Assembly: GCA_002843155.1 (NCBI GenBank)
Contig: PGZD01000001.1
Coordinates: 1 to 64,000 of the forward strand
DNA: 64,000 nucleotides
Direction of reading: 5' to 3'
Source of the DNA: Gammaproteobacteria bacterium HGW-Gammaproteobacteria-3
GTDB lineage: Bacteria; Pseudomonadota; Gammaproteobacteria; Methylococcales; Methylomonadaceae
Numbering within the stretch: the first letter of the stretch is position 1; every line of letters begins with the position of its first letter. Made by a program: the position numbers and the translations under genes. The notes under the pieces are model-generated. The model was not told the origin of the DNA and ran no database searches. It saw only the letters and a program-made list of their open reading frames with translations. Below are positions 1-64,000 of the stretch, in pieces.

Positions 1-170
1 CTACGTTACGATTCATTTTGGACTCCTCTTTGTCCCGTTTAATTTCTCAGGTGCATTATGACACCGCTAGGGGTGGGGAGGAGTCCATGTCATCATCCTT
101 TCAATGTTGAGTGCTCTTTGGGCGAGTCGTAACCGGGGGATGACCCGGGGCGGATAAGCATTGTAAAAAA

Positions 171-196
171 ATCCTGACACTTTGGTGTGTCAGGAT
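171..196 (-). terminator. Rho-independent terminator of the desaturase gene
   Basis: A 10-bp perfect stem (ATCCTGACAC/GTGTCAGGAT) with a 6-nt loop; on the minus strand it is followed by a run of T. It lies just past the stop codon of the desaturase at 222. Confidence 0.8.
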
Positions 197-221
197 TGCT
201 TGCAGCTTTTAGTCAAGGGGC

Positions 222-1130
222 TCAATTTTTGGCTTGCATTGCCATCGGATTAAAAAGTTTGGGTTTTAGATGATGATTCTTATGATAAAAAACGCCAAAA
301 AGAATACGATTACAAATTGCATAATACAAGTTGGAATCCAGATTCAGGATGTCAGTAGTGCCGTCTTTATTTTCAATATGGGTGAAATAGTTAAAGGCGG
401 CAAAGAGAAATACATTGGAAAGATAAGAGGGAATGAACAGCAAAACAAATAATTTAGGCCCCAGGAGGACGAATATAAAAAGTGTTTTTGCAAATCGCAT
501 ACATAAAAGCAGGCCCGTTTGAATTTTCCAGGTGTTTCTGGATTTTTCGGAGTCGCCCCAATTTTCAAGATAGATTGCCGTCAGTCTATTCGTTATCAGC
601 GCACGGGAATTATCGACAAACTGCCAGAAGCTATAGCCTTTGGGTGGATGAGGGTCTTTTATGGGGTCATCGGAATAAGCATGGTGCTGGTTATGGACGA
701 GGCGAAACACAGGAAAGCCGGCGGAAATTTGTTGAAGTGCACAAAGTTCGCCGATAACAGGGTTGATCCAGACAGGCTTAAAATTATTATGAACAGCGTT
801 ATGTATGCATACCGCCGTTAAGTGCCCGATATAAATGGCGGCAGGTAAAAACAGGAGGTAAAGCCATGAAATCTCCGTCCAATAGTAGATCAGTGCAATG
901 GCGGCTAACAAAATAGAGCCGCCCGCAATAAAACGAAAACGGTTTAAAAATAGAGGGATAAGGCTTAAAATCCACCAGAAGGAAACGCTCTTGAATGGAT
1001 TATCCCAATAGATTATTGTTATCGATCCAATTGCAAAAATTATTATATTGAGTAAACAATATTTACCCAGCCAAAAAGGGTGTTGACTCAACAGGCCTTT
1101 GCCTTTGGGTTTTTCGGTTGTTTTATTCAT
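222..1130 (-). CDS. Membrane fatty acid desaturase
   Basis: Integral membrane di-iron desaturase that would insert a double bond into an acyl chain. The three histidine boxes of the family are visible: HNAVHN near residue 110, HNQHH about 35 residues later and HKNHH near the C-terminus. Hydrophobic segments precede the first box and lie between the second and third. The start at 1130 (MNKTTEK) is preferred over an upstream in-frame ATG at 1208 because AGGA lies at the right distance and because the longer form would run through a terminator-like hairpin at 1207-1225. The gene stands alone with its own terminator. Substrate and regiospecificity cannot be read from the sequence. A degraded partial copy lies at 2789-2940. 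Confidence 0.85.
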   Translation of the reverse strand: MNKTTEKPKGKGLLSQHPFWLGKYCLLNIIIFAIGSITIIYWDNPFKSVSFWWILSLIPLFLNRFRFIAGGSILLAAIALIYYWTEISWLYLLFLPAAIYIGHLTAVCIHNAVHNNFKPVWINPVIGELCALQQISAGFPVFRLVHNQHHAYSDDPIKDPHPPKGYSFWQFVDNSRALITNRLTAIYLENWGDSEKSRNTWKIQTGLLLCMRFAKTLFIFVLLGPKLFVLLFIPSYLSNVFLFAAFNYFTHIENKDGTTDILNLDSNLYYAICNRILFGVFYHKNHHLKPKLFNPMAMQAKN

Positions 1131-1206
1131 GATAGTGTCCTGAAAAAGTAAACTTTTAAATGGCGATGAGTTTTGACGGATGGTCGCCAATGCCGGTAGT
1201 TTAATC

Positions 1207-1225
1207 ATCCCGGCAAAGCCGGGAT
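1207..1225 (+). terminator. Hairpin, possible terminator
   Basis: Perfect 8-bp stem ATCCCGGC/GCCGGGAT with an AAA loop, followed on the plus strand by TTATTTT. No plus-strand gene precedes it, so it may instead belong to the neighbouring repeats. Confidence 0.4.
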
Positions 1226-1236
1226 TTATTTTGTAA

Positions 1237-1389
1237 GGGTCAAAGCCATGCCCTTATACACAAGCCCGTCATTCCGGTATGGATTGCCGGAATCCAGGCT
1301 ACAGGGATGGTTGAGCTCAGCAGCCATGGCCTGGATACCCGCTTCCCTACGGGTATGACGACATTTGTGTATAACGGTATGGGTCAAAG
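1237..1389. repeat. MITE-like palindromic element with flanking direct repeats
   Basis: A segment of about 135 bp whose ends are inverted copies of each other: both contain TTATACACAA followed by CGTCAT and a dRS3-like unit with ATCCAGGC. It is flanked by the 9-bp direct repeat GGGTCAAAG at 1237-1245 and 1381-1389, as expected of a target-site duplication. It has no coding capacity. Confidence 0.6.
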
Positions 1390-1987
1390 TGCGTAGAACA
1401 GTGTCCAGCGATACTTTTGCATTTGACCTGGCAGGACTTTGCGCCTCTGCTTAAACATCCCTGATATTGTTCAAAGTATTATAGCGTTATTATAAAAAAA
1501 GGACGCTCATTTCATTAAATTATCTTGGGGTTGAAGCGGCCTGGTTTGCAGCTTTTCGTCTGTTTGTGTGCTGAGTATAGGCAGGAAAGCTGCTTTTTGT
1601 TCTGGTTAGGAGCCCGAGATTTATCGGGCGATGGGGCGTGTCGGGTACCTGTCCGCAGAGCCTGCGGCGGGTTATCATCAATGCCGCAGGTCTGGTCTTC
1701 GCTCGTTGCCCGGTAAACCGGTCTCCTACGATGCCCACGCGTAACGGTGCTTCGAGCCCACAAGCCGACAGACAGCCGCAAAAGTACCCGCAAACCCTCG
1801 GCAACGTAACAGCATTGTTGCCAAGGTTCATAGGCCGTCGATGTTGGGGTTCGTTACCTCACCTCAACCTACGGTACTGACAACCAGCTCAACTGCTTTT
1901 TAGGTAAGTTTGCACAGAAATGGCCAGGTTACAGGTCTTTGCTGGTATACTGTCCTGTAAGTTATTGTCAAGTTAAAAGGCATTGTT
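1390..1987. other. Intergenic region with short repeats, no convincing gene
   Basis: Open frames here are short, overlap in several frames and resemble no family I know. The stretch contains one copy of a 44-bp dispersed repeat (1700-1743) and, near 1845-1880, a motif of the GTAGGTTGAGGTGAG type common in intergenic repeats of related bacteria. A promoter for the gene at 1988 is presumably in the last 100 bp, but I cannot place it. Confidence 0.5.
1700..1743 (+). repeat. 44-bp dispersed repeat, copy 1
   Basis: Matches 2721-2764 at all but a few positions. The shared core contains CCCGGTAAACCGG, itself a palindrome, followed by CTCCTAC and CACGCGTA. Confidence 0.65.
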
Positions 1988-2227
1988 ATGGCGACGATTA
2001 CATTTGATACGTTGAAATTTGTTGAAAAACTGGAAAAAGCCGGTTTGTCACGGGAGCAGGCCGCCGCTATCGCGGAAGCTCAGAAAGACGCGTTTGCCGA
2101 AGCGATGGATTCTCAACTAGCGTCTAAAACTGATTTGATGGAAATGGAAAATCGACTAATCAAGTGGAGCATAGGCCTCGCACTCGGACAAGTCGCCATT
2201 ATTGCTGCCTTGGTTAAATTGCTTTAA
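1988..2227 (+). CDS. Small DUF1640/CCDC90-type membrane protein
   Basis: A 79-residue protein beginning MATITFDTLKFVEKL, the typical opening of DUF1640 (coiled-coil domain 90) proteins. Residues 1-40 match the family N-terminal helix with the GLSREQAAAIAEAQ segment; a short linker helix follows and one hydrophobic segment (about 58-78) ends the protein. It is much shorter than mitochondrial members, which carry a longer coiled coil. A paralogue starts 235 bp downstream and a longer one lies at 2938. The function of bacterial members is not established; a membrane-anchored coiled-coil scaffold is an inference. Confidence 0.75.
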   Translation: MATITFDTLKFVEKLEKAGLSREQAAAIAEAQKDAFAEAMDSQLASKTDLMEMENRLIKWSIGLALGQVAIIAALVKLL

Positions 2228-2461
2228 AAAACGGTAGACCGTATTAGATGTGCAGAGCCATAGGATAGGCTGACGAAGGAAGCCCATCGTTTGCGATTTG
2301 ATGGGTTTCGTACCTCAGCCCATCCTGTCTTGCTGTAAAATATCCTGACGCACTGAAAATAAAGCAATTACCGAGAATCCGGCAACAGATAAAATTTGAC
2401 AATGTGCCAAACTGCTGTTTATATTCGCTTGTTTCCCGCATAGTGACAGGACACTTGAACC

Positions 2462-2701
2462 ATGACCACTATCACCTTTGATACGCTGGAATTAGTCGAT
2501 AAGCTCAAGGCGGCGGGTATACCGCAAGAGCAGGCAGAAGCCGTGGTACGGGTGATTGCCGACGCACAAACCCGCCTTGTTACCAAAGATGATTTGGAAA
2601 TAGCGCTTTCGTCCGTCAAAACTGATCTGTCCGTACTCAAATGGATGATGGGCGTGCTGCTGGCCGGTGTCATGTCGCTGATACTCAAAACCTTCTTTTA
2701 A
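2462..2701 (+). CDS. Small DUF1640/CCDC90-type membrane protein, paralogue
   Basis: A 79-residue paralogue of the gene at 1988, opening MTTITFDTLELVDKL, with the conserved G(I/L)xxEQAxA segment, a TKDDLE linker and a C-terminal membrane segment at about residues 58-79. It has the same length and layout as its neighbour, so the two probably arose by duplication and then diverged. Intergenic DNA separates them, so they are probably transcribed separately. Confidence 0.75.
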   Translation: MTTITFDTLELVDKLKAAGIPQEQAEAVVRVIADAQTRLVTKDDLEIALSSVKTDLSVLKWMMGVLLAGVMSLILKTFF

Positions 2702-2720
2702 GATGGTATCTACGGTATTT

Positions 2721-2764
2721 CGCTAGTCGCCCGGTAAACCGGCCTCCTACAATGCTCACGCGTA
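2721..2764 (+). repeat. 44-bp dispersed repeat, copy 2
   Basis: Second copy of the repeat at 1700-1743, lying directly after the stop of the preceding gene and before the desaturase remnant. Confidence 0.65.
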
Positions 2765-2788
2765 TCGATCTGACCCAATCAAACCACC

Positions 2789-2940
2789 TTTGGCTTGCAT
2801 TGTCATCGGATTAAAAAGTCTGGGTCTTATCGGAATCGTCCCCTTTCTCAAGATAGATTGTCTTCAGCCTGTTCATTATCTGCGCACGGGAATTATCAAC
2901 AAACTGCCAGAAACTATAGCCTTTGGGCGAGTGAGGGCTA
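2789..2940 (-). pseudogene. Remnant of a duplicated fatty acid desaturase
   Basis: Two blocks match the intact desaturase on the same strand: about 2789-2828 corresponds to its 3' end (about 229-267), and about 2829-2938 corresponds to 544-653, which encodes the second histidine-box region. The roughly 275 bp between these blocks in the intact gene is missing here. It is a decayed partial duplicate, not an independent gene. Confidence 0.75.
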
Positions 2941-3357
2941 TATAAAATGCGCCACTCTAAGCAGCACGCCGGTGATCAAGGTGGTTTGCAGCAAGCCTAC
3001 GCCCACGACCCAGCGGATGAGTTCGGCTTTGGTCTCGGCGATTTTAGCGGTATTTTCGGCTATTTTTAAATCCAGCAGGTGAATATCTTTTGACAGGCGG
3101 GCTTCAACTTCCCTTATTTCTTTAAGTAGTTTTACTTCAACTTCCTTGATTTCCTTTTGTAACTTGGCTTCAACTTCCTTGATTTCTTTTTGCAAGCGCA
3201 GTTCGGTTTCCCGCAGTTGCGGCTGGGTTGCGACTTCTTTTAGCTGCGGATAGCGGTCTTCCAGTTGGCCGATGGCTTCGGCGATAATCCGGGCGCGCGT
3301 TTTATCATCCGTGGCATCGGTGAGTTGCTCGTAAATGTGCAGGGCGCTGACGCTCAT
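2938..3357 (-). CDS. DUF1640-type membrane protein with 11-residue coiled-coil repeats
   Basis: A 139-residue protein. Residues 1-50 are helical and DUF1640-like. Residues 55-98 hold four consecutive 11-residue units of the form LxKEIxEVExK, giving a charged coiled coil with hendecad rather than heptad periodicity. A membrane segment occupies about 114-138. The layout matches the two small paralogues upstream (helix, coil, C-terminal anchor) with the coil expanded. A good start is seen at 3357 (MSVSALHIYEQL). Function unknown; membrane-tethered coiled coil is what the sequence shows. Confidence 0.75.
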   Translation of the reverse strand: MSVSALHIYEQLTDATDDKTRARIIAEAIGQLEDRYPQLKEVATQPQLRETELRLQKEIKEVEAKLQKEIKEVEVKLLKEIREVEARLSKDIHLLDLKIAENTAKIAETKAELIRWVVGVGLLQTTLITGVLLRVAHFI

Positions 3358-3748
3358 GACAGGCTCCGTTTAACGGGGGAGGTAATTGGCATAGTATAAC
3401 CTATCTGTGCCGGGCAGTGGAGAATTAGGATTGTCAACGGGGGCAGGGCCCGGGTTACCTTAATCGGGCACATGCTGTTCGTGCCCGCGCGGAACGGTGC
3501 CGTGATTTTTATAGTAGGCAAAAAACGTTGCTCACCCTTGTCATCAATGCTGTGGCTACAAGTCAATGCTTCTGCGGGTGCATTCACAGGGACGGTAGAT
3601 GACGTACCAAGGTTGGGAAGTCACTACATTTTGATTCCAGGCTTGACGGCAATTGTAGCGAAAACACTTGGCTTATGTGGCGTACGTTTTTCAGGGAGTT
3701 CACCGGAAAACTTTCGGTTTCGAGAGAAAAAAAGAACCATGCACAAAA
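3358..3748. other. Intergenic region with palindromes
   Basis: No credible gene. It contains an inverted repeat CGGGCAC/GTGCCCG (3465-3487) and near 3510-3535 a hairpin-type repeat of the GGCAAAAAACGTTGCTCACC kind that recurs near 45550 and 54390. Confidence 0.5.
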
Positions 3749-3778
3749 AAGGGCTTAGGTATTTCTACCTAAGCCCTT
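3749..3778 (-). terminator. Terminator of the tRNA-Asn locus
   Basis: Perfect 13-bp stem with a 4-nt loop; on the minus strand it is followed by TTTTTT and lies just past the CCA end of the tRNA-Asn fragment. This looks like the native terminator of the tRNA gene and marks the left side as original chromosome. Confidence 0.8.
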
Positions 3779-3786
3779 GATTTATT

Positions 3787-3833
3787 TGGCTCCCCCGGAC
3801 GGGCTCGAACCGCCGACCTAGTGATTAACAGTC
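3787..3833 (-). other. tRNA-Asn(GTT) 3' fragment: attachment site of the integrated element
   Basis: Read on the minus strand, these 47 nt are the anticodon loop with GTT, variable loop, T-arm (GGTTCGAGCC) and acceptor 3' strand ending in CCA of a tRNA-Asn. The 5' half is absent: upstream sequence no longer pairs properly with the 3' strand of the anticodon stem. A tRNA 3' end next to a tyrosine integrase is a typical att core. Because the native terminator sits on this side, the reconstituted full tRNA should be at the other end of the element. Confidence 0.8.
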
Positions 3834-3986
3834 GCTAAAAAGTATGTTACCACGTATTTCTGTATGTTGCAGAATAGTCCTAAATGCCCGATTATATTGA
3901 ACTTTATACCATCATCCGTTCATGGTTGTTTCAACCTGCAACCTTATGTTGCGGAATTCAAGTGACCATAAAGTGACCACGAAATC

Positions 3987-5180
3987 ATGTTTACTGACAA
4001 ATCAATCAAAGGGCTTAAGGCAAAACCATCGGCATATAGACTCTATGAAAAAGGGCCTGATAAAGGCTTTGGTGTCAAAGTCACTCCAGCGGGAAGTGTG
4101 ACCTTTTTTATTCAGTATGCAGGTTCAGATGGTAAACAAAAGTTTACGAGTCTAGGACGATATCCATCGGTTACCTTATCTGAGGCTAGGGATAGATGTC
4201 GTGAACTGAGGCGGGATATTGATCGAGGAATTGACCCTCAAGCCCGCATCGAGCTAAGGCATGGCAGCGTAGCTGATTTGTTTGACTACTACATCAAGCA
4301 CATGGTTGATTCTGGTAAACGAACCTTCGAAAAGGTCGAGGCCGATCTCCATTACAACTGTAAAGATATTTTAGACTTACAAGCCAAAGACGTAACACCA
4401 GCCCATATAAGGAAAATACTTTACACAATTATTTCGCGAGGTTCGAATGTTCAGGCTAATCGAATTCGATCTTACTTAAGAAGGGCATTTGAATTAGGGG
4501 TTTATCACGATAACGATCCCAAAAACCTATCAAATGATTTTACCTTTCAAATACAAACCAACCCTGTCGATGCAATTCCAAAAGACACAAGTGCCGAAGT
4601 AGCTGGAGAAAGAGCGTTATCATTTGCCGAAATCAAAGTGCTTTGGAACGAAACATGCGTTCATGAGCAATTCCATCTAGCTACAAAATTATTACTCCTA
4701 TATGGCTGCCGTTCTTGGGAGCTCTGTGGTGCAATGAAACATGAGTTTGATTTTGATTCCATGATTTGGAGTGCCCCGCCAGAGCGCGTAAAAAACGAAC
4801 GCTGGCTGGTATTGCCAATCACTCCATTAGCAAAAAAATTACTTAATGAACTATGGCCGTATTCTGGAAATTCTGAATATCTATTTCCAAGTAGATATAA
4901 TGAAGAAAAAACGATTCATAAAACATCTTTGGCTCACGCCATAACTCGAATAAGCAGTATAGATACTTTTACACCGAGAGATTTAAGGAGAACAGTAAAA
5001 ACTCGTATGGGAGAAATTGGCATAGAGAAAAGCATCAGGGATAGGATACAAAATCATGCTTTAAATGATGTAAGTTCAAAACATTATGATAGATATGATT
5101 ACTTACAGGAAAAACGAAACGCCTTATTAAAATGGGAAACCCACCTAATCGAGTTGACTGCAGATAAAAATACCTTCTGA
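3987..5180 (+). CDS. int: Tyrosine recombinase / P4-type integrase
   Basis: Integrase of 397 residues that would catalyse site-specific recombination between the tRNA-Asn site and the circular element. It has an N-terminal DUF4102 arm-binding domain (IKGLKAKPSAYRLYEKGPDKGFGVKV), a core-binding domain and a C-terminal catalytic domain with the first arginine in LYGCRSWEL, the second-arginine region PRDLRRT and the nucleophile tyrosine in HYDRYDYL. The His of the usual HxxR box is replaced by Arg (PRDLRR), which occurs in this subfamily. It starts 153 bp from the att fragment and points into the element. Two copies of AGTGACCA just upstream of the ATG may be arm-type binding sites. Confidence 0.9.
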   Translation: MFTDKSIKGLKAKPSAYRLYEKGPDKGFGVKVTPAGSVTFFIQYAGSDGKQKFTSLGRYPSVTLSEARDRCRELRRDIDRGIDPQARIELRHGSVADLFDYYIKHMVDSGKRTFEKVEADLHYNCKDILDLQAKDVTPAHIRKILYTIISRGSNVQANRIRSYLRRAFELGVYHDNDPKNLSNDFTFQIQTNPVDAIPKDTSAEVAGERALSFAEIKVLWNETCVHEQFHLATKLLLLYGCRSWELCGAMKHEFDFDSMIWSAPPERVKNERWLVLPITPLAKKLLNELWPYSGNSEYLFPSRYNEEKTIHKTSLAHAITRISSIDTFTPRDLRRTVKTRMGEIGIEKSIRDRIQNHALNDVSSKHYDRYDYLQEKRNALLKWETHLIELTADKNTF

Positions 5181-5223
5181 TGATTTTTATTGGATCTAAT
5201 ACAATTTAACCATAATTATTTTT

Positions 5224-6639
5224 TTATTCAGTTCGATCACTGACCTTTATTCCTTTTTCCCGCCATACTGAAAACTCCAGAGGACGCAATCCAAAACGAA
5301 TTGCATTTCCCGCATGCAGAGTTTTAAGTTCGTTTTGTATTAAAACAATGAAGCGCTGCTTGTCTTCTGAAGACACTGAATCCGGAATACCTGACATGAT
5401 CGATGCTTCATCGGTCGCCAGCCCCTCCCGGACAATGGCTCGTATCACTTCAGCCAGTTCGTTTCTATAACGTAATCGAACGATATCCGGCGGTACGAGC
5501 TGCTGCTGCACGGCAACGTATTGCTGGCAAGATCGCTCGTAAGCCCAGATGTAGACATCTCTCAACAATTCAATTCGATTCAGCTCATAGACTCCGAGGG
5601 CCGCGTCCACGTAAGCCTGTTGAGGCACATCGATAAAGGACAGTGGACAGAGGTTGTGCTGAATCAGCGGGATATTGGCCGCCAACCGCGAAACCCGTTT
5701 ATTGACGTCTTCGAAGGGTTGCAAGTAGGGCAAATGCACCATTAGGAAAAATGATTGTTCAAACGGATCGTTGATTTCAGCCGCCATAGTCATGACAATC
5801 CCGAACAACTCCTCAATCCGTTGCGGCATCGCAATCGGCAAATAAACGCTGCCCCCGATATCGACCGCCCGATTGCGTAGACGCCCACAACTCATCGGGT
5901 CCGCCAACAAACCATCCGATAAAAAAGCATGTAAGGCAACAATGGTTTCTGCTGTAACGCCGGCATGCTCAGTATCGCGTACCAAATATTCAATGGCCGA
6001 CTTGTGATTGAGGATCATCTGGGTTTCCATGACATCCTTACCTTCAGCGGCCTGTCCGAATTCGATCAGACGTTCGGTATCCAGACGGCTATAGGTATTG
6101 CCTTCTAATCGGGATGAAGCCCATGATAAATCAATAAGCAAGCGATTCAGAATGTCACGAGCAAATGTGCCTGCCGGGGTTTGTTCAGCCGGCGACCGAC
6201 CCAAGGCATGCAATTGTTCACGCAACCCGGCCGGTAAATAATAGGTGTTGTTTGGATAGTACTGCCCAAGGAAATCGGGTTGATAGCTGACGGGAGATCG
6301 TTGAGTCCTAGGTTGACGAATAAAGGACTTAATCTCTTCGCCTTCCGGCGAAATGGGAATATAGACTTCGTCAACGAATTGCCGGATCGAACCATCAACG
6401 ACACTAACCGAGTCGACACCCTGACCAGGCTTTGCAATCTTATATTTCAGAGCACGCCCTTCGCCTTTACTAAAAATGCGGCGCTCTGCTACCAATGTGG
6501 CCAAACGGCGTTGCAAAGTACGCCCCTTGATTTCAAAGTCTAGCTGTTGCGCAATGTCTTTCACACCTATACCTTCAGGATATTGGGCAATCAACTTCTC
6601 GACTCGATCCAGCTCTTCTGTTGGGACTGTTTTTGGCAT
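5224..6639 (-). CDS. Fic-family protein with winged-helix N-terminus and degenerate active site
   Basis: 471 residues. Residues 1-70 form a winged-helix-like DNA-binding domain; the Fic fold occupies about 160-360. An inhibitory-helix motif of the [S/T]xxxE[G/N] type is visible as SSRLEGN, so this is an auto-inhibited (class II-like) architecture. The Fic motif, normally HPFxxGNGRxxR, reads QPFEDVNKRVSR: the catalytic His is Gln and both loop glycines are changed, while the Asn and both Arg remain. AMPylation by the usual mechanism is therefore doubtful. It lies alone between the integrase and the conjugation genes, transcribed towards the integrase. Roles as a regulator or defence protein are only guesses. 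Confidence 0.8.
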   Translation of the reverse strand: MPKTVPTEELDRVEKLIAQYPEGIGVKDIAQQLDFEIKGRTLQRRLATLVAERRIFSKGEGRALKYKIAKPGQGVDSVSVVDGSIRQFVDEVYIPISPEGEEIKSFIRQPRTQRSPVSYQPDFLGQYYPNNTYYLPAGLREQLHALGRSPAEQTPAGTFARDILNRLLIDLSWASSRLEGNTYSRLDTERLIEFGQAAEGKDVMETQMILNHKSAIEYLVRDTEHAGVTAETIVALHAFLSDGLLADPMSCGRLRNRAVDIGGSVYLPIAMPQRIEELFGIVMTMAAEINDPFEQSFFLMVHLPYLQPFEDVNKRVSRLAANIPLIQHNLCPLSFIDVPQQAYVDAALGVYELNRIELLRDVYIWAYERSCQQYVAVQQQLVPPDIVRLRYRNELAEVIRAIVREGLATDEASIMSGIPDSVSSEDKQRFIVLIQNELKTLHAGNAIRFGLRPLEFSVWREKGIKVSDRTE

Positions 6640-6684
6640 GATTTGTTTTTTGGTGTCGCGATTTACTTTATTGCGCCACTTAAT

Positions 6685-6876
6685 ATGTCACTAAACCAAA
6701 AATCGCGCCATAAAAATATTCTTGGTGGTACACATAAACCTCAGCCACCATCTGCTCACCCAAGTCATCACATTCCTTCCGATCATAAGATCAAGCAAGG
6801 CCAAACTCAGAGGGTCGGCGAAAAACAGCTAAAAGAGAGGTTTTTCGAACTTATAGAATTTTTGGCAACATCGTAA
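6685..6876 (+). CDS. Possible small hypothetical protein
   Basis: A 63-codon frame starting MSLNQKSRHK, rich in His and Pro in its first half with a charged helix at the C-terminus (RVGEKQLKERFFELIEFL). No clear ribosome binding site precedes it and I recognise no family. It fills the gap between the divergent Fic gene and the transglycosylase gene. Confidence 0.3.
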   Translation: MSLNQKSRHKNILGGTHKPQPPSAHPSHHIPSDHKIKQGQTQRVGEKQLKERFFELIEFLATS

Positions 6877-6908
6877 ACTCGCCTCAAGACCAAAACGGCG
6901 AGCTGATA

Positions 6909-7565
6909 ATGTTCATTATTCACATAAAAAATCAAGAGTTTAAATCCTCTGGCGTTTCAACCCAACCCGCTATTAAGCATCTTTGGATTGGCATGATCGG
7001 TGGCCTTTGCATCATCAGCCAACCAATGGAATCATTGGCTGCTGATTCTATTCAAACGAATGGCAACAGCCAACACACCGCAACATCTAACACCAAATTA
7101 CAACACACGCTATGGTGGCAAATAGCCCGAAGGCATCGTATTGACCCCTATATTCTGTATGCCGTTGCGCTCACGGAATCGCGAAAAAACGGTGAACAGA
7201 ATCGTGTCATGCCCTGGCCTTGGGCCATCAATAACGCGGGCAACGCCTTTATTCCTAACAGTCAGCAGGAGGCTGAAACTTTACTTAATGAAATGTTGGA
7301 TCAGGGCAAGCGTAATATCGACGTCGGCATCATGCAAGTGAATCTGCGATGGCATGGCCACCGAGTTGCGAAACCCGAACAACTCTTGATCCCGAGCACC
7401 AATCTCGAAATCGGCGCTAGCCTACTCTCAGAGGCCATCCAATCGGTGCCAGACAATCTCGCTCATGGTATCGGCCGATATTACAGCTGGAAAAACGAGC
7501 CTGCAGCCATTCAGTACGGACAAAAAGTGATCGCCTTGGCGAATCAAATCAGAGCGATTCTTTAG
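6909..7565 (+). CDS. Lytic transglycosylase of the conjugation system
   Basis: 218 residues. A hydrophobic segment at about 24-44 ending in SLAA-D suggests export to the periplasm. The transglycosylase domain begins WWQIARRHRIDPYILYAVALTESR, with the catalytic Glu in the ALTES motif, followed by DVGIMQVN and a GRYYSWKN segment typical of SLT-type enzymes associated with type IV secretion and pili. It would open the peptidoglycan locally for assembly of the mating apparatus. It is followed after 18 bp by the FlhD-like gene and is probably in one operon with it. Confidence 0.8.
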   Translation: MFIIHIKNQEFKSSGVSTQPAIKHLWIGMIGGLCIISQPMESLAADSIQTNGNSQHTATSNTKLQHTLWWQIARRHRIDPYILYAVALTESRKNGEQNRVMPWPWAINNAGNAFIPNSQQEAETLLNEMLDQGKRNIDVGIMQVNLRWHGHRVAKPEQLLIPSTNLEIGASLLSEAIQSVPDNLAHGIGRYYSWKNEPAAIQYGQKVIALANQIRAIL

Positions 7566-7583
7566 CCAATAGAGGATTCCAGA

Positions 7584-7895
7584 ATGGATGAGAATCTATA
7601 CAAACTCAATCTCGACTACCTCATCGTCGCTCAATCCTTAATTTTTTCCGAAAGTGAACAGAAAGCCATGTTCTGCTTAGGTCTCACGACCGAAGCGGTG
7701 TCGTTGCTCAGAAAGATGCCGCTCGAACAATTAAAGATTCTGGCTCGAAGTGATTGCCTAACCTTTGTTCCTCGTTTCAATCCCCACAAATGGAGCAAAT
7801 TCCTAGACGTCCAAAAAACCGTAGCCCCCGATGCACTCGCCGCAAGGGCTGTCGAGCTCCTGACGCTATTATCCTCCCATTCACCAGAGTCATGA
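7584..7895 (+). CDS. FlhD-like transcriptional activator subunit (SetD-like)
   Basis: 103 residues with the FlhD layout: an N-terminal helix NLDYLIVAQSLIFSE, then EQKAMFCLGLTTEAVSLLRKM and a C-terminal DNA-contacting helical part. In enterobacteria FlhD pairs with FlhC to activate flagellar genes; in SXT/R391 elements the homologous SetCD pair activates conjugation and excision operons. A GAGG sequence precedes the ATG. Its stop overlaps the start of the FlhC-like gene (ATGA), so the two are translationally coupled. Inside a conjugative element and with no flagellar genes near, the SetCD-type role is the better reading. Confidence 0.75.
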   Translation: MDENLYKLNLDYLIVAQSLIFSESEQKAMFCLGLTTEAVSLLRKMPLEQLKILARSDCLTFVPRFNPHKWSKFLDVQKTVAPDALAARAVELLTLLSSHSPES

Positions 7896-8440
7896 GCAAC
7901 CATTGCGCTTTTGCTGCTCGACTCAAAGATCAGTATTGGGCCTATCAATTACTGAAACGAAAGTTGCGTACAAAATTGGCCAGCCGGGCCATCAAAACCC
8001 TGCGTCCTAAAGACTTGTGTAACCTTTACTTTTCGCTGCACCGCGAAAGCCCAGTGGCGGGACTGGTCCCCAGTATTACGGCAATGCCGCAGTCACGCGA
8101 GTCGTTTCTTTACATGGCCCTATTTGCTTCAATCTATCGAAGCGCTTGCTCAGGCGCTATCAGGGCGGAAATCGACCTGAATGCCATGGTATTTGCCTGG
8201 GATACTTTTTGCGCATTATATCCAAGCCATATCCAAGAACGCCGACCGTTTGGCCGCATACGGCCAGCAAATTTCGATGAAGCCTGGATTATCGTCGAAG
8301 CCCTGAGAGACGGACTCGCTGAATTACCTTACTGTACGACCTGCCATACGCCCTATCTGATCATTCATGGTTGCAAATACCAGCAGGTCTGTCAGATGTG
8401 CGTGTTAAACCAAATCTCTAAAACCATAATCAACACCTAG
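7892..8440 (+). CDS. FlhC-like transcriptional activator subunit (SetC-like)
   Basis: 182 residues when started at the ATG that overlaps the FlhD-like stop (ATGA); a longer in-frame opening from 7754 is ignored because it lies wholly inside the upstream gene. The C-terminal zinc site of FlhC is present as CTTC followed by C..VCQMC. The central region (FDEAWIIVEALRDG) also fits the family. With the preceding FlhD-like subunit it would form the heteromeric activator of the element's transfer operons. The 132 bp up to the next gene hold nothing I recognise. Confidence 0.75.
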   Translation: MSNHCAFAARLKDQYWAYQLLKRKLRTKLASRAIKTLRPKDLCNLYFSLHRESPVAGLVPSITAMPQSRESFLYMALFASIYRSACSGAIRAEIDLNAMVFAWDTFCALYPSHIQERRPFGRIRPANFDEAWIIVEALRDGLAELPYCTTCHTPYLIIHGCKYQQVCQMCVLNQISKTIINT

Positions 8441-8572
8441 TAGTTGATCCTCGGAGTAAAGTTGTTGTGGCCGTATGGGTGTCGATTCATTGTCCAGGGA
8501 GACAATTTTATGCAGCAATTTTCATTTAGAGGATTATAATCCACCTACCCAATCTTCCTATGTAATCAGACT

Positions 8573-8917
8573 ATGAAAACGGTCAATGTCAGCGGTCTAA
8601 AGAACAACCCCAGCGAAGCGTTGCGCATGGCTCACGAGGATATGGTCCTGGTTATGAATCGAAACGAACCGGACGCGGTGATGGTCGGCCTCAAAGCCGC
8701 CAAAATCATTGGAATGCCGGGCGTGCGTAAAGCCTTGGCAACGGCACTTTTCAAGGACGGTAACCTGTCCCTTGCCCGCTCCGCTAAACTGGCCGATATG
8801 CCGTTGGCAAACTTTATTGCGCACGTCTCGCGCCTGGGTATTTCCGTCATCGATCAAACGACTGATGAAGTCAAGGATGATTTGGACACTCTGGACCAGT
8901 GGCTCAACCAAGCCTGA
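8573..8917 (+). CDS. UPF0175-family antitoxin
   Basis: 114 residues. The N-terminus (MKTVNVSGLKNNPSEALRMA) has a Phd-like strand-helix character and the C-terminal half is UPF0175-like: ALFKDGNLSLARSAKLADMPLANFIAHVSRLGI, a small helix-turn-helix. Proteins of this family are encoded next to DUF3368 PIN-domain proteins, as here, and act as antitoxins and operon repressors. The toxin gene starts 6 bp after its stop. Confidence 0.8.
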   Translation: MKTVNVSGLKNNPSEALRMAHEDMVLVMNRNEPDAVMVGLKAAKIIGMPGVRKALATALFKDGNLSLARSAKLADMPLANFIAHVSRLGISVIDQTTDEVKDDLDTLDQWLNQA

Positions 8918-8923
8918 TCGCGG

Positions 8924-9412
8924 ATGACCAAAAAAGTCATTGTCGATGCCAGTCCATTGATCGGACTGGCGTTGGTGGAGGGTTTAATCTGGCTGCCCCA
9001 GTTATTTGGCCAGGTTTTCGTGCCCGAATCGGTTAAACAAGAAGTGTTACCAGGCAAATCGGCACCGGGTGAACAAGCCCTAGCTCACGCATTCGATTCG
9101 GGTTGGCTAACGGTATGGCATGAATCCATCACACCTTGTTTAGACATTGATCTGGACGCTGGTGAAACGGATTGCATCAACATCGCGCTATCGTCACCCC
9201 AAAATTATTTGCTGATCATGGACGAACGTGCCGGCCGGGCTGTGGCCAAAGAATATCAACTCCAGGTCGTCGGTACTGCCGCCGTCATCGGACAGGCCAA
9301 AAAACAAGGTTTGATTTCGTCTGCTCGAGCCGCTTTTGAAATTTTGCACCGATCGGATTTTCGGATTTCGGCTACTGTGATCAACAAAATTTTGGCGAGT
9401 GTCGGCGAGTGA
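8924..9412 (+). CDS. DUF3368 PIN-domain toxin
   Basis: 162 residues. PIN-domain acidic residues are visible: IVDASPLIGLALV at the start, the conserved LDAGETDCINIAL in the middle and LLIMDERAGRAVA towards the C-terminus. DUF3368 proteins are predicted RNases. With the UPF0175 gene immediately upstream this is a complete toxin-antitoxin pair, probably stabilising the integrated element. Confidence 0.85.
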   Translation: MTKKVIVDASPLIGLALVEGLIWLPQLFGQVFVPESVKQEVLPGKSAPGEQALAHAFDSGWLTVWHESITPCLDIDLDAGETDCINIALSSPQNYLLIMDERAGRAVAKEYQLQVVGTAAVIGQAKKQGLISSARAAFEILHRSDFRISATVINKILASVGE

Positions 9413-9532
9413 TCCAGTCGTTATGCAGGCCATTTTTCTTTGCCCTAAAAAATGGCTTTGATTTAAAAACCGACTTGGAACGTTAGTTCATTCGCGGTAG
9501 GATTGCCCAACCGCTTAAGCATGGAGAATACA

Positions 9533-10132
9533 ATGTCTTCACAGTCATCACTCTCAGATCGGTTCAAACGGCCCAGCCAATCGGTTCAAACTCGATCAAA
9601 TCACTCAATGTTTAAGGGCCATCATGCAACTGTCGATTGTCCCGAATGCCATCGAATCATGGTGCCGCGCGTCATTACCTATTACGGGCAACCAACAAAA
9701 TCGATTTGTCCATTTTGTGGTGCAATGTTTGCGCGGTTTCCGAGTGAATTACAGAAGTTTTTGCAGCGTTTTCATACCCGCACATTAACTACAAAGCACT
9801 TTAATTTTTTTAGCTTGGCAGCTGGATTATTTGGATTAACATTCATGGGCAGTTCAAAAGACATGCTGCCTGAAACACTTTCTACATTTGCCCTTTTTGG
9901 TTTTGTTACTTTTACTGTTCTAGCATTAGCAGAATTAGTTTTTCAGTGTATTGAACAATTGGCAAATCGTCTTTCCCATGAAAGTAATTACTATTGGGCT
10001 ACCTTAGTGCTTGTAGCCTGGGTACTGGGGAGCATTAACAATGAACTTACCGTACCAATTATCATGCTCTCATTTGCCATGATTCTGCGAGGGCTTATTG
10101 TTGGTTTTGGACAAATTCTTCGCAACAAATAA
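9533..10132 (+). CDS. Membrane protein with N-terminal zinc ribbon, unknown function
   Basis: 199 residues from the ATG at 9533, chosen because GGAG lies 6 nt upstream; in-frame TTG (9503) and ATG (9521) codons precede it. Residues about 30-70 carry paired cysteines (CPEC, then CPFC) like a zinc ribbon. Four hydrophobic segments fill about 85-195. I recognise no named family. It is convergent with traG and sits where SXT/R391 elements keep the entry-exclusion gene eex, but on the opposite strand; an exclusion role is only a positional guess. Confidence 0.65.
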   Translation: MSSQSSLSDRFKRPSQSVQTRSNHSMFKGHHATVDCPECHRIMVPRVITYYGQPTKSICPFCGAMFARFPSELQKFLQRFHTRTLTTKHFNFFSLAAGLFGLTFMGSSKDMLPETLSTFALFGFVTFTVLALAELVFQCIEQLANRLSHESNYYWATLVLVAWVLGSINNELTVPIIMLSFAMILRGLIVGFGQILRNK

Positions 10133-10142
10133 TTCATGGTTC

Positions 10143-13100
10143 TTAATAATTAATTAGTCCTCTAGCTCGATTAAAGCTACTAATCTGATCTATGAGATCC
10201 ATGCGATTTTGGCCGGCTGCACTCATCAATAACTTTGAAATATTGTTGCCATCAATGTCTCCTTCCTCTTTGATCAATTGTTGTTTTGCTGCGGCCAAAT
10301 TTCCGCTATATCCTCCACCAACTGATATTCCAGCGAATGCTTCAAACATTGCTGCTCGGTAATATGATTTTTGACTTGGCGTTAATTTGTCACCGATTTC
10401 ATTAATTCTTTGGTCTGCCCAAGCCTGGGTAGTTTGAATAAAACCGGAGTAAGATTTAGAGGCTCCGTATTTTACCGAATCCCAAAAGCTTGCTCCGTTC
10501 GAGTAAGCTTCCGTAGTATTTGAAGTAAATTCTTTAATGCTTTCAGCACCAGAAGAACCCACGGCTTCGATATTCTTGGCGGTATTATAAATACTCCCTC
10601 CCAGGTAATCGTATGTTGCCTCTGCGGCCGAAGGCGTGTCATTAGCCGCAGCCGCAATGGATTGCCTGAAATGCTCCGCTTTGACGTTTGCCAATTGCCC
10701 AAAGCCTTCGCTTGAATATTGTTCACGCTCAGCCAAATTACGATCATGCTGCGCTTCGATACGGGCTTCGCCGCCGGCAATTTTCCCCGTCGCTGAACGA
10801 ATCTGTGCCTGAGCATGCTGATTTAGCGATTCGGTTTCAGCGCGTGGGTCTTTAATCTGAGCCTGTTCGACAATAGTCTGAACCTTGCCAGTTTCCGGAG
10901 CATTGGCCTTCAGCGATTCGTTCTGGCTGGCATTCCAGCTTTGATCGGGCTGCGGCGCATTAAAAGTGTCGCCCAAGAGTTGATAACCCGAGATTTGCGC
11001 CTGGTGCGATTGTTGATTATCCAGAGTGCGGTAACTGGGTGACGAAAAACCGGTCAATAACGACATGCCAGCAGCGGCATAGGCTTGATCGGCATCGCTG
11101 ATCCAACCGGCGGCTTTCCACTGCGAGGCTAGCCGCTGCGTATCGCCGCGCAAGCCATATTGGTCTAGTGTACGATCCAGGCGTTCCATCAAGCCGGGAT
11201 CATGCGCAATTTTGTAACCCGTTTCCGCCGCGCCGAAGCTGGCTTGCGTTCCGAAGCGTTGTTGGGCTGATAGCGTTTGTTGATAGGATTCGCTGGCCGA
11301 TACGGCATCGGTTGCGCTGTGTTGCAATGAGGACAACGATTGACTTTGCAGTCCCATTGAGGCGACGTTTCGGGTGCCGGTTTGTGCATCCATCGCCAGG
11401 CTTTTGGCTAAGCCGGCTTGGTAGCCTTGGCTGTCGTTGACCGTTTGGCTGATGTCCGCGGCAATCGCATCGGACTTGTCCTGACTGACTTTGAAATCGT
11501 TCTGCAAGCGGCCAGATATTGCGCCGCTGAGTTGGTCGCTTCCCAGCTTGGCCCCGGCATTGGCACTGCCGGCCACCAACGCTGAGAACTGATCAGCGGA
11601 AATTCCGGTATCGGCGTGTTTCTTGGCGAAGGCTTCACCGAACTGACGGTTATAAGCATCGGTATAACTGGAACTGCTGGCAATCTGATTGCCCAACGAA
11701 CGGCTGTCAAAGGCATCGCTGCTGATGCTGGCCGATTTCATCGCCGTTGACGACACACTGTGCATGAAGCTACTGCTCGCCTGTTCCGAAGCGCTGTAAG
11801 CTGATGAAACCGCCGCACTCATGTCTTTTCCGGCCGTGAAGGTCGGCAGCACTTTGTCGACACCGGTTTGGGTAACCGCAGACAACGGACTGTATTGATG
11901 TTGCGCCTGGGCATTCAAGACCGGCGCCGGACTGATCACATCGGGCGTGGCAATTCTTTCGTTAATGGTGTCGCCGCCATCCATCCGTCCCAGAAAATGC
12001 GTGGCGGTTACCGCTCCACGATAGATCAGCATCAAGGTGATCGCCGGCGTCGACGCCGCCAACATACCGCCAATCGACAACCATTGCTGTAACTCCATGT
12101 CCAGTTGGTAAATCCCCATCATCGACGGTAGATTGTAGGTGGCCGTAGTAAGTGCCGCCATTTTGCCGGCGGCCGACATCTGGATGAACAGATTGATCAC
12201 CGCTAGTATTGGCATCCACAACTGGATCCACAGCAGCATCGAGAAATAACCGATATTCATCCGAATCCCGACATTGCCCAGCATCACCACGAAGGCCATG
12301 ATCGGCGCGATGGCATAGCTCAATCCCTCGATGAAGGCCATCATGGGCCGGACGATCTTGGCAAACAAGGTTTGCTCCGCTGCCCATTGAGTATTGCGTT
12401 GCTGAATGGCTTGCTCGACCATCGCCGCCTTGTTCCAGTGCAAGCCGTCTTCATGCCGACCGATGACGCCTTTTTCGAACATCGGCATGATCGCCGACAT
12501 CAGCATGTAATCGGCGGCATCGACCACACCGGCACCGGCCAGCGCATCGAAGGCCTCCTGGATTTTTGGTACCGTGTCTGTTGCCGCTGGTAGGCCTAAG
12601 GTCGGTTGCAACAACCCTTCCAGCGCCGTCGTGAAATTACCGGTGGCCACCACGCTCAAATCCGTCCAGGCATCGGTACAGGTTTTGGTTTGCGGTTGGC
12701 CGCCGACATAGATTTGGGTCATGTAGATGTCGGAATCGAAGCGAATGGCATTCAGGGGATCCGCATCGCGTAAGATGGCGTCCACCGATTTCAGGTTTAG
12801 ATCGACACCGGTCAAGGTACATTCCCGCACGTAATTGGCAAACGAGGTTTCCATGTCGCTGCCGGCATTGGGCACATTGGCGGCGCCTAGATTCACCCGT
12901 GATAATAGATTCTTCCGTACCGCCGTCAAAGTCTGCAAACTGTCGGCAAAACCATTGCCGGTCATCGACGGCGTGCCAAAGCCCTGTTCGAACAAACGTG
13001 TGGTCCGATAACCCATGTTCGACATCACACTACCCACCACCGCTGGTCCCAACGGTACGTTGTCGACCACTACCACGCTGCCGGTATAGGCATCCTCGAT

Positions 13101-13346
13101 CGACACCCGCACCGACGGCGCATACAACATCAACCACAACACATAGGCCAACAATAAATCCTGATAACGAATGCCGCGGCCATCCCATTGCAACAAAGCC
13201 CGGAGCATGACGATGATGATGCCGATCAAACCACCCACGGCTGCGGCGGTGCGGTAATCGCCGGTACCGGAAATCATAGCGATCGCATTCAGGACGGCTT
13301 GCAAATAGGCGGAATCGCCCACGGAGAAGATTTCAAACATGGGCAA
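10143..13346 (-). CDS. traG: TraG-like mating-pair stabilisation protein
   Basis: 1067 residues. The N-terminal half is a polytopic inner-membrane domain of the TraG_N type: FEIFSVGDSAYLQAVLNAIAM at the start, GTGDYRTAAAVGGLIGI, and further membrane helices to about residue 440. The C-terminal half is a long Ser/Ala/Gln-rich, mainly helical periplasmic region. In F- and SXT-type systems TraG stabilises mating pairs together with TraF and TraH, and its C-terminal part takes part in surface or entry exclusion. It is the last gene of the traF-traH-traG operon, 56 bp after traH. Its length is close to that of other family members. Confidence 0.85.
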   Translation of the reverse strand: MPMFEIFSVGDSAYLQAVLNAIAMISGTGDYRTAAAVGGLIGIIIVMLRALLQWDGRGIRYQDLLLAYVLWLMLYAPSVRVSIEDAYTGSVVVVDNVPLGPAVVGSVMSNMGYRTTRLFEQGFGTPSMTGNGFADSLQTLTAVRKNLLSRVNLGAANVPNAGSDMETSFANYVRECTLTGVDLNLKSVDAILRDADPLNAIRFDSDIYMTQIYVGGQPQTKTCTDAWTDLSVVATGNFTTALEGLLQPTLGLPAATDTVPKIQEAFDALAGAGVVDAADYMLMSAIMPMFEKGVIGRHEDGLHWNKAAMVEQAIQQRNTQWAAEQTLFAKIVRPMMAFIEGLSYAIAPIMAFVVMLGNVGIRMNIGYFSMLLWIQLWMPILAVINLFIQMSAAGKMAALTTATYNLPSMMGIYQLDMELQQWLSIGGMLAASTPAITLMLIYRGAVTATHFLGRMDGGDTINERIATPDVISPAPVLNAQAQHQYSPLSAVTQTGVDKVLPTFTAGKDMSAAVSSAYSASEQASSSFMHSVSSTAMKSASISSDAFDSRSLGNQIASSSSYTDAYNRQFGEAFAKKHADTGISADQFSALVAGSANAGAKLGSDQLSGAISGRLQNDFKVSQDKSDAIAADISQTVNDSQGYQAGLAKSLAMDAQTGTRNVASMGLQSQSLSSLQHSATDAVSASESYQQTLSAQQRFGTQASFGAAETGYKIAHDPGLMERLDRTLDQYGLRGDTQRLASQWKAAGWISDADQAYAAAGMSLLTGFSSPSYRTLDNQQSHQAQISGYQLLGDTFNAPQPDQSWNASQNESLKANAPETGKVQTIVEQAQIKDPRAETESLNQHAQAQIRSATGKIAGGEARIEAQHDRNLAEREQYSSEGFGQLANVKAEHFRQSIAAAANDTPSAAEATYDYLGGSIYNTAKNIEAVGSSGAESIKEFTSNTTEAYSNGASFWDSVKYGASKSYSGFIQTTQAWADQRINEIGDKLTPSQKSYYRAAMFEAFAGISVGGGYSGNLAAAKQQLIKEEGDIDGNNISKLLMSAAGQNRMDLIDQISSFNRARGLINY

Positions 13347-13402
13347 CCTACCTTTTAATCAACGACGGAGAAAACCATCATGGGAGACGGGAAAACGAGA
13401 TA

Positions 13403-14854
13403 CTAAGGACTTGGCCAAGCCATCCCGGAAGCCGGCAATTGCGCCACGGTGCCGTAGTGTTTGGGCTTCACGGTGGTCATCAATTGCTGGTAGAACGCCA
13501 TCAGGGTTTGTGGATTGCCGTAGCGGCCGGCGATGGTGACGTATTCAGCCTGGATTTGCTCGCGTGCATCTTTCAGAGCATCCATCAGCAATTTGGCGTA
13601 GGCATGGTCATTCATGTGCGCAGCGGTTTGCACGGCATTCAGTAGATCGTTAACGATCAGTTGCGCCAATTCCAAGGCAATCACCGGTGCCGCTTCTTCG
13701 GCCCACAGTTTGGCAATGCCGGCGTCCTCCCTAGCCAGGTTATGGATCATGCCGCCGATGGCATCCGGCACGGTTTGCATGAAGGCTTTTTCGCTGTCAG
13801 TGATTTGACCGGAGTTGGTCGAGAATTTGTAGATGAGGCCGTTACCGCTATTGGCTGAACCCAGCAGGATGTCCATCACCCGCTGCTTCAAGCCGACCAG
13901 ATTGACGTTTTGGACGATGGGTTTCAGACACTGATCGGCATCGTGTCCATCCGAACAGGTGTACATCCTGACGGTTTGATAACTATTGCCGGCGTCATTG
14001 CCGTACATCAGATCCTTGATCCGCAGCACCGGCGGCGGCGCGCTGACTGCATTGTTTTCGCCTTTGCCGTCGGGCGCGGCTTGAGGCGCATCGACGATCA
14101 CGGTACCGGAAATACTCATCGCCGCTTCCAGCAAATTGTTGCCGCCGAAGCGGAACCAACCGCCGGCATTTTGATTGACCAACGCCCGCCAGACCAGATT
14201 GCCCTGAATGATTTTGGTCATATCCGTCGGGTCGTTCTGCTTGATCTGCTGAACCGGATCACCCAGAGTACTGGTATTGGTCCAGCTGGAAAACACATCC
14301 GAAATACCCTGGGTAAACGAGGCATTGGACAGATTGGTTTTACTCTGCAGATCGAAGGCTTTGACCGTATCGTTGACTAAGCCTTGTGCCAACCGGCAGG
14401 AGTTGCTGAACATCTGGTTCATTTCCTGGATTTTCTTTTGCAGGTCAGTCATCACCGACGCACACCAGGGACACATGGCACCCACGGCCAACTGAAACGC
14501 ATAACCCGCCGCATTACCGGCCACGTTGCGCATCAATTGCACGAACTGGTTGAAGTTGATGAAACTGAAACTGCCGGCGAACAAATCGATGCCGCCACAA
14601 CCGGCACTGAACGACGGTGGCACGAACGACACCAGGTTGGTGTTGGTGATACCATTGCGCGCCACCAAGCTACCGCCGGTAATCACGCCACGGCGCTGTC
14701 CCAAATGGGCGGTCGGTGCCGTGAAATTGGTCATGGTGCCAAACATGCTGTCCATTTCCTGTTGCAGGTCGGCATAGGCTGGAACGGCACTCTCAACCAA
14801 CAAAATCAACACTAAGATCTGACGATAGCGTAATCGAAACGTAAACGACGTCAT
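13403..14854 (-). CDS. traH: TraH conjugative transfer protein
   Basis: 483 residues with a signal peptide (cleavage after AYA, about residue 28). The TraH family signature is clear: GQRRGVITGGSLVARNG, GCGGIDLFAGSFSFINF, then NAAGYAFQLAVGAMCPWC and a MNQMFSNSCRLAQ segment. TraH is a periplasmic or outer-membrane-associated protein needed for pilus assembly and mating-pair stability. Its start overlaps the traF stop (ATGA). Confidence 0.88.
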   Translation of the reverse strand: MTSFTFRLRYRQILVLILLVESAVPAYADLQQEMDSMFGTMTNFTAPTAHLGQRRGVITGGSLVARNGITNTNLVSFVPPSFSAGCGGIDLFAGSFSFINFNQFVQLMRNVAGNAAGYAFQLAVGAMCPWCASVMTDLQKKIQEMNQMFSNSCRLAQGLVNDTVKAFDLQSKTNLSNASFTQGISDVFSSWTNTSTLGDPVQQIKQNDPTDMTKIIQGNLVWRALVNQNAGGWFRFGGNNLLEAAMSISGTVIVDAPQAAPDGKGENNAVSAPPPVLRIKDLMYGNDAGNSYQTVRMYTCSDGHDADQCLKPIVQNVNLVGLKQRVMDILLGSANSGNGLIYKFSTNSGQITDSEKAFMQTVPDAIGGMIHNLAREDAGIAKLWAEEAAPVIALELAQLIVNDLLNAVQTAAHMNDHAYAKLLMDALKDAREQIQAEYVTIAGRYGNPQTLMAFYQQLMTTVKPKHYGTVAQLPASGMAWPSP

Positions 14855-15861
14855 GGCGTGCTCCCCATTTGCGCACTGCGTTGCAGTGCCTGGATCAATG
14901 ACAGTGGATCTTGAGTGGCCGCAGGGCTGATGCTACCGGCGGCCGGTAACAACATCGGCGTATTACGAATGCCCTGGGTGGTTTGGTATTGCGAAGCATC
15001 GATCCATCCCGCTTCCTTGGCCGCCAACAGAATACGACCGGTGATTTCTTCCAGCGACAAGGCGCCTTGCGCCAACGGCACAATCTGCTTGGGCGGTTTC
15101 ATCAGAAACAGCGCTGGTGTCTGTTCAACGCCCAACATTGCAGCCTGACCTTGATCGCGTTTGAACTGACTGAAAATGCCATTCGGCATCGGTAAACCAT
15201 CCAGCGACACGGGATAAATTTTGAATCCATAAGCGTTTTCCAGCATCGCTAAAATCGGCGCCTGCACATGGCAATAAGGACAATCGGACCGGAAGAAAAA
15301 CAAAATGCCTGCTTGGGCGGCAATCGACTTCAAGGCGCGTTCGGCCACCACGCCGGCCTGATGATTGGCTTCATTGGCCGCATAAGTTGCCACCGGACGA
15401 CGCACGGTTTCATCGAGTTGCGGATCAGACATCACCACATAACGCGCGGCGTTGGTAAAGCGCTCGGCTTTATCCATCATCACCCGCTGCAGGTAATAAA
15501 ACGCCGCAACATTCTCTTGGGTGGGATCATCAATGGCCTGGTTCAGGTAATGCTCCAAGTTTTGCTTCAACCATGCCGAGGACAGTGGTTGGGGTTCAGC
15601 AGAGGGATTGGTTTGTGTTTTGGGTTCAATTGGAGTCTGAACGACGCTGGGTGGTTTGCTGTCATGCCTGGGTTCTTCCTGATCAGCTTGAGTTTCGGGT
15701 TGAGGTTTTTTAACCGGCTCCGGCAACACCTCATACCAAAACCAGCCGCGCTGTTTGTCGGCGAAATAGGAAACCTCGGGCGCGTTGTCTTTACCCATCG
15801 CCAGTGAGGAACTGAGACACAAGCTCATGATGATCGGCAAAGAAATGACATTTCGGTTCAT
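14851..15861 (-). CDS. traF: TraF thioredoxin-like conjugative protein
   Basis: 336 residues from the ATG at 15861 (MNRNVISLP), which gives a proper signal peptide ending SLAMG; a longer frame reaching 16068 has no signal and crosses the palindrome at 15896-15930. The mature N-terminus has the TraF motif FADKQRGWFWYE, then a Pro-rich linker (residues 45-90). The C-terminal half is a thioredoxin fold with CPYC in ILFFFRSDCPYCHVQ, so unlike F-plasmid TraF the redox cysteines are retained. It probably helps fold TraH and other periplasmic transfer proteins. First gene of the operon. Confidence 0.87.
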   Translation of the reverse strand: MNRNVISLPIIMSLCLSSSLAMGKDNAPEVSYFADKQRGWFWYEVLPEPVKKPQPETQADQEEPRHDSKPPSVVQTPIEPKTQTNPSAEPQPLSSAWLKQNLEHYLNQAIDDPTQENVAAFYYLQRVMMDKAERFTNAARYVVMSDPQLDETVRRPVATYAANEANHQAGVVAERALKSIAAQAGILFFFRSDCPYCHVQAPILAMLENAYGFKIYPVSLDGLPMPNGIFSQFKRDQGQAAMLGVEQTPALFLMKPPKQIVPLAQGALSLEEITGRILLAAKEAGWIDASQYQTTQGIRNTPMLLPAAGSISPAATQDPLSLIQALQRSAQMGSTP

Positions 15862-15895
15862 CGCGCCATTGTCCGTCAGATCTTCCCAGCGACTT

Positions 15896-15930
15896 TTGCA
15901 GCTGACGTCGAAAACGCCATCAGCTGCAAG
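15896..15930. promoter_or_regulatory. Shared ~36-bp palindrome upstream of traF
   Basis: Inverted repeat with arms TTGCAGCTG and CAGCTGCAA separated by about 17 bp containing GACGTCG. The sequence recurs nearly unchanged at 20546-20581 before traI. It starts 34 bp upstream of the traF ATG. A regulator-binding site is the likely reading; no other part of the window showed it on inspection. Confidence 0.65.
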
Positions 15931-16086
15931 ATGGCTCGAAAAGCTATCGCAGAACGCGACCGTAACAGCAGGAGATCGCGAATTCGTCGTCAACTGCAAT
16001 CGGCGTCCCATATCGGTTGCATAAAATGCCGACGTTATTGCGAACGGATGATAGCCCGCAAATCCCAACAGGAATTCGACTTTCGA

Positions 16087-16322
16087 TTTCCCTACTGTAG
16101 TAGGGAAACGTAACGGTCGTTAACCGGCCTGTAATCCGATGTTATTTCCTAGGTAGGCATGAGTCACGCCGTTTTGCGAAGGCAATGCCTAAATGAACCC
16201 TCGATAAAATGACAGTGATATGCCTACTGTGGTAGGGATTCAATTTGCAAATGGCTATGCAGTAAGGCGCTTTCCAAGGCTCGCAATGAATAGAAAATCC
16301 CGTTAGGCATTGTCCATGCCTA
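16087..16322. other. Palindrome-rich region, candidate oriT / operator region
   Basis: Contains a perfect 9-bp inverted repeat around TGTA (16087-16108, TTTCCCTAC/GTAGGGAAA), a shorter version CCTAC-TGTG-GTAGG (16223-16236), a further half-site CCCTACAG at 16324, and the heptamer TAGGCAT in two inverted pairs (16154-16191 and 16304-16322). It lies between divergent traF and mobI. In SXT/R391 elements oriT lies next to mobI, so this is the best oriT candidate here, but the repeats could also be operators. Confidence 0.5.
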
Positions 16323-16350
16323 TCCCTACAGTTAAGTAATAGGAAAATTC

Positions 16351-16833
16351 ATGTCAAGCGAACAACCTGTCAACACTCAATTCAATCTCACAGAACAAGA
16401 CCTGCTGCATTGGATCGAAACCCGGTGCGATCATCTCCAGGCGCAAGCCAAAGTATTGGTCGATGATTATTGGCGCCAAATGAAAAGCCAGCGCCAGAAA
16501 CACAGCAAAAGCGAATCGGGCCGAATCGGCGTCCGCATTCGCTGCCGGGAAAACCAACGAGCTTTCAGCATTGAGTGGTATCGCATGGCCACGTTGCGGC
16601 AAAACGGTCAGACCAGGCCCATTGCGCAGTACGTTAAGAAAGGCCGTGGCTATCGTTATCCGCTTGGTAACATGCTAAAAGGCGAACCCGCCTGGGAGGC
16701 CGAATTAGTCGAAGAACTGGAAACCGAGTTTGCCCATATTCGGCAACAGCTCGATCAACTAGGAAAGATCCGCGATGCGATGCAGCGTTATCGAAAAAGT
16801 CTCGAATCCAATACAAACCCGACCGCCAATTGA
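16351..16833 (+). CDS. mobI: MobI-like conjugative mobilisation protein
   Basis: 160 residues, no cysteines or membrane segments, highly charged. The layout fits MobI(A/C): N-terminal helices (LLHWIETRCDHLQAQAKVLVDDYWRQMK), a central beta part RIGVRIRCRENQRAFSIEWYR, then YVKKGRGYRYPLG and a C-terminal coiled coil. MobI is an auxiliary protein required for oriT-dependent transfer of SXT/R391-type elements. AGGAAAA lies at the right distance before the ATG. It is transcribed away from the palindrome-rich region and towards the convergent metal operon. Confidence 0.75.
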   Translation: MSSEQPVNTQFNLTEQDLLHWIETRCDHLQAQAKVLVDDYWRQMKSQRQKHSKSESGRIGVRIRCRENQRAFSIEWYRMATLRQNGQTRPIAQYVKKGRGYRYPLGNMLKGEPAWEAELVEELETEFAHIRQQLDQLGKIRDAMQRYRKSLESNTNPTAN

Positions 16834-16945
16834 GGCCGTTAAATGCCATGTTTATTGCGCGCTTTAAACGAATTTAAGGTTTCTGTTCAGATAAAAGCGC
16901 TTAATCGCCGAGTCTAAAATCCAGTTTCAATATGTCTGGTTCCTG

Positions 16946-17377
16946 TCATTGATTTACCAAACGCTTCAAGTTGGCCAAACAGCACTGACCTGATGGATTT
17001 CTGATTTCGCAGGCGCATTCGCCGGCTTTGGTACGTTGCATGACGAAAGCTTTGATCGCTTCTGCCCGTCGATCTTTTAACGCTGATAAATACTGCTCAG
17101 TGTCTATGTCAAAGCAGTAACACAGCGCGTCGTTCTGAATCGCTTGATAGCTTCGTAAGTGTTGTTTGGGAATGATGTTTCCTGCGTTGGCAAAGTAAGC
17201 AATCGGACAGGTTTTTGCCGGACAAAAATAATAGCTGTCAATGACGATTGACTGATTCTCGGGAAACCGTACCTGATGGTACAGCGTCGGCATGCCGACG
17301 CTTTTGCACGAGGAACCGCATTCAGGACAAATCTGTTTGGTTTTGGTGGATGTACTTGGGCAGCAGCAATCAGACAT
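16946..17377 (-). CDS. CopZ-type iron-sulfur/zinc metallochaperone
   Basis: 143 residues with many cysteines: CCCPS near the N-terminus, CPECGSSC at about 18-26, CPAKTCP near 53, CYCFD near 87, and CACEIRNPSGQCC towards the C-terminus. This resembles the N-terminal zinc/[2Fe-2S] domain of the longer CopZ proteins without a terminal HMA domain. It would bind or shuttle a soft metal in the cytoplasm. It is the last gene after merT-merP, 17 bp behind merP, and has its own GAGG ribosome binding site. Confidence 0.7.
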   Translation of the reverse strand: MSDCCCPSTSTKTKQICPECGSSCKSVGMPTLYHQVRFPENQSIVIDSYYFCPAKTCPIAYFANAGNIIPKQHLRSYQAIQNDALCYCFDIDTEQYLSALKDRRAEAIKAFVMQRTKAGECACEIRNPSGQCCLANLKRLVNQ

Positions 17378-17394
17378 AAACGCTATCCTCGGCC

Positions 17395-17721
17395 TTATCG
17401 GGTAATAGGTGTAACCAGGGAACCCGGATAACCGGCATCCGTCGTGGCTTTGATCAAGGCGGCGCTATTGGTTTTGCGACTGTCGAAAGTAACCACGGCC
17501 GTTTTGGCATCATAATCGACAGTCACTTCTTGTACGCCTTCGACTTTCTGCAAGGCCTTCTTGATGGTGACTGTACACATGGCACAGGTCATATTTTCTG
17601 TGTTCAGCGTCACCGTTTGCTGCTGGTTTGGCAGTGCAACAGTCGTTTCAGCATGAGCTGCCGGCATCCACAACACACTTGATGACAAGCTTAAAATAAA
17701 CAAACTGGATTTAATGGTCAT
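17395..17721 (-). CDS. merP: MerP-like periplasmic metal-binding protein
   Basis: 108 residues: signal peptide ending AHA (about residue 24), then one HMA domain with the metal site MTCAMC in place of the usual GMTCxxC, followed by the expected VEGVQEVTVDYDAKTAVVTFD and TTDAGYPGS segments. MerP binds Hg(II) in the periplasm and hands it to MerT. It follows merT by 12 bp with a GAGAGG ribosome binding site. Confidence 0.88.
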   Translation of the reverse strand: MTIKSSLFILSLSSSVLWMPAAHAETTVALPNQQQTVTLNTENMTCAMCTVTIKKALQKVEGVQEVTVDYDAKTAVVTFDSRKTNSAALIKATTDAGYPGSLVTPITR

Positions 17722-17733
17722 ATATGAATCCTC

Positions 17734-18102
17734 TCAAGCCATGAAAAAAGGCGCTAACCAGGGAAAGGCCAGCAATATCAAAATGAATGCGGAACTCAAC
17801 CAAAACAGTAGGCGTTGTCGGCGTTGAATGTCGGATGTGGCACAGTTTTCACCTTCTTCACAGTGGTGAGGCGTTAGATAGAGTTTTCGATACCCTAAAG
17901 CCATAAAGGCCAGGGTCAGGATGATAAAAAATGGCCGGACCGGTTCCATAGCCGTTAGCGTGCTAATCCATGCGCCGCCAATACCTAACGACAACAGCAA
18001 AAATGGCCCGACACAACAGGCCGAAGCCCCTACAGCGGCCAACAAGGCGCCGATACCTAACCATGACGGAGTTTTTAAGGGCGTTTCAGGGTCTGTATTC
18101 AT
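17734..18102 (-). CDS. merT: MerT-like mercuric ion transporter
   Basis: 122 residues with three predicted membrane helices. The vicinal cysteines in the first helix (GASACCVGPFLLL) and a cytoplasmic Cys pair after the second helix (HHCEEGENC) are those of MerT. It would import Hg(II) received from MerP. No mercuric reductase gene follows, which is unusual, since uptake without reduction should not protect the cell. A GGAG site precedes the ATG. Confidence 0.88.
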   Translation of the reverse strand: MNTDPETPLKTPSWLGIGALLAAVGASACCVGPFLLLSLGIGGAWISTLTAMEPVRPFFIILTLAFMALGYRKLYLTPHHCEEGENCATSDIQRRQRLLFWLSSAFILILLAFPWLAPFFMA

Positions 18103-18142
18103 GCCAATCTCCTAAGCCAAACCATGCTAAATGTTGGCAAGG

Positions 18143-18174
18143 AGTCTAAACCCTGTTGTTTAGAACAGAGTCAA
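18143..18174 (-). promoter_or_regulatory. MerR-type promoter and operator of merT
   Basis: On the minus strand: -35 TTGACT (18169-18174), -10 TAGACT (18143-18148) and a 20-bp spacer, longer than normal as in MerR-activated promoters. The operator is the inverted repeat CTAAAC/GTTTAG (18146-18163) between them, with a second CTGTT/AACAG symmetry. Confidence 0.7.
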
Positions 18175-18189
18175 GTGGACGGTGGTGTC

Positions 18190-18609
18190 TTACTTAAAAT
18201 TAGAGGTTGGTGATGCATCATCATCGCTAAACGCATCGAGAATAGCGCAATGAGCGGCTGGCGCGGTTTGCTGACAGTCGTTGACCAGGCTTTCCAATAC
18301 CTGACGGAGAGCGGTTAAATCCCGGATTTGTTGATCGATCTGCTGGCATTTCTGCTCGGCCAGTTGTCTTACATCGGCACAGTGCGCTCCATCAAGGGAT
18401 AACAAGGTGGCAATTTCCTTCAAGGTAAATCCAGCCTGTTGAGCGCGTTTGATAAAACGTATTCGGGCAATCGCATCTGTTGAATATACGCGATAACCGC
18501 CTTCGGGTTTCGCTGGCTCTGTCAGTAAACCAATGCGTTGATAGTGACGGATGGTCTCGATAGTGACTTCGGTTTGTTTAGCAAGTTTGCCGATCGTTAA
18601 ATTGGGCAT
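18190..18609 (-). CDS. merR: MerR-family mercury-responsive regulator
   Basis: 139 residues from MPNLTIGKLA at 18609; an in-frame ATG at 18648 adds 13 residues that do not fit the family. The N-terminal winged helix (TIGKLAKQTEVTIETIRHYQRIGLL) is followed by a dimerisation helix. The three Hg-binding cysteines of MerR are all present: GAHC, VNDC and AHC, at spacing equivalent to Cys82, 117 and 126. It lies upstream of, and on the same strand as, merT, with the operator between them; in most mer operons merR is divergent. Confidence 0.85.
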   Translation of the reverse strand: MPNLTIGKLAKQTEVTIETIRHYQRIGLLTEPAKPEGGYRVYSTDAIARIRFIKRAQQAGFTLKEIATLLSLDGAHCADVRQLAEQKCQQIDQQIRDLTALRQVLESLVNDCQQTAPAAHCAILDAFSDDDASPTSNFK

Positions 18610-18649
18610 TTTGAGCCTTAAAGTTTTCTTTTCAATGCAAAACGGCAAC

Positions 18650-18940
18650 GTTCCTCAAATGGCTGGAATCATAATCAGAAACCTGACTGCCGCACATTGA
18701 ATTTTATATGGCTATTGGGGCCAATGTACGAAAGCCGGAAGAGATGGCGACATGTTCACAGAACCCCGACACGATGAACAAGTGTTATTTTCGGAGGCGA
18801 AATTATCCACAACGTAACATCCCCTTATTTAGATTAAATAAAGATTATAAATAGATTAGCACCCTAGATTTTCATTGCAAAAGAATCGCTACAGCCATCG
18901 AATAGCAAGGTCTGCAGCGGTTTCATAACTTGCTCGAAGC
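18650..18940. other. Left part of the replication origin region
   Basis: No gene. Includes a perfect DnaA box TTATCCACA at 18803-18811 and an AT-rich stretch at about 18826-18865, a plausible unwinding element next to the iterons. Confidence 0.6.
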
Positions 18941-19135
18941 GTCGGTCTAATGCCGTGTCAAACGTCGGCCTAATGCCGTGCTTTTTGTCGGTCTAATGCC
19001 GTGCCCGTCGGTCTAATGCCGTTACCTTGTCGGCCGAATGCCGTGCCTCCGTCGGTCTAATGCCGTATCCGCGTCGGCCTAATGCCGTATCGAGAGGCTT
19101 CGACCGACCGAAAATAGCGTCGGTCTAATGCCGTG
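18803..19135. other. Iteron-type replication origin (oriV)
   Basis: Eight direct repeats of a 17-bp iteron, consensus GTCGGYCTAATGCCGTR, begin at 18941, 18964, 18987, 19007, 19029, 19051, 19073 and 19119. The spacing is 20-23 bp, about two helical turns, except the last gap of 46 bp, where an inverted half-copy (CGACCGAC) is seen. With the DnaA box at 18803 and the AT-rich stretch this is a complete-looking origin. It directly follows the stop of the TrfA-like initiator gene, which reads towards it. Confidence 0.85.
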
Positions 19136-19139
19136 CTTT

Positions 19140-20009
19140 TTAGTGCTGTTGGTCGTCCAGAAAGCGCTGTTGACTGGGCGTAGGTTGGCGTTTGATCTTC
19201 ACCATGTCATCAGCGAATTCAAAGTTTGCCAAAGTGCCAATGCGCACCAAGGCCTCCAACGCTTTACCCAACCGATATTTGAAATCTCGCAGGGTTTTCG
19301 CGCCACTGCCGCTCAGCCGGTGAATGGTGGCAATTTTCATCGGAAACGGAGCGGCATGGGACGACAGGAAACCGTGTAACCATAATGCCAAAGGTTGTTT
19401 GCGCAATTTTTGCCGCTGTTCGAACTCAATGTAGGTGTACCCCTCCTCGAACAGGCGCAGCATGGATTCGGTCAATTCCACCACATAGCGCTGTGTCAGT
19501 TCATCACGGTAATAGCGCAAGAAACCTTTTTCACCAAAGGCATCCCGGCCGTGAAAGGTGATTTCGACAAAGGCGCCTCCCAAGCGGGCCATCGATTCTT
19601 TCAGCCATTCATGTTGGCTTTTGCCGCTACCGCGACCCAATGCCGTCAATAGGGCATGTGCGCTGAAGGTCACGCTAAATCCCGGCAATTGTTGCCTGGA
19701 CAAGTGCACGATCTGCATCCAGACATCGAGGTCCGATTGATTGAGCTGTATGCCGAGGTAGCGAACCTCAATGCCATCAACCGCAGCCAGCAGGGTGCGT
19801 TTTTTGTAAGCAATACGTTCCTTACCCTGGATGCCGGCGAACAATGCGCTCCGCAAACAGGCATTCGGCGTACCGCGAATTGCCGCCGGCCAGTTGGGCA
19901 AAGACGTCATGGGTTCGACCACCCGCAATTTGGCTTTTTTCCGCTCCGTCAGAGACTGAAAGCGTTCGGTGAGATTCTCGAGCGAATGGTTGGTGCTGTT
20001 TCTGTCCAT
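19140..20009 (-). CDS. trfA: TrfA-like replication initiator
   Basis: 289 residues. The region LGIQLNQSDLDVWMQIVHLSRQQ and the following winged-helix segments (HEWLKESMARLGGAFVEITFHGR, LSGSGAKTLRDFKYRLGKALEAL) are those of the TrfA initiator of IncP-type plasmids. TrfA binds iterons and loads the host helicase. The eight iterons lie immediately past its stop. It is preceded 10 bp upstream by a lipoprotein gene on the same strand and has a GAGG ribosome binding site. It implies that the element can replicate as a circle after excision. Confidence 0.85.
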   Translation of the reverse strand: MDRNSTNHSLENLTERFQSLTERKKAKLRVVEPMTSLPNWPAAIRGTPNACLRSALFAGIQGKERIAYKKRTLLAAVDGIEVRYLGIQLNQSDLDVWMQIVHLSRQQLPGFSVTFSAHALLTALGRGSGKSQHEWLKESMARLGGAFVEITFHGRDAFGEKGFLRYYRDELTQRYVVELTESMLRLFEEGYTYIEFEQRQKLRKQPLALWLHGFLSSHAAPFPMKIATIHRLSGSGAKTLRDFKYRLGKALEALVRIGTLANFEFADDMVKIKRQPTPSQQRFLDDQQH

Positions 20010-20019
20010 GACGGCCGCC

Positions 20020-20484
20020 TCACTTCTTCAGGCTGCCGGGATTGCAGCCATGGCTCAGCACGTTGTGTGGAATTGGCATGGTTTTGACTAGCGCCTGCTC
20101 CTCCGGCGTCATATCGAGTTGATGATGGCAATATTTTCGCCAGGCGCGTTCGATGACCCGTGCATCGTCATCCGGGCTATCTGGGAAGTGGAACGTGCTG
20201 ATATTAAGGACATGACCCGCTACGTCGTCATTTGCCACGTAAACGCCAAACGGCTGATCAACTTGCCTGACGACGTGTTCCATTGCTGCAGCTCGTAGCA
20301 CTGAACCGCCCAATCCACCTGTCTGCCAAGCATTATCTAGGCGCCAGGGTTGTTCAGGTTGAATCGGCACAATCGATTCGATGACGGTCTCGCTTACGGC
20401 AGCATCGGGACGATTCAGCGAAGTACATGCCGTGCCGCACACTAAGGACACAAGACAATGGATTGCGAGCGATTTGGATTTCAT
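20020..20484 (-). CDS. Putative lipoprotein of the conjugative element
   Basis: 154 residues with a lipoprotein signal (lipobox GTAC, Cys at about 20). The rest has no motif I can name; the end HNVLSHGCNPGSLKK contains one Cys. Its start faces the traI start, with a 36-bp palindrome between them, and trfA follows in the same direction. Function unknown; it probably belongs to the element's transfer or replication functions. Confidence 0.6.
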   Translation of the reverse strand: MKSKSLAIHCLVSLVCGTACTSLNRPDAAVSETVIESIVPIQPEQPWRLDNAWQTGGLGGSVLRAAAMEHVVRQVDQPFGVYVANDDVAGHVLNISTFHFPDSPDDDARVIERAWRKYCHHQLDMTPEEQALVKTMPIPHNVLSHGCNPGSLKK

Positions 20485-20545
20485 GAGAGCTCCAGGGGGT
20501 AATTAAAGGGAGCTCGTTACACTAAACACTCTTTTGCCAGGCCTG

Positions 20546-20581
20546 CTTGCAGCTGACGTCGAATTCGTCGCCAGCTGCAAG
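20546..20581. promoter_or_regulatory. Shared ~36-bp palindrome between the lipoprotein gene and traI
   Basis: Near-perfect palindrome centred on GAATTC with arms CTTGCAGCTG/CAGCTGCAAG. It aligns with 15896-15930 with only a handful of differences. It ends 35 bp before the traI ATG and 61 bp before the lipoprotein ATG, so it could control both directions. Confidence 0.7.
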
Positions 20582-20616
20582 CGACGACTGAAAAATTCCC
20601 GGCAAGATGCGGCGAT

Positions 20617-23040
20617 ATGGAAAATACGCCCTTAACGCTCATTACCCGCATCCGCCAACGTCTGTTTGGAGTCGAGTCCGCGCCTATAGGTCCGGTTGTG
20701 ACAACGACTGATGAGGACGTGCCGCGTTATCCGCCGTTCATGAAGGGTTTGCCGGCTGCGCCTGTGGAACGCATCCTGTCTAGTCAAACGGAGTTGATTG
20801 GGGCCATCGAACAGGCGCTGGCCATGCCGGAAAGTCTTTATCAAACCATAGCCGCGCCGGTCTTACGCCGTTATGCCGCCTACAGCCATTTATTGCCGGC
20901 TTCGGAATCTCATCACCATCGCGGCGCCGGTGGCTTGTTTCGGCACGGATTGGAAGTCGCCCATTGGGCGACCTTGGCTTCCCAAGGCAGTTTGTTTGCC
21001 ACGTCAGCATCACCCAAGGAACGAAAAGCACAAGAATTACGCTGGCGTCTGGCGGTCTGTTTTGCGGGGCTGTTGCATGACATCGGCAAACCGGTCGCCG
21101 ATATCGCCGTAGTCGACGCACAGGGGCAACATACCTGGAACCCTTGCGATGAAAACATCACCGACTGGGCTGTGCGACATCAGATCGACCGATACTTTCT
21201 ACGTTGGAGGGATAACCGCCATAAACGCCATGAACAGTTTTCGGCCTTGGTAATCGAGCGCGTCCTCACCCGAGAAGCGCGCACATTCATTCTGGAGTCC
21301 GGCCCCGACATCATGCAGGCCATGCTGGAAACCATTAACGGTTTAGACCGCGGCTCCAAAGTTTACGCACTGGTGATAACCGCCGACTGCAGAAGTGTGG
21401 AACGGGATTTAAAAGCGCACTACCAAAACATCGACTCTGCCTTGGGCATGCCGGTGGAAAAGTACTTGTTCGACGCCATGCGCCGCTTGGTCAAGTCCGG
21501 ACAGTGGTCCGTCAACGAAAAAGGCGCTCGGCTATGGCGTTTCGAGCAAGGTCTGCATATCGTCTGGCGGGCCGGTGCGCAAGACATCGTCACATTGCTG
21601 GCCAAAGACAAAGTTCCCGGCATTCCGCGTGACGAAGACACCTTGGCGGACATCCTGATCGAACGCGGCTTGGCAATCCCTAAGTCCTGGCCAGATGGTC
21701 GGCAATACCGCTATTGGCAGATGCAGCCTGAAGGTTTGGACAATCCGCTATATCTGTTACGCCTGAAATCCGCGGAACTCGTTTTTAGCGGCGAACCACC
21801 AACCGTGGTAGACGCTCACGAAATCAGAGAACAGGATGCGACTGCTGTAACAACTGAGCCCGTTGCCAATCCGATACCGAAAACCAGCAAGCCGGCAAAA
21901 AGCAAGAATGTCGCGGTTCTGAAGCCGCCCCATCGTGCAGAGAATCCTTTGGCGGCAATCGAGGCGTCAATTCAGACAACTGAGGCGGATAACATAAATG
22001 TCCCCACGCACTGGGGCCAAACCGAATCCATTTCCGCAATCCCTTCTCCGGAATTCCCGCATGAAAGTAATTGTGCGCCATCTGCCCTGGATGAAGACTC
22101 GAATCAGTCTGATCTGGACAACAACCTTACCCGTCCGATTCAAGCCAAGGTGTCGCCAAACCCAACTACACCCATTCCAACTGTAAATGAATTTAATCAT
22201 CCAGCCTCCGAAACCGATCCACCCACGGTTGAAATCCCAACGCTTGATAGTCCCGTTGACAAAACCAAATCATGGCTGGACGATCATGGCCCCGCGGGAC
22301 AATGGTTATTAAACATCGCCTTTCACCTCAATCAGGACCAATGGCAATGGGGAATCGATATTCTGGAAGTTCAGGAGAAATACTTGCTTCCGTTTCCGGG
22401 CGCAGCTGAAAAACTAGGGCTTGATCCGAGTCAATTCATCAAAACGATGGAAGAAACCGGCTGGCTGGTCACCGATGTGCTGTCGCCCATGCGCAAGGTA
22501 CAAACCATCCAATCGGTTCGCGGCATCCTACTGGCATTGGAACCCAGTTTGGCTATGAAGACGTTATTGACCGCCCAAGGTGAAGTCAGACCGCTAGAGC
22601 CGTCAGCATCACCCCCAAACGACAGTGCTAACTCCGTCAGTAATCAGGGGCTGCTCAAGCGCCAAAAACGCACGAAACCGGAACCTAAAGTCGCTCAGCT
22701 CACCCCAAAAGTTTCCGGCAACCAACAATCGAGAAACGATAACGCTTCAGATATTATGGTTAAACCAAATGCCGACAAGTCAGCCGCGCCAAAAACAACG
22801 ACACCGGAGAAACCCGGAACGATCGATTTGCTGATAACGCATGTGCAGCAGCAAAACATTCCGCCCGAAGAATCATCCACGGAAGGCAACTGGCATAAGA
22901 TTTCCAATACCGAACTGGAACGGTTTCTGGCGCAACATCCAACCATCAAACGGACCCGATTCATGCTAGACATTGCCAATCACCCGGATTGTCGCTCGGT
23001 CAGTGCGACTGAAGGCATTCAGGTGCGGCTACGCCCATGA
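20617..23040 (+). CDS. traI: TraI relaxase of the MobH family
   Basis: 807 residues. The N-terminal third is the MobH relaxase domain with HHHRGAGGLFRHGLEVA at about residue 98 and the HD-type metal site LLHDIGKP at about 153; this family uses an HD-like fold to nick at oriT. A low-complexity Pro/Thr-rich linker covers about 400-540. The C-terminal part holds a TraI_2_C-like domain (about 545-650, WLDDHGPAGQWLLN) and another helical domain at the end. It overlaps traD by 4 bp (ATGA) and heads the traI-traD-traJ operon. Confidence 0.88.
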   Translation: MENTPLTLITRIRQRLFGVESAPIGPVVTTTDEDVPRYPPFMKGLPAAPVERILSSQTELIGAIEQALAMPESLYQTIAAPVLRRYAAYSHLLPASESHHHRGAGGLFRHGLEVAHWATLASQGSLFATSASPKERKAQELRWRLAVCFAGLLHDIGKPVADIAVVDAQGQHTWNPCDENITDWAVRHQIDRYFLRWRDNRHKRHEQFSALVIERVLTREARTFILESGPDIMQAMLETINGLDRGSKVYALVITADCRSVERDLKAHYQNIDSALGMPVEKYLFDAMRRLVKSGQWSVNEKGARLWRFEQGLHIVWRAGAQDIVTLLAKDKVPGIPRDEDTLADILIERGLAIPKSWPDGRQYRYWQMQPEGLDNPLYLLRLKSAELVFSGEPPTVVDAHEIREQDATAVTTEPVANPIPKTSKPAKSKNVAVLKPPHRAENPLAAIEASIQTTEADNINVPTHWGQTESISAIPSPEFPHESNCAPSALDEDSNQSDLDNNLTRPIQAKVSPNPTTPIPTVNEFNHPASETDPPTVEIPTLDSPVDKTKSWLDDHGPAGQWLLNIAFHLNQDQWQWGIDILEVQEKYLLPFPGAAEKLGLDPSQFIKTMEETGWLVTDVLSPMRKVQTIQSVRGILLALEPSLAMKTLLTAQGEVRPLEPSASPPNDSANSVSNQGLLKRQKRTKPEPKVAQLTPKVSGNQQSRNDNASDIMVKPNADKSAAPKTTTPEKPGTIDLLITHVQQQNIPPEESSTEGNWHKISNTELERFLAQHPTIKRTRFMLDIANHPDCRSVSATEGIQVRLRP

Positions 23041-24863
23041 AATCCGATTACGACCATCAATTTCCCTGGCGACCGATTTTTGAGGTGTATGCCATCTCCG
23101 GCTGGATCGGAGGGGCGGGATTAGCGTATTGGACCAGTCGTTGGTCGGGGTTGCCCCGAGAACCGTTTGATTGGTTAATGATCGCCTGTAGCGTAATAGC
23201 CTGTTATCGACTGCCTACGGCGGTGAGCCTTTGGTATCGCAAGCGCCGCCTAGGACAATTCCGCTTTCAATACCTGGATGCCGAGAAACTCAAGCACTTA
23301 ATCAAACACCATCCGGACGAGTTATGGTTTGGCTGGGGATTCGATTGGGTGCAAAAGCATGCACAATTGGCTTATGAGATTTTGAAACGGGATGTCTCGA
23401 CACTGATTCCGAACGATCATAAACGTATGGGCTCTGCCTGGATTCATGGCTTGGAAATTTCTGAAAACGATATCCGGCAGCCGCTTCAGCATACCGCCGG
23501 CCATACGCTACTAGTTGGCACCACCGGCGCCGGTAAAACCCGAGCGTTTGACGTGTTGGTTACGCAAGCCGTGTTGCGCGGCGAAGCGGTGATCATCATC
23601 GATCCGAAAGGCGATAAGGATCTGATGGCGTGTGCCAAACGGGCTTGCGAAATAGCCAATCGCCCCGATCGCTTCGTGTATTTCCACCCAGCTTTTCCGG
23701 AAGACAGCGTGCGGCTGGACCCGTTGCATAATTTCAATCGGCCATCCGAAATAGCAAGTCGTATCAGTGCTATTTCGCCCAGCGAAAGCAGTAACGATCC
23801 CTTCAAGGCATTTGGTCAGAAATCCCTGGATAACGTCATTCAAGGCTTGATGGTGATCGAAGAACGGCCAACGTTGGTAAAACTACGCCGCTACCTGGAA
23901 GGCGGTCCTTCGACCTTGGTAATTCAAGCCTTGGAACGTTATTTCGACAATAGTTTGGAGCATTGGCGGCAAGAGGCGCGACCTTACCTGAAAAATGCCA
24001 AGGATATCGACTCCAAAGCGGCTGGTTTGGTACGGTTTTACCGAGAAGTCGTACAGTATCAGGTGCCGAATTTGGATTTGGAGGGATTGTTGTCCTTGTT
24101 CGAACACGACCGAGCGCATTTCAGCAAAATGGTCGCTTCGCTGATTCCGATCATGAACATGCTGACATCGGGATCGTTGGGTCCGTTATTGTCGCCTAAC
24201 CCGCAGGACATTGATGACGTGCGGCCCATCACCAATACAGGCCATATTATTCAAAAAGCCCAGGTTGCCTATATCGGCTTGGACTCACTATCGGATGGCA
24301 TGGTTGGCAGCGCCATTGGCTCCATTCTATTGGCCGATCTGGCAGCCGTTGCCGGTGATCGTTACAACTACGGTGTCTCAGACAGACCCGTGAATGTCTT
24401 TGTCGACGAGGCCGCTGAAGTTATCAACGACCCATTCATTCAAGTATTAAACAAAGGCCGTGGCGCCAAAATTCGCTTATTCATCGCCACCCAGACCTTT
24501 GCCGACTTTGCAGCCCGCACCGGATCTCAGGACAAAGCCCGCCAGGTATTAGGCAACGTCAACAACCTGATCGCACTGCGCATCATGGACAGCGAGACTC
24601 AACAATACATCACCGACAATCTGCCCAAAACCCGACTCAAATACATTATGCGCACCCAGGGTGTCGCAACCAGCGCAACCAATCCCACCGTGTTTTCAGG
24701 GAATGTCGGCGAGCGACTAATGGAGGAGGAAGGCGATTTGTTTGCGCCACAGCTCCTCGGTCAACTGCCTGATTTGCATTACATCGCCAAGTTATCCGGC
24801 GGTCGCATCGTAAAAGGCCGTTTGCCTGTGCTGCAATCAGCACTTGATACCCAACTGACCTGA
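23037..24863 (+). CDS. traD: TraD conjugative coupling protein
   Basis: 608 residues. Two membrane segments near the N-terminus, then an FtsK/VirD4-like ATPase domain with Walker A GTTGAGKT at residue 161 and a Walker B-like NVFVDEAAEV near 460, followed by FIATQTFADF. This coupling ATPase brings the relaxase-DNA complex to the secretion channel. Its length and motifs match the SXT/TOL subfamily. It starts inside the traI stop and is followed after 2 bp by the next gene. Confidence 0.9.
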   Translation: MKSDYDHQFPWRPIFEVYAISGWIGGAGLAYWTSRWSGLPREPFDWLMIACSVIACYRLPTAVSLWYRKRRLGQFRFQYLDAEKLKHLIKHHPDELWFGWGFDWVQKHAQLAYEILKRDVSTLIPNDHKRMGSAWIHGLEISENDIRQPLQHTAGHTLLVGTTGAGKTRAFDVLVTQAVLRGEAVIIIDPKGDKDLMACAKRACEIANRPDRFVYFHPAFPEDSVRLDPLHNFNRPSEIASRISAISPSESSNDPFKAFGQKSLDNVIQGLMVIEERPTLVKLRRYLEGGPSTLVIQALERYFDNSLEHWRQEARPYLKNAKDIDSKAAGLVRFYREVVQYQVPNLDLEGLLSLFEHDRAHFSKMVASLIPIMNMLTSGSLGPLLSPNPQDIDDVRPITNTGHIIQKAQVAYIGLDSLSDGMVGSAIGSILLADLAAVAGDRYNYGVSDRPVNVFVDEAAEVINDPFIQVLNKGRGAKIRLFIATQTFADFAARTGSQDKARQVLGNVNNLIALRIMDSETQQYITDNLPKTRLKYIMRTQGVATSATNPTVFSGNVGERLMEEEGDLFAPQLLGQLPDLHYIAKLSGGRIVKGRLPVLQSALDTQLT

Positions 24864-24865
24864 CC

Positions 24866-25498
24866 ATGCAACGCAATTTGCTATTCAGTCTGATGATCTG
24901 GTTGTTGGAAGTAATTTTAGTCGCGAGCTTTGTCTCGGATCGCTGGACACGGGAAATCCAGGCAACTGAAGATCAGATGTTGATTGCTTATTTCGGCATT
25001 GAAAAGGAAGCGGAGATCCGGCACACCGCACAGGTCTGGTTTGACCAAATGTTTGTCCAAACCGGCATGAGGGAAAGTGTATACCGTTACTTCATTCCGA
25101 CCGAGCGCGAACGACAAATGTCCAAAGGCTTTGAAGACGTCGGCCGCAATGATTTGTTTCCGTTCATTCAAAGCAGACTCGATGTGCTCTGGGATACGGT
25201 GTATCAGATGATCAAGCGATTTGTTATGGCTTGCGCCTGGATACCCTTTTTGGCAGTGGCAATTCTGCCGTTTGCCATTGATGGCTTGATTCGGCGCAAG
25301 GTTAGCCAAACCAATTTTGATTACCCCAGTCCGATGGCGCATCGTTATAGTATCTATGTGATGTTGGGGGCGTTATACCTTTTACTGATGGGACTGACGC
25401 TGCCATTTCCCGTGCCACCGCAATCGTTGCCGGTTGGCATTATTATCGTGGCCTGGGCGATGAACATCTTATTGGCCAATACTCAGAAACGGGTTTGA
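24866..25498 (+). CDS. Integrating conjugative element membrane protein (DUF4400 / TraJ-like)
   Basis: 210 residues with an N-terminal membrane segment, a soluble loop of about 90 residues and three C-terminal hydrophobic segments (about 115-205). The motif LFPFIQSRLDVLWDTVYQMIKRF and RRKVSQTNFDYPSPMAHRYS are typical of the DUF4400 proteins found directly behind traD in MobH-type elements. Its precise role in DNA transfer is not known. After it the conjugation genes stop in this window. Confidence 0.8.
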   Translation: MQRNLLFSLMIWLLEVILVASFVSDRWTREIQATEDQMLIAYFGIEKEAEIRHTAQVWFDQMFVQTGMRESVYRYFIPTERERQMSKGFEDVGRNDLFPFIQSRLDVLWDTVYQMIKRFVMACAWIPFLAVAILPFAIDGLIRRKVSQTNFDYPSPMAHRYSIYVMLGALYLLLMGLTLPFPVPPQSLPVGIIIVAWAMNILLANTQKRV

Positions 25499-25699
25499 TG
25501 CTCGATTTTGTGATTTACCTGAGTCCTCATCATCGGCCCGCTCCGATAATTACTAATGTCGGGTGGCACCAAAAGTGAAAAAATCTTAGATTTTATGATG
25601 GCAATAATGAAAAATTTCTCGGCTAATGGAGGATGTCACATAAAGAAGCCAATCTTGCTACACATTGGCCATTTACAGACATTTGGCTAAGTAAATGGC

Positions 25700-26542
25700 A
25701 TGATAGAATCCATGTTCTTAGAAGTTGCAGACATCACTGTTCCGTTTTGGTTACCGCCATTGGTAGCCTTCGGCATATCATTCTTCACCTCGATGGTCGG
25801 GGTATCTGGCTCATTCTTGTTGCTCCCATTCCAGATGAGTGTGCTTGGGTATGTTAGTCCTTCGGTATCGGCGACCAATCTTGTATTCAATTTAGTGGCC
25901 ATTCCTGGCGGCATATGGCATTACGCCCGTATTAAACGTATGGACTGGCCGCTCGCCTGGACTATTGCCACAGGCACTTTGCCAGGCCTGTTGGTGGGTT
26001 GGTGGTTACGTGTGCATTGGCTACTGGACGCACGCACTTTTAAACTGTTTGTCGGCGTCATTCTGCTTGGGTTGGCAATCCGTTTGCTCGGGAATAAAAG
26101 CGCCTTTGCCAGGGGCGAAATAGGGGTATCTATTTCTGGCAATAGCGGGAATACGATACCTATTTTCTTAGTTGCACTGATTATCGGTGTCATTGGTGGA
26201 GCCTATGGTATTGGTGGCGGCTCCATCATGGCGCCAGTGCTCATAGCAGTGTTTAGCCTTCCGGTATATGAAGTTGCGGGGGCAGCACTCTTGGGTACGT
26301 TTGTGACATCCGTTGTAGGTGTGGCGCTCTATCAATTTCTGCCTGCACCGCCTGGTATCAATACAAGACCTGACTGGACGTTGGGTATTCTGTTCGGGCT
26401 GGGCGGTGTAGTGGGTATGTATATGGGCGCGCAAGCACAGAAACATTTCTCGCACCGTTCGCTTGAACTGGGAATTTCGATTGTGTTGGTACTGGTAGCC
26501 GGCGGATATGCGGTTGAATATGTACTTGGTTCAATTCTCTAA
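25700..26542 (+). CDS. TSUP-family (TauE/SafE-like) membrane transporter
   Basis: 280 residues with about eight hydrophobic segments in two related halves. Family motifs are visible: GVSGSFLLLPFQMSVLGY in the first half and GGAYGIGGGSIMAPVL in the second, the paired glycine-rich loops of sulfite exporter TauE/SafE proteins. The family moves sulfur-containing or other organic anions; some members are linked to metals. The substrate cannot be deduced. It precedes the HupE-like and TonB-receptor genes on the same strand, but with a 266-bp gap. Confidence 0.8.
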   Translation: MIESMFLEVADITVPFWLPPLVAFGISFFTSMVGVSGSFLLLPFQMSVLGYVSPSVSATNLVFNLVAIPGGIWHYARIKRMDWPLAWTIATGTLPGLLVGWWLRVHWLLDARTFKLFVGVILLGLAIRLLGNKSAFARGEIGVSISGNSGNTIPIFLVALIIGVIGGAYGIGGGSIMAPVLIAVFSLPVYEVAGAALLGTFVTSVVGVALYQFLPAPPGINTRPDWTLGILFGLGGVVGMYMGAQAQKHFSHRSLELGISIVLVLVAGGYAVEYVLGSIL

Positions 26543-26808
26543 ATCAGGTTTTGATACGGTTGTTTTATTGACGACCGAGGTTCTTTCTGGTTGAAAATGG
26601 CGTGATTTTGCCGGGCCTCTATAATTAAACTATGTTAACTGCCGTGTTTTTAGTGTGCTCTCAACTGACATTGGCTTTATAATCGCCTCATAACCTTCGG
26701 ATAAGTTGCCTAGTCAGGTTTACCGAACTTCCAACGATGGAATAACAGCCAAGCGTTCAATCTTTTTAAACAAGTTCTATACCTTATTATTTTTATTGTA
26801 ACCCTTTG

Positions 26809-28245
26809 ATGCAGCCTAACCGATCCAATCAGCAATCAGATTCAAGACACAATCGGCGTCTATTGCTCTCTTTTGGATTGCCGTTTTTGTTGGTAGTCAT
26901 TTTTGCAGGCTTCCAATTTATCGATTTAGACAGCATCGGTTGGAGTCACGGCTTTAGTCATCCGCTATCTGGCTGGGATCATCTTGTCACTATGTTGGCC
27001 GTCGGCATCTGGGCGGCCCAATTGCGTGGACAGGCTGTTTGGATGTTGCCGCTTGCATTTGTTGGGGTCATGAGTTTAGGGGGGCTTGCCGGCGCAGCAG
27101 GCTTGGCCATTCCCAGCGTGGAAGGCATCATCCTGTTATCTTGCGCGGTTTTCGGTGTATTAATTACCCGTAAAATCCGTTTTAGCGCCAAGATCAATGT
27201 CATGATTGTGGCGTTTTTTGCTTTCTTCCATGGCTTTGCCCATGGTCAGGAAATTTCCACATCTGCCAGTCTGATTTCTTATACCTTGGGTTTTATGCTG
27301 GCAACGCTGCTGCTGCACGGTGCCGGTATCTTAGTTGCAAAGTTAGTTGTATTTTGCATTAGCTGTTTGCTGACGATTATATTTTCCAATGCAGCTCTGG
27401 CCAAAACGACTGAATCGATTGTTGGCAACAACGCTATAGACACAGTGTTTGCTCAGGATGCGGAATTCACCAAAATAACACCTTTTTGGATAGAAGCGGA
27501 TCAAGCTGGGTATGCGCAGTATTGCTTTGTTTTCGCTGAGGATAAACGGTGTTCTGAAGATTTTTCTAGGTATGGTGCTGGGGTTAACGATCCCTCAAGT
27601 AGCAAGCTTGTTAGCCTTGGCTTCGTTGATTTCGTGAGAACACCCGTTAAAAATGATAGTCGAAGTGTTACGGTAGACAGCAATTGCGATGGTTTGATTT
27701 TCAAACAACCCGCTTTGCAAAGGCTAGATAACTGGTTGGACAAGTGGCTATTTAATCCCGATTACATAAATCATAGTGCTTTGGATTTCAAACACTATTA
27801 CCCCGATATTAACCATACACCTGGTAAACGGTTGCTAAGCAACGGCGTTGGTCTTACCTCGCCACCGGTTGCGCTCCCCAATGTTTTAGCACATCAAGCT
27901 TCTTCCAATCTTCGCAAGACCCCGATTTCATCCGTTGAAGACTCTTATCTTCAATCGATCTTTGCCAAATCTGATACCGGCAATTTCACTACCCAAACGA
28001 TCAAACACACTAGGCACGATTGCGCCTTTCGTAATCTGCGCGAGACCATGCAAAGCACGGTCACGACCGTTTGTTTTCAGAACAATTTCTTTTCTAATTT
28101 AACGCTTATCGACAAATCACGTCGTTCAAGCGGCGCCGCTATTGGTGTTATCTCCCGATTTCATTTGCTTTTTGCAAGTCAAAAAAGCTTGCCATTGGCA
28201 ATGAGAAAAACATGGCCCGTTAAGGCCTATCCCATTCTGACATAA
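26809..28245 (+). CDS. HupE/UreJ-like membrane protein with long exported C-terminal extension
   Basis: 478 residues from the ATG at 26809; a TTG directly before it is the only alternative. Residues about 20-180 are HupE/UreJ-like: membrane helices with HPLSGWDHLVTMLAVG and the second motif FFHGFAHGQE, the His motifs associated with nickel/cobalt permeases. At about 184-206 the sequence turns into what looks like a signal peptide (VFCISCLLTIIFSNAALA), followed by about 270 residues unlike HupE, with several cysteines and no motif I recognise. Normal HupE proteins are near 200 residues. The TonB receptor starts 38 bp downstream, suggesting a metal or metal-complex uptake operon. Confidence 0.7.
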   Translation: MQPNRSNQQSDSRHNRRLLLSFGLPFLLVVIFAGFQFIDLDSIGWSHGFSHPLSGWDHLVTMLAVGIWAAQLRGQAVWMLPLAFVGVMSLGGLAGAAGLAIPSVEGIILLSCAVFGVLITRKIRFSAKINVMIVAFFAFFHGFAHGQEISTSASLISYTLGFMLATLLLHGAGILVAKLVVFCISCLLTIIFSNAALAKTTESIVGNNAIDTVFAQDAEFTKITPFWIEADQAGYAQYCFVFAEDKRCSEDFSRYGAGVNDPSSSKLVSLGFVDFVRTPVKNDSRSVTVDSNCDGLIFKQPALQRLDNWLDKWLFNPDYINHSALDFKHYYPDINHTPGKRLLSNGVGLTSPPVALPNVLAHQASSNLRKTPISSVEDSYLQSIFAKSDTGNFTTQTIKHTRHDCAFRNLRETMQSTVTTVCFQNNFFSNLTLIDKSRRSSGAAIGVISRFHLLFASQKSLPLAMRKTWPVKAYPILT

Positions 28246-28283
28246 CAATAAAAATCAATCCGACATCGTTTAAGAGAAAACCT

Positions 28284-30476
28284 ATGAGCCTTTACAGCAC
28301 AATAATAAAAAAGAAACCTTTGATCATCGGCCTTGAAATCGTCTTGGGCTTAAGTTGCACCGGACTTCAAGCGGCACCGAATACGGATGTAACCGAAGTG
28401 CTGGAGCAAGCCGATCAAATTGAAACCGAAGACAAAGCGGCCAAGAGCAACACATCAAAAAAAGCTAAATCCGCTGCCAAGCAAGAAAAAGTGGAAGAAT
28501 TGGAAACTGTCGAGGTTGAGGATTTTGGGCGATCAAGAGACTTAGTCGGTATCGCCGAAAGTGCCTCGCAAGGTCATGTCGGACAAGAACAGCTTAAATA
28601 CCGCCCAATCAGTCGTCCTGGCGAGATATTAGAAACCGTACCTGGCCTGATTGCGTCGCAACACAGTGGCGAAGGTAAAGCCAATCAGTATTACTTACGC
28701 GGTTTCAACCTTGATCACGGTACCGACTTCTTAACCCAAATCGATGGCGTTCCGGTTAATTTAACCACGCATGGACACGGTCAAGGTTGGACGGATACCA
28801 ACTTTCTGATCCCCGAATTAATCAAAACGGTTAATTATCAGAAAGGGAACTACTATGCAGAAAATGGGGACTTTTCTAGTGCAGGTGCCGCGAATATTCA
28901 ATACTTCGATGATATGCCCGATACGTTGGTGAAATTTACCGGCGGCATGTTTGACTACTATCGTGGATTGGCTACCGGTTCCCATAAATTGGGTGATGGA
29001 AATCTGCTGTACGCGGGTGAAATCGTCAACAACGGTGGACCGTGGACAGTCAGTAACGATTATCAGAAATATAATGGTGTACTTCGTTATAGCGAAGAGC
29101 ATGGCGAAACCGGCTGGAATGTCACCGCCATGGCCTATAAAGCAGATTGGAATGCCACTGACCAAATCGCAAAGCGTGCTGTCACTTCAGGGCTTATCGG
29201 CCGTTTTGATGCTCTCGATCCCACCGATGGTGGAGCGAGTGAACGTTACAGCCTGACAGCCGAATGGCACCGCAATACCAATACCAGTGCAACAAAGTTC
29301 ATGGCTTACGGGCTTTATTCGACGCTTAATTTATTCTCGAACTTCACGTATTTCCTGAATGATCCGGTTAATGGCGATCAATTCAACCAGCCGGATCAAC
29401 GCTGGCAGACTGGGTTCAAGGCCAGTCATACCATTTATCACAAGCTTGCAGGTGCCGAGTCGGAAAGCACTTTTGGTTTACAAGTGCGCAACGATAACAT
29501 CGATAATGGCTTGTATTTGACCAAAGCGCGGCAACGCCTATCGACGGTACGTCAAGATTCCGTATGGGTTACCAGTGCCAGTCCCTATGCCGAAAATAAA
29601 ACACGTTGGAATGATTGGTTTCGGACTACGCTTGGGGTGCGCTTCGATGGCTTCCGCTTCGATGTTACCAACAGTAATATCGCCGCCAATCAAGGCGAAC
29701 GTTACGATGGGTTAGTGAGTCCTAAATTGGGCATGGTTTTTGGACCATGGGCTGATACCGAGTTTTACTTGAACGGTGGCTTGGGTTACCACAGTAATGA
29801 TGGACGCGGTGTTAATACCCGCATCGATCCCAGTACACGCGAAAATGTGAAATCCGCCGTACCGCTTGCACGAACCTACGGCTCAGAAATCGGTACTCGA
29901 ACTACTTGGATAAAAGGCTTGCAGAGTACATTAGCCATCTGGTGGCTGGATATTGATTCTGAATTGCTGTTCTCGGGTGACGCAGGAACCACTGAACCTA
30001 GTCGGCCCAGTCGCCGTTACGGTTTGGAATTTGCCAACTACTATTCACCGACCGATTGGTTAACACTTGATGCCGATTTTAGTTATTCAAAATCGCGCTT
30101 TAGGGGTAATGATCCAGCAGGCAACTACATTCCGGGTTCCATTGAAACCGTCATCGCGACCGGTGCTACGGTCCATGATTTCTACGGTTTCTTTGGCGGA
30201 CCAAGACTGCGTTACTTCGGGCCTCGCTCCCTGATTGAGGATAATAGTGTGCGGTCAAAACCGACCATCATGCTCTCGGCTATGCTGGGCTACGAATTCA
30301 ATAAAACCTGGACTTTACAAGCGGAAATGTTCAATTTGCTCAATCGTACAGACAGTGCGATTGACTATTACTACACTTCACGCCTGCCTGGTGAAGACCT
30401 GGCAGGTGTGAATGACATCCACTTTCACCCGGTTGAGCCGGTCAATTTCCGTATGACATTGTCGGCAAAATTTTGA
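28284..30476 (+). CDS. TonB-dependent outer-membrane receptor
   Basis: 730 residues: signal peptide ending LQAA, a Lys-rich linker, a TonB-box-like stretch (ETVEVED), a plug domain (GEILETVPGLIASQHSGEGKA, YLRGFNLDHGTDFL, DGVPVN) and a 22-stranded barrel ending in the C-terminal Phe (MTLSAKF). Such receptors import metal chelates, cobalamin or other scarce ligands with energy from TonB. The ligand is unknown; the adjacent HupE-like gene points to a metal such as nickel, cobalt or copper. I found no cobalamin riboswitch-like structure upstream. Confidence 0.85.
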   Translation: MSLYSTIIKKKPLIIGLEIVLGLSCTGLQAAPNTDVTEVLEQADQIETEDKAAKSNTSKKAKSAAKQEKVEELETVEVEDFGRSRDLVGIAESASQGHVGQEQLKYRPISRPGEILETVPGLIASQHSGEGKANQYYLRGFNLDHGTDFLTQIDGVPVNLTTHGHGQGWTDTNFLIPELIKTVNYQKGNYYAENGDFSSAGAANIQYFDDMPDTLVKFTGGMFDYYRGLATGSHKLGDGNLLYAGEIVNNGGPWTVSNDYQKYNGVLRYSEEHGETGWNVTAMAYKADWNATDQIAKRAVTSGLIGRFDALDPTDGGASERYSLTAEWHRNTNTSATKFMAYGLYSTLNLFSNFTYFLNDPVNGDQFNQPDQRWQTGFKASHTIYHKLAGAESESTFGLQVRNDNIDNGLYLTKARQRLSTVRQDSVWVTSASPYAENKTRWNDWFRTTLGVRFDGFRFDVTNSNIAANQGERYDGLVSPKLGMVFGPWADTEFYLNGGLGYHSNDGRGVNTRIDPSTRENVKSAVPLARTYGSEIGTRTTWIKGLQSTLAIWWLDIDSELLFSGDAGTTEPSRPSRRYGLEFANYYSPTDWLTLDADFSYSKSRFRGNDPAGNYIPGSIETVIATGATVHDFYGFFGGPRLRYFGPRSLIEDNSVRSKPTIMLSAMLGYEFNKTWTLQAEMFNLLNRTDSAIDYYYTSRLPGEDLAGVNDIHFHPVEPVNFRMTLSAKF

Positions 30477-30479
30477 AGT

Positions 30480-30818
30480 CTTTATAGAAACAATCTCGAC
30501 GGTCCGGTTAAATGAAATAGCTGAACTATCCAGCAGTAGACGTATTGCCTCATAGGAAAAGATAACCGAAGGGGCAAAGTCGTTGCCTCACATTAGAGGT
30601 AACCTGGACTTGTGAAAAGATGAGTTTCAATTGTTGCTCAATGGCGCCCTTAAGAGCAAATGGATTGAGCTTGGCATGGTGTTCCCGAAGAGCCTGTTGG
30701 TGGATTTGGGGATATCAAGATGATCGAGAACCCTTTGGTAAGGCGTTTGTGGTACAGGGTATTTTTTGACGATTTTGGTGGCATCACGGTGTTTTTTGCT
30801 TCAGTTTAAGGCTGGTGA
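30480..30818. other. Region with probable insertion sequence debris
   Basis: No intact gene. On the minus strand short stretches such as HHAKLNPFALKGAIEQQL read like a transposase C-terminal part, but they are broken by stops and I cannot assign the family. Confidence 0.3.
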
Positions 30819-31027
30819 GCAATCGCGCCTCCACCGTCACGTGTATTGCCTACGGCGGCCCTGGCCGTCCCCGTCGCTCGAAGTCTTCGCTTCTCGCTCT
30901 CGGATGACTCGACACCGTTTCGCGAGGCCTTGCAGTTTTTCTGTTCGAAAAACCGCCCGGCGCTACGAATTCCAGGGGCTACTCGGCCTTCGCTCGCTAC
31001 CGCTTTGCTTTCCGAGCCTCGTAGCGT
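30819..31027 (+). repeat. Dispersed ~230-bp repeat, copy B
   Basis: Shares long blocks with 33196-33423: AGCAATCGCGCCT, GGCGGCCCTGGCCGTCC, CCGTTTCGCGA, CGAAAAACCGCCCGGCGCTA, TTCCAGGG and others in the same order. It ends against an IS3-type transposase remnant. It has no coding capacity. Confidence 0.75.
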
Positions 31028-31029
31028 CG

Positions 31030-31160
31030 GGGATTGGTAGCCCAATGTTAAGTTAAGTGAGATCGGCGGCCATTGTAAAAAACCAAATAATCGACCACGC
31101 TCAGTTTCGCTGCTTCTTGGGTTTTGAATTTTTCGTAGTTGAGTTGCTCATGCTTCTAAC
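31030..31160 (-). pseudogene. IS3-family transposase C-terminal remnant
   Basis: The minus strand reads NYEKFKTQEAAKLSVVDY, then LVFYNGRRSHL and, after a 5-bp duplication (TTAAC TTAAC) that shifts the frame, LGYQSP. This is the conserved end of IS3-type DDE transposases. The rest of the gene is missing, cut off by the group II intron on one side and the repeat on the other. Confidence 0.65.
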
Positions 31161-31225
31161 TGCGAAAAAATCCTTCGGTCGGCGGTCGAGTCAACCGAAG
31201 GGAACCGCCCCTTCAGTTGCTCACG

Positions 31226-31259
31226 GAACCGTACGTGAACCTCTCGATTCATACGGCTC
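31226..31259 (-). ncRNA. Group II intron domain V
   Basis: Exactly 34 nt; on the minus strand it starts GAGCCGTAT and ends GTACGGTTC, forming the hallmark domain V hairpin with a GAGA-type loop. It lies just past the reverse transcriptase frame, and domain VI-like sequence follows. Confidence 0.85.
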
Positions 31260-31262
31260 TTG

Positions 31263-32460
31263 TTATCCAGCCACCCAACACCAAACTCGCCAGTGAGCAA
31301 ATAATGTCGGACATTGTCGATATAGCTCCCGCAGCCATCGGCTGGCACGCCATTTCCGGCGCTGTAGCGATTTGAATTTCCGCCTTGCCCAGCTCAACAG
31401 TTTATCGTTGATATAGCTATAGATGGCCGACATCGCTGATTTTCTGAACTTTCCGTAATAGGGGATCCATCCCTGAACGATCGGATTAATCGCTTTTGCC
31501 AAATCAGCAATCCTTTGACTGTAGCCCGCTTTGATCAACGGGTGTCCTTTGAGCTTTGCTCTCATGGCTTTCAACGCTTTACGGCTGACGGCCGTTGAGA
31601 AGCTGACAAAGTGTCAAAGAACCAGCCGCTTCTATCGCGAGCCCTTCTGGGTCTGAATGTATATCCCAGAAAGTCAAAGCTCTGATTCGGATCTTGCCCG
31701 TCTCGGCTTGAGTCCTTGCAATACACAATCTTGGTTTTCTCCTGGCAAAGTTCCAGACCACACCGGATAAACCTTTGCCTGATTTGCCGCTCTACCATTT
31801 TCAACTGGGTTTCACTTCGACAGTGCACCACAATGTCATCGGCATAGCGTTCAAAATGGATACAAGGAAAGTGCTTCTTCATCCATTGGTCAAAGACCAG
31901 ATGCAAAAAGATATTAGCCAGCGACGGACTGATGACGCCACCTTGGGGCGTACCTTTCGCACGGCTGATCCTCTCTCCATTGGGCAGTATCACGTCGGCC
32001 TTTAACCAGCGTTCGATGTACAGCAACGTCCATTGGCAGTCGGTGTACTTGGCTACAGCTTTCATGACTAAGCCATGATCCAAGGCGTCGAAGAATCCCT
32101 TGATGTCCATATCCAGCACCCAATCATCCCGCCAACAGCGTTGCCGTGTTTGCGCAATAGCATCGAGCGCCGACTTTCCGTGGCGATAGCCATAGAAATC
32201 ATCATGAAAGTGTGGTTCCACAAGGAGTTCCAGCCGATTCTTGATAACCATTTGTGCAATTCGATCCGAGATAGTCGGTATACCCAATGGCATCAGCTTA
32301 CCGTTTGACTTGGGTATTTCGACACGACGTACCGGTGGCGGAAAGTAGCTGCCTGACGACAACCAATTCCATATTTTGTACAGATTGTTCTTTAAATCAG
32401 CCTCAAAATCCTTAATGGATTGCCCATCAATGCCGGCAGCACCCTTACATCTGCTTACTT
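31263..32460 (-). pseudogene. ltrA: Group II intron reverse transcriptase/maturase, frameshifted and 5'-truncated
   Basis: The frame from about 32460 carries the RT domain: GAAGIDGQSIKDFE, PLGIPTISDRIAQM, DMDIKGFFDALDH, GTPQGGVISP and the catalytic YADD. At about 31571 the frame shifts, and the maturase part (IADLAKAINPIVQGWIPYYGKFRKS, YINDKLLSWARRKF) continues in a second frame to 31263. The first 60 or so residues are missing: a stop interrupts just upstream of CKGAAGIDG. With domain V downstream this is a dead intron that cannot make its own protein. Confidence 0.85.
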
Positions 32461-33174
32461 CATACCTGACACATTAATCGTTGCCTTTTCCAACTGGTAG
32501 TCAACATTTTTTCGGACACACGGCTAAGCAGCGGCAATTCTAGCCAAAGGGCGATGTGGTTGATTTGTGCAACAACGCCGCTGATAGTCAAAAGTTGGCA
32601 ATCATTATCATCAATTTTGTAAATGGCTATGAACTTACCACAGGTTAACAAATCCGAATTATAGGGGGATAACCTGAAGAGCGGTCATGCAAGCAACGAT
32701 CACGAGTTTTTGGGACTGGCAACAGCACTTTGCCGATGAAAAAAGTTGTCTTCAAGCCATCATCAAACTCAGGTGGCCTGAAGGATTTTGCTGTCCACGC
32801 TGTGGCCATCAGAAAGGTTGATTGCTTCAGACACGGCATGTCTACGAATGTGCAGTTTGTCATCATCACACTTCGGTGACAGCCGGCACCTGTTTCATAA
32901 CACCAAACTGCCGCTTGTGAAGTGGTTTTGGAGTCTTTATTGGGTATCGTCGGACAAGGGGTAGTATCTCCGCTTTGCGGCTGACCAAACTCATTGGTGT
33001 TTCCTGGTTGACGGCTCAACGCATGTCGAGGAAGTTACGCACGGCCATGGGTGATCAGAATAATCTGTACAAACTAAGCGGCATTATCGAATTCGATGAT
33101 GCCTTTATCGGTGGTAAGCGTGCCGGTAAACGCGGGCGAGGCGCCGTCGGTGAGTGTCGGCTTCCGGCGGGAAA

Positions 33175-33202
33175 GATTGCTAGCCATCCTTGGCTAGCAA
33201 TC
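33175..33202. repeat. Perfect 11-bp inverted repeat at the edge of repeat copy A
   Basis: GATTGCTAGCC and GGCTAGCAATC separated by ATCCTT, at the start of the block inserted in the IS1595 transposase. Confidence 0.7.
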
Positions 33203-33423
33203 GCGCCTGCACCCGCCACGTGATTGCCTGCGGCGGCCCTGGCCGTCCGCGTCACCTCGGCTTTGACCCAGCAAGGGGTCAAAGCCTTGGCTCTCGCATG
33301 ACTCGTCGCCGTTTCGCGATGCCTTGCAGTTTTTTCTAGTCGAAAAACCGCCCGGCGCTACGGCTTCCAGGGACTACTCAACCTTCACTCGCTACCGCTT
33401 CGTTTCCAAGGTTTCGCAGCGCG
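33196..33423 (+). repeat. Dispersed ~230-bp repeat, copy A, inside the IS1595 transposase
   Basis: Homologous to 30819-31027. It interrupts the transposase between GKRGRGA and the KTAILVA segment, so the sequence moved after the IS arrived. It has an internal TTTTT/AAAAA stem but no reading frame. Confidence 0.75.
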
Positions 33424-34137
33424 GGTAAAACCGCTATTTTAGTGGCTTGCGAACACAATGACGGCAAGCCCGGTTTTGTGGCCATGAAGGTGGTTGAGCA
33501 GGTGACGCACGATAGTGTGAGAGCATTCGCCCAACAAACGCTTGCCCCAGGCCAAACCTTGCATACCGATGCGCTGGCTGCACTCAATGTGCTGGCCGAG
33601 GAACATCACCATATTGCCAAAGTAACCCCACCTGAAATGGCGAGTGAATGGTTACCTTGGGTTCATGTGGTCATCAGCAATCTTAAAAGCTATCTACTGG
33701 GTACTTACCATGGTGTGTCAGGCAACTATGTACAGGAATATCTCGACGAATTTTGCTATAGGTTGAATCGGCGATTTTGGGAAAACCAAATCCCTAATCG
33801 ATTACTCACGCTATGCGTCGCACATGAGCCGGTCTTTCTTCAACCTGCAGCTTGTTCATAGCCATTATTTTGTAAGCCATACATCACATTGCTCCAAGAG
33901 CAACAATTCTTCTGCTTCCTTGCTTCAATAGCGGCGATTTTTCCAATACATTGCCGCTAGCGCGGCATCAACAATAAAAATACAAAGAATTTATACTGAA
34001 TAAACAATTACTTACGAGTGGCATGAACTTTGCCTTGTAAGAGTTCAGGCGCAACGTATTTGTCTTTCTCCGAAACCTATTAGGGCAAACTTAACGGACG
34101 TAGCCAATATCTGAAAATATTTTAATTGGAGTTTCAA

Positions 34138-35504
34138 ATGAATAGAGAATTGTTTTCTCTCAAAAATTACCGGCGTATAAATTCATGGAGATTACGGAAG
34201 ATGTCGTTATTGGCGCTAGCGAGTACGGTGTCGCCTAGCGTATTGGCTCTGAATACCGGAACTGATCTGAATCTGTCTTTAAAACCAATTGCCGGTGGCA
34301 TGGCTGGTGCCGCTTATACTAAACCTCAAGAAGTTTCCGCCGCGTTGTTTGGTAATCCTGCCACCTTGACACAATTTAAAGGTTTCAATTTTGGTTTAGG
34401 AGCGGCCATTCTCGAACCTGAAGTGGACAATTATCAAAGTAACAACGGATTTACCAACCATTCCCGTAGTCTGGCCCAGAATTACATTGCGCCTGATATT
34501 GCTCTCAGTGGGGAAGTGTCGCCTGGTTTTGTGATTGGTGCCGGTGTTGCGGTTGATTCCGGTCTGGGCGCCGATTATCGTACGCAGCCAATCAATGGAG
34601 GGGCCGGACTCGGGCTGGGGGGGGGGGAGCTGGTGGCGCGGCTACATTGCCTTTGGATGTGGAATTGCTTTCATTTAGCGCCAATGTGGGGACTGCTTAT
34701 GAGTTGACACCCAAATTGTCATTAGGCGCTGCATTAACGGTAGGATTCGGTTTGGGCCAGTTCGGGACTGTGGGAAATACTACGGGACTTGGCGGTTTAT
34801 CAGGTGATTTTGGGGGGACAACGTCCAGCGTACATAATATTTCAGTTCGTGGCGCTTTCGGGGCAACTTATCAACTCACTCAGGATGTAAAGATAGGCGC
34901 CTCAGTAAAGACTCCTTTGGAATATAACTATCGTAACGTATTGTCGACCACAGTGGGCGGCGCTCAGGAATACCAAAGCGTAAAGGTAGAACAACCATTG
35001 GAAGCAACTTGGGGTATAGCAGCCAATCCGACCCCTAATTTGTTGTTAGAGGCGGACGTAGCATGGAAAAACTGGTCACAATCTTCGTTATATAAGGATG
35101 TCTATGACGATCAATTCCTGGCCATGTTTGGGGGCCAATATAATTTGGGGAATTGGCAATTTAGGACAGGCTACAGTTATGCTACGGAGGTGCTCCGTGA
35201 CGAGCCAAACGGTACGGTAGGAGGCTTTAAAGGGGTGGGGTCGCTTCCTCTTGATACCCGTGTCCCCGGTGTTCTTAATAACAACGATTTGGTTAAAGTC
35301 GTACAAACTACCTTAGCCCCGGTTGTTTGGCAACATACAGCGACGGCAGGCTTGGGATACGCTTTTTCACCCAAGTTTAGACTGGATGCGTTTGCGGCCT
35401 ATGCTTTTGAAGGTTCGGCAAGCCGCAGTACGCTGGCTTTGGGGGAGTATGCGGTTAACGTTAGCGAATGGGCGCTGGGTGCGGGAGCCAATTTCAAATT
35501 TTAA
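34138..35504 (+). pseudogene. FadL/TodX-type outer-membrane transport protein, out of frame at a G11 tract
   Basis: The frame from 34138 (GGAG at the right distance; an upstream TTG is ignored) encodes a signal peptide, LNLSLKPIAGGMAGAAYTKPQEVSAALFGNPATL and the first barrel strands typical of OMPP1/FadL/TodX channels for hydrophobic compounds. At a run of 11 G (34617-34627) it shifts and stops at 34707. The remaining barrel (LPLDVELLSFSANVGTAYEL to the C-terminal Phe, WALGAGANFKF) is open in the next frame to 35504. A tract of 9 or 12 G would restore one protein of about 455 residues. It is either phase-variable, a fixed frameshift, or a sequencing error in the homopolymer. Confidence 0.8.
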
Positions 35505-35639
35505 GTGATTGGCGCCGAATAATTCATTCCGGGATTATTCGGCAAAACTAATCTTCAGGTCAAATCCGTAGCAACCGTTTTGATATAGCACCTGGTCCAG
35601 TACGTCTTCATGTAAACCTAGTTTTAGAAAATCCCCAAT

Positions 35640-36388
35640 CGATCACCCCATTGCGGGAACGAGTACGAGCTGCCAAACAACAATTGCTCCTTCATAACAC
35701 TGTTGGTCGCTTCCACATACAAGTTTCCGCCCAGTAGAAAAATATACATGTCCGGGACGACGTAAACGTTTTCTTAGCGAAACGCGACGCCGATCATTTC
35801 GTTCACATACGGATAAAAACCGTGGTAGCAGACGATGGCAAACCTGAAAAAGTCCAGGCAACCTTACCGGCGGCGACCGGATTATCAAATTCCAGGTTCG
35901 GTGTGGTCGGGCCGGACATTAAAAATACCGGCACATCCAGTTGTTTGCAGACGCCATAAATCGGGTAGAGCAAAGGCTCATTGGCCTGAATGGGCGGCGC
36001 GCCGAATTCGGGGTCCATGTTAATTCCTCTCAACCCTCGTGTGTTCATGGTCTTTTCAATTTGCTAGGCGATGCCGATCAGTTCCGGGTGCGGCCCGGTA
36101 ATGTCACGAATGGTCTCGTTGGAGATTGTGATGTCGGGCGTGTCGCGGGGCGACGAGCGCATGATGGATTACCACCTAGCGAATTTCCTCGATAAACCCA
36201 TCCAGGGTATGCGAGCGGACAAAGTGATCGTCCTGTTTAGAACCCAAGCGGCGATTAAGCCATTTGGCGGTTTCATATTCGGGTTTTGCCGGTTGTTAGT
36301 CCCGCAACGATTGCCGCTGTAGCGGCAGTCGTTGCGATTCGCTGCTGCAAAATCGGCATTCAAATCGATAATGCTCTCATTAGTCACT
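35640..36388 (-). pseudogene. Amidohydrolase-family pseudogene
   Basis: The minus strand reads IIDLNADFA, then after stops MRSSPRDTPDITISNETI, DITGPHPELIGIA, a stop, GINMDPEFG, EPLLYPIYGVCKQLDVPVFLMSG, and after a frameshift VCYHGFYPYVNEMIGVAFR, a stop, ENVYVVPDMYIFL. The order matches metal-dependent amidohydrolases of the 2-amino-3-carboxymuconate-semialdehyde decarboxylase type. At least three stops and one frameshift make it dead. Confidence 0.75.
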
Positions 36389-36493
36389 TAAAAAACAATA
36401 GGATACAAGTTGGCATAATATGTGCTCAAACCTAAGTGCAGTACCCATGCTTTGTAGGCATTGGGATTTTTCAACCGTACAAAGGCAATCAGC

Positions 36494-36613
36494 ATGAGTA
36501 CATTAAAAGTCGTGGTTGTTTCGGGCAATCTAGGGCTAGGCGCGAAGCCAGCCTTCTCGATCGACAATCCCGGCTCAATATTTCGGAGATTCACATGTCA
36601 CAGAATGATTTGA
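36494..36613 (+). pseudogene. FMN reductase (MsuE-like) N-terminal remnant
   Basis: A 39-codon frame beginning MSTLKVVVVSGNLGLGAKPA, which resembles the flavin-binding start of NADPH-dependent FMN reductases such as MsuE, then loses similarity and stops inside the next gene. Its neighbours are sulfonate/sulfone genes, which supports the reading. Very short, so tentative. Confidence 0.4.
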
Positions 36614-37137
36614 AAGCAACATTAGAGAACACCATTGCCGCCTTGCAAAAAAATCCGGCGGGCGCCCGCCTGGTTTTCAAGGCGCAGACCCGCCTGCTCG
36701 ATGGCGTGCGCTGCGCCGCCGAAGTGCGAGATTTTCCGCCGCTGATCATTGACGAGCCCCCTGAACTGGGTGGTGGAGACGCGGGTGCAAACCCCGTCGA
36801 GCTGATACTAGCCGCGCTCGGCACCTGTCAGGAAATCGTCTATGCGGCTTACGCCGCCGTGTTGGGCATCCCTTTGACGGCCGTCGAGGTGACCGCCAAG
36901 GGCTATCTGGATCTGCATGGCTTGTTCGGCTTGAAAGAGGTGCACTCCGGTTTCCAGAAAATCAGTTTTGAAACCATATTGAAGAGCCCTGCGGACCCGG
37001 AAACGATCAGCCAGCTGGTTGCGTCCGTGGAAGCGCACTGTCCCGTGCTCGATACCTTGACCCGGCCGGTCGAGGTGGCCGGCACGGTCATACTCAATGG
37101 CGCGCCGCTGAGCGTCCTGGCAAGCGACGCCGCGTGA
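36595..37137 (+). CDS. OsmC-family protein
   Basis: 180 residues from MSQNDLKATL at 36595; a longer frame from 36436 is unsupported. The OsmC layout is seen: a beta-rich start, LGGGDAGANPVELILAALGTCQEIVYAAYA with one redox Cys, and VASVEAHCPVLDTL with the second Cys. OsmC-type proteins reduce organic hydroperoxides or act in sulfur assimilation side functions. Here it lies among organosulfur genes, where such OsmC paralogues are common, and is followed by the sfnG remnant after 10 bp. Confidence 0.85.
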   Translation: MSQNDLKATLENTIAALQKNPAGARLVFKAQTRLLDGVRCAAEVRDFPPLIIDEPPELGGGDAGANPVELILAALGTCQEIVYAAYAAVLGIPLTAVEVTAKGYLDLHGLFGLKEVHSGFQKISFETILKSPADPETISQLVASVEAHCPVLDTLTRPVEVAGTVILNGAPLSVLASDAA

Positions 37138-37147
37138 GGAAATCCAC

Positions 37148-37405
37148 ATGAGCCAATCACATCATAGCAATAGCCCCATCAAATTCGCCTACTGGGTACC
37201 CAATGTCAGCGGCGATCTGCTGGACAGTATAATCGAGCAGCGCACCAGTTGGGATATCGACTATACCCCACACCTAGAAGAAGCCTATTGTGTCGCCGAA
37301 TTGCTATTCCCGTTGTTGCCGGTTGCAAAAGCGCCTGAAAAAACACACGCCAAACCGGCGTTCCATTTCAGCCCCGTGGGTGATGCCGGAAAAGTCGAGT
37401 TGTAA
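37148..37405 (+). pseudogene. sfnG: SfnG-like dimethylsulfone monooxygenase, truncated
   Basis: The first 45 residues (IKFAYWVPNVSGDLLDSIIEQRTSWDIDY) match the N-terminus of FMNH2-dependent SfnG-type monooxygenases, which split dimethylsulfone to methanesulfinate. After HLEEAY the sequence departs from the family and the frame ends at 85 codons instead of about 360. The rest is absent, so the pathway step is lost unless another copy exists. Confidence 0.65.
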
Positions 37406-37536
37406 GCCAAGGCCGGATGAGCAGAGGCCTCGCCGAGACTGACGATGACATCGTTTGCCCCCCCCAAGCCCGTAATATAAACCTAAAACCAGACCCTTTA
37501 CAGACTCTATCAACCTCGTCAACCACCCTAAAGCCC

Positions 37537-38808
37537 ATGAAACTAGAAACGATCGCCGTACACGGTGGCTACAGCCCCGATCCGACCACCAAAGCCGTGG
37601 CCGTGCCCATTTATCAGACCACTTCTTACGCATTTGACGATACCCAGCATGGCGCCGATCTCTTCGATTTGAAAGTGGCCGGAAATATCTATACCCGCAT
37701 CATGAATCCGACTTCGGACGTGCTCGAAAAGCGCGTGGCCGCCTTGGAAGGCGGGATCGCTGGGCTGGCGCTGGCCTCCGGCATGGCGGCGATTACCTAC
37801 GCGATCATGACCATCGCCGAAGCCGGCGACAACATCGTCTCCGCCGCCACTCTGTACGGCGGCACTTACAATCTCTTTGCCCACACCCTGCCGCAATACG
37901 GCATCAACGTGCGTTTTGCCGATTATCGCGATCCCGAAGCTTTCGATGCTCTGATTGACGGCAAAACCAAGGCGATTTTCTGCGAATCGGTCGGCAACCC
38001 GCTCGGTAACGTGACCGATTTTGAACGGCTGGCCGACATTGCCCACCGCCACGGCGTGCCGCTGATTGTCGACAACACGGTGCCATCGCCTTATCTTTGC
38101 CGTCCGATCGAGCACGGCGCCGATATTGTCGTGCACTCGCTGACCAAATATCTGGGCGGTCATGGCAACAGCATCGGCGGCGTGATCGTCGATAGCGGCA
38201 AATTTCCTTGGGCCGAGCATAAAGCGCGTTTCCCTCGCCTGAACGAGCCCGACGTGTCCTATCATGGCGTCGTTTACACCGAAGCCCTGGGACCTGCCGC
38301 TTACATTGGCCGAGCCCGTGTTGTGCCGTTACGCAATACCGGCGCGGCCCTTTCGCCCTTCAATGCGTTTTTGATCCTGCAAGGCATAGAAACCTTGGCG
38401 CTGCGCATGGACAGGATCTCTGAAAACGCCGTCAAGGTGGCGCGATACCTACAAAATCACTACAAAGTGGAATGGGTCAACTACGCTGGGCTCGAAGATC
38501 ATCCGGATAAACCGCTGGTCGATAAATACATGGGTGGACGCGCCTCCGGTATTCTGACTTTTGGCTTGAAAGGCGGCCGCAAGGCGGGCGAGCATTTTCA
38601 GGATGCGCTAAAACTGTTCACCCGCCTCGTGAATATCGGCGATGCCAAATCGCTGGCTTGCCACCCGGCATCGACCACGCATCGGCAATTGTCACCTCAA
38701 GAGCTGCTCAAAGCGGGCGTCACCGAGGACATGGTGCGTTTATCGATCGGGATAGAACACGGCGACGACATTGTCGCGGATTTGGAACAGGCGCTCGAAG
38801 CGGTTTGA
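37537..38808 (+). CDS. metY: O-acetylhomoserine sulfhydrylase
   Basis: 423 residues from MKLETIAVHGGYSPDPTT at 37537; the upstream 40 codons of the frame are unlike the family. A PLP enzyme of the Cys/Met metabolism family that makes homocysteine from O-acetylhomoserine and sulfide. Seen are QTTSYAFDDTQHGADLF, NIYTRIMNPT, LASGMAAI, the PLP lysine in VHSLTKYLGGHG, and TFGLKGG and LSIGIEHGDDI at the C-terminus. It is complete. In this neighbourhood it would fix sulfide released from organosulfur compounds. Confidence 0.92.
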   Translation: MKLETIAVHGGYSPDPTTKAVAVPIYQTTSYAFDDTQHGADLFDLKVAGNIYTRIMNPTSDVLEKRVAALEGGIAGLALASGMAAITYAIMTIAEAGDNIVSAATLYGGTYNLFAHTLPQYGINVRFADYRDPEAFDALIDGKTKAIFCESVGNPLGNVTDFERLADIAHRHGVPLIVDNTVPSPYLCRPIEHGADIVVHSLTKYLGGHGNSIGGVIVDSGKFPWAEHKARFPRLNEPDVSYHGVVYTEALGPAAYIGRARVVPLRNTGAALSPFNAFLILQGIETLALRMDRISENAVKVARYLQNHYKVEWVNYAGLEDHPDKPLVDKYMGGRASGILTFGLKGGRKAGEHFQDALKLFTRLVNIGDAKSLACHPASTTHRQLSPQELLKAGVTEDMVRLSIGIEHGDDIVADLEQALEAV

Positions 38809-38999
38809 CGCTGGAGGATTGTCCTGTGCTTGGCAGATCCCGGCGTAACAAGCCAGGATATACCTGTCCTGAGAGCCGTTAATTTTTGCGAAACCCGACA
38901 ACCCAGATTATTACATTTAAGCATAATCATATTGATACTAATCGTTTTATAAGTTTTTTAAAGCATGTTATCTTGTCGGTTAACGTAACTTCAAAGGAT

Positions 39000-40193
39000 A
39001 TGTTTTTACTTATGCATTTACTTGCTTTTCCTAATCCCTCCGAGATGGCTCTCTCAATTCGAGCATCAGCTCTCGTTTTCGAAGATCCAAAATCCAAAGA
39101 GTTACTTGACAGAATCAAACGTATTGCGCCAAGTGAGTTGAATGCTCTTATCATTGGCGAAACTGGTACTGGGAAAGAACTGGTCGCTCGTCACATACAT
39201 GAACTGAGCACAAAGTGCAACGGGCCCTTTCTAGCGGTTAATTGCTGTGCCTTATCGGAAACATTGATTGAGAGTGAGCTGTTCGGTCATGAAAAAGGGG
39301 CTTTTACCGGTGCGATGACGACCAAACAGGGCTGGTTTGAGGCTGCTTCGGGTGGCACGCTTTTTCTGGATGAGATTGGTGATCTGCCGCAGTCGATGCA
39401 GGTAAAATTATTGCGGGTTTTGCAGGAACGAGAGGTGGTCCGGGTTGGCTCTCGCAAGGCAATACCCATAGACGTGCGATTGATTGCAGCAACCAACGTC
39501 AAGTTAGAGGAAGCTGTCATGGCCGGTCGGTTTCGCGAGGATTTGTACTATCGTCTGAATGTGGCTGCATTGAATTTATTGCCATTGCGGCAACGTATCG
39601 GGGATATCTTGCCCCTAGCCGAGCATTTTTTAAAAGTTTATGGTCAGCGGCTGGGTTGTCCGAAAGCTACTATTGCCCCAACTGCAAAACAAATTTTGTT
39701 AACGCATACTTGGCCCGGTAACATTCGTGAATTGGAAAATGTTATCCATCATGCCTTATTGGTAACCCGTGACCTTACCATTAAGCCAGCGGATTTAAAT
39801 CTCTCTCAATTGCGAAGGTTTCCTAAATCGGCAGGCTCTGATACTGGAGATTTTGAGAGATTAGTCAGTGCATTTCAAGTTTTATGTGAGCAAGGATATC
39901 CTGATTTGTATGCTCGTGCCGAACAAGCTTTGTTACAAGTAGCTTATATGCATACCGACCGAAACCAATTGGCAACAGCAAGATTGCTTGGGCTGAGCCG
40001 ACATGTGGTTCGGGCTAGATTGATTCAGCACCATATCCTGACAGCAGGGGAGCCGGGAACTGAAAAATCTCATCCTGTATTGCCGCAGAGTGTGGGTGGA
40101 TCTCCCATTATTGTGCGTGATTTTTTTCCAAAGGATGAAGAATACAAAGAGATTTTTTTAGCCGAATCATCGCAAGAATGCTGGGCCTTTTGA
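39000..40193 (+). CDS. sfnR: Sigma-54-dependent activator, SfnR-like
   Basis: 397 residues from ATG 39000, where AAAGGA sits at a good distance; upstream in-frame codons lack this. It has no receiver domain. The AAA+ domain carries Walker A GETGTGKE, the sigma-54 contact loop GAFTGA, Walker B GGTLFLDEIGD and the RFREDLYYRLNV sensor region; a C-terminal helix-turn-helix follows (NQLATARLLGLSRHVVRARL). The start SIRASALVFEDPKSKELL fits SfnR-type activators of dimethylsulfone utilisation genes. It lies 191 bp behind metY on the same strand. Confidence 0.85.
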   Translation: MFLLMHLLAFPNPSEMALSIRASALVFEDPKSKELLDRIKRIAPSELNALIIGETGTGKELVARHIHELSTKCNGPFLAVNCCALSETLIESELFGHEKGAFTGAMTTKQGWFEAASGGTLFLDEIGDLPQSMQVKLLRVLQEREVVRVGSRKAIPIDVRLIAATNVKLEEAVMAGRFREDLYYRLNVAALNLLPLRQRIGDILPLAEHFLKVYGQRLGCPKATIAPTAKQILLTHTWPGNIRELENVIHHALLVTRDLTIKPADLNLSQLRRFPKSAGSDTGDFERLVSAFQVLCEQGYPDLYARAEQALLQVAYMHTDRNQLATARLLGLSRHVVRARLIQHHILTAGEPGTEKSHPVLPQSVGGSPIIVRDFFPKDEEYKEIFLAESSQECWAF

Positions 40194-40550
40194 TTTGCTG
40201 GGATATTGATAACGTAACGGGGTGATTGTATGTATGGAAGAAGTCATGACACTGCTCCTATCTTGAAACAAGGCGGATTATCTCGTTTCTTGGACAGGGC
40301 ATGCTGTCAATCAACTAGTGCTTTACTACACAGACTCCATAGAGTGAAGCGGTTTAGTCCATTGACCAAGAGCAGTCAGTCATTAAGAGGTTGGTAACCG
40401 AAAAATTCGTCCTCATGACGAGTTTGGATATGTATCAGGGCGTTCTTAAAGTCCCACTACTTAGCAGAAGAATTTACCGAATTATTGTGTGATCGATAAC
40501 GTGATGAATAATGGAGTTTAAAATGTTGTGCGATTAGTCTACCTGATGTA
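40194..40550. other. Intergenic region between convergent genes
   Basis: No gene, and no clear terminator hairpin found. One short plus-strand stretch (near 40470, AEEFTELLCDR) reads like coding debris but I cannot assign it. Confidence 0.4.
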
Positions 40551-43500
40551 TTAAAACGACAATCTTCGCAGTCGCAGAGCGTTCATGATGACTGAAACAG
40601 AACTAACACTCATCGCTGCCGCCGCAATCATCGGTGAAAGCAAAATATCAAATAACGGATAAAGCACACCAGCTGCAACGGGAACACCGAGGGCGTTGTA
40701 GATGAAGGCAAAAAACAGGTTCTGACGTATATTACTCATGGTAGCTTGACTTAACAGCCGTGCCCTGGCGATTCCACGAAGATCGCCTTTGACCAGTGTG
40801 ACCCCCGCACTTTCCATCGCGACATCGGCGCCCGTACCCATCGCAATGCCTACATCCGCCTGCGCCAGTGCCGGCGCATCGTTGATACCGTCGCCCGCCA
40901 TTGCCACGATATGGCCTTCAGCCTGCAATTGTTTAACGAAAACGGCTTTCTGTTCAGGCAATATTTCCGCTTCAACCCGATCTATGCCGAGTTTTTTTGC
41001 CACGGCATTGGCTGTGGTTTTATTATCGCCGGTCAGCATCACGACTTTTATCCCTGCTTCGTGCAGAGCTTTCAATGCTTCCGGTGTTGACGATTTGATG
41101 GGGTCGGCAACACTGATAAACCCAGCAAGTTTCCCGTCCACGGCGACAAACATTACGGTCTGCCCTTCCAGACGGAGCTCGTCAGCCTGTTTTTGTAAAG
41201 GCGTTGTATCGATATTCTGGGCTTCCATTAATTGGGCATTACCGAGTGCAACTTGGCAGTCTGAAATCCTGCCACGAACACCTTGACCGGTGACAGATTC
41301 AAATTGTTCTCCAGCAGTCAGCTTGACGCCCTTTTCTTCAGCACCTTTAACAATGGCGGCAGCAAGCGGATGTTCGCTGGCTTTTTCCAGGCTTGCACCG
41401 AAATATAACACTTCCTCTTCGGAAAAATTCTTGCCGGCGACTACGGACAAGAGACGGGGCTTACCCTCGGTCAGAGTGCCTGTTTTGTCGATCACCAAGG
41501 TATTTATTTTTTCCATGATTTCCAGCGCTTCGGCATTTTTAATCAATACCCCGAGCTGAGCGCCCTTGCCGGTACCGACCATAATCGACATAGGCGTGGC
41601 AAGACCGAGAGCGCAGGGGCAGGCGATAATAAGTACGGCTACCGCATTAACAATGGCATGAGCCAAACGCGGTTCCGGCCCGCACTGCCACCAGACCAGC
41701 ATTGTAATAATGGCTATGATGACAACGGCCGGGACAAACCAGGCGGCAACCACATCCGCCAGTTTCTGGATCGGCGCCCGGCTGCGCTGAGCTTCACTGA
41801 CCATCTTCACAATCCGGGCCAGCAGCGTTTCGCCGCCGACCTTCTCAGCAAGCATCAGCAGACTACCGGTGCTGTTGATGGTGGCACCTATCAGTCGATC
41901 GCCGGCATTTTTTTCCACCGGAATAGGCTCTCCGGTCACCATCGATTCATCGACACTGCTGACACCTTGCTGTACGACACCGTCAACAGGGATTTTTTCG
42001 CCGGGTCGGACACGTAACACATCGCCCGGTTTTACCTGTTCAAGAGGAATATCTTCTTCCTTGCCGTTGTTATAAACCCGGCGAGCAGTTTTCGGTACCA
42101 GCTCCAGCAACATTTTGATAGCCTGATTGGTGCGGCTTCGAGCCCGCAACTCCAATACTTGTCCAAGCAACACCAAGGTAGTAATAACGGCCGCGGCCTC
42201 GAAATAGACGGCTACCATGCCATTTGAGTTGCGTAGGGTTGACGGGAAAATCCCCGGCGCAACCGTTGCTGCCACGCTGTACCCCCAAGCAACGCCGATA
42301 CCCAATGCGATCAGCGTAAACATGTTTAAATTGCGATTAATGACAGATTTCCAGCCGCGCTGGAAAAACGGCCAGCCGCCCCACAAAACCACCGGCGTGG
42401 CTAAAGCAAATTCAAGCCATTGCAGCCAGTGGGTGAAAAAGTCGCCAGCAATCAAGCCCGGTATCAGGTCGTGAACCATTGCCAAAATGAACACAGGTAT
42501 CGATAGCGCTGTCGATACCCAAAACCTTCGACTCATAACGGTGAGTTCTTGGTTTTCCTCTTCCTCCCCTGAAACGTCGCGGGCTTCCAGAGCCATACCG
42601 CACTTAGGACAGAAACCGGGCTCACTGCGGATGATTTCCGGATGCATCGGACACACATATTCACCATGAATTTCGGAAATCTTATTTTCTATAGGATTCA
42701 TCAGCTCCAGGGCCATTCCGCATTTAGGACAGTTACCGGGATTTACCAGGCGAATTTCGGGGTGCATGGAGCAGGTATAAGTTTTTTCATTAGCGTATTT
42801 TTCCATTATCTTATCCTTTGTTGCTAGGCGGCCACGGATGACTTTTCTCAATTCAAGGACAATCAACGGTATGAATCCAACCCCGATCCACGACACGCAC
42901 TGATGTAGAGAAACCGGTTCTATCCGGAATAGCGTTTGCAGCATGGGGACATGATGTATCGCCAACTGCAAAGAAAAACTCACTGCGACAACCAAAAATA
43001 AGCGGATATTGGAAAACAAGCCTATCTGCCAAAGGGTACGCTGTTCACTCCGTGCGCCGAAAGAGCGCAGCAATCCGGTGATCACCAAAGCGGTAAAGGC
43101 GGCGTCGCGGGCATGATCAAGACCGCTGCCGATGATATAGAGTTCATAAGCAAACACGCCGAGCGTGACACTGGCGGCCAGTAAGCCGGTGAATAGGGTT
43201 AGTTTGAGTAAATCCCGATTGAGCAGCGCTGACTGGGAATGTCGCGGCGAACGGCTCAACACGTCGGGATCAATCGGATCGGTCGAGAGGGCCAGCGCTG
43301 CAAAGCCGTCTGTTACCAGGTTGATCCATAAAAGATGCAGCGGCAATAACGGCAGCGGCCAACCCAATAGGACGGCTATCAGCATTACGATCAATTCGCC
43401 GGTACTGCTGCCCAACAGATAAGCCAAGGTTTTAGCGATATTGTCATAGATACCCCGCCCTTCCTCCACGGCAGCAACAATGGAAGCAAAGTTGTCATCC

Positions 43501-45512
43501 GTCACAATCATATCCGCGGCCTCTTTGGTCACTTCGGTACCGGTTAGCCCCATAGCGATACCGATGGACGCCTCTTTGATCGCAGGCGCATCATTAACCC
43601 CGTCCCCGGTCATCGCTACAACTGCGCCCAGCGCTTTCCATGCGCGGACAATGCGGAGTTTGTGTTCGGCGGTAACCCTCGCATAAACGGAAACTTGCGA
43701 GACACGCTCCTTCAGCGCTTCGTCATCCAGGCGGTCAAGTTCAGCGCCTACGAGAACTTGGTCGCCCTTGGCCAGAATGCCCAATTCAAGACCTATTGCC
43801 CGTGCAGTGTCCGGATGATCGCCTGTAATCATCACGGATTTGATGCCTGCCCGCTTGCATTTGGCCACCGCTTCCTTTGCTTCGCCTCGGGGTGGGTCCT
43901 GTAAGCCTACGAGTCCCAAAAAAGTAAGCTTTTGCTCGATCTCGGCGTCGTTTACACCCCTGCCTGCTTCGAAACTGAAGCCGTCCAGCGGGCGCTCGGC
44001 CACGGCAAGCACACGCAGTGCATCCTGCGCCAGTAAGGCATTAGCCTGTATCATTCGACTACGGTCATTCTCGGTCAATTCTCTGACTCCCTGATCGGTT
44101 CGGATCAGGGTGCAACGACTAAGAATAACTTCGGGCGCACCTTTGACGAATGCCCAGGTATAGTTTTCCCGACGACGGATGACCGTCATCCGTTTGCGGT
44201 CGGAATCGAAAGGCACCGTAGCCAGGCGCGGCATTTCAGTCTCGAAGACCTCGCGGGTAATACCGCCTTTTGCGGCGACCACCAGTAGCGCCCCTTCAGT
44301 AGGATCGCCGATGACTACAGGCCGGTTATCGACTAGGGCCAGTTCGGCATCGTTACAGGCGACCGAGGTACGCAGCAAAGCCAGGAGTTCATGACTTTCA
44401 GACGGCAGGCTTTCCACGTTTCCGGAAAAGAATGCGCCTTCAGTGGCGTAGCCTTCGCCGGTGACGCGATACAAGCTTGTTGAGGTGATCAACTTGCGGG
44501 CGGTCATTTCACCCATCGTTAGCGTGCCGGTCTTGTCCGTGCAGATAACCTGGGCACGGCCTAGCGTTTCAACCGAGGCCAAACGCCGCACCAGGGCGTG
44601 ACGCTGTACCATGCGCTGCACACCCAACGCGAGCGCAATAGTCACCACCGCCGGCAGCCCCTCCGGAATGGCGGCTACCGCGAGACTCACCGAGCTCAAG
44701 AAAAGCTCAAACGGGGCAATCCCGCGTAATAATCCCAAGCCAAAAATCAGCGTGACAATACCGAAACAGGCCATCAACAGCAGGCGTCCTGCCCGTTCAA
44801 GTTGGCGTTGCAACGGAGTTTCTCCGCTTTCGGCTGCCTCCAGAAGCTTGGCGATATGGCCGAGTTCCGTCTCCATGCCGGTATTAACCACCAGAGCGCG
44901 ACCGGTTCCCCCCGTTACGCTGGTGCCGAGGAAGACCATATTGTTCCGCTCCGCCAGAGACGTTTCCTGAGGCAGTTTGTCTGTGGATTTTCCTACCGCT
45001 TGCGATTCGCCGGTCAGCGGCGCTTCGTTGATTTGAAGAACCGATGCTTGGATCAGGCGAGCGTCCGCAGCGACCAGATCCCCGCCTTCCAGCAACAGGA
45101 TATCGCCAGGAACAATTTCTATAGCAGTAACCACCAGGCTATGACCGCCGCGCACCACGCGGCAATGGGGCGCTGTCAGACGACTTAATGCGGCCGCCGC
45201 CTTCTCAGCGCGATATTCCTGAAGGAAACCGATTATCGCATTCAAAATAACGATGGCAATAATGGCGATGCCGTCTATAGTTTCGCCTAATGCAGCGGAA
45301 ACCGCCGCCGCACCGATCAACACCCAGATAACCAGACTTTTAAACTGACTTACAAAAATGACCAAGGCCGAGACGCGCTTGCCCTTGCGTAGTTTATTTT
45401 GCCCATACCGGGTGAGCCGTTTTTTCGCTTCATTGCCAGAAAGACCCTGCTCTATATCGGTCTCGAGAAGGCTTGCGGCTTCGGTAATCGATTGGTTATG
45501 CCATGCGTTCAT
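40551..45512 (-). CDS. Fused P2-type cation ATPase and P1B copper ATPase
   Basis: 1653 residues from [12 protein letters not shown] at 45512. Residues 1-902 are a full P2-type (Ca2+-ATPase-like) pump: N-terminal cation ATPase domain, PEGLP in TM4, phosphorylation site [18 protein letters not shown] hinge. Residues 903-1653 are a full copper ATPase: two cysteine-rich heavy-metal domains (YTCSMHPEI and YVCPMHPEI, each with CPKCGMAL), the TM metal site [10 protein letters not shown], phosphorylation site DKTGTLTEG and GDGINDAP. The copper part has its own ATG (42806) with an AAAGGA 7 nt upstream, so it may also be made separately. I see no stop between the halves. It is the last gene of the copB side of the copper cluster. 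Confidence 0.85.
42804..42819 (-). promoter_or_regulatory. Internal ribosome binding site and start for the copper ATPase half
   Basis: On the minus strand AAAGGA (42814-42819), a 7-nt spacer and ATG (42804-42806) opening [12 protein letters not shown], exactly where a free-standing copper ATPase would begin. Confidence 0.6.
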
Positions 45513-45543
45513 AATGGTGTTTCTCACATTAACATTAACAGCC

Positions 45544-45581
45544 GTGTAGGGTGGGCAAAAAAGCATTGCTCACCCTATACG
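45544..45581. repeat. Hairpin repeat upstream of the ATPase gene
   Basis: Inverted repeat GTAGGGTGGGCAA / TTGCTCACCCTATAC with a short loop. Related sequence with GGGCAnAAAAACGTTGC occurs near 3510 and 54390. It may act as a terminator between copB and the ATPase or be a dispersed repeat. Confidence 0.55.
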
Positions 45582-45756
45582 ACTTAACATTACAGTTTGT
45601 CGTATAAGCAGGAGTGCAAGCTTTGCTTGCCCGTTAACAATGCATCGCATAACTTTTGCAGGGAAAGCCCGCACTCCATCCTTAAGTTGATGCCTATAGG
45701 GCATAAACAGCATGCCCGACGGGACTCCCGAAATGTACAAAGAAGCGCCCGAAGGC

Positions 45757-46875
45757 TTAGAACCAGATACGCGCCCCGGCAACGAACCGTACATCCTCCG
45801 CAGCATCACCTGCAGCACGTATATTATCTGCCGCAGAGCCAAATTGACTAGCCCAGTCAACGCCCACGTAGGGAGCAAATTCTCGTCGAATCTCGTAACG
45901 CAGGCGCAGGCCTGCTTCAATGTTGGACAAGCCGCTACTCACGTCGCGGGTGTCGTCTCTCCGGCTATAAATATTCATCTCGATGCGTGGCTGCAGGATG
46001 AGCTTTTGTGTCAGCAATAAATCGTATTCTGTTTCGAGACGGAATGCGGTACGCCCTTGCTCGTTAACATAACCCGTCGCTTCCACATACAGCCAGTAAG
46101 GCAGTAGCCCCTGGATACCGAAGGCGAGCCAGCCGCGATCCGTGCCCTTGCCGCTGTCGTAACGGACACCCAGCTGCGTGTCCAAATAAGCGGTAATGGC
46201 GTGCGCCCAAAGCAACTCGTTGCGCGCGTTTTTAAATGTACCACTCTCAATCTCGCCTTCAGCTCGGATGAGTGCACGATCATAAGTCTGACCATACCAG
46301 GCCTGCCAGTCGTAAGCCACAGAAGTGTTGTTGCGTGTAGTCACACTTTCGAGCCGATCGACCAGCAATGAGCCAAAATTATCTTCGTCCCCCATTTTGG
46401 GTCGTGGAATCGGGCCGAAGTTGTAACCATCTGAATAGGCGTGCGGATCGCGAGCATCGGGTGGGGCCGAGTCACCCTGCATGGACATGGATTCGTCGCT
46501 GCCATGAATCATGTTGCTCATGTCGTTGGCCTTTCCGGAAGTTGCGCCTCCGTGGTTCATGTCATGTCCTGAACCTTTCACCGTATCGGACTTATCACCT
46601 TGTTCCATGCCCGGTATGGCATTGTGATTCATCTTGCTGTGATCCATGCCCGGCATAGCCCTCATCTCATCGGATACATTTGCCGGAGCCGGCATTGACT
46701 TTGTCCCGGGCTTTACTTCACGACGCTTCTGCTCCGTCTGTGCGGAATGATAGGCGTGGTCGGCGTGAACTTGGTTCGTTTGCGCGTTTTCCTCTGTCGT
46801 TGTGCCTTGTGCCCAAACAGAGGATAGGTTGAGAACCATCAAGGCGGCGATCAAATTTACTCGACGGTTCACCAT
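45757..46875 (-). CDS. copB: Copper resistance outer-membrane protein CopB
   Basis: 372 residues from MVNRRVNL (46875), preferred over ATG 46890 because AGGAAA precedes it. Signal peptide ending VWAQ, then a Met/His-rich copper-binding region (MPGMDHSKMNH, MEQGDK, MNHGG; residues about 45-130) and a C-terminal beta barrel of the CopB family starting GPIPRPKMGDEDNFGSLLVDRLE and ending in FVAGARIWF. CopB binds or exports copper at the outer membrane. It is downstream of copA on the same strand. Confidence 0.9.
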   Translation of the reverse strand: MVNRRVNLIAALMVLNLSSVWAQGTTTEENAQTNQVHADHAYHSAQTEQKRREVKPGTKSMPAPANVSDEMRAMPGMDHSKMNHNAIPGMEQGDKSDTVKGSGHDMNHGGATSGKANDMSNMIHGSDESMSMQGDSAPPDARDPHAYSDGYNFGPIPRPKMGDEDNFGSLLVDRLESVTTRNNTSVAYDWQAWYGQTYDRALIRAEGEIESGTFKNARNELLWAHAITAYLDTQLGVRYDSGKGTDRGWLAFGIQGLLPYWLYVEATGYVNEQGRTAFRLETEYDLLLTQKLILQPRIEMNIYSRRDDTRDVSSGLSNIEAGLRLRYEIRREFAPYVGVDWASQFGSAADNIRAAGDAAEDVRFVAGARIWF

Positions 46876-47050
46876 CGTTTCCTGCTTCATTATTCGATTA
46901 TTCCTGTTTTTGAATTTGAACGCTTGTTCTGCATAACTACTTCAAAACATCAACCCATGGCTAGCTCTCAGCCTTTGGCAATAAATGCTTACATAATGCG
47001 CTATGAATAGACCTAAAAATAAAATCCTGAAACATAGCAATATTTTCCGG

Positions 47051-47500
47051 TTAGCGGTGCCACACCGCAATCAATCTGTGGCATTCAGCTCTCCATTTAC
47101 AGTCTACTTCATGACAAGTCCTGTCGTGGTCCGTGCGAAAGCATGGGCGATGATGAGTGGCATTCTGGATGGCCTGAACAAGCTCGATTTTCAGATTGAT
47201 ACTTTCAGGGTTTTCAACACCAACCGATTTTGCCAGCTGTTGTAGACCCGAGATAGTCAAACCACCATCTTCTTCAGCCATCGAAAGATAAAGTGCAACT
47301 TGCATCTTCACATAGTCATTTTCGGCTGCCAGCCAATCATCCAGCGCTCTACCGGGCGCGAAATATCTGGCTTCAGCTTTGTAATAAGCGGCTTCTGAAA
47401 TCCATTGGTGGCGAGTAACCTTTTCCACAATCTGATTTGAATTGTAAAGGTGTAAGATTTCATTTTTGATTGCACCCTGCTCAGGCCACAACCACTTCAC
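47051..47500 (-). CDS. DUF2934-type small protein overlapping copA
   Basis: 149 residues. The central part (HQWISEAAYYKAEARYFAPGRALDDWLAAE) is a DUF2934 domain, a short helical module of unknown function; a helical GLTISGLQQLAKSVGV stretch follows. The C-terminal 30 residues are Cys/His/Arg-rich (CFRTDHDRTCHEVDCKW). The ATG at 47500 lies inside the copA gene, 20 nt overlapping its end, implying translational coupling. Unknown function in the copper cluster. Confidence 0.6.
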   Translation of the reverse strand: MKWLWPEQGAIKNEILHLYNSNQIVEKVTRHQWISEAAYYKAEARYFAPGRALDDWLAAENDYVKMQVALYLSMAEEDGGLTISGLQQLAKSVGVENPESINLKIELVQAIQNATHHRPCFRTDHDRTCHEVDCKWRAECHRLIAVWHR

Positions 47501-49226
47501 GCATCATGCCCGCATGCATGTGCAAGAACAGGTGGCAATGCCACGCCCAACGGCCCAAGCCATCGGGGGTGGCGAGGAAAGTCACGCGCTGCGCGGGCTG
47601 CACAATGATGGTGTGCTTGCGCACCTGGAAGCGTCCGTCCGGGCTTTCCAGTTCGCTCCACATGCCATGCAAATGCATGGGATGGGTCATCATCGTATCA
47701 TTGACAAAAATCACGCGCAGCCGTTCTCCGTAACGGAAATGAATCGGGGTGGATTCGCCGAACTCGAGGCCATCAAGCGACCAACTATAACGCTCCATGT
47801 TGCCGGTGATATGGAGCTCGATTTCCCGAACCGGTTTTCTTGTATCCAGCGGCCCACCGATGGTGTGCAGATCGGCATAAGTCAGCACCCGGCGGCCATT
47901 GTCGCGCAGGCCGATACCGGGATCATCCAGATTGGTGCGCGGGGTATCCACCCGCATGTCCACGCTGGGACCATATTCGGTACGGGCGTGGCGTACGCGC
48001 ACCTGTCCGCCGCCCATGGCGTGAGCGCTGTGATCCATCGCCATACCGCCGTGATTCATTCCCGCCATGTCGCCACCGCCCATGTCGCCCATCATGTCCT
48101 CCATGGTAAGTGGTTGGGGTTTATCCGGAGAAGGCACCGCCGCTGTCATGCCGGCACGCGTTGCCAGCGTGCCGCGGGCATAGCCGGTACGGTCCATCGA
48201 CTGGGCAAAGAGGGTATAGGCTTCTTCTTCGGGTGTCACAATGACATCATAGGTTTCCGCAGGTCCGATGCGGAATTCATCCACCGTGACAGGTTCGACG
48301 TTCTGTGCGTCGGCCTGAACCACCGTCATTTTGAGGCCCGGTATACGCACATCGAAAAACGTCATAGAGCCGGAATTGATGAAGCGCAGCCGCACCTTCT
48401 CGCCAGGACGGAACAGTCCGGTCCAGTTGCCGGCCGGCGTCGTGCCGTTCATCAGGTAGGTGTAGGTATAGGCGGAAATATCCGACAGATCGGTGTAATT
48501 CATGCGCATCATGTTCCACATGTGCCGCTTCTGGATAGCCGATACCATCCCTTCATTAGCGACATCGCGAGAAAAATCGACGACCGTCGGCTGGTTGAAG
48601 TTGTAGTAGTCGCCTTGGTTCTTAAGCTTATCGAAGACCCGCATTGGGTCTTCGTCGGTCCAGTCGGACAGCTGTACCACGTAGTCGCGATCGGCGCGAA
48701 TCGGGTCGGCGCCGGCCGGGTCAACGATGATGGCGCCGTATAAGCCGGTCTGCTCCTGCATACCGGAGTGGGAGTGGTACCAGTAGGTGCCGGATTGTTG
48801 TACCTTGAAGCGATAGATGAAGGTTTCCCCAGGTGCTATGCCTTTAAAGCTCATACCCGGTACCCCATCCATTTGATAAGGCGGGAGGATGCCGTGCCAA
48901 TGAATCGACGTTTCCTCGGCGAGGCGGTTGGTGACACGCAGCGTCACCGTGTCCCCCTCTCGCCAACGCAATGTCGGTGCAGGAATCGAACCATTAACGG
49001 TGGTTGCCACACGTTGCGCACCGGTAAAGTTAACCGGTGTTTCCGCTATCGTAAGGTTAAATTCCGTGCCGGTCAGTATCTCGGTGAGCGGCGTTGTCTC
49101 CTTGGCCTGAGCCATTTTGGTCCACGGCGATAGCCCTAATAGAATACCGCCAGCGGCCAGCCCTTCAATGAAGCGCCGACGGGAAAGATCAGGCAATAGT
49201 AGTGAAGGTTTGGAAATAAATTTCAT
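47481..49226 (-). CDS. copA: Multicopper oxidase CopA
   Basis: 581 residues. A Tat signal (LSRRRFIEGLAAGG) directs it folded to the periplasm. Three cupredoxin domains with the copper ligands HWHG, YWYHSHSGMQEQ, HPMHLHG and the C-terminal HCHLFLHMHAGM are present. A Met/His-rich insert at about 365-400 (MMGDMGGGDMAGMNHGG) is typical of copper-resistance CopA. It oxidises Cu(I) or sequesters copper. It follows the small His-rich genes and precedes copB. Confidence 0.93.
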   Translation of the reverse strand: MKFISKPSLLLPDLSRRRFIEGLAAGGILLGLSPWTKMAQAKETTPLTEILTGTEFNLTIAETPVNFTGAQRVATTVNGSIPAPTLRWREGDTVTLRVTNRLAEETSIHWHGILPPYQMDGVPGMSFKGIAPGETFIYRFKVQQSGTYWYHSHSGMQEQTGLYGAIIVDPAGADPIRADRDYVVQLSDWTDEDPMRVFDKLKNQGDYYNFNQPTVVDFSRDVANEGMVSAIQKRHMWNMMRMNYTDLSDISAYTYTYLMNGTTPAGNWTGLFRPGEKVRLRFINSGSMTFFDVRIPGLKMTVVQADAQNVEPVTVDEFRIGPAETYDVIVTPEEEAYTLFAQSMDRTGYARGTLATRAGMTAAVPSPDKPQPLTMEDMMGDMGGGDMAGMNHGGMAMDHSAHAMGGGQVRVRHARTEYGPSVDMRVDTPRTNLDDPGIGLRDNGRRVLTYADLHTIGGPLDTRKPVREIELHITGNMERYSWSLDGLEFGESTPIHFRYGERLRVIFVNDTMMTHPMHLHGMWSELESPDGRFQVRKHTIIVQPAQRVTFLATPDGLGRWAWHCHLFLHMHAGMMREVVVA

Positions 49227-49309
49227 TATGATGCTTACTCAGACAAGAAATTGTTTTCGCCCCAGATTACATGAAGTTGAAGTCATAGGGATCTCAGGCT
49301 GTTATTACT

Positions 49310-49438
49310 TTAATGACTATGTCCGCCGCTACTGCTAGGATGCGAATGACTGTCATCTTTATATCTATTGGAATCTGTTGCGCAGGCAGAAACAGCGACT
49401 AACAAAAGTGTGATTAATGCAAATTTCATATATTTCAT
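49310..49438 (-). CDS. Small His-rich lipoprotein (42 residues)
   Basis: Opens MKYMKFALITLLLVAVSACA: signal peptide with lipobox VSAC, then a short mature part ending HSHPSSSGGHSH. GAGAAA lies upstream of the ATG. It sits between copA and another His-rich exported protein, so a periplasmic copper-binding lipopeptide is plausible. The next in-frame Met (third codon after the first) could also start it. Confidence 0.6.
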   Translation of the reverse strand: MKYMKFALITLLLVAVSACATDSNRYKDDSHSHPSSSGGHSH

Positions 49439-49473
49439 AGGTTTCTCAGGAATATTTTCTTGACGTGGATTTC

Positions 49474-49758
49474 TTATTTAGCGTCAGTATGTTCGTGTGC
49501 ATGACCGGCAGATGAGGATGGCCCGGAACGATTCGTGTTAATTTTCGAGTTGGGCGGCACCCCTTGGGGCGCCGTGACATTTCCGGCCGGCTTGTCGATT
49601 GTCTTCACGGGTTCCTTGACCATCGGGGCTTCGGCAGCAGTCGGCGCGGGCATCGCGTCATGGCCGCCATGAGCATCATGGTCTGTGGCGGCGATGTTTT
49701 GCGCGGAAAAGACCGTGGCGGCGAGGGCGACAAGGGCGGGTGTAATCAAACTTTTCAT
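49474..49758 (-). CDS. His-rich exported protein of the copper cluster
   Basis: 94 residues: signal peptide (cleavage near AQNIAA), then a low-complexity Pro/Ala/His-rich mature part with DHDAHGGHDAMP near the start and GHAHEHTDAK at the end. AGGAGA precedes the ATG. No named family; it probably binds copper in the periplasm. Same strand as copA, downstream of operator-like box 2. Confidence 0.7.
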   Translation of the reverse strand: MKSLITPALVALAATVFSAQNIAATDHDAHGGHDAMPAPTAAEAPMVKEPVKTIDKPAGNVTAPQGVPPNSKINTNRSGPSSSAGHAHEHTDAK

Positions 49759-49783
49759 GGATTTTCTCCTGGATTTAGTAGAT

Positions 49784-49984
49784 TTAGTGGTTTGGCAAAA
49801 CGCGGGTACTACCGTCCGCCTGGACGAGCAGGGTGTACGCTGGTTCCCAATCTCCAGATTAGGAACCTCGAAGGCGAAACTCTAGTTTCGCGAAACGGGA
49901 AGCTGGAGCTTCCAAACCGAATTCCCAAGCTTGAGCTTGGGAACTAGCGAAAGAACGGAGATAGGGTTTCAGATCTGATTTCAT
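49784..49984 (-). pseudogene. Small ORF interrupted by a palindrome cluster
   Basis: On the minus strand an AGGAAA site precedes ATG 49984 (MKSDLKPYLRSFASS), and the same frame ends in a sensible C-terminus YTLLVQADGSTRVLPNH before TAA at 49784. The middle is four palindromic units, one of which contributes an in-frame TAA. It looks like a small gene into which the palindromes inserted, or a chance frame across the repeats. Confidence 0.35.
49842..49943. repeat. Four consecutive short palindromes
   Basis: Hairpin units at 49842-49867, 49874-49891, 49898-49913 and 49922-49943, each an inverted repeat around a central CTNNAG-like core (for example GGAAGCT/AGCTTCC and TTCCCAAGCT/AGCTTGGGAA). 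A tandem cluster of this kind is a typical intergenic mobile palindrome family. Confidence 0.75.
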
Positions 49985-50052
49985 GACTGTTTCCTGGTTG
50001 ATTTGAATGTGGCCAGTTTAAACGGTTGTTCCTTACGGGAGGCTGACCGAGG

Positions 50053-50070
50053 CATTACATTTCCGTCATC
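50053..50070. promoter_or_regulatory. Operator-like box 2 (CopR/CusR type)
   Basis: CATTACATTTCCGTCATC, matching box 1 at 50803-50820 in 15 of 18 positions. It lies about 70 bp upstream of the interrupted ORF and the His-rich-copA genes. Confidence 0.6.
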
Positions 50071-50089
50071 TTCCGGGGCTGGTTAGTGC

Positions 50090-50734
50090 TTATGTACCGT
50101 GCTTGTGAGCGTGCTCGTGGGCATGCGGTTTCGTGGCGTGAGGGTGTGCGGCACCGGACTTGTTTTCCATTTCGGCTTCTTGCTCCTCAATACCGCCATG
50201 GGTATGCCCATCGCTGGACTCGACTTGCCGGCGATACTCTTCCTGGGAAAGGCTCGGCATGTTCTTGAGGAAAGCTGTCAGATCCCATATCGCCTCATCC
50301 TCCATGCCGCCTTTCGACCAGGCCGGCATGCCGGAGGCCTTGACACCGTGCTTGATGATCCAGAACCGGCGGGCATCCGTCCGGTCGGAATCGTCGGCAT
50401 TTGCAGGTTTGGAGAGATTCGGCGGGGTCGGATAGAGACCTTTTCGTATTTCGGAATCTTCGCTGCCGGGTGAGAGGTGGCAGTTCGCGCACATGGCGTC
50501 GTAGTTGCCGGCGCCCCGGCGAATCCGGCCAGCGTCGGACAAGTCGACCGGCGGAATGATGTCGGCGGCCCTGCGTGCGATGGACTGTTCCCGCGCCCAC
50601 TCAATGAGGCGGTGGACGGCGGGGCGGTGAGGCTTATCGGCCGCCATATCGATTGCTCCGGCCTGAAGCAGGCCAAGCACTGTTACGGCGCCGAGGCCAA
50701 GGACGCCCAATGCGCCCAGCAGAATTTTTTTCAT
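50090..50734 (-). CDS. Cytochrome c with His-rich tail
   Basis: 214 residues: N-terminal membrane anchor or uncleaved signal (about 5-27), a monohaem c-type domain with CANCH near residue 83 and a distal Met probably in ASGMPAWSKGG, then a C-terminal His-rich tail (THGGIEEQEAE, HPHATKPHAHEHAHKHGT). The tail suggests metal binding. It faces copR across box 1 and is on the strand of the copA genes. Confidence 0.8.
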   Translation of the reverse strand: MKKILLGALGVLGLGAVTVLGLLQAGAIDMAADKPHRPAVHRLIEWAREQSIARRAADIIPPVDLSDAGRIRRGAGNYDAMCANCHLSPGSEDSEIRKGLYPTPPNLSKPANADDSDRTDARRFWIIKHGVKASGMPAWSKGGMEDEAIWDLTAFLKNMPSLSQEEYRRQVESSDGHTHGGIEEQEAEMENKSGAAHPHATKPHAHEHAHKHGT

Positions 50735-50802
50735 GGAAAGTTCTCGCAGATTGTCTGTAGTTGTATTCTACGATACCCCAGTTAACGGGAACCTGACCCG
50801 CT

Positions 50803-50820
50803 GATTACATTTGCGTAATC
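50803..50820. promoter_or_regulatory. Operator-like box 1 (CopR/CusR type)
   Basis: GATTACATTTGCGTAATC: perfect 6-bp inverted repeat around ATTTGC, between the divergent cytochrome c and copR genes. Spacing and site are those of a response-regulator box. Confidence 0.7.
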
Positions 50821-50889
50821 TTCGAGAGCAGGTCTCGCTGCCAGTGTAGAATGGCATCAATACGAAACAAATCACGCTGTGGAGTACGC

Positions 50890-51567
50890 ATGAAGATCCT
50901 GATCGTGGAAGACGAGTCCAAAACCGGGGATTACCTGAGACAGGGCCTGAGCGAGGCCGGCTTCGTCGTCGATTTAGCGCGAGATGGGCTGGACGGTCTG
51001 CATTTGGCGCTGACAGAAGCCTACGACCTGGCAATTTTGGATGTGATGCTGCCCGGCATTGACGGTTGGCAGGTGCTGCAAGGCATCCGTCGCTCGGGCA
51101 AGGATATGCCGGTGCTCTTTCTCACGGCCCGCGACGATGTCGACGATCGGGTCAATGGACTGGAACTCGGGGCCGATGACTACTTAGTGAAACCTTTCGC
51201 CTTTTCCGAACTGTTGGCCCGTGTTCGAACCCTGCTCCGGCGCGGAGTGAAGACCAAGGAGTCCGAGATTCTGCGAGCTGCCGACCTCGAACTCGACCTG
51301 ATACGACGCCGGGTGGCCCGATCGGGCAAAAAGATCAATTTAGCATCCAAGGAATTCGCCCTGTTGGAACTCCTTTTGCGGCGCCAGGGCGAGGTGCTTC
51401 CCCGGTCCCTGATCGCCTCCCAAGTCTGGGATATGAACTTCGATAGCGATACCAACGTGATCGAGGTCGCTATCAGGCGTCTGAGGGCAAAAATCGATGA
51501 CGGTTTCGAGCCGACGCTGATCCACACCGTCCGAGGCATGGGTTACGTGCTGGAGGCGACCGAATGA
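50890..51567 (+). CDS. copR: Copper-responsive response regulator (CopR/CusR)
   Basis: 225 residues from [16 protein letters not shown] at 50890; an in-frame ATG at 50851 adds unrelated residues and would overlap the promoter. OmpR-type: receiver with the phosphoacceptor Asp in [31 protein letters not shown], then a winged-helix domain ([35 protein letters not shown]). It would bind the boxes at 50803 and 50053. It overlaps copS by 4 bp. Confidence 0.92.
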
Positions 51568-52955
51568 GGCTGATCGGACGCAAATCCATCACCTTCCGGT
51601 TAACCTTGCTGTTCGCGTCAGTCTCGACGACGGTGCTGCTGCTGTTGGGGCTGCTGATCGGCTCGCTCGTTGAGCGGCATTTCGAAGAATTGGACATGGA
51701 ATTGCTCGACGGCAAACTGGAACTTCTCCAGCACACCTTGAAGAAAGTTCGCTCCGACTCGGAACTGGAGGCGCTACCAGGACAACTTCAAGATTCCATG
51801 GTGGGACACCCCGGTTTGGCCGTAGTCGTTTTGAAGCCGAATGGTGAGACCCTGTATTCGACTGAAGGTGCGAAGTTACCGGAAGAACTGCTTGCCGGAG
51901 CCGGAGATAAACACCTTCACCCGATGTTTTGGACCGACCCCGAGAACCATCGCTATCGCGGGATTTCAGCCGAAGTGCCGACCCGTATCGAAGGCGCGGC
52001 TCCGGTGGTCGTGGCCGTGTCCACCGACCTGTTACACCACGAGCATTTCATGCAATCGTTTCGGACGGCGTTGTGGACGGTCATGGGCCTGGCGGCGTTA
52101 CTGACCGGCTTTCTCGGCTGGGTAGCAGCACGCCAGGGATTGGCACCCCTTAGGGACATCAGCCGTAGTGCTGCGGGCATCACCGCGAACCACCTCGACC
52201 AGAGGCTGCCTTTAGCCTCCATTCCCGTCGAACTGGCCGAGGTCGCGAAAACCCTGAACGAGATGCTGGCACGGCTCGAAGGATCCTTCCGCCGGCTATC
52301 CGACTTTTCCTCGGATATCGCCCACGAGTTGCGCACGCCGGTCAGCAATATGCTGACACAAACCCAGGTCACTCTGTCTAAGACCCGGACACTCGACGAA
52401 TACCGGGACGTGCTGGCTTCCAACGCGGAAGAGTTCGAGCGTCTGTCGCGGATGATTGCCGACATGCTGTTCCTGGCCAAATCGGACAACAACCTCATTG
52501 TCCCGCATCGCGAAAAGTTCGATTTAGTGGTGGAGGTGAGCAGCCTAGTCGAATTTTACGAGGCGTTGGCTGAGGAAAAGGGCGTCAGTCTGACCTATTC
52601 CGGAAAGGGAGCTATTTTCGGCGACAGGTTGATGCTGCGCAGAGCGGTCAACAATCTCCTCTCGAATGCGCTACGCCATACGCCAAAAGGGGAAAGGATA
52701 AAAATTCGCGTTGACGATTCCGACGTCTCGATCGTCGTTTTGTCGGTGCAAAACACCGGAGAAACCATCACACCTGCGCATTTGCCGCGGCTTTTCGATC
52801 GCTTCTACCGGGTACATGCATCACGACAGCGTTTTGGTGAGGGCGCGGGACTCGGTTTGGCGATCACGCGTTCTATCGCGCACGCCCATGGCGGCGAGGC
52901 TTTGGCGCATTCGGAGGGCGGCATCACGACGTTTGAGATTCGGCTTCCGGTTTGA
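51564..52955 (+). CDS. copS: Heavy-metal sensor histidine kinase (CopS/CusS)
   Basis: 463 residues. Two membrane segments (about 10-32 and 165-187) flank a periplasmic sensing domain; a HAMP domain follows, then the H box [14 protein letters not shown], the N box [12 protein letters not shown] and G boxes ([27 protein letters not shown]). It belongs to the heavy-metal sensor kinase family and would sense periplasmic Cu or Ag. Cotranscribed with copR. Confidence 0.92.
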
Positions 52956-52999
52956 ACGATAATAATACGGATCTATAGGGCTACTTTTTTATCCAGAAC

Positions 53000-54244
53000 T
53001 CATACAGTTTTTGCAATTTTTTTCATTATTTGGTGGCTGTCACCAAACTTACAAAGAGCATTGCAGTTCTGCCGAAGTTCTGAAAATAATATGTATTTGA
53101 TTGGGATTTTTATTTGCTTGATTGAAGGACGTGAGAGTTGCAAAATTACATCCTTTTCTCTACAATCAGGGACAACCAAATAAAAAGTTTCATTGCCGAT
53201 AGCGATGGAATATGAAAGGTCGGTCAATCGTAAAATTCCCGAATAAATACTGGTGCTTTTTTCAACTTCAAAGGCACAAATCACATTATTTGTCCCTTTC
53301 TCAAACCATAATACATCTATCAATTTGATAGTACCGGCGGTTTCTTTATCACAATTGATAGCTGGAAATTTATCTGGACTCATAAACGAAAAACTACTAC
53401 CTGCATAAGACCTTGAACGGTCATTTGAAGCAACAAAAGCATCGTAACCCAAACTTTGACCGATTTTCAACAGATGAAACTGCATTTCGGAATGCAGGTT
53501 TTCCTCGTCTTTTTCGTATTGAATTTCTTTTTGGCGTTTTTCAATGTTTTTCTCTAACTTATTTCGTTCGTCTTCACTTAAATATTCATCATTGCCGATA
53601 AGCATTTTTTGTGTACCAATTTCAAAACACAAACCCGCTATCGCTCCCAAATCGTTGGAAAGTTGAGCTTTATGTTTGTTGTTGGTTTCAATCAATACTT
53701 CTCTGATTTTTAGGTATTCTGTCCAAGAACCTAATTTCTTTTTGTCGTTAAATAAAGCGTTAAACCCATTGATGATGGCAGTATTGAAAGGCGGAAACAA
53801 AGTGGGGTGCAAAAAGTATAAAATACTTGCTACGGCTGGACCCAAACCTTTTATTTTTAGAGCATCCAATCGTACTATTTCTTTAACGATTTGTTCTTCT
53901 GATTTAGCATTGATACAGTTTTCCAGGAATTGACCAAAGGCAATTTTATTACTTTGATTTTCGTAAATGTCGGGTATCCGTAATTTGGGTTTCCAATAAA
54001 AAGGGTGCGATACTCCTATAAATACTTGCTTTTGTTCGGCAATACAATTCAAAACAAATTCCAGGGAGCTACTCTTAAAATCGTTTGGAAAATTTTTATT
54101 TTTAATATCTTCCACCACTTGTAAAACCCCTCTGCGAATGGTGCGAAAGGCTTTGAGCCGTTGGTCATTGTCAATAAACCAAGTATTGTAGACACTTTGC
54201 GTATCGGCTTTGTATTGTGTAATTATTTGTAAGAGGTTGTTCAT
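53000..54244 (-). CDS. Probable type II restriction-endonuclease-like protein
   Basis: 414 residues. The N-terminal half has a helix-hairpin-helix-like LKIKGLGPAVASILYFLHP. A charged coiled-coil-like stretch (EDERNKLEKNIEKRQKEIQYEKDEEN) joins it to the C-terminal half, where IKLIDVLWFEKGTNNVICAFEVEKSTSIYSGILRLTDL resembles the catalytic core of restriction-like nucleases with D...ExE acidic residues. Its codons are far more A/T-rich and Lys/Asn-rich than those of its neighbours, so it was probably acquired from an AT-rich donor. No methyltransferase gene is next to it. Assignment is by motif only. Confidence 0.55.
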   Translation of the reverse strand: MNNLLQIITQYKADTQSVYNTWFIDNDQRLKAFRTIRRGVLQVVEDIKNKNFPNDFKSSSLEFVLNCIAEQKQVFIGVSHPFYWKPKLRIPDIYENQSNKIAFGQFLENCINAKSEEQIVKEIVRLDALKIKGLGPAVASILYFLHPTLFPPFNTAIINGFNALFNDKKKLGSWTEYLKIREVLIETNNKHKAQLSNDLGAIAGLCFEIGTQKMLIGNDEYLSEDERNKLEKNIEKRQKEIQYEKDEENLHSEMQFHLLKIGQSLGYDAFVASNDRSRSYAGSSFSFMSPDKFPAINCDKETAGTIKLIDVLWFEKGTNNVICAFEVEKSTSIYSGILRLTDLSYSIAIGNETFYLVVPDCREKDVILQLSRPSIKQIKIPIKYILFSELRQNCNALCKFGDSHQIMKKIAKTV

Positions 54245-54294
54245 CTTTTATTTTTATAGAAGTTACGCATTGACGACTGGCTGAAATTATAAGT

Positions 54295-54840
54295 CTAAGT
54301 GCGCCATGCTCGCCATAAAGGGAGCCAGGTGGGCAAGCTTCTTTGCCTTATGCCCTTTGGGACACCGTTCGCAACAACAAAAGGGATTCTCAATGTGGTG
54401 GGCAGAAAAACGTTGCCCGCTTGACTGCGTTCAAAATTACGATGGCAATGATAGTGATGCCGTCTACGGTTCCCCCAATGCTGCGGAAACAGTCGCTGGG
54501 CCAACTCCGTCAGAAGTTGGCGAGCCGCGGAGTCCAGCCGTTTCAGGTGGTGGGCGGACTCCCCACCGAAGGCAGCGGATTCCCTGGGTGCGGTGTCGTG
54601 GACGAACTGCTTGATGCGATTGACCTCCAGCCACAAGACTCCGCCGCAGCCCGTCACGCTGAGGAACCGCCACCCCAGACACAGCCGGATCAGGATTTTC
54701 CGGTGAATAAACCGGCCGTAGCAAGCGCCGCTTCGAATAATCGGCCCTACCGTCATCGGCTTTCCGCGTCCTAGCTTCCGAACCGCTCATACAGCCAACT
54801 TTACTGCAAGAAACTTGATGTCCCTGCGCCAATGCCATTG
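54295..54840 (-). pseudogene. Remnant region including a piece of a P-type ATPase gene
   Basis: At about 54421-54490 the DNA is similar to 45231-45300 of the P2 ATPase half and encodes [15 protein letters not shown], the second membrane region. Upstream and downstream frames (for example RIKQFVHDTAPRESAAFGGESAHH) are open but unassigned; near 54390 there is a repeat of the GTGGGCAGAAAAACGTTGC type. No intact gene is convincing. Confidence 0.5.
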
Positions 54841-54857
54841 ACTTGGTTTATTAAACA

Positions 54858-55154
54858 TCACTTAGCTTGCGTCATCATATAGTCCACGGCAGCGCCGATA
54901 TCCGCATCGCTCAATTCGGGTTGCCCGGCCCGCGGGGGCATTGCTCCCTTGCCATTGATAACGGAAGCGGCCAGTGCATCGCCCCCCTTCTTAATCAATG
55001 GCCCCCATGCCGCCTTGTCGCCAAGCTTCGGAGGCATGGCGGCATGACAGACAGCACAGTTGTTGCTATAGACTTCCTGTCCATCGACTGCGGGAGCCTG
55101 GCCCGCGAATAATAAAAGCGCCAAGGCGGCGCTGCTGATGAAGATGAATTTCAT
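54858..55154 (-). CDS. Cytochrome c5-type small periplasmic cytochrome
   Basis: 98 residues: signal peptide ending APA, haem site CAVCH, the Met ligand region GKGAMPPRAGQPELSDADIGAAVDYM. This is the cytochrome c5 pattern, an electron shuttle in the periplasm. It is the first of a run of cytochrome genes on this strand in reading order last: cytochrome-porin, membrane cytochrome, then this gene. Confidence 0.88.
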   Translation of the reverse strand: MKFIFISSAALALLLFAGQAPAVDGQEVYSNNCAVCHAAMPPKLGDKAAWGPLIKKGGDALAASVINGKGAMPPRAGQPELSDADIGAAVDYMMTQAK

Positions 55155-55278
55155 GGCTTTCTCCTAACATTCAAAGATTGGGGTTTGGTTGGAACTTTTA
55201 TTTCAATTCGGTAATGCGTTTCCCGGTATTGCTGTCGAAAACAGAACATAATAATCTCCTATACTCGTTGATCTCATT

Positions 55279-56046
55279 TCACGACTCTCGATCACTTGCG
55301 TGCTTAGTTGGTGTATCGATAGGAGTGGCGCCAGGTTTTTTAAACCACATTTCCCAGAGCGGAATAAGAATCTGCGCGGCCAGCGCCATCCCCATAAAAC
55401 ATCCACCGATAATGACGGTATAGGCAAAAAAGGGCTGGTACTTTGTGATCCACCAGGAGCCGATATCCATCCAAATCGCGACGTAAGGCACGACAATGAT
55501 GGGCAGTTTCAAGGCTGAGGTGATTTCGCTCAGTGAGAAAATCATTCCGGTCAGAAGGAATATGATGCTGATGCCGAACAGATGAACATGAGACACGCGT
55601 GCAAGCTGGTCCAGGCCCGGCCCCATGTCAACGCGTGTCACTTCGCGGACTTCTTCGAAGGTGGTTAACGGCGGAACGGCAGGACTTGACTTAGCGTTGT
55701 GGCAGATAACGCAGTTTTTATCCAGCAGCGGTTTCACCTTTTCCCGGTATCCTGCCTCTGACGCCCCCGCGCTTACCCAGCGCAACACCTCCTCCGTTTC
55801 GGAAGACGTGATCTTATTCGCCATTATCCCCCGCAGGGCAGACTCAAGACGGGTGTTACCACGCACACCGTGATATTTCATAGTAATCCCTTCAACCAAC
55901 CCCATTCCCATCTTTTTATGCGGGTCCACGTCCTCGAGATACAAGTAGAACAACGCCGCCAAATATCCTGCCCCAATCGTCAGTAAAAAAACACTGAACA
56001 ATAGGCGCAAGGACGCCGGCAATGTCTTCAAGGTGCAGGAAGACAT
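55279..56046 (-). CDS. Membrane-bound cytochrome c-like protein
   Basis: 255 residues from MSSCTLKTLP (56046); an ATG seven codons upstream is equally possible. One N-terminal membrane helix, a periplasmic stretch with a haem-binding CVICH near residue 110, and four C-terminal membrane helices (HVHLFGISIIFLLTGMIFSLSE, LPIIVVPYVAIWMDIGSWWITK and others). Two His in HVHLFG could be structural or haem ligands. I know no named family. The arrangement suggests a quinol- or inner-membrane-linked electron carrier working with cytochrome c5 and the cytochrome-porin. Confidence 0.65.
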   Translation of the reverse strand: MSSCTLKTLPASLRLLFSVFLLTIGAGYLAALFYLYLEDVDPHKKMGMGLVEGITMKYHGVRGNTRLESALRGIMANKITSSETEEVLRWVSAGASEAGYREKVKPLLDKNCVICHNAKSSPAVPPLTTFEEVREVTRVDMGPGLDQLARVSHVHLFGISIIFLLTGMIFSLSEITSALKLPIIVVPYVAIWMDIGSWWITKYQPFFAYTVIIGGCFMGMALAAQILIPLWEMWFKKPGATPIDTPTKHASDRES

Positions 56047-56102
56047 TGGTTTCACAAGCGCGTGCAAAGCACCTCCATCCGTTTCAGAGAGAAGCTTCCG
56101 CT

Positions 56103-57422
56103 TCAGAACAACAGCCAGGCCAGCAAAAAGATGCTGTCGTTGTCGGAGGCATTTCTGCCGAAACCATCATAGTTGTGTCTGGCGCCATTGAATTTTCCAT
56201 AGGCTGTATACCGTGCAGCCAGTTTCACATTGGACCACGGCAGGTAATTCAGTTCCGCAATCAACCCATCGCTGTTTGGCTTGCCGTTAGTGCTGCCTGT
56301 AACCGGCTCCCCGGTGTTGTATTTGAGTTCATTGCTATTGCCCCAGGTGGAAAAAAACTGGATGCCGCCGCCAAAACGGCGTTGATAGTAATAATGGGCA
56401 TCCATCCTGAAAGTTTGCAGAACATCCGATTTATTAGACGTGAAGCCTTGGTCAAAACTTGCATTCCAGTCTTGCGCTTCCCGGATCCAGGTCGCCGCAG
56501 TGCTAACAATATGCGCGCCGCCGATGTATTGATATTGGGCATCAAGGGCAACGTCCGTAAAACGGTCTGTAGACCCTCCCGTATTATTGGGGTCCGGAAA
56601 AACATCAGCCACCATGCCGTAAGTCCCCGCCGCCAGGCTGTGAGATCCCCATTCGTGCTGTAAGGCGACACGCCAATAGGGTACAAAGTCATTTACTACG
56701 TTCTCAGTTGGGACACCCGCACCCAGCGGACGCAGCAAGCCTCGTCTGGCGCTACGATAAAAGGCAGCTTCCCCGTACACCAGGTTATTCCACAAGGTAT
56801 AGACACCCAAGCCTCCTACCTGACTGGCCAGAGTGGTATCAATCTGAGTTCGCGCGGCCGGCGACAGGGCCGCAGTTTCGGTATGGGGAAAACTCCATTG
56901 CGGCGTGCTGTTATAGATATCGGACACCGTCGGATTATTGTTTAACGTAAGGCCGTAAACCAGTTCCTGGTTATCGGCGATTGAAAAACTGTCGGCATAG
57001 CGGACGTCGAACATCTCCATCATGACTTTGTCCTCTATGCCGTCATAAAAGCCTTGGATCAATGCCCCCGATTTCTCGGTTATTTTCCCTCCATAATACA
57101 AACCTACCGCCTGCGGGATGACCTCATTATTACGCGGAAAATTCTCCGGATCCGTCCCCTTGGTTTTCCGGGTTGAATTCCAGGAAACCTGCAATAGGGC
57201 TGAAATAGGAAGCGAGGCCGGGAACTTGACATTGGGCGCTTTTTGGCTGAAGCCGCGCAACTTGAACTGACGCCCGAACGGCGTCAGTTCCGGGAAGACC
57301 GTATGGCAGGAGGCGCACTGCATACCCGTCTGCCGCCCCATGCTGGGCACTGCATGTGCGTTAGCTGAAACCAATAATCCGAGGAAAACCGTCATACCTA
57401 TGCGAAATGTTGCCATATTCAT
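56103..57422 (-). CDS. Cytochrome-porin fusion, Cyc2-like
   Basis: 439 residues: signal peptide ending AHA, then the haem segment VPSMGRQTGMQCASCH directly at the mature N-terminus, followed by ELTPFGRQFKLRGF and a beta barrel of about 350 residues ending in the aromatic C-terminus FLLAWLLF. This is the layout of Cyc2 proteins, in which one haem c is fused to an outer-membrane porin; the xRQTGxxCxxCH motif is the Cyc2 hallmark. Known Cyc2 proteins pass electrons from extracellular Fe(II) inward. Here it lies in a copper island with two further cytochromes, so the substrate may be a metal. Function is inferred. Confidence 0.65.
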   Translation of the reverse strand: MNMATFRIGMTVFLGLLVSANAHAVPSMGRQTGMQCASCHTVFPELTPFGRQFKLRGFSQKAPNVKFPASLPISALLQVSWNSTRKTKGTDPENFPRNNEVIPQAVGLYYGGKITEKSGALIQGFYDGIEDKVMMEMFDVRYADSFSIADNQELVYGLTLNNNPTVSDIYNSTPQWSFPHTETAALSPAARTQIDTTLASQVGGLGVYTLWNNLVYGEAAFYRSARRGLLRPLGAGVPTENVVNDFVPYWRVALQHEWGSHSLAAGTYGMVADVFPDPNNTGGSTDRFTDVALDAQYQYIGGAHIVSTAATWIREAQDWNASFDQGFTSNKSDVLQTFRMDAHYYYQRRFGGGIQFFSTWGNSNELKYNTGEPVTGSTNGKPNSDGLIAELNYLPWSNVKLAARYTAYGKFNGARHNYDGFGRNASDNDSIFLLAWLLF

Positions 57423-57532
57423 TCACCTCTATTTGACTGAGCAAGTTAGATGCAACTTTTTCCCACACGTTTGTTTCACTGAGTAGACTTTCGTATCCAT
57501 AATTGAATAGCCGCTACAATGAGATTAACGCA

Positions 57533-57685
57533 CTAGCATGGTTCGGGCAGAGCTGTTCCCACTGTCGCCAATAATGATCCAGTAGCGCCTTCGGAGATAT
57601 GAAGCCGAGCGCCAAGATGTTCGAGCGCATTGGTAAAAATCTCGGTGGCAATGAGAATAACGCTCAACATCGCCACTAACAATAG
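57533..57685 (-). pseudogene. Sodium/calcium exchanger fragment
   Basis: A 50-codon stretch on the minus strand reads SVILIATEIFTNALEHLG, then ARLHISEGATGSLLATVGTALPE, the conserved first alpha-repeat of CaCA-type exchangers (GA.GS..A..GTALPE), then stops. The rest of the gene is missing. Confidence 0.55.
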
Positions 57686-57701
57686 CCATCATTATGAATT
57701 C

Positions 57702-60700
57702 CTACTCGCTTTTCGAAAGACGCTTGATGTCTTTGTGCCAACGCCAAATAACATAGAGCGCCGGAATGACCAGCAGCGTCAACAACATGGCCGAACCGAT
57801 CCCGCCGATCATGGGGGCGGCTATACGCTTCATCACGTCGGCGCCGGTGCCTGTGGCGATCATGACCGGAAACAACCCGACGATATTGGCCAGGCCCGTC
57901 ATCATGACTGGCCGGATACGCTCCATGGCGCCGGTTTGAACGGCCTCCAGCAAATCCGCGAGCGAACGCAACTGTCCGGCTTCCTGGCGTCTACGGACGG
58001 CCTCATCCAGATAGGACAGCATCACCGCGCTGGTTTCGGCGGCGACGCCCGCGAGCGCGATTAAACCTACCCAAACGGCGATGCTCATATTGTATCCCAG
58101 GCCGTAAAGTGCCCACACGCCGCCGACCAGGGCCAGCGGCACGCCCAGCATCACCATCAGTGTTTCGGCAACGGAACGGAAAGTAAAGTAATACAGGATG
58201 AAAATGATCGCAAGCGTCAGCGGCACGAAAATCTTGAGACGCTGCTGCACCCGCTCCATGAATTCGTATTGTCCCGACCAGGTCAAGGTGTAACCTGTCG
58301 GCAACTCGATTTTTTCCTTCACGATGCGCTTCAAATCCTCCACATAACCGCCCACATCTCGTCCGGCCATGTCCACATAGACGTAACCGGCCAGCATGCC
58401 GTCCTCGTCCCGGATCATCGCCGGGCCGCTGACCATGCGCAGCTCCGCGAGCTGGGCGATGGGCACCTGTGCACCATTGGGGGCGCTCACCAACACCCGT
58501 CCCAATTTATCCAGGTCGTCGCGCAGTTCGCGCAGGTAACGCACATTGACCGGGTAGCGCTCGCGCCCTTCGATGGTGGTGGTGATGCTTTCCCCGCCAA
58601 TAGCGGATTCGATCATCTTGCTGACGTCCATGACGGTGAAGCCATAGCGGGCGATTTCGTCGCGCTTGATGACGAAGTCCAGAAAATAGCCGCCCGAAAC
58701 CCGTTCCGCGTAAACGCTGCGGGTACCGGGAACTTCTTTGGCGATCATCTCGATGGCTTTACCGATCTCCTCGATTTTTTTGAGGTCCGGCCCGAATATC
58801 TTGATGCCCACGGGAGTACGCACACCGGTGGTGAGCATGTCGATGCGCGCCTTGATCGGCATGGACCAGGTATTGGTCACGCCTGGAAACTGCAAGGCAC
58901 GGTCCATCTCCGCGATCAGGTCTTCATAACTCAGGCCCTCCCGCCACTGCTCCTTAGGCTTCAACTCCACCACCACTTCCATCATGCTGAATGGCGCCGG
59001 ATCGGTGGAGGTTTCGGCGCGGCCGGATTTACCGAACACATGCCCGACTTCAGGAAACGCCTTAAGCTTTTGGTCCATCTGTTGCAGGAGTTTCCCGGCT
59101 TCCGTGACCGAGATGCCCGGCAGCGTGGTCGGCATGTACAAAATGGTGCCTTCATACAGCGGCGGCATGAATTCCGAGCCCATGCGCTGATACGGCAGAG
59201 CGATGCTGGCGATGAGCAAGATGGCCAGTGCTACCAGCAGTGTCCGGTACCGCAGCGCTAGCCTCAGAATGGGCGCGTAAGCCCACTGCAACAGGCGACT
59301 GACCGGGTTGCGCCGTTCCGGAATGATTCGGCCCCGGATGAAGAGGGACAACAAGGCCGGGATCAGCGTCACCGCGATGACTGCGCTCATGGCGATAGAC
59401 AGGTTCTTGGTCAATGCCAGCGGCTTGAACAAGCGCCCTTCCTGCCCCTCCAGGGTGAAGACCGGCATAAAGGCGACGGCAATCACCAGCAGCGAGGCGA
59501 AGATCGGCGGCCCTACTTCCTTGGCGGAATCGATGAGGATCCGGTTGCGGTCGCCCACGCGGCCACCGCGTTCCCAATCCTCCAACCGACGGTGAGCATT
59601 GTCGACCATGACGATGGAGGCGTCCACCATGTCGCCGACGGCGACGATGATGCCGCCGATGGACATGATGTTCATGCCGACCCCAAGGAAATACATCGGG
59701 ATGAAGGCGATGAGGATGGCGATGGGCAGAGTGATGATGGGTATCAGGGCGGAGCGGAAATGCAGCAGGAAGACGATGATCAAGACACTGACCGTGATCA
59801 ACTCCTCGATCAGGTTTTCGTTGGCGGTGGCAACAGCCTCCTTGATCAGGTCGCTGCGGTCGTAGGCGGTCACGATCTTGACGCCGGCGGGCAGGGACGG
59901 CTCGATCTCCTTGAGTTTGGCCTTGACGCGATCAATCACCTCCAGGGTATCCTGGCCGTAGCGCATGATGACGACGCCTCCCACCGCCTCGCCTTGGCCG
60001 TCCAGTTCCGCGATACCGCGCCGCATGTCCGGCCCCAAACTAACCGTCGAGACATCGCGCAGCAGAATCGGCGTGCCACTCGGGCTGGCGCCCACCGCGA
60101 TTTGATCAATATCGGCGGTGGACTTGATATAGCCGCGCCCCCGGATCATATATTCTAGGCCGGAGAATTCGACGACTCGCCCCCCCACATCGAGGTTGCT
60201 CATGCGCACCTTGTCGATGATCTCGTTCAGATTAAGCCGGTAGGCCAGCACTTTAGTGGGATCGAGATTGATCTGATACTGGCGCACGAAGCCGCCGACA
60301 CTGGCGACTTCGGCAACGCCGTCCACGGCGCGGAGCCAGTAGCGCAGATACCAGTCCTGGAACGAGCGGAGCGAAGCCAAATCCTGCTGTCCGGTCGTAT
60401 CCACCAGCGCATACTGAAACACCCAACCGACCGCCGTGGCGTCCGGCCCGAGCTGCGGCGTCACACCTTCCGGCAGCTTGCCGGACAACTGGTTCATATA
60501 TTCCAAAACGCGGGACCGCGCCCAATAGATGTCGGTGCCGTCCTTGAATAGCACATAGACGTAGGAATAACCGAAGTCCGAGAACCCCCGCACCACCGTC
60601 ACATTGGGTGCGGACAGCAGGGCGGTGATGATGGGATAGGTGATCTGGTCCTCCATCAGGTCCGGCGAGCGGCCAGGCCACTGGGTATAGATGATGACTT

Positions 60701-60836
60701 GGGTGTCTGACAAATCCGGCAGGGCATCGATGGGGGTGTTCTTCATAGCCCACAAGCCGCCAGCGGCCAGACCGAAGACCAGAAGAAAGACGATGAAGCG
60801 GTTCTTCGCGCAAAATTCGATTAGATTTTCGACCAT
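57702..60836 (-). CDS. cusA: Copper/silver RND efflux pump CusA
   Basis: 1044 residues, a normal length for heavy-metal RND pumps. Twelve membrane helices in two blocks; motifs include NTPIDALPDLSDTQVIIYTQWPGRSPDLMEDQITYP, GGIIVAVGDMVDASIVMVDN, and WSMPIKARIDMLTTGVRTPVGIKIFG, of the Cu(I)/Ag(I) type (CusA) rather than CzcA. With CusB and CusC it exports Cu or Ag across both membranes, driven by protons. It follows cusB by 47 bp. Confidence 0.93.
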   Translation of the reverse strand: MVENLIEFCAKNRFIVFLLVFGLAAGGLWAMKNTPIDALPDLSDTQVIIYTQWPGRSPDLMEDQITYPIITALLSAPNVTVVRGFSDFGYSYVYVLFKDGTDIYWARSRVLEYMNQLSGKLPEGVTPQLGPDATAVGWVFQYALVDTTGQQDLASLRSFQDWYLRYWLRAVDGVAEVASVGGFVRQYQINLDPTKVLAYRLNLNEIIDKVRMSNLDVGGRVVEFSGLEYMIRGRGYIKSTADIDQIAVGASPSGTPILLRDVSTVSLGPDMRRGIAELDGQGEAVGGVVIMRYGQDTLEVIDRVKAKLKEIEPSLPAGVKIVTAYDRSDLIKEAVATANENLIEELITVSVLIIVFLLHFRSALIPIITLPIAILIAFIPMYFLGVGMNIMSIGGIIVAVGDMVDASIVMVDNAHRRLEDWERGGRVGDRNRILIDSAKEVGPPIFASLLVIAVAFMPVFTLEGQEGRLFKPLALTKNLSIAMSAVIAVTLIPALLSLFIRGRIIPERRNPVSRLLQWAYAPILRLALRYRTLLVALAILLIASIALPYQRMGSEFMPPLYEGTILYMPTTLPGISVTEAGKLLQQMDQKLKAFPEVGHVFGKSGRAETSTDPAPFSMMEVVVELKPKEQWREGLSYEDLIAEMDRALQFPGVTNTWSMPIKARIDMLTTGVRTPVGIKIFGPDLKKIEEIGKAIEMIAKEVPGTRSVYAERVSGGYFLDFVIKRDEIARYGFTVMDVSKMIESAIGGESITTTIEGRERYPVNVRYLRELRDDLDKLGRVLVSAPNGAQVPIAQLAELRMVSGPAMIRDEDGMLAGYVYVDMAGRDVGGYVEDLKRIVKEKIELPTGYTLTWSGQYEFMERVQQRLKIFVPLTLAIIFILYYFTFRSVAETLMVMLGVPLALVGGVWALYGLGYNMSIAVWVGLIALAGVAAETSAVMLSYLDEAVRRRQEAGQLRSLADLLEAVQTGAMERIRPVMMTGLANIVGLFPVMIATGTGADVMKRIAAPMIGGIGSAMLLTLLVIPALYVIWRWHKDIKRLSKSE

Positions 60837-60883
60837 GACCGATCCCGTATACTATTTGAAATATCTGTTGAGACAAGACGATC

Positions 60884-62062
60884 TCAATGCTTCATCCCTT
60901 TCATGCCGCCTACTGCATTCTTGAGCTGACTTTCGGAATCGAGCAGGAAGTTCGCCGAGGTGACGATATGTTCGCCCTCGTGCAGTCCCTCTAGAATTTC
61001 GATCCAGTCACCGCTGCGCTGGCCTATTTTTACATTGCGCCATTCAAGTTTGCCGCCGCCCAGATGAATAAAGATGATCTGCCGCTCCCCGGATTCCAGC
61101 ACCGCATTTTTGGACACTACCAACCGTGTTCCCAGCGGCACGGCAAGCTCCACATTGGCATACATTCCCGGTTTGAAAATTTCTGCTGGGTTATCCAGTA
61201 CGAAGCGAACCTTGGCGGTACGGGTTTGCGGGTCTACCGTCGGATAAATGAAATCGATCCGGCTTTGATACTGATTTTTTGGTGCATAGGATAGACTGAC
61301 CGATGCAGTTTGGCCCGGTTTTATCAGCGGCAGTTCATATTCGTAGATATCGGCCAGTACCCACACCTTGGTCAGATCGGCAATGGTATAAAGCTGATCG
61401 CCGGGATTAACGCGCATGCCGGCTAAAGCCGTCTTAGTAATAACCGTGCCGGTGAGCGGCGCATGGATCGGCAGGGCTTTCAGCACTTCACCGGTGCGTT
61501 CCAGATCACGGAGGTGATAGTCTTCAATATCCCACAAGCGTAAACGCCGGCGCGCCACATCAAGCAACGAATTCGCGCCTCTGGCAATTTCGGAAAACTC
61601 GCTGTTTCCTAAAGCTTTTGCACTTTGCAAGGCAAGCAAATATTCCTGCTGAGTTGCCACCAGTTCCGGGCTATACAGGGTAAATAGTATCTGGCCTTTT
61701 TTGACATGTTCACCCGTGGTGTTCACATAGAGTTGCTCGATCCAGCCTGCTATTTTGATATTCACCTGGGCGATAAAACGCTCGTTGATTTCCACGCGGC
61801 CCACGGTACGGATGTTTTGTTCCATGGGCCGGTATTTTGCTTCCTCGAACTTGACGCCAATCGATTGCAGGCGTTCGACGTCGATGTTCATGATATTTTG
61901 GCTATCAGGCTCTTTGGCCTCGGCCAAATGATTCGCACCGGCATGATTCGGAGGATCTCCTGCGTATGCCGGCGGCGCAGCAGCCAGCAGCAAGAGATAA
62001 ATAGCTATTGCACCGCTTTTGTTGAACAGTTGCTTGATGAGGCTGCTGTGTTTATGAATCAT
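60884..62062 (-). CDS. cusB: RND periplasmic adaptor CusB
   Basis: 392 residues: signal peptide ending PAYA, then the membrane-fusion-protein layout: beta-barrel strand MNIDVERLQSIGVKFEEAKYRPMEQNIRTVGRVE, lipoyl halves (AGWIEQLYVNTTGEHVKKGQILFTLYSPEL and HAPLTGTVITKTALAGMRVNPGDQLYTIADLTKVWV), helical hairpin between them, and a Met-rich C-terminus (GGMKGMKH). It links CusA to CusC. Its start overlaps the cusC stop (ATGA). Confidence 0.92.
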   Translation of the reverse strand: MIHKHSSLIKQLFNKSGAIAIYLLLLAAAPPAYAGDPPNHAGANHLAEAKEPDSQNIMNIDVERLQSIGVKFEEAKYRPMEQNIRTVGRVEINERFIAQVNIKIAGWIEQLYVNTTGEHVKKGQILFTLYSPELVATQQEYLLALQSAKALGNSEFSEIARGANSLLDVARRRLRLWDIEDYHLRDLERTGEVLKALPIHAPLTGTVITKTALAGMRVNPGDQLYTIADLTKVWVLADIYEYELPLIKPGQTASVSLSYAPKNQYQSRIDFIYPTVDPQTRTAKVRFVLDNPAEIFKPGMYANVELAVPLGTRLVVSKNAVLESGERQIIFIHLGGGKLEWRNVKIGQRSGDWIEILEGLHEGEHIVTSANFLLDSESQLKNAVGGMKGMKH

Positions 62063-63279
62063 GGCCGTTCTCCAATGATGCCTTCAAGCCGGGCGAGGGC
62101 TTTTTCATGTTCGACAATTTCGCCATGTAGTTCGATTTCATTGTCCAGCAGCGTCAGTAAACTGGACAGCAAACTGAGGAAATCCACTTTGCCGACACCA
62201 TAACTGGCCTGAGCCGCGGCAAGCGTGAAATGTGCCTGGGGAATAATGGCGCCTTGAAGAATGCGAATAAGTTCCTCGGCGCGTTGTGCCTGTGCGATAT
62301 TGTCCTTGACCCGGAACAACAGTTCCTGCCTGATCTTCTGCAAATCGTCCTTGCTGGCCTCCCGTCCGGCCACAGCCTCTTTCACCCCTTGCCGTTGTTT
62401 GGTGGCAAAATAGAGCGGCACTTCCACATTTAGCATGACCTGATAACCGTTGAGCCCAGTCGGTTCTTCACGGATGCCGCTGGCGCTGAGTTCAAAATTG
62501 GGTAAATATTCCCGCTTTGCCAGATCGATTGTTTTATCGCCGCGTTCCACGCCCTTTATTTGGGTGGTAAGTAGCGGCGCCGTGGTGCCGACCAATACTT
62601 CCAACTGTTCCTGGCTGTGTTGCAACGGCATTATCGCGATTTCTTCCGGGATTCCCAACGGACTATAGGGATGGCGATTCAAGAGCCGGTTAATGTCTGC
62701 CGACAGCGATTGCTTGCGTTGTTCTAAACTGGCCAGCCGCGCGATCAGCCGCGAAATTTCCGTCTGTGCCCGATAGACATCCTGTTGCGCGCCCTTTCCT
62801 ACCTCATAGTATGCCTTGGCGGTTTCCTCGAACTGAACCAGCAGGCGCTTGTTTTTCTCTACAATAGCTATCGATTTGACAATAAAATGGAGATCGTAAT
62901 AGGCCTCTTTGAGGGCGGCGACCAGTCCAAGCCGGGTCGCCAGATAGCTTTGTTCCAGCATTTCGGCTTCACTGGACGCGATTTCACCTTTGAGCCCGAG
63001 TTTGCCAGGAAACGGAATCGCCTGACTGACTCCAGCCATCGTTTCCCGTTTTTCCAATTCCCTGTGACTCCAGAGAAGTTTAGGATCGGGGAGGGTCTGG
63101 ACCTGGGGAATTCTGGCCTGAGCAGATACCCAGCGTTGTTCAGCCGCCTTGATTTCAGGGTTTTGATCCAACGCCTCCTGGATCAGTTGCGCCAATGGCA
63201 AAACGGGCTCAACGTTATTGTCAGCGGCGAGCATCGAAGCAGGCCACAACAGGCTAGCCCATAGCAAGGCGGATTTCAT
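62059..63279 (-). CDS. cusC: RND outer-membrane channel CusC
   Basis: 406 residues: signal peptide ending MLAA, then two TolC-type repeats (LAQLIQEALDQNPEIKAAEQRWVSAQARI and QLEVLVGTTAPLLTTQIKGVERGDKTIDLAKREYLPNFELS) with long coiled-coil helices. No lipobox is seen. First gene of cusCBA. A remnant of a P-type ATPase lies directly upstream, so the original promoter region has been rearranged. Confidence 0.9.
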   Translation of the reverse strand: MKSALLWASLLWPASMLAADNNVEPVLPLAQLIQEALDQNPEIKAAEQRWVSAQARIPQVQTLPDPKLLWSHRELEKRETMAGVSQAIPFPGKLGLKGEIASSEAEMLEQSYLATRLGLVAALKEAYYDLHFIVKSIAIVEKNKRLLVQFEETAKAYYEVGKGAQQDVYRAQTEISRLIARLASLEQRKQSLSADINRLLNRHPYSPLGIPEEIAIMPLQHSQEQLEVLVGTTAPLLTTQIKGVERGDKTIDLAKREYLPNFELSASGIREEPTGLNGYQVMLNVEVPLYFATKQRQGVKEAVAGREASKDDLQKIRQELLFRVKDNIAQAQRAEELIRILQGAIIPQAHFTLAAAQASYGVGKVDFLSLLSSLLTLLDNEIELHGEIVEHEKALARLEGIIGERP

Positions 63280-63480
63280 GATATTTCTCCTGAGCCGTTC
63301 ATTTGAACTGGTTTACAAAAATGACCAAGGTCGAAGTACTTGCCCTTGCGTCGTTTATTTTGCTCATACCGGGCGAGCCGATTTTTTGCTTCATTTGGCA
63401 GAAAGCCCTGCTCCAAATCGTTTTCAATACGGCTTGCGGCTTCGATAATCGATAGTTGTACCATGCGTTCATAGAGGTGC
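63276..63480 (-). pseudogene. P-type ATPase N-terminal remnant
   Basis: Reads IIEAASRIENDLEQGFLPNEAKNRL, then ARYEQNKRRKGK, closely matching the first residues of the P2 ATPase at 45512. A shift after KGK moves the remainder (LVIFVNQFK) to another frame. DNA identity to 45350-45510 is high, so loss is recent. It ends at the cusC start. Confidence 0.8.
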
Positions 63481-63637
63481 TCCTCGGCAACGGCTCCCTG
63501 CGTTGGCTAGAGCCGCTTACTGTTAGTGCTCTACCTTCCACCATAACCCACAGGGATTTGGGGATGCAGACTTTGCATGGAGCAAAATATCTGCCCATGC
63601 AGTCCCATTAACAGAAAATCGGCAATGCCAACTTGTA
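63481..63637. other. Intergenic sequence, nothing recognised
   Basis: Short gap between the ATPase remnant and the last gene; no gene or clear structure found. Confidence 0.4.
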
Positions 63638-64000
63638 TTAAACGTTTGATTTTTCATTATTGTGGCCTGCAGTTTCCGGCAGACGGCAAAATCCTTGTGC
63701 AGGAAAATCCAGGGCGCTGTTAAATTTGCTGGATAAATTCTGGAAGGCAATGAGCCCGGTGAGTTCGACTATTTCACCCTCGTTAAAGTATTCATACAGG
63801 CGCCGAGACAAATCGTCATCAACCCGCCGATCGGTATACGTCACAGCCTCGACATAGTCCAGAACAAGCCTTTCCTTGTTATCGAACAACCCGCTTTCTT
63901 GCCATCGAGCAAGAGCCTCCACCTTGTTCATGGAGCCCGTTCTTTTTGCCAACACGGCGGAGTTAATATCAATACAAAAACGGCAGCCGTTTATTTGCGA
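63638..64000 (-). CDS. AhpD / carboxymuconolactone decarboxylase-like protein, partial
   Basis: The gene runs off the window end. The visible part begins INGCRFCIDINSAVLAKR, containing the redox CxxC of AhpD-like proteins with the following D and the family's conserved region, then NKVEALARWQES, LDYVEAVTYTDRRV and a helical end FNEGEIVELTGLIAFQNLSSKFNSAL. Such proteins are alkylhydroperoxidase-related. Genes of this kind often lie near metal and redox stress functions. Start not visible. Confidence 0.75.
   Translation of the reverse strand, partial: SQINGCRFCIDINSAVLAKRTGSMNKVEALARWQESGLFDNKERLVLDYVEAVTYTDRRVDDDLSRRLYEYFNEGEIVELTGLIAFQNLSSKFNSALDFPAQGFCRLPETAGHNNEKSNV

Follow-up and report, generated by a model that had tools for sequence, protein, structure and literature searches.

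A gene for a FadL/OMPP1/TodX-family porin (positions 34138–35504, + strand) in the 64,000-nucleotide stretch analyzed here—hereafter the window, which forms the start of a 184-kb contig—is split into two reading frames by a run of eleven G (G11; 34617–34627, + strand). This frame break is confirmed, and we consider it reasonably likely that it reflects a recent, one-off frameshift loss within a decayed cluster on a mobile element, a better explanation than reversible switching, which is a live but unsupported rival.

The porin gene begins with an ATG at 34138 and its first frame stays open until 34707, while the second frame is open from upstream of the G11 run through the stop ending at 35504. 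The initial annotation had already described two clean frames meeting exactly at the run, and our frame analysis agrees. It had also called the product a FadL-type porin, and both halves indeed pass the cut-off (29.7 bits) of PF03349 (Toluene_X, OMPP1/FadL/TodX), with 33.7 and 31.5 bits compared to 59.5 bits for the intact orthologue in the complete genome G116; moreover, the GNPA motif is present. FadL porins are built as a 14-strand barrel with a hatch. An AlphaFold model computed from a two-sequence alignment reached a mean pLDDT of 25, and a single-sequence search of solved structures returned no relative of the porin. In the intact orthologues (455 aa), interrupted glycine/alanine codons occupy the place of the run. 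There, the shared flanks are spaced 15 nt apart, as opposed to 14 nt in the window, and hence tract lengths divisible by three preserve one frame—in keeping with the earlier proposal that 9 or 12 G restore the protein. Apart from G11, we found no further lesion across 1.35 kb of the gene. The position of the run, as the sole frame break of a conserved gene, is real.

We carried out the orthologue comparison called for earlier, searching 237 genomes of the family and then 311 of the order. The porin was matched in 21 other genomes, with no internal stop among the matches listed. All 15 close orthologues are intact and carry no G or C run longer than 6, arguing that the tract is new in the lineage of the window. 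The nearest one (93.7% DNA identity) belongs to G116, and the orthologues of Methylovulum miyakonense and Methylobacter sp. BlB1, likewise intact, are 84–85% identical across the second half of the porin. The sole other frameshifted copy—also with G11—was found in a further complete genome, G123. Neither of the two G11-bearing genomes encodes a second close copy of the porin, and no copy of the gene was found in plasmid and viral collections.

We then assigned base changes on the window branch relative to G116, using three outgroups. This yielded 21 synonymous and 4 non-synonymous changes, versus 14 and 11, respectively, on the G116 branch. Had selection on the gene been absent over 10% of the window branch, the probability of four or fewer non-synonymous changes would be 0.002–0.008, and the neutral share of the branch is at most about 5–10%. 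Thus, either the frame was broken very recently or it is intermittently regained. This is the single result that keeps reversible switching alive.

Base composition alone would give ~1.2 runs of G11 in the 3.13-Mb assembly, and the one in the porin is the only one there; its length is therefore not extreme genome-wide, although runs of eight are about five-fold depleted (14 seen versus 77 predicted). Within the window, the G8 word has five matches, four of which overlap inside the G11 run, against 2.2 expected. Four base changes fall within nine bases at the tract (P about 3e-5 relative to the rate of the gene, for a site chosen post hoc). As this far exceeds the rate of the gene, the run probably arose through one or a few slippage-like events.

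Runs of at least 11 G are present in 137 of the 237 family genomes. Of the 11 runs in G123 that reach at least 9, three measure 14–18, for which composition predicts ~0.05. Changes like that in the porin occur elsewhere: in an amidohydrolase relic next to the porin, the window reads ATTACCACCTAG where G116 has C10 (L043:8462–8471), and a phosphate-transporter-like relic of G123, identified by eye, contains C14 (L081:3344–3357). The C14 and C10 sites were seemingly once CCACCACC-like and, judged from these sequences, pure tracts seem to be born recurrently there through loss of interruptions. A Crp-like gene adjoining a probable squalene-hopene cyclase gene carries a C-run at its 3′ end that alters the C-terminus; this run measures C18 in G123 (L082:3452–3469) versus C13 in G116 (L091:3206–3218). 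G116 also harbors a C26 run in a spacer (L090:3424–3449). Most of the long G/C tracts that we looked at elsewhere in the group are thus found within relics, at gene ends, or in spacers. Poly-G runs look to be born often in these genomes, at sites that, among those inspected, are mostly without strong constraint.

The porin is the first gene of an sfn-type organosulfur cluster, immediately preceded by an IS1595/ISXO2-type transposase fragment (33442–33861, + strand). A sigma-54-type −24/−12 element (TGGCATGAACTTTGC; 34019–34033, + strand; 0.14 expected in the window) is located 119 nt upstream of the porin ATG, and its GGCA..GC core is kept in the orthologues. The order in G116 is porin, amidohydrolase relic, MsuE-type reductase, acyl-CoA dehydrogenase, OsmC, SfnG, SfnB/DszC-like enzyme, and RibBA. 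Downstream of the porin in the window, an amidohydrolase-2 relic (35574–36292, − strand) consists of four pieces in different frames, as compared to an intact 282-aa protein (L045:3413–4258). It is followed by a remnant of an msuE-type FMN reductase (36422–36547, + strand; about 42 of 220 aa), an intact gene for an OsmC-like protein (36580–37137, + strand), a remnant of the dimethylsulfone monooxygenase gene sfnG (37130–37282, + strand; the first ~50 of 375 aa), and about 50 aa of an acyl-CoA-dehydrogenase-fold C-terminus (37268–37417, + strand; matching L045:10563–11756), whose SfnB/DszC-like family was assigned from the G116 counterpart. A 1.8-kb deletion at 36537/36538 removed most of msuE and the acyl-CoA dehydrogenase gene, and together with a 3.4-kb deletion at 37267/37268 it accounts for the loss of most of msuE, the acyl-CoA dehydrogenase gene, sfnG, the sfnB-like gene, and ribBA. 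Two intact genes follow, encoding an O-acetylhomoserine sulfhydrylase-type protein (37417–38808, + strand) and a sigma-54-dependent activator (38886–40193, + strand) that, by its position, may be SfnR-like. SfnG, taken here as the criterion for an sfn cluster, scores 635 bits in G116 (cut-off 383), while only ~50 aa are left in the window. The dimethyl sulfone pathway is known from Pseudomonas and Acinetobacter, in an account that does not mention a FadL porin (PMC13352529). By the SfnG family match and analogy to that pathway, we infer a link of the present cluster to dimethyl sulfone.

The porin gene sits on a ~152-kb element spanning contig positions 3745–156085 (3745–64000 within the window). 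Its left att end (3745–3833) is an 89-bp repeat with an identical counterpart at 155997–156085, which overlaps an intact tRNA-Asn gene (156039–156114). The element encodes a tyrosine integrase (3987–5180, + strand), a MobH-family relaxase (20617–23040, + strand; 408.7 bits, cut-off 200), and an SXT-type TraD coupling protein (23037–24863, + strand; 682.2 bits, cut-off 366)—with the att repeats at a tRNA gene, the features of an integrative conjugative element (ICE)—as well as, for the mating-pair apparatus, a candidate TraG-like protein scoring below its cut-off. Between contig positions 3780 and 156118, there are just three differences to G123 (at 14213, at 46137, and a 2-bp indel at 87579), while other stretches compared are about 65–75% alike, if they align at all, and the genomes are assigned to different genera. 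In the G123 copy, a 59-bp repeat marks the same two ends. The att repeats, integrase, relaxase, and TraD, combined with this near-identical copy, argue that the ICE has recently moved between genera. We rejected a contaminant contig as the source of the similarity, as the shared block stops at the att repeats and the sequence beyond it departs from G123 on either side (about 71% identity on the right where alignable, no long match on the left); a chimeric assembly is a less firmly rejected alternative. The G116 porin cluster adjoins genes that, compared by eye, resemble those of the transfer region of the element. Copper and heavy-metal genes are among the cargo. A 1671-aa frame (40551–45566, − strand) comprises two complete P-type ATPases, of calcium type (residues 25–911) and copper/heavy-metal type (1082–1666), and a group II intron reverse-transcriptase-like frame lies in two pieces at 31263–32362 (− strand).

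In the scenario we favor, the porin is a FadL/TodX-type outer-membrane channel that served an organosulfur scavenging cluster, with dimethyl sulfone or sulfonates as presumed substrates, and this cluster travels as cargo of the ~152-kb ICE in Methylococcales methanotrophs. Two deletions and frame breaks have reduced the cluster on the window element, and a glycine-rich stretch of the porin has turned into a pure G11 run one base off the ancestral spacing. Translation would then stop about 80 nt past the run, leaving the latter two thirds of the barrel unmade. The loss, shared by both known copies of the element in two genera, would be very recent on the branch and presumably is not switched back in living cells. 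We favor this recent loss because the tract is absent from 15 close, all-intact orthologues; partner genes are deleted (1.8 and 3.4 kb) and the amidohydrolase is broken; G11 is identical in two genera, with only 3 differences in 152 kb; neither genome has another close porin copy; and the other long C/G tracts of the group sit in relics, a gene end, or spacers. Counting against it, the porin has no other lesion, its branch shows the 21:4 ratio, and the promoter-like element has stayed intact, as have the OsmC, sulfhydrylase, and activator genes. Such features also fit a gene still used in part of the population.

The main rival is phase variation, whereby slippage would alter the length of the G run such that only a fraction of the cells produces the channel. 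The initial annotation considered the tract mutable, and its length does fall within the size range that switches genes in other bacteria, such as Campylobacter, where runs of at least 8 G mediate switching (PMC6321876). As in SSR phase-variable loci, a long homopolymer inside the gene sets its frame, which is otherwise intact and seemingly selected, and the C18/C13 difference at the Crp-like gene end shows that such tracts vary in length between species here. However, the two copies available for comparison are both G11, no orthologue carries the tract (its retention in close homologues being usual, albeit not universal, for such loci), partner genes are deleted, and the 11 G123 runs of 9 or more reveal no set of tract-bearing surface genes. 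The earlier suggestion of reversible switching is thus unsupported, and we regard phase variation as unlikely, if the strongest of the alternatives; the remainder of the frame looks to have been under selection almost until now, as it and recent loss alike predict. The bolder idea of a newborn poly-G switch among environmental, non-pathogenic bacteria, with a conjugative element ferrying an organosulfur porin subject to phase variation from one methanotroph genus to another, is more doubtful still.

Two further readings appear improbable, and to a similar degree. Slippage during transcription or translation of the G run could provide a little full-length porin from unchanged DNA, and the frame beyond the run still looks selected; yet the orthologues need no such step, which speaks against this route, and we see no direct support for it. 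Alternatively, the true length might be in frame and G11 a homopolymer assembly or sequencing error. Homopolymers are error-prone, the run is one base off the orthologue spacing, and the cluster of four changes in nine bases is unusual, but the equal length in two assemblies from two organisms tends to speak against an error.

Our text search returned neither a report of a contingency gene in methanotrophs nor anything on Methylomonas phase variation. A switching tract would make the porin a contingency gene in methanotrophs, and one spread by conjugation. If the tract does not switch, the porin illustrates cleanly how a mobile element can carry a pseudogene of very young age, and it cautions against reading a poly-G frameshift, taken alone, as phase variation.

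Similarly to the poly-G contingency genes of Campylobacter, Neisseria, and Helicobacter, the window porin harbors a G run of switching length within the frame of a surface protein, here in the off-frame state; unlike in those genes, the two element copies have the same length, the homologues are tractless, and no genome-wide set was seen. With FadL/OMPP1/TodX porins it shares the Pfam match in both halves and the GNPA motif, yet the window copy is frameshifted whereas its orthologues are intact. Pseudomonas sfn/msu clusters have MsuE-, SfnB-, and SfnG-type enzymes in common with the intact relatives and the sigma-54 activator in common with the window; in contrast to them, the present cluster includes a FadL porin, OsmC, and ribBA, and is gutted in the window. 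Finally, the element resembles SXT/R391-like MobH ICEs in its integrase, MobH relaxase, SXT-type TraD, and att repeats, and differs from them by its location at tRNA-Asn, its copper/heavy-metal cargo, and its methanotroph host.
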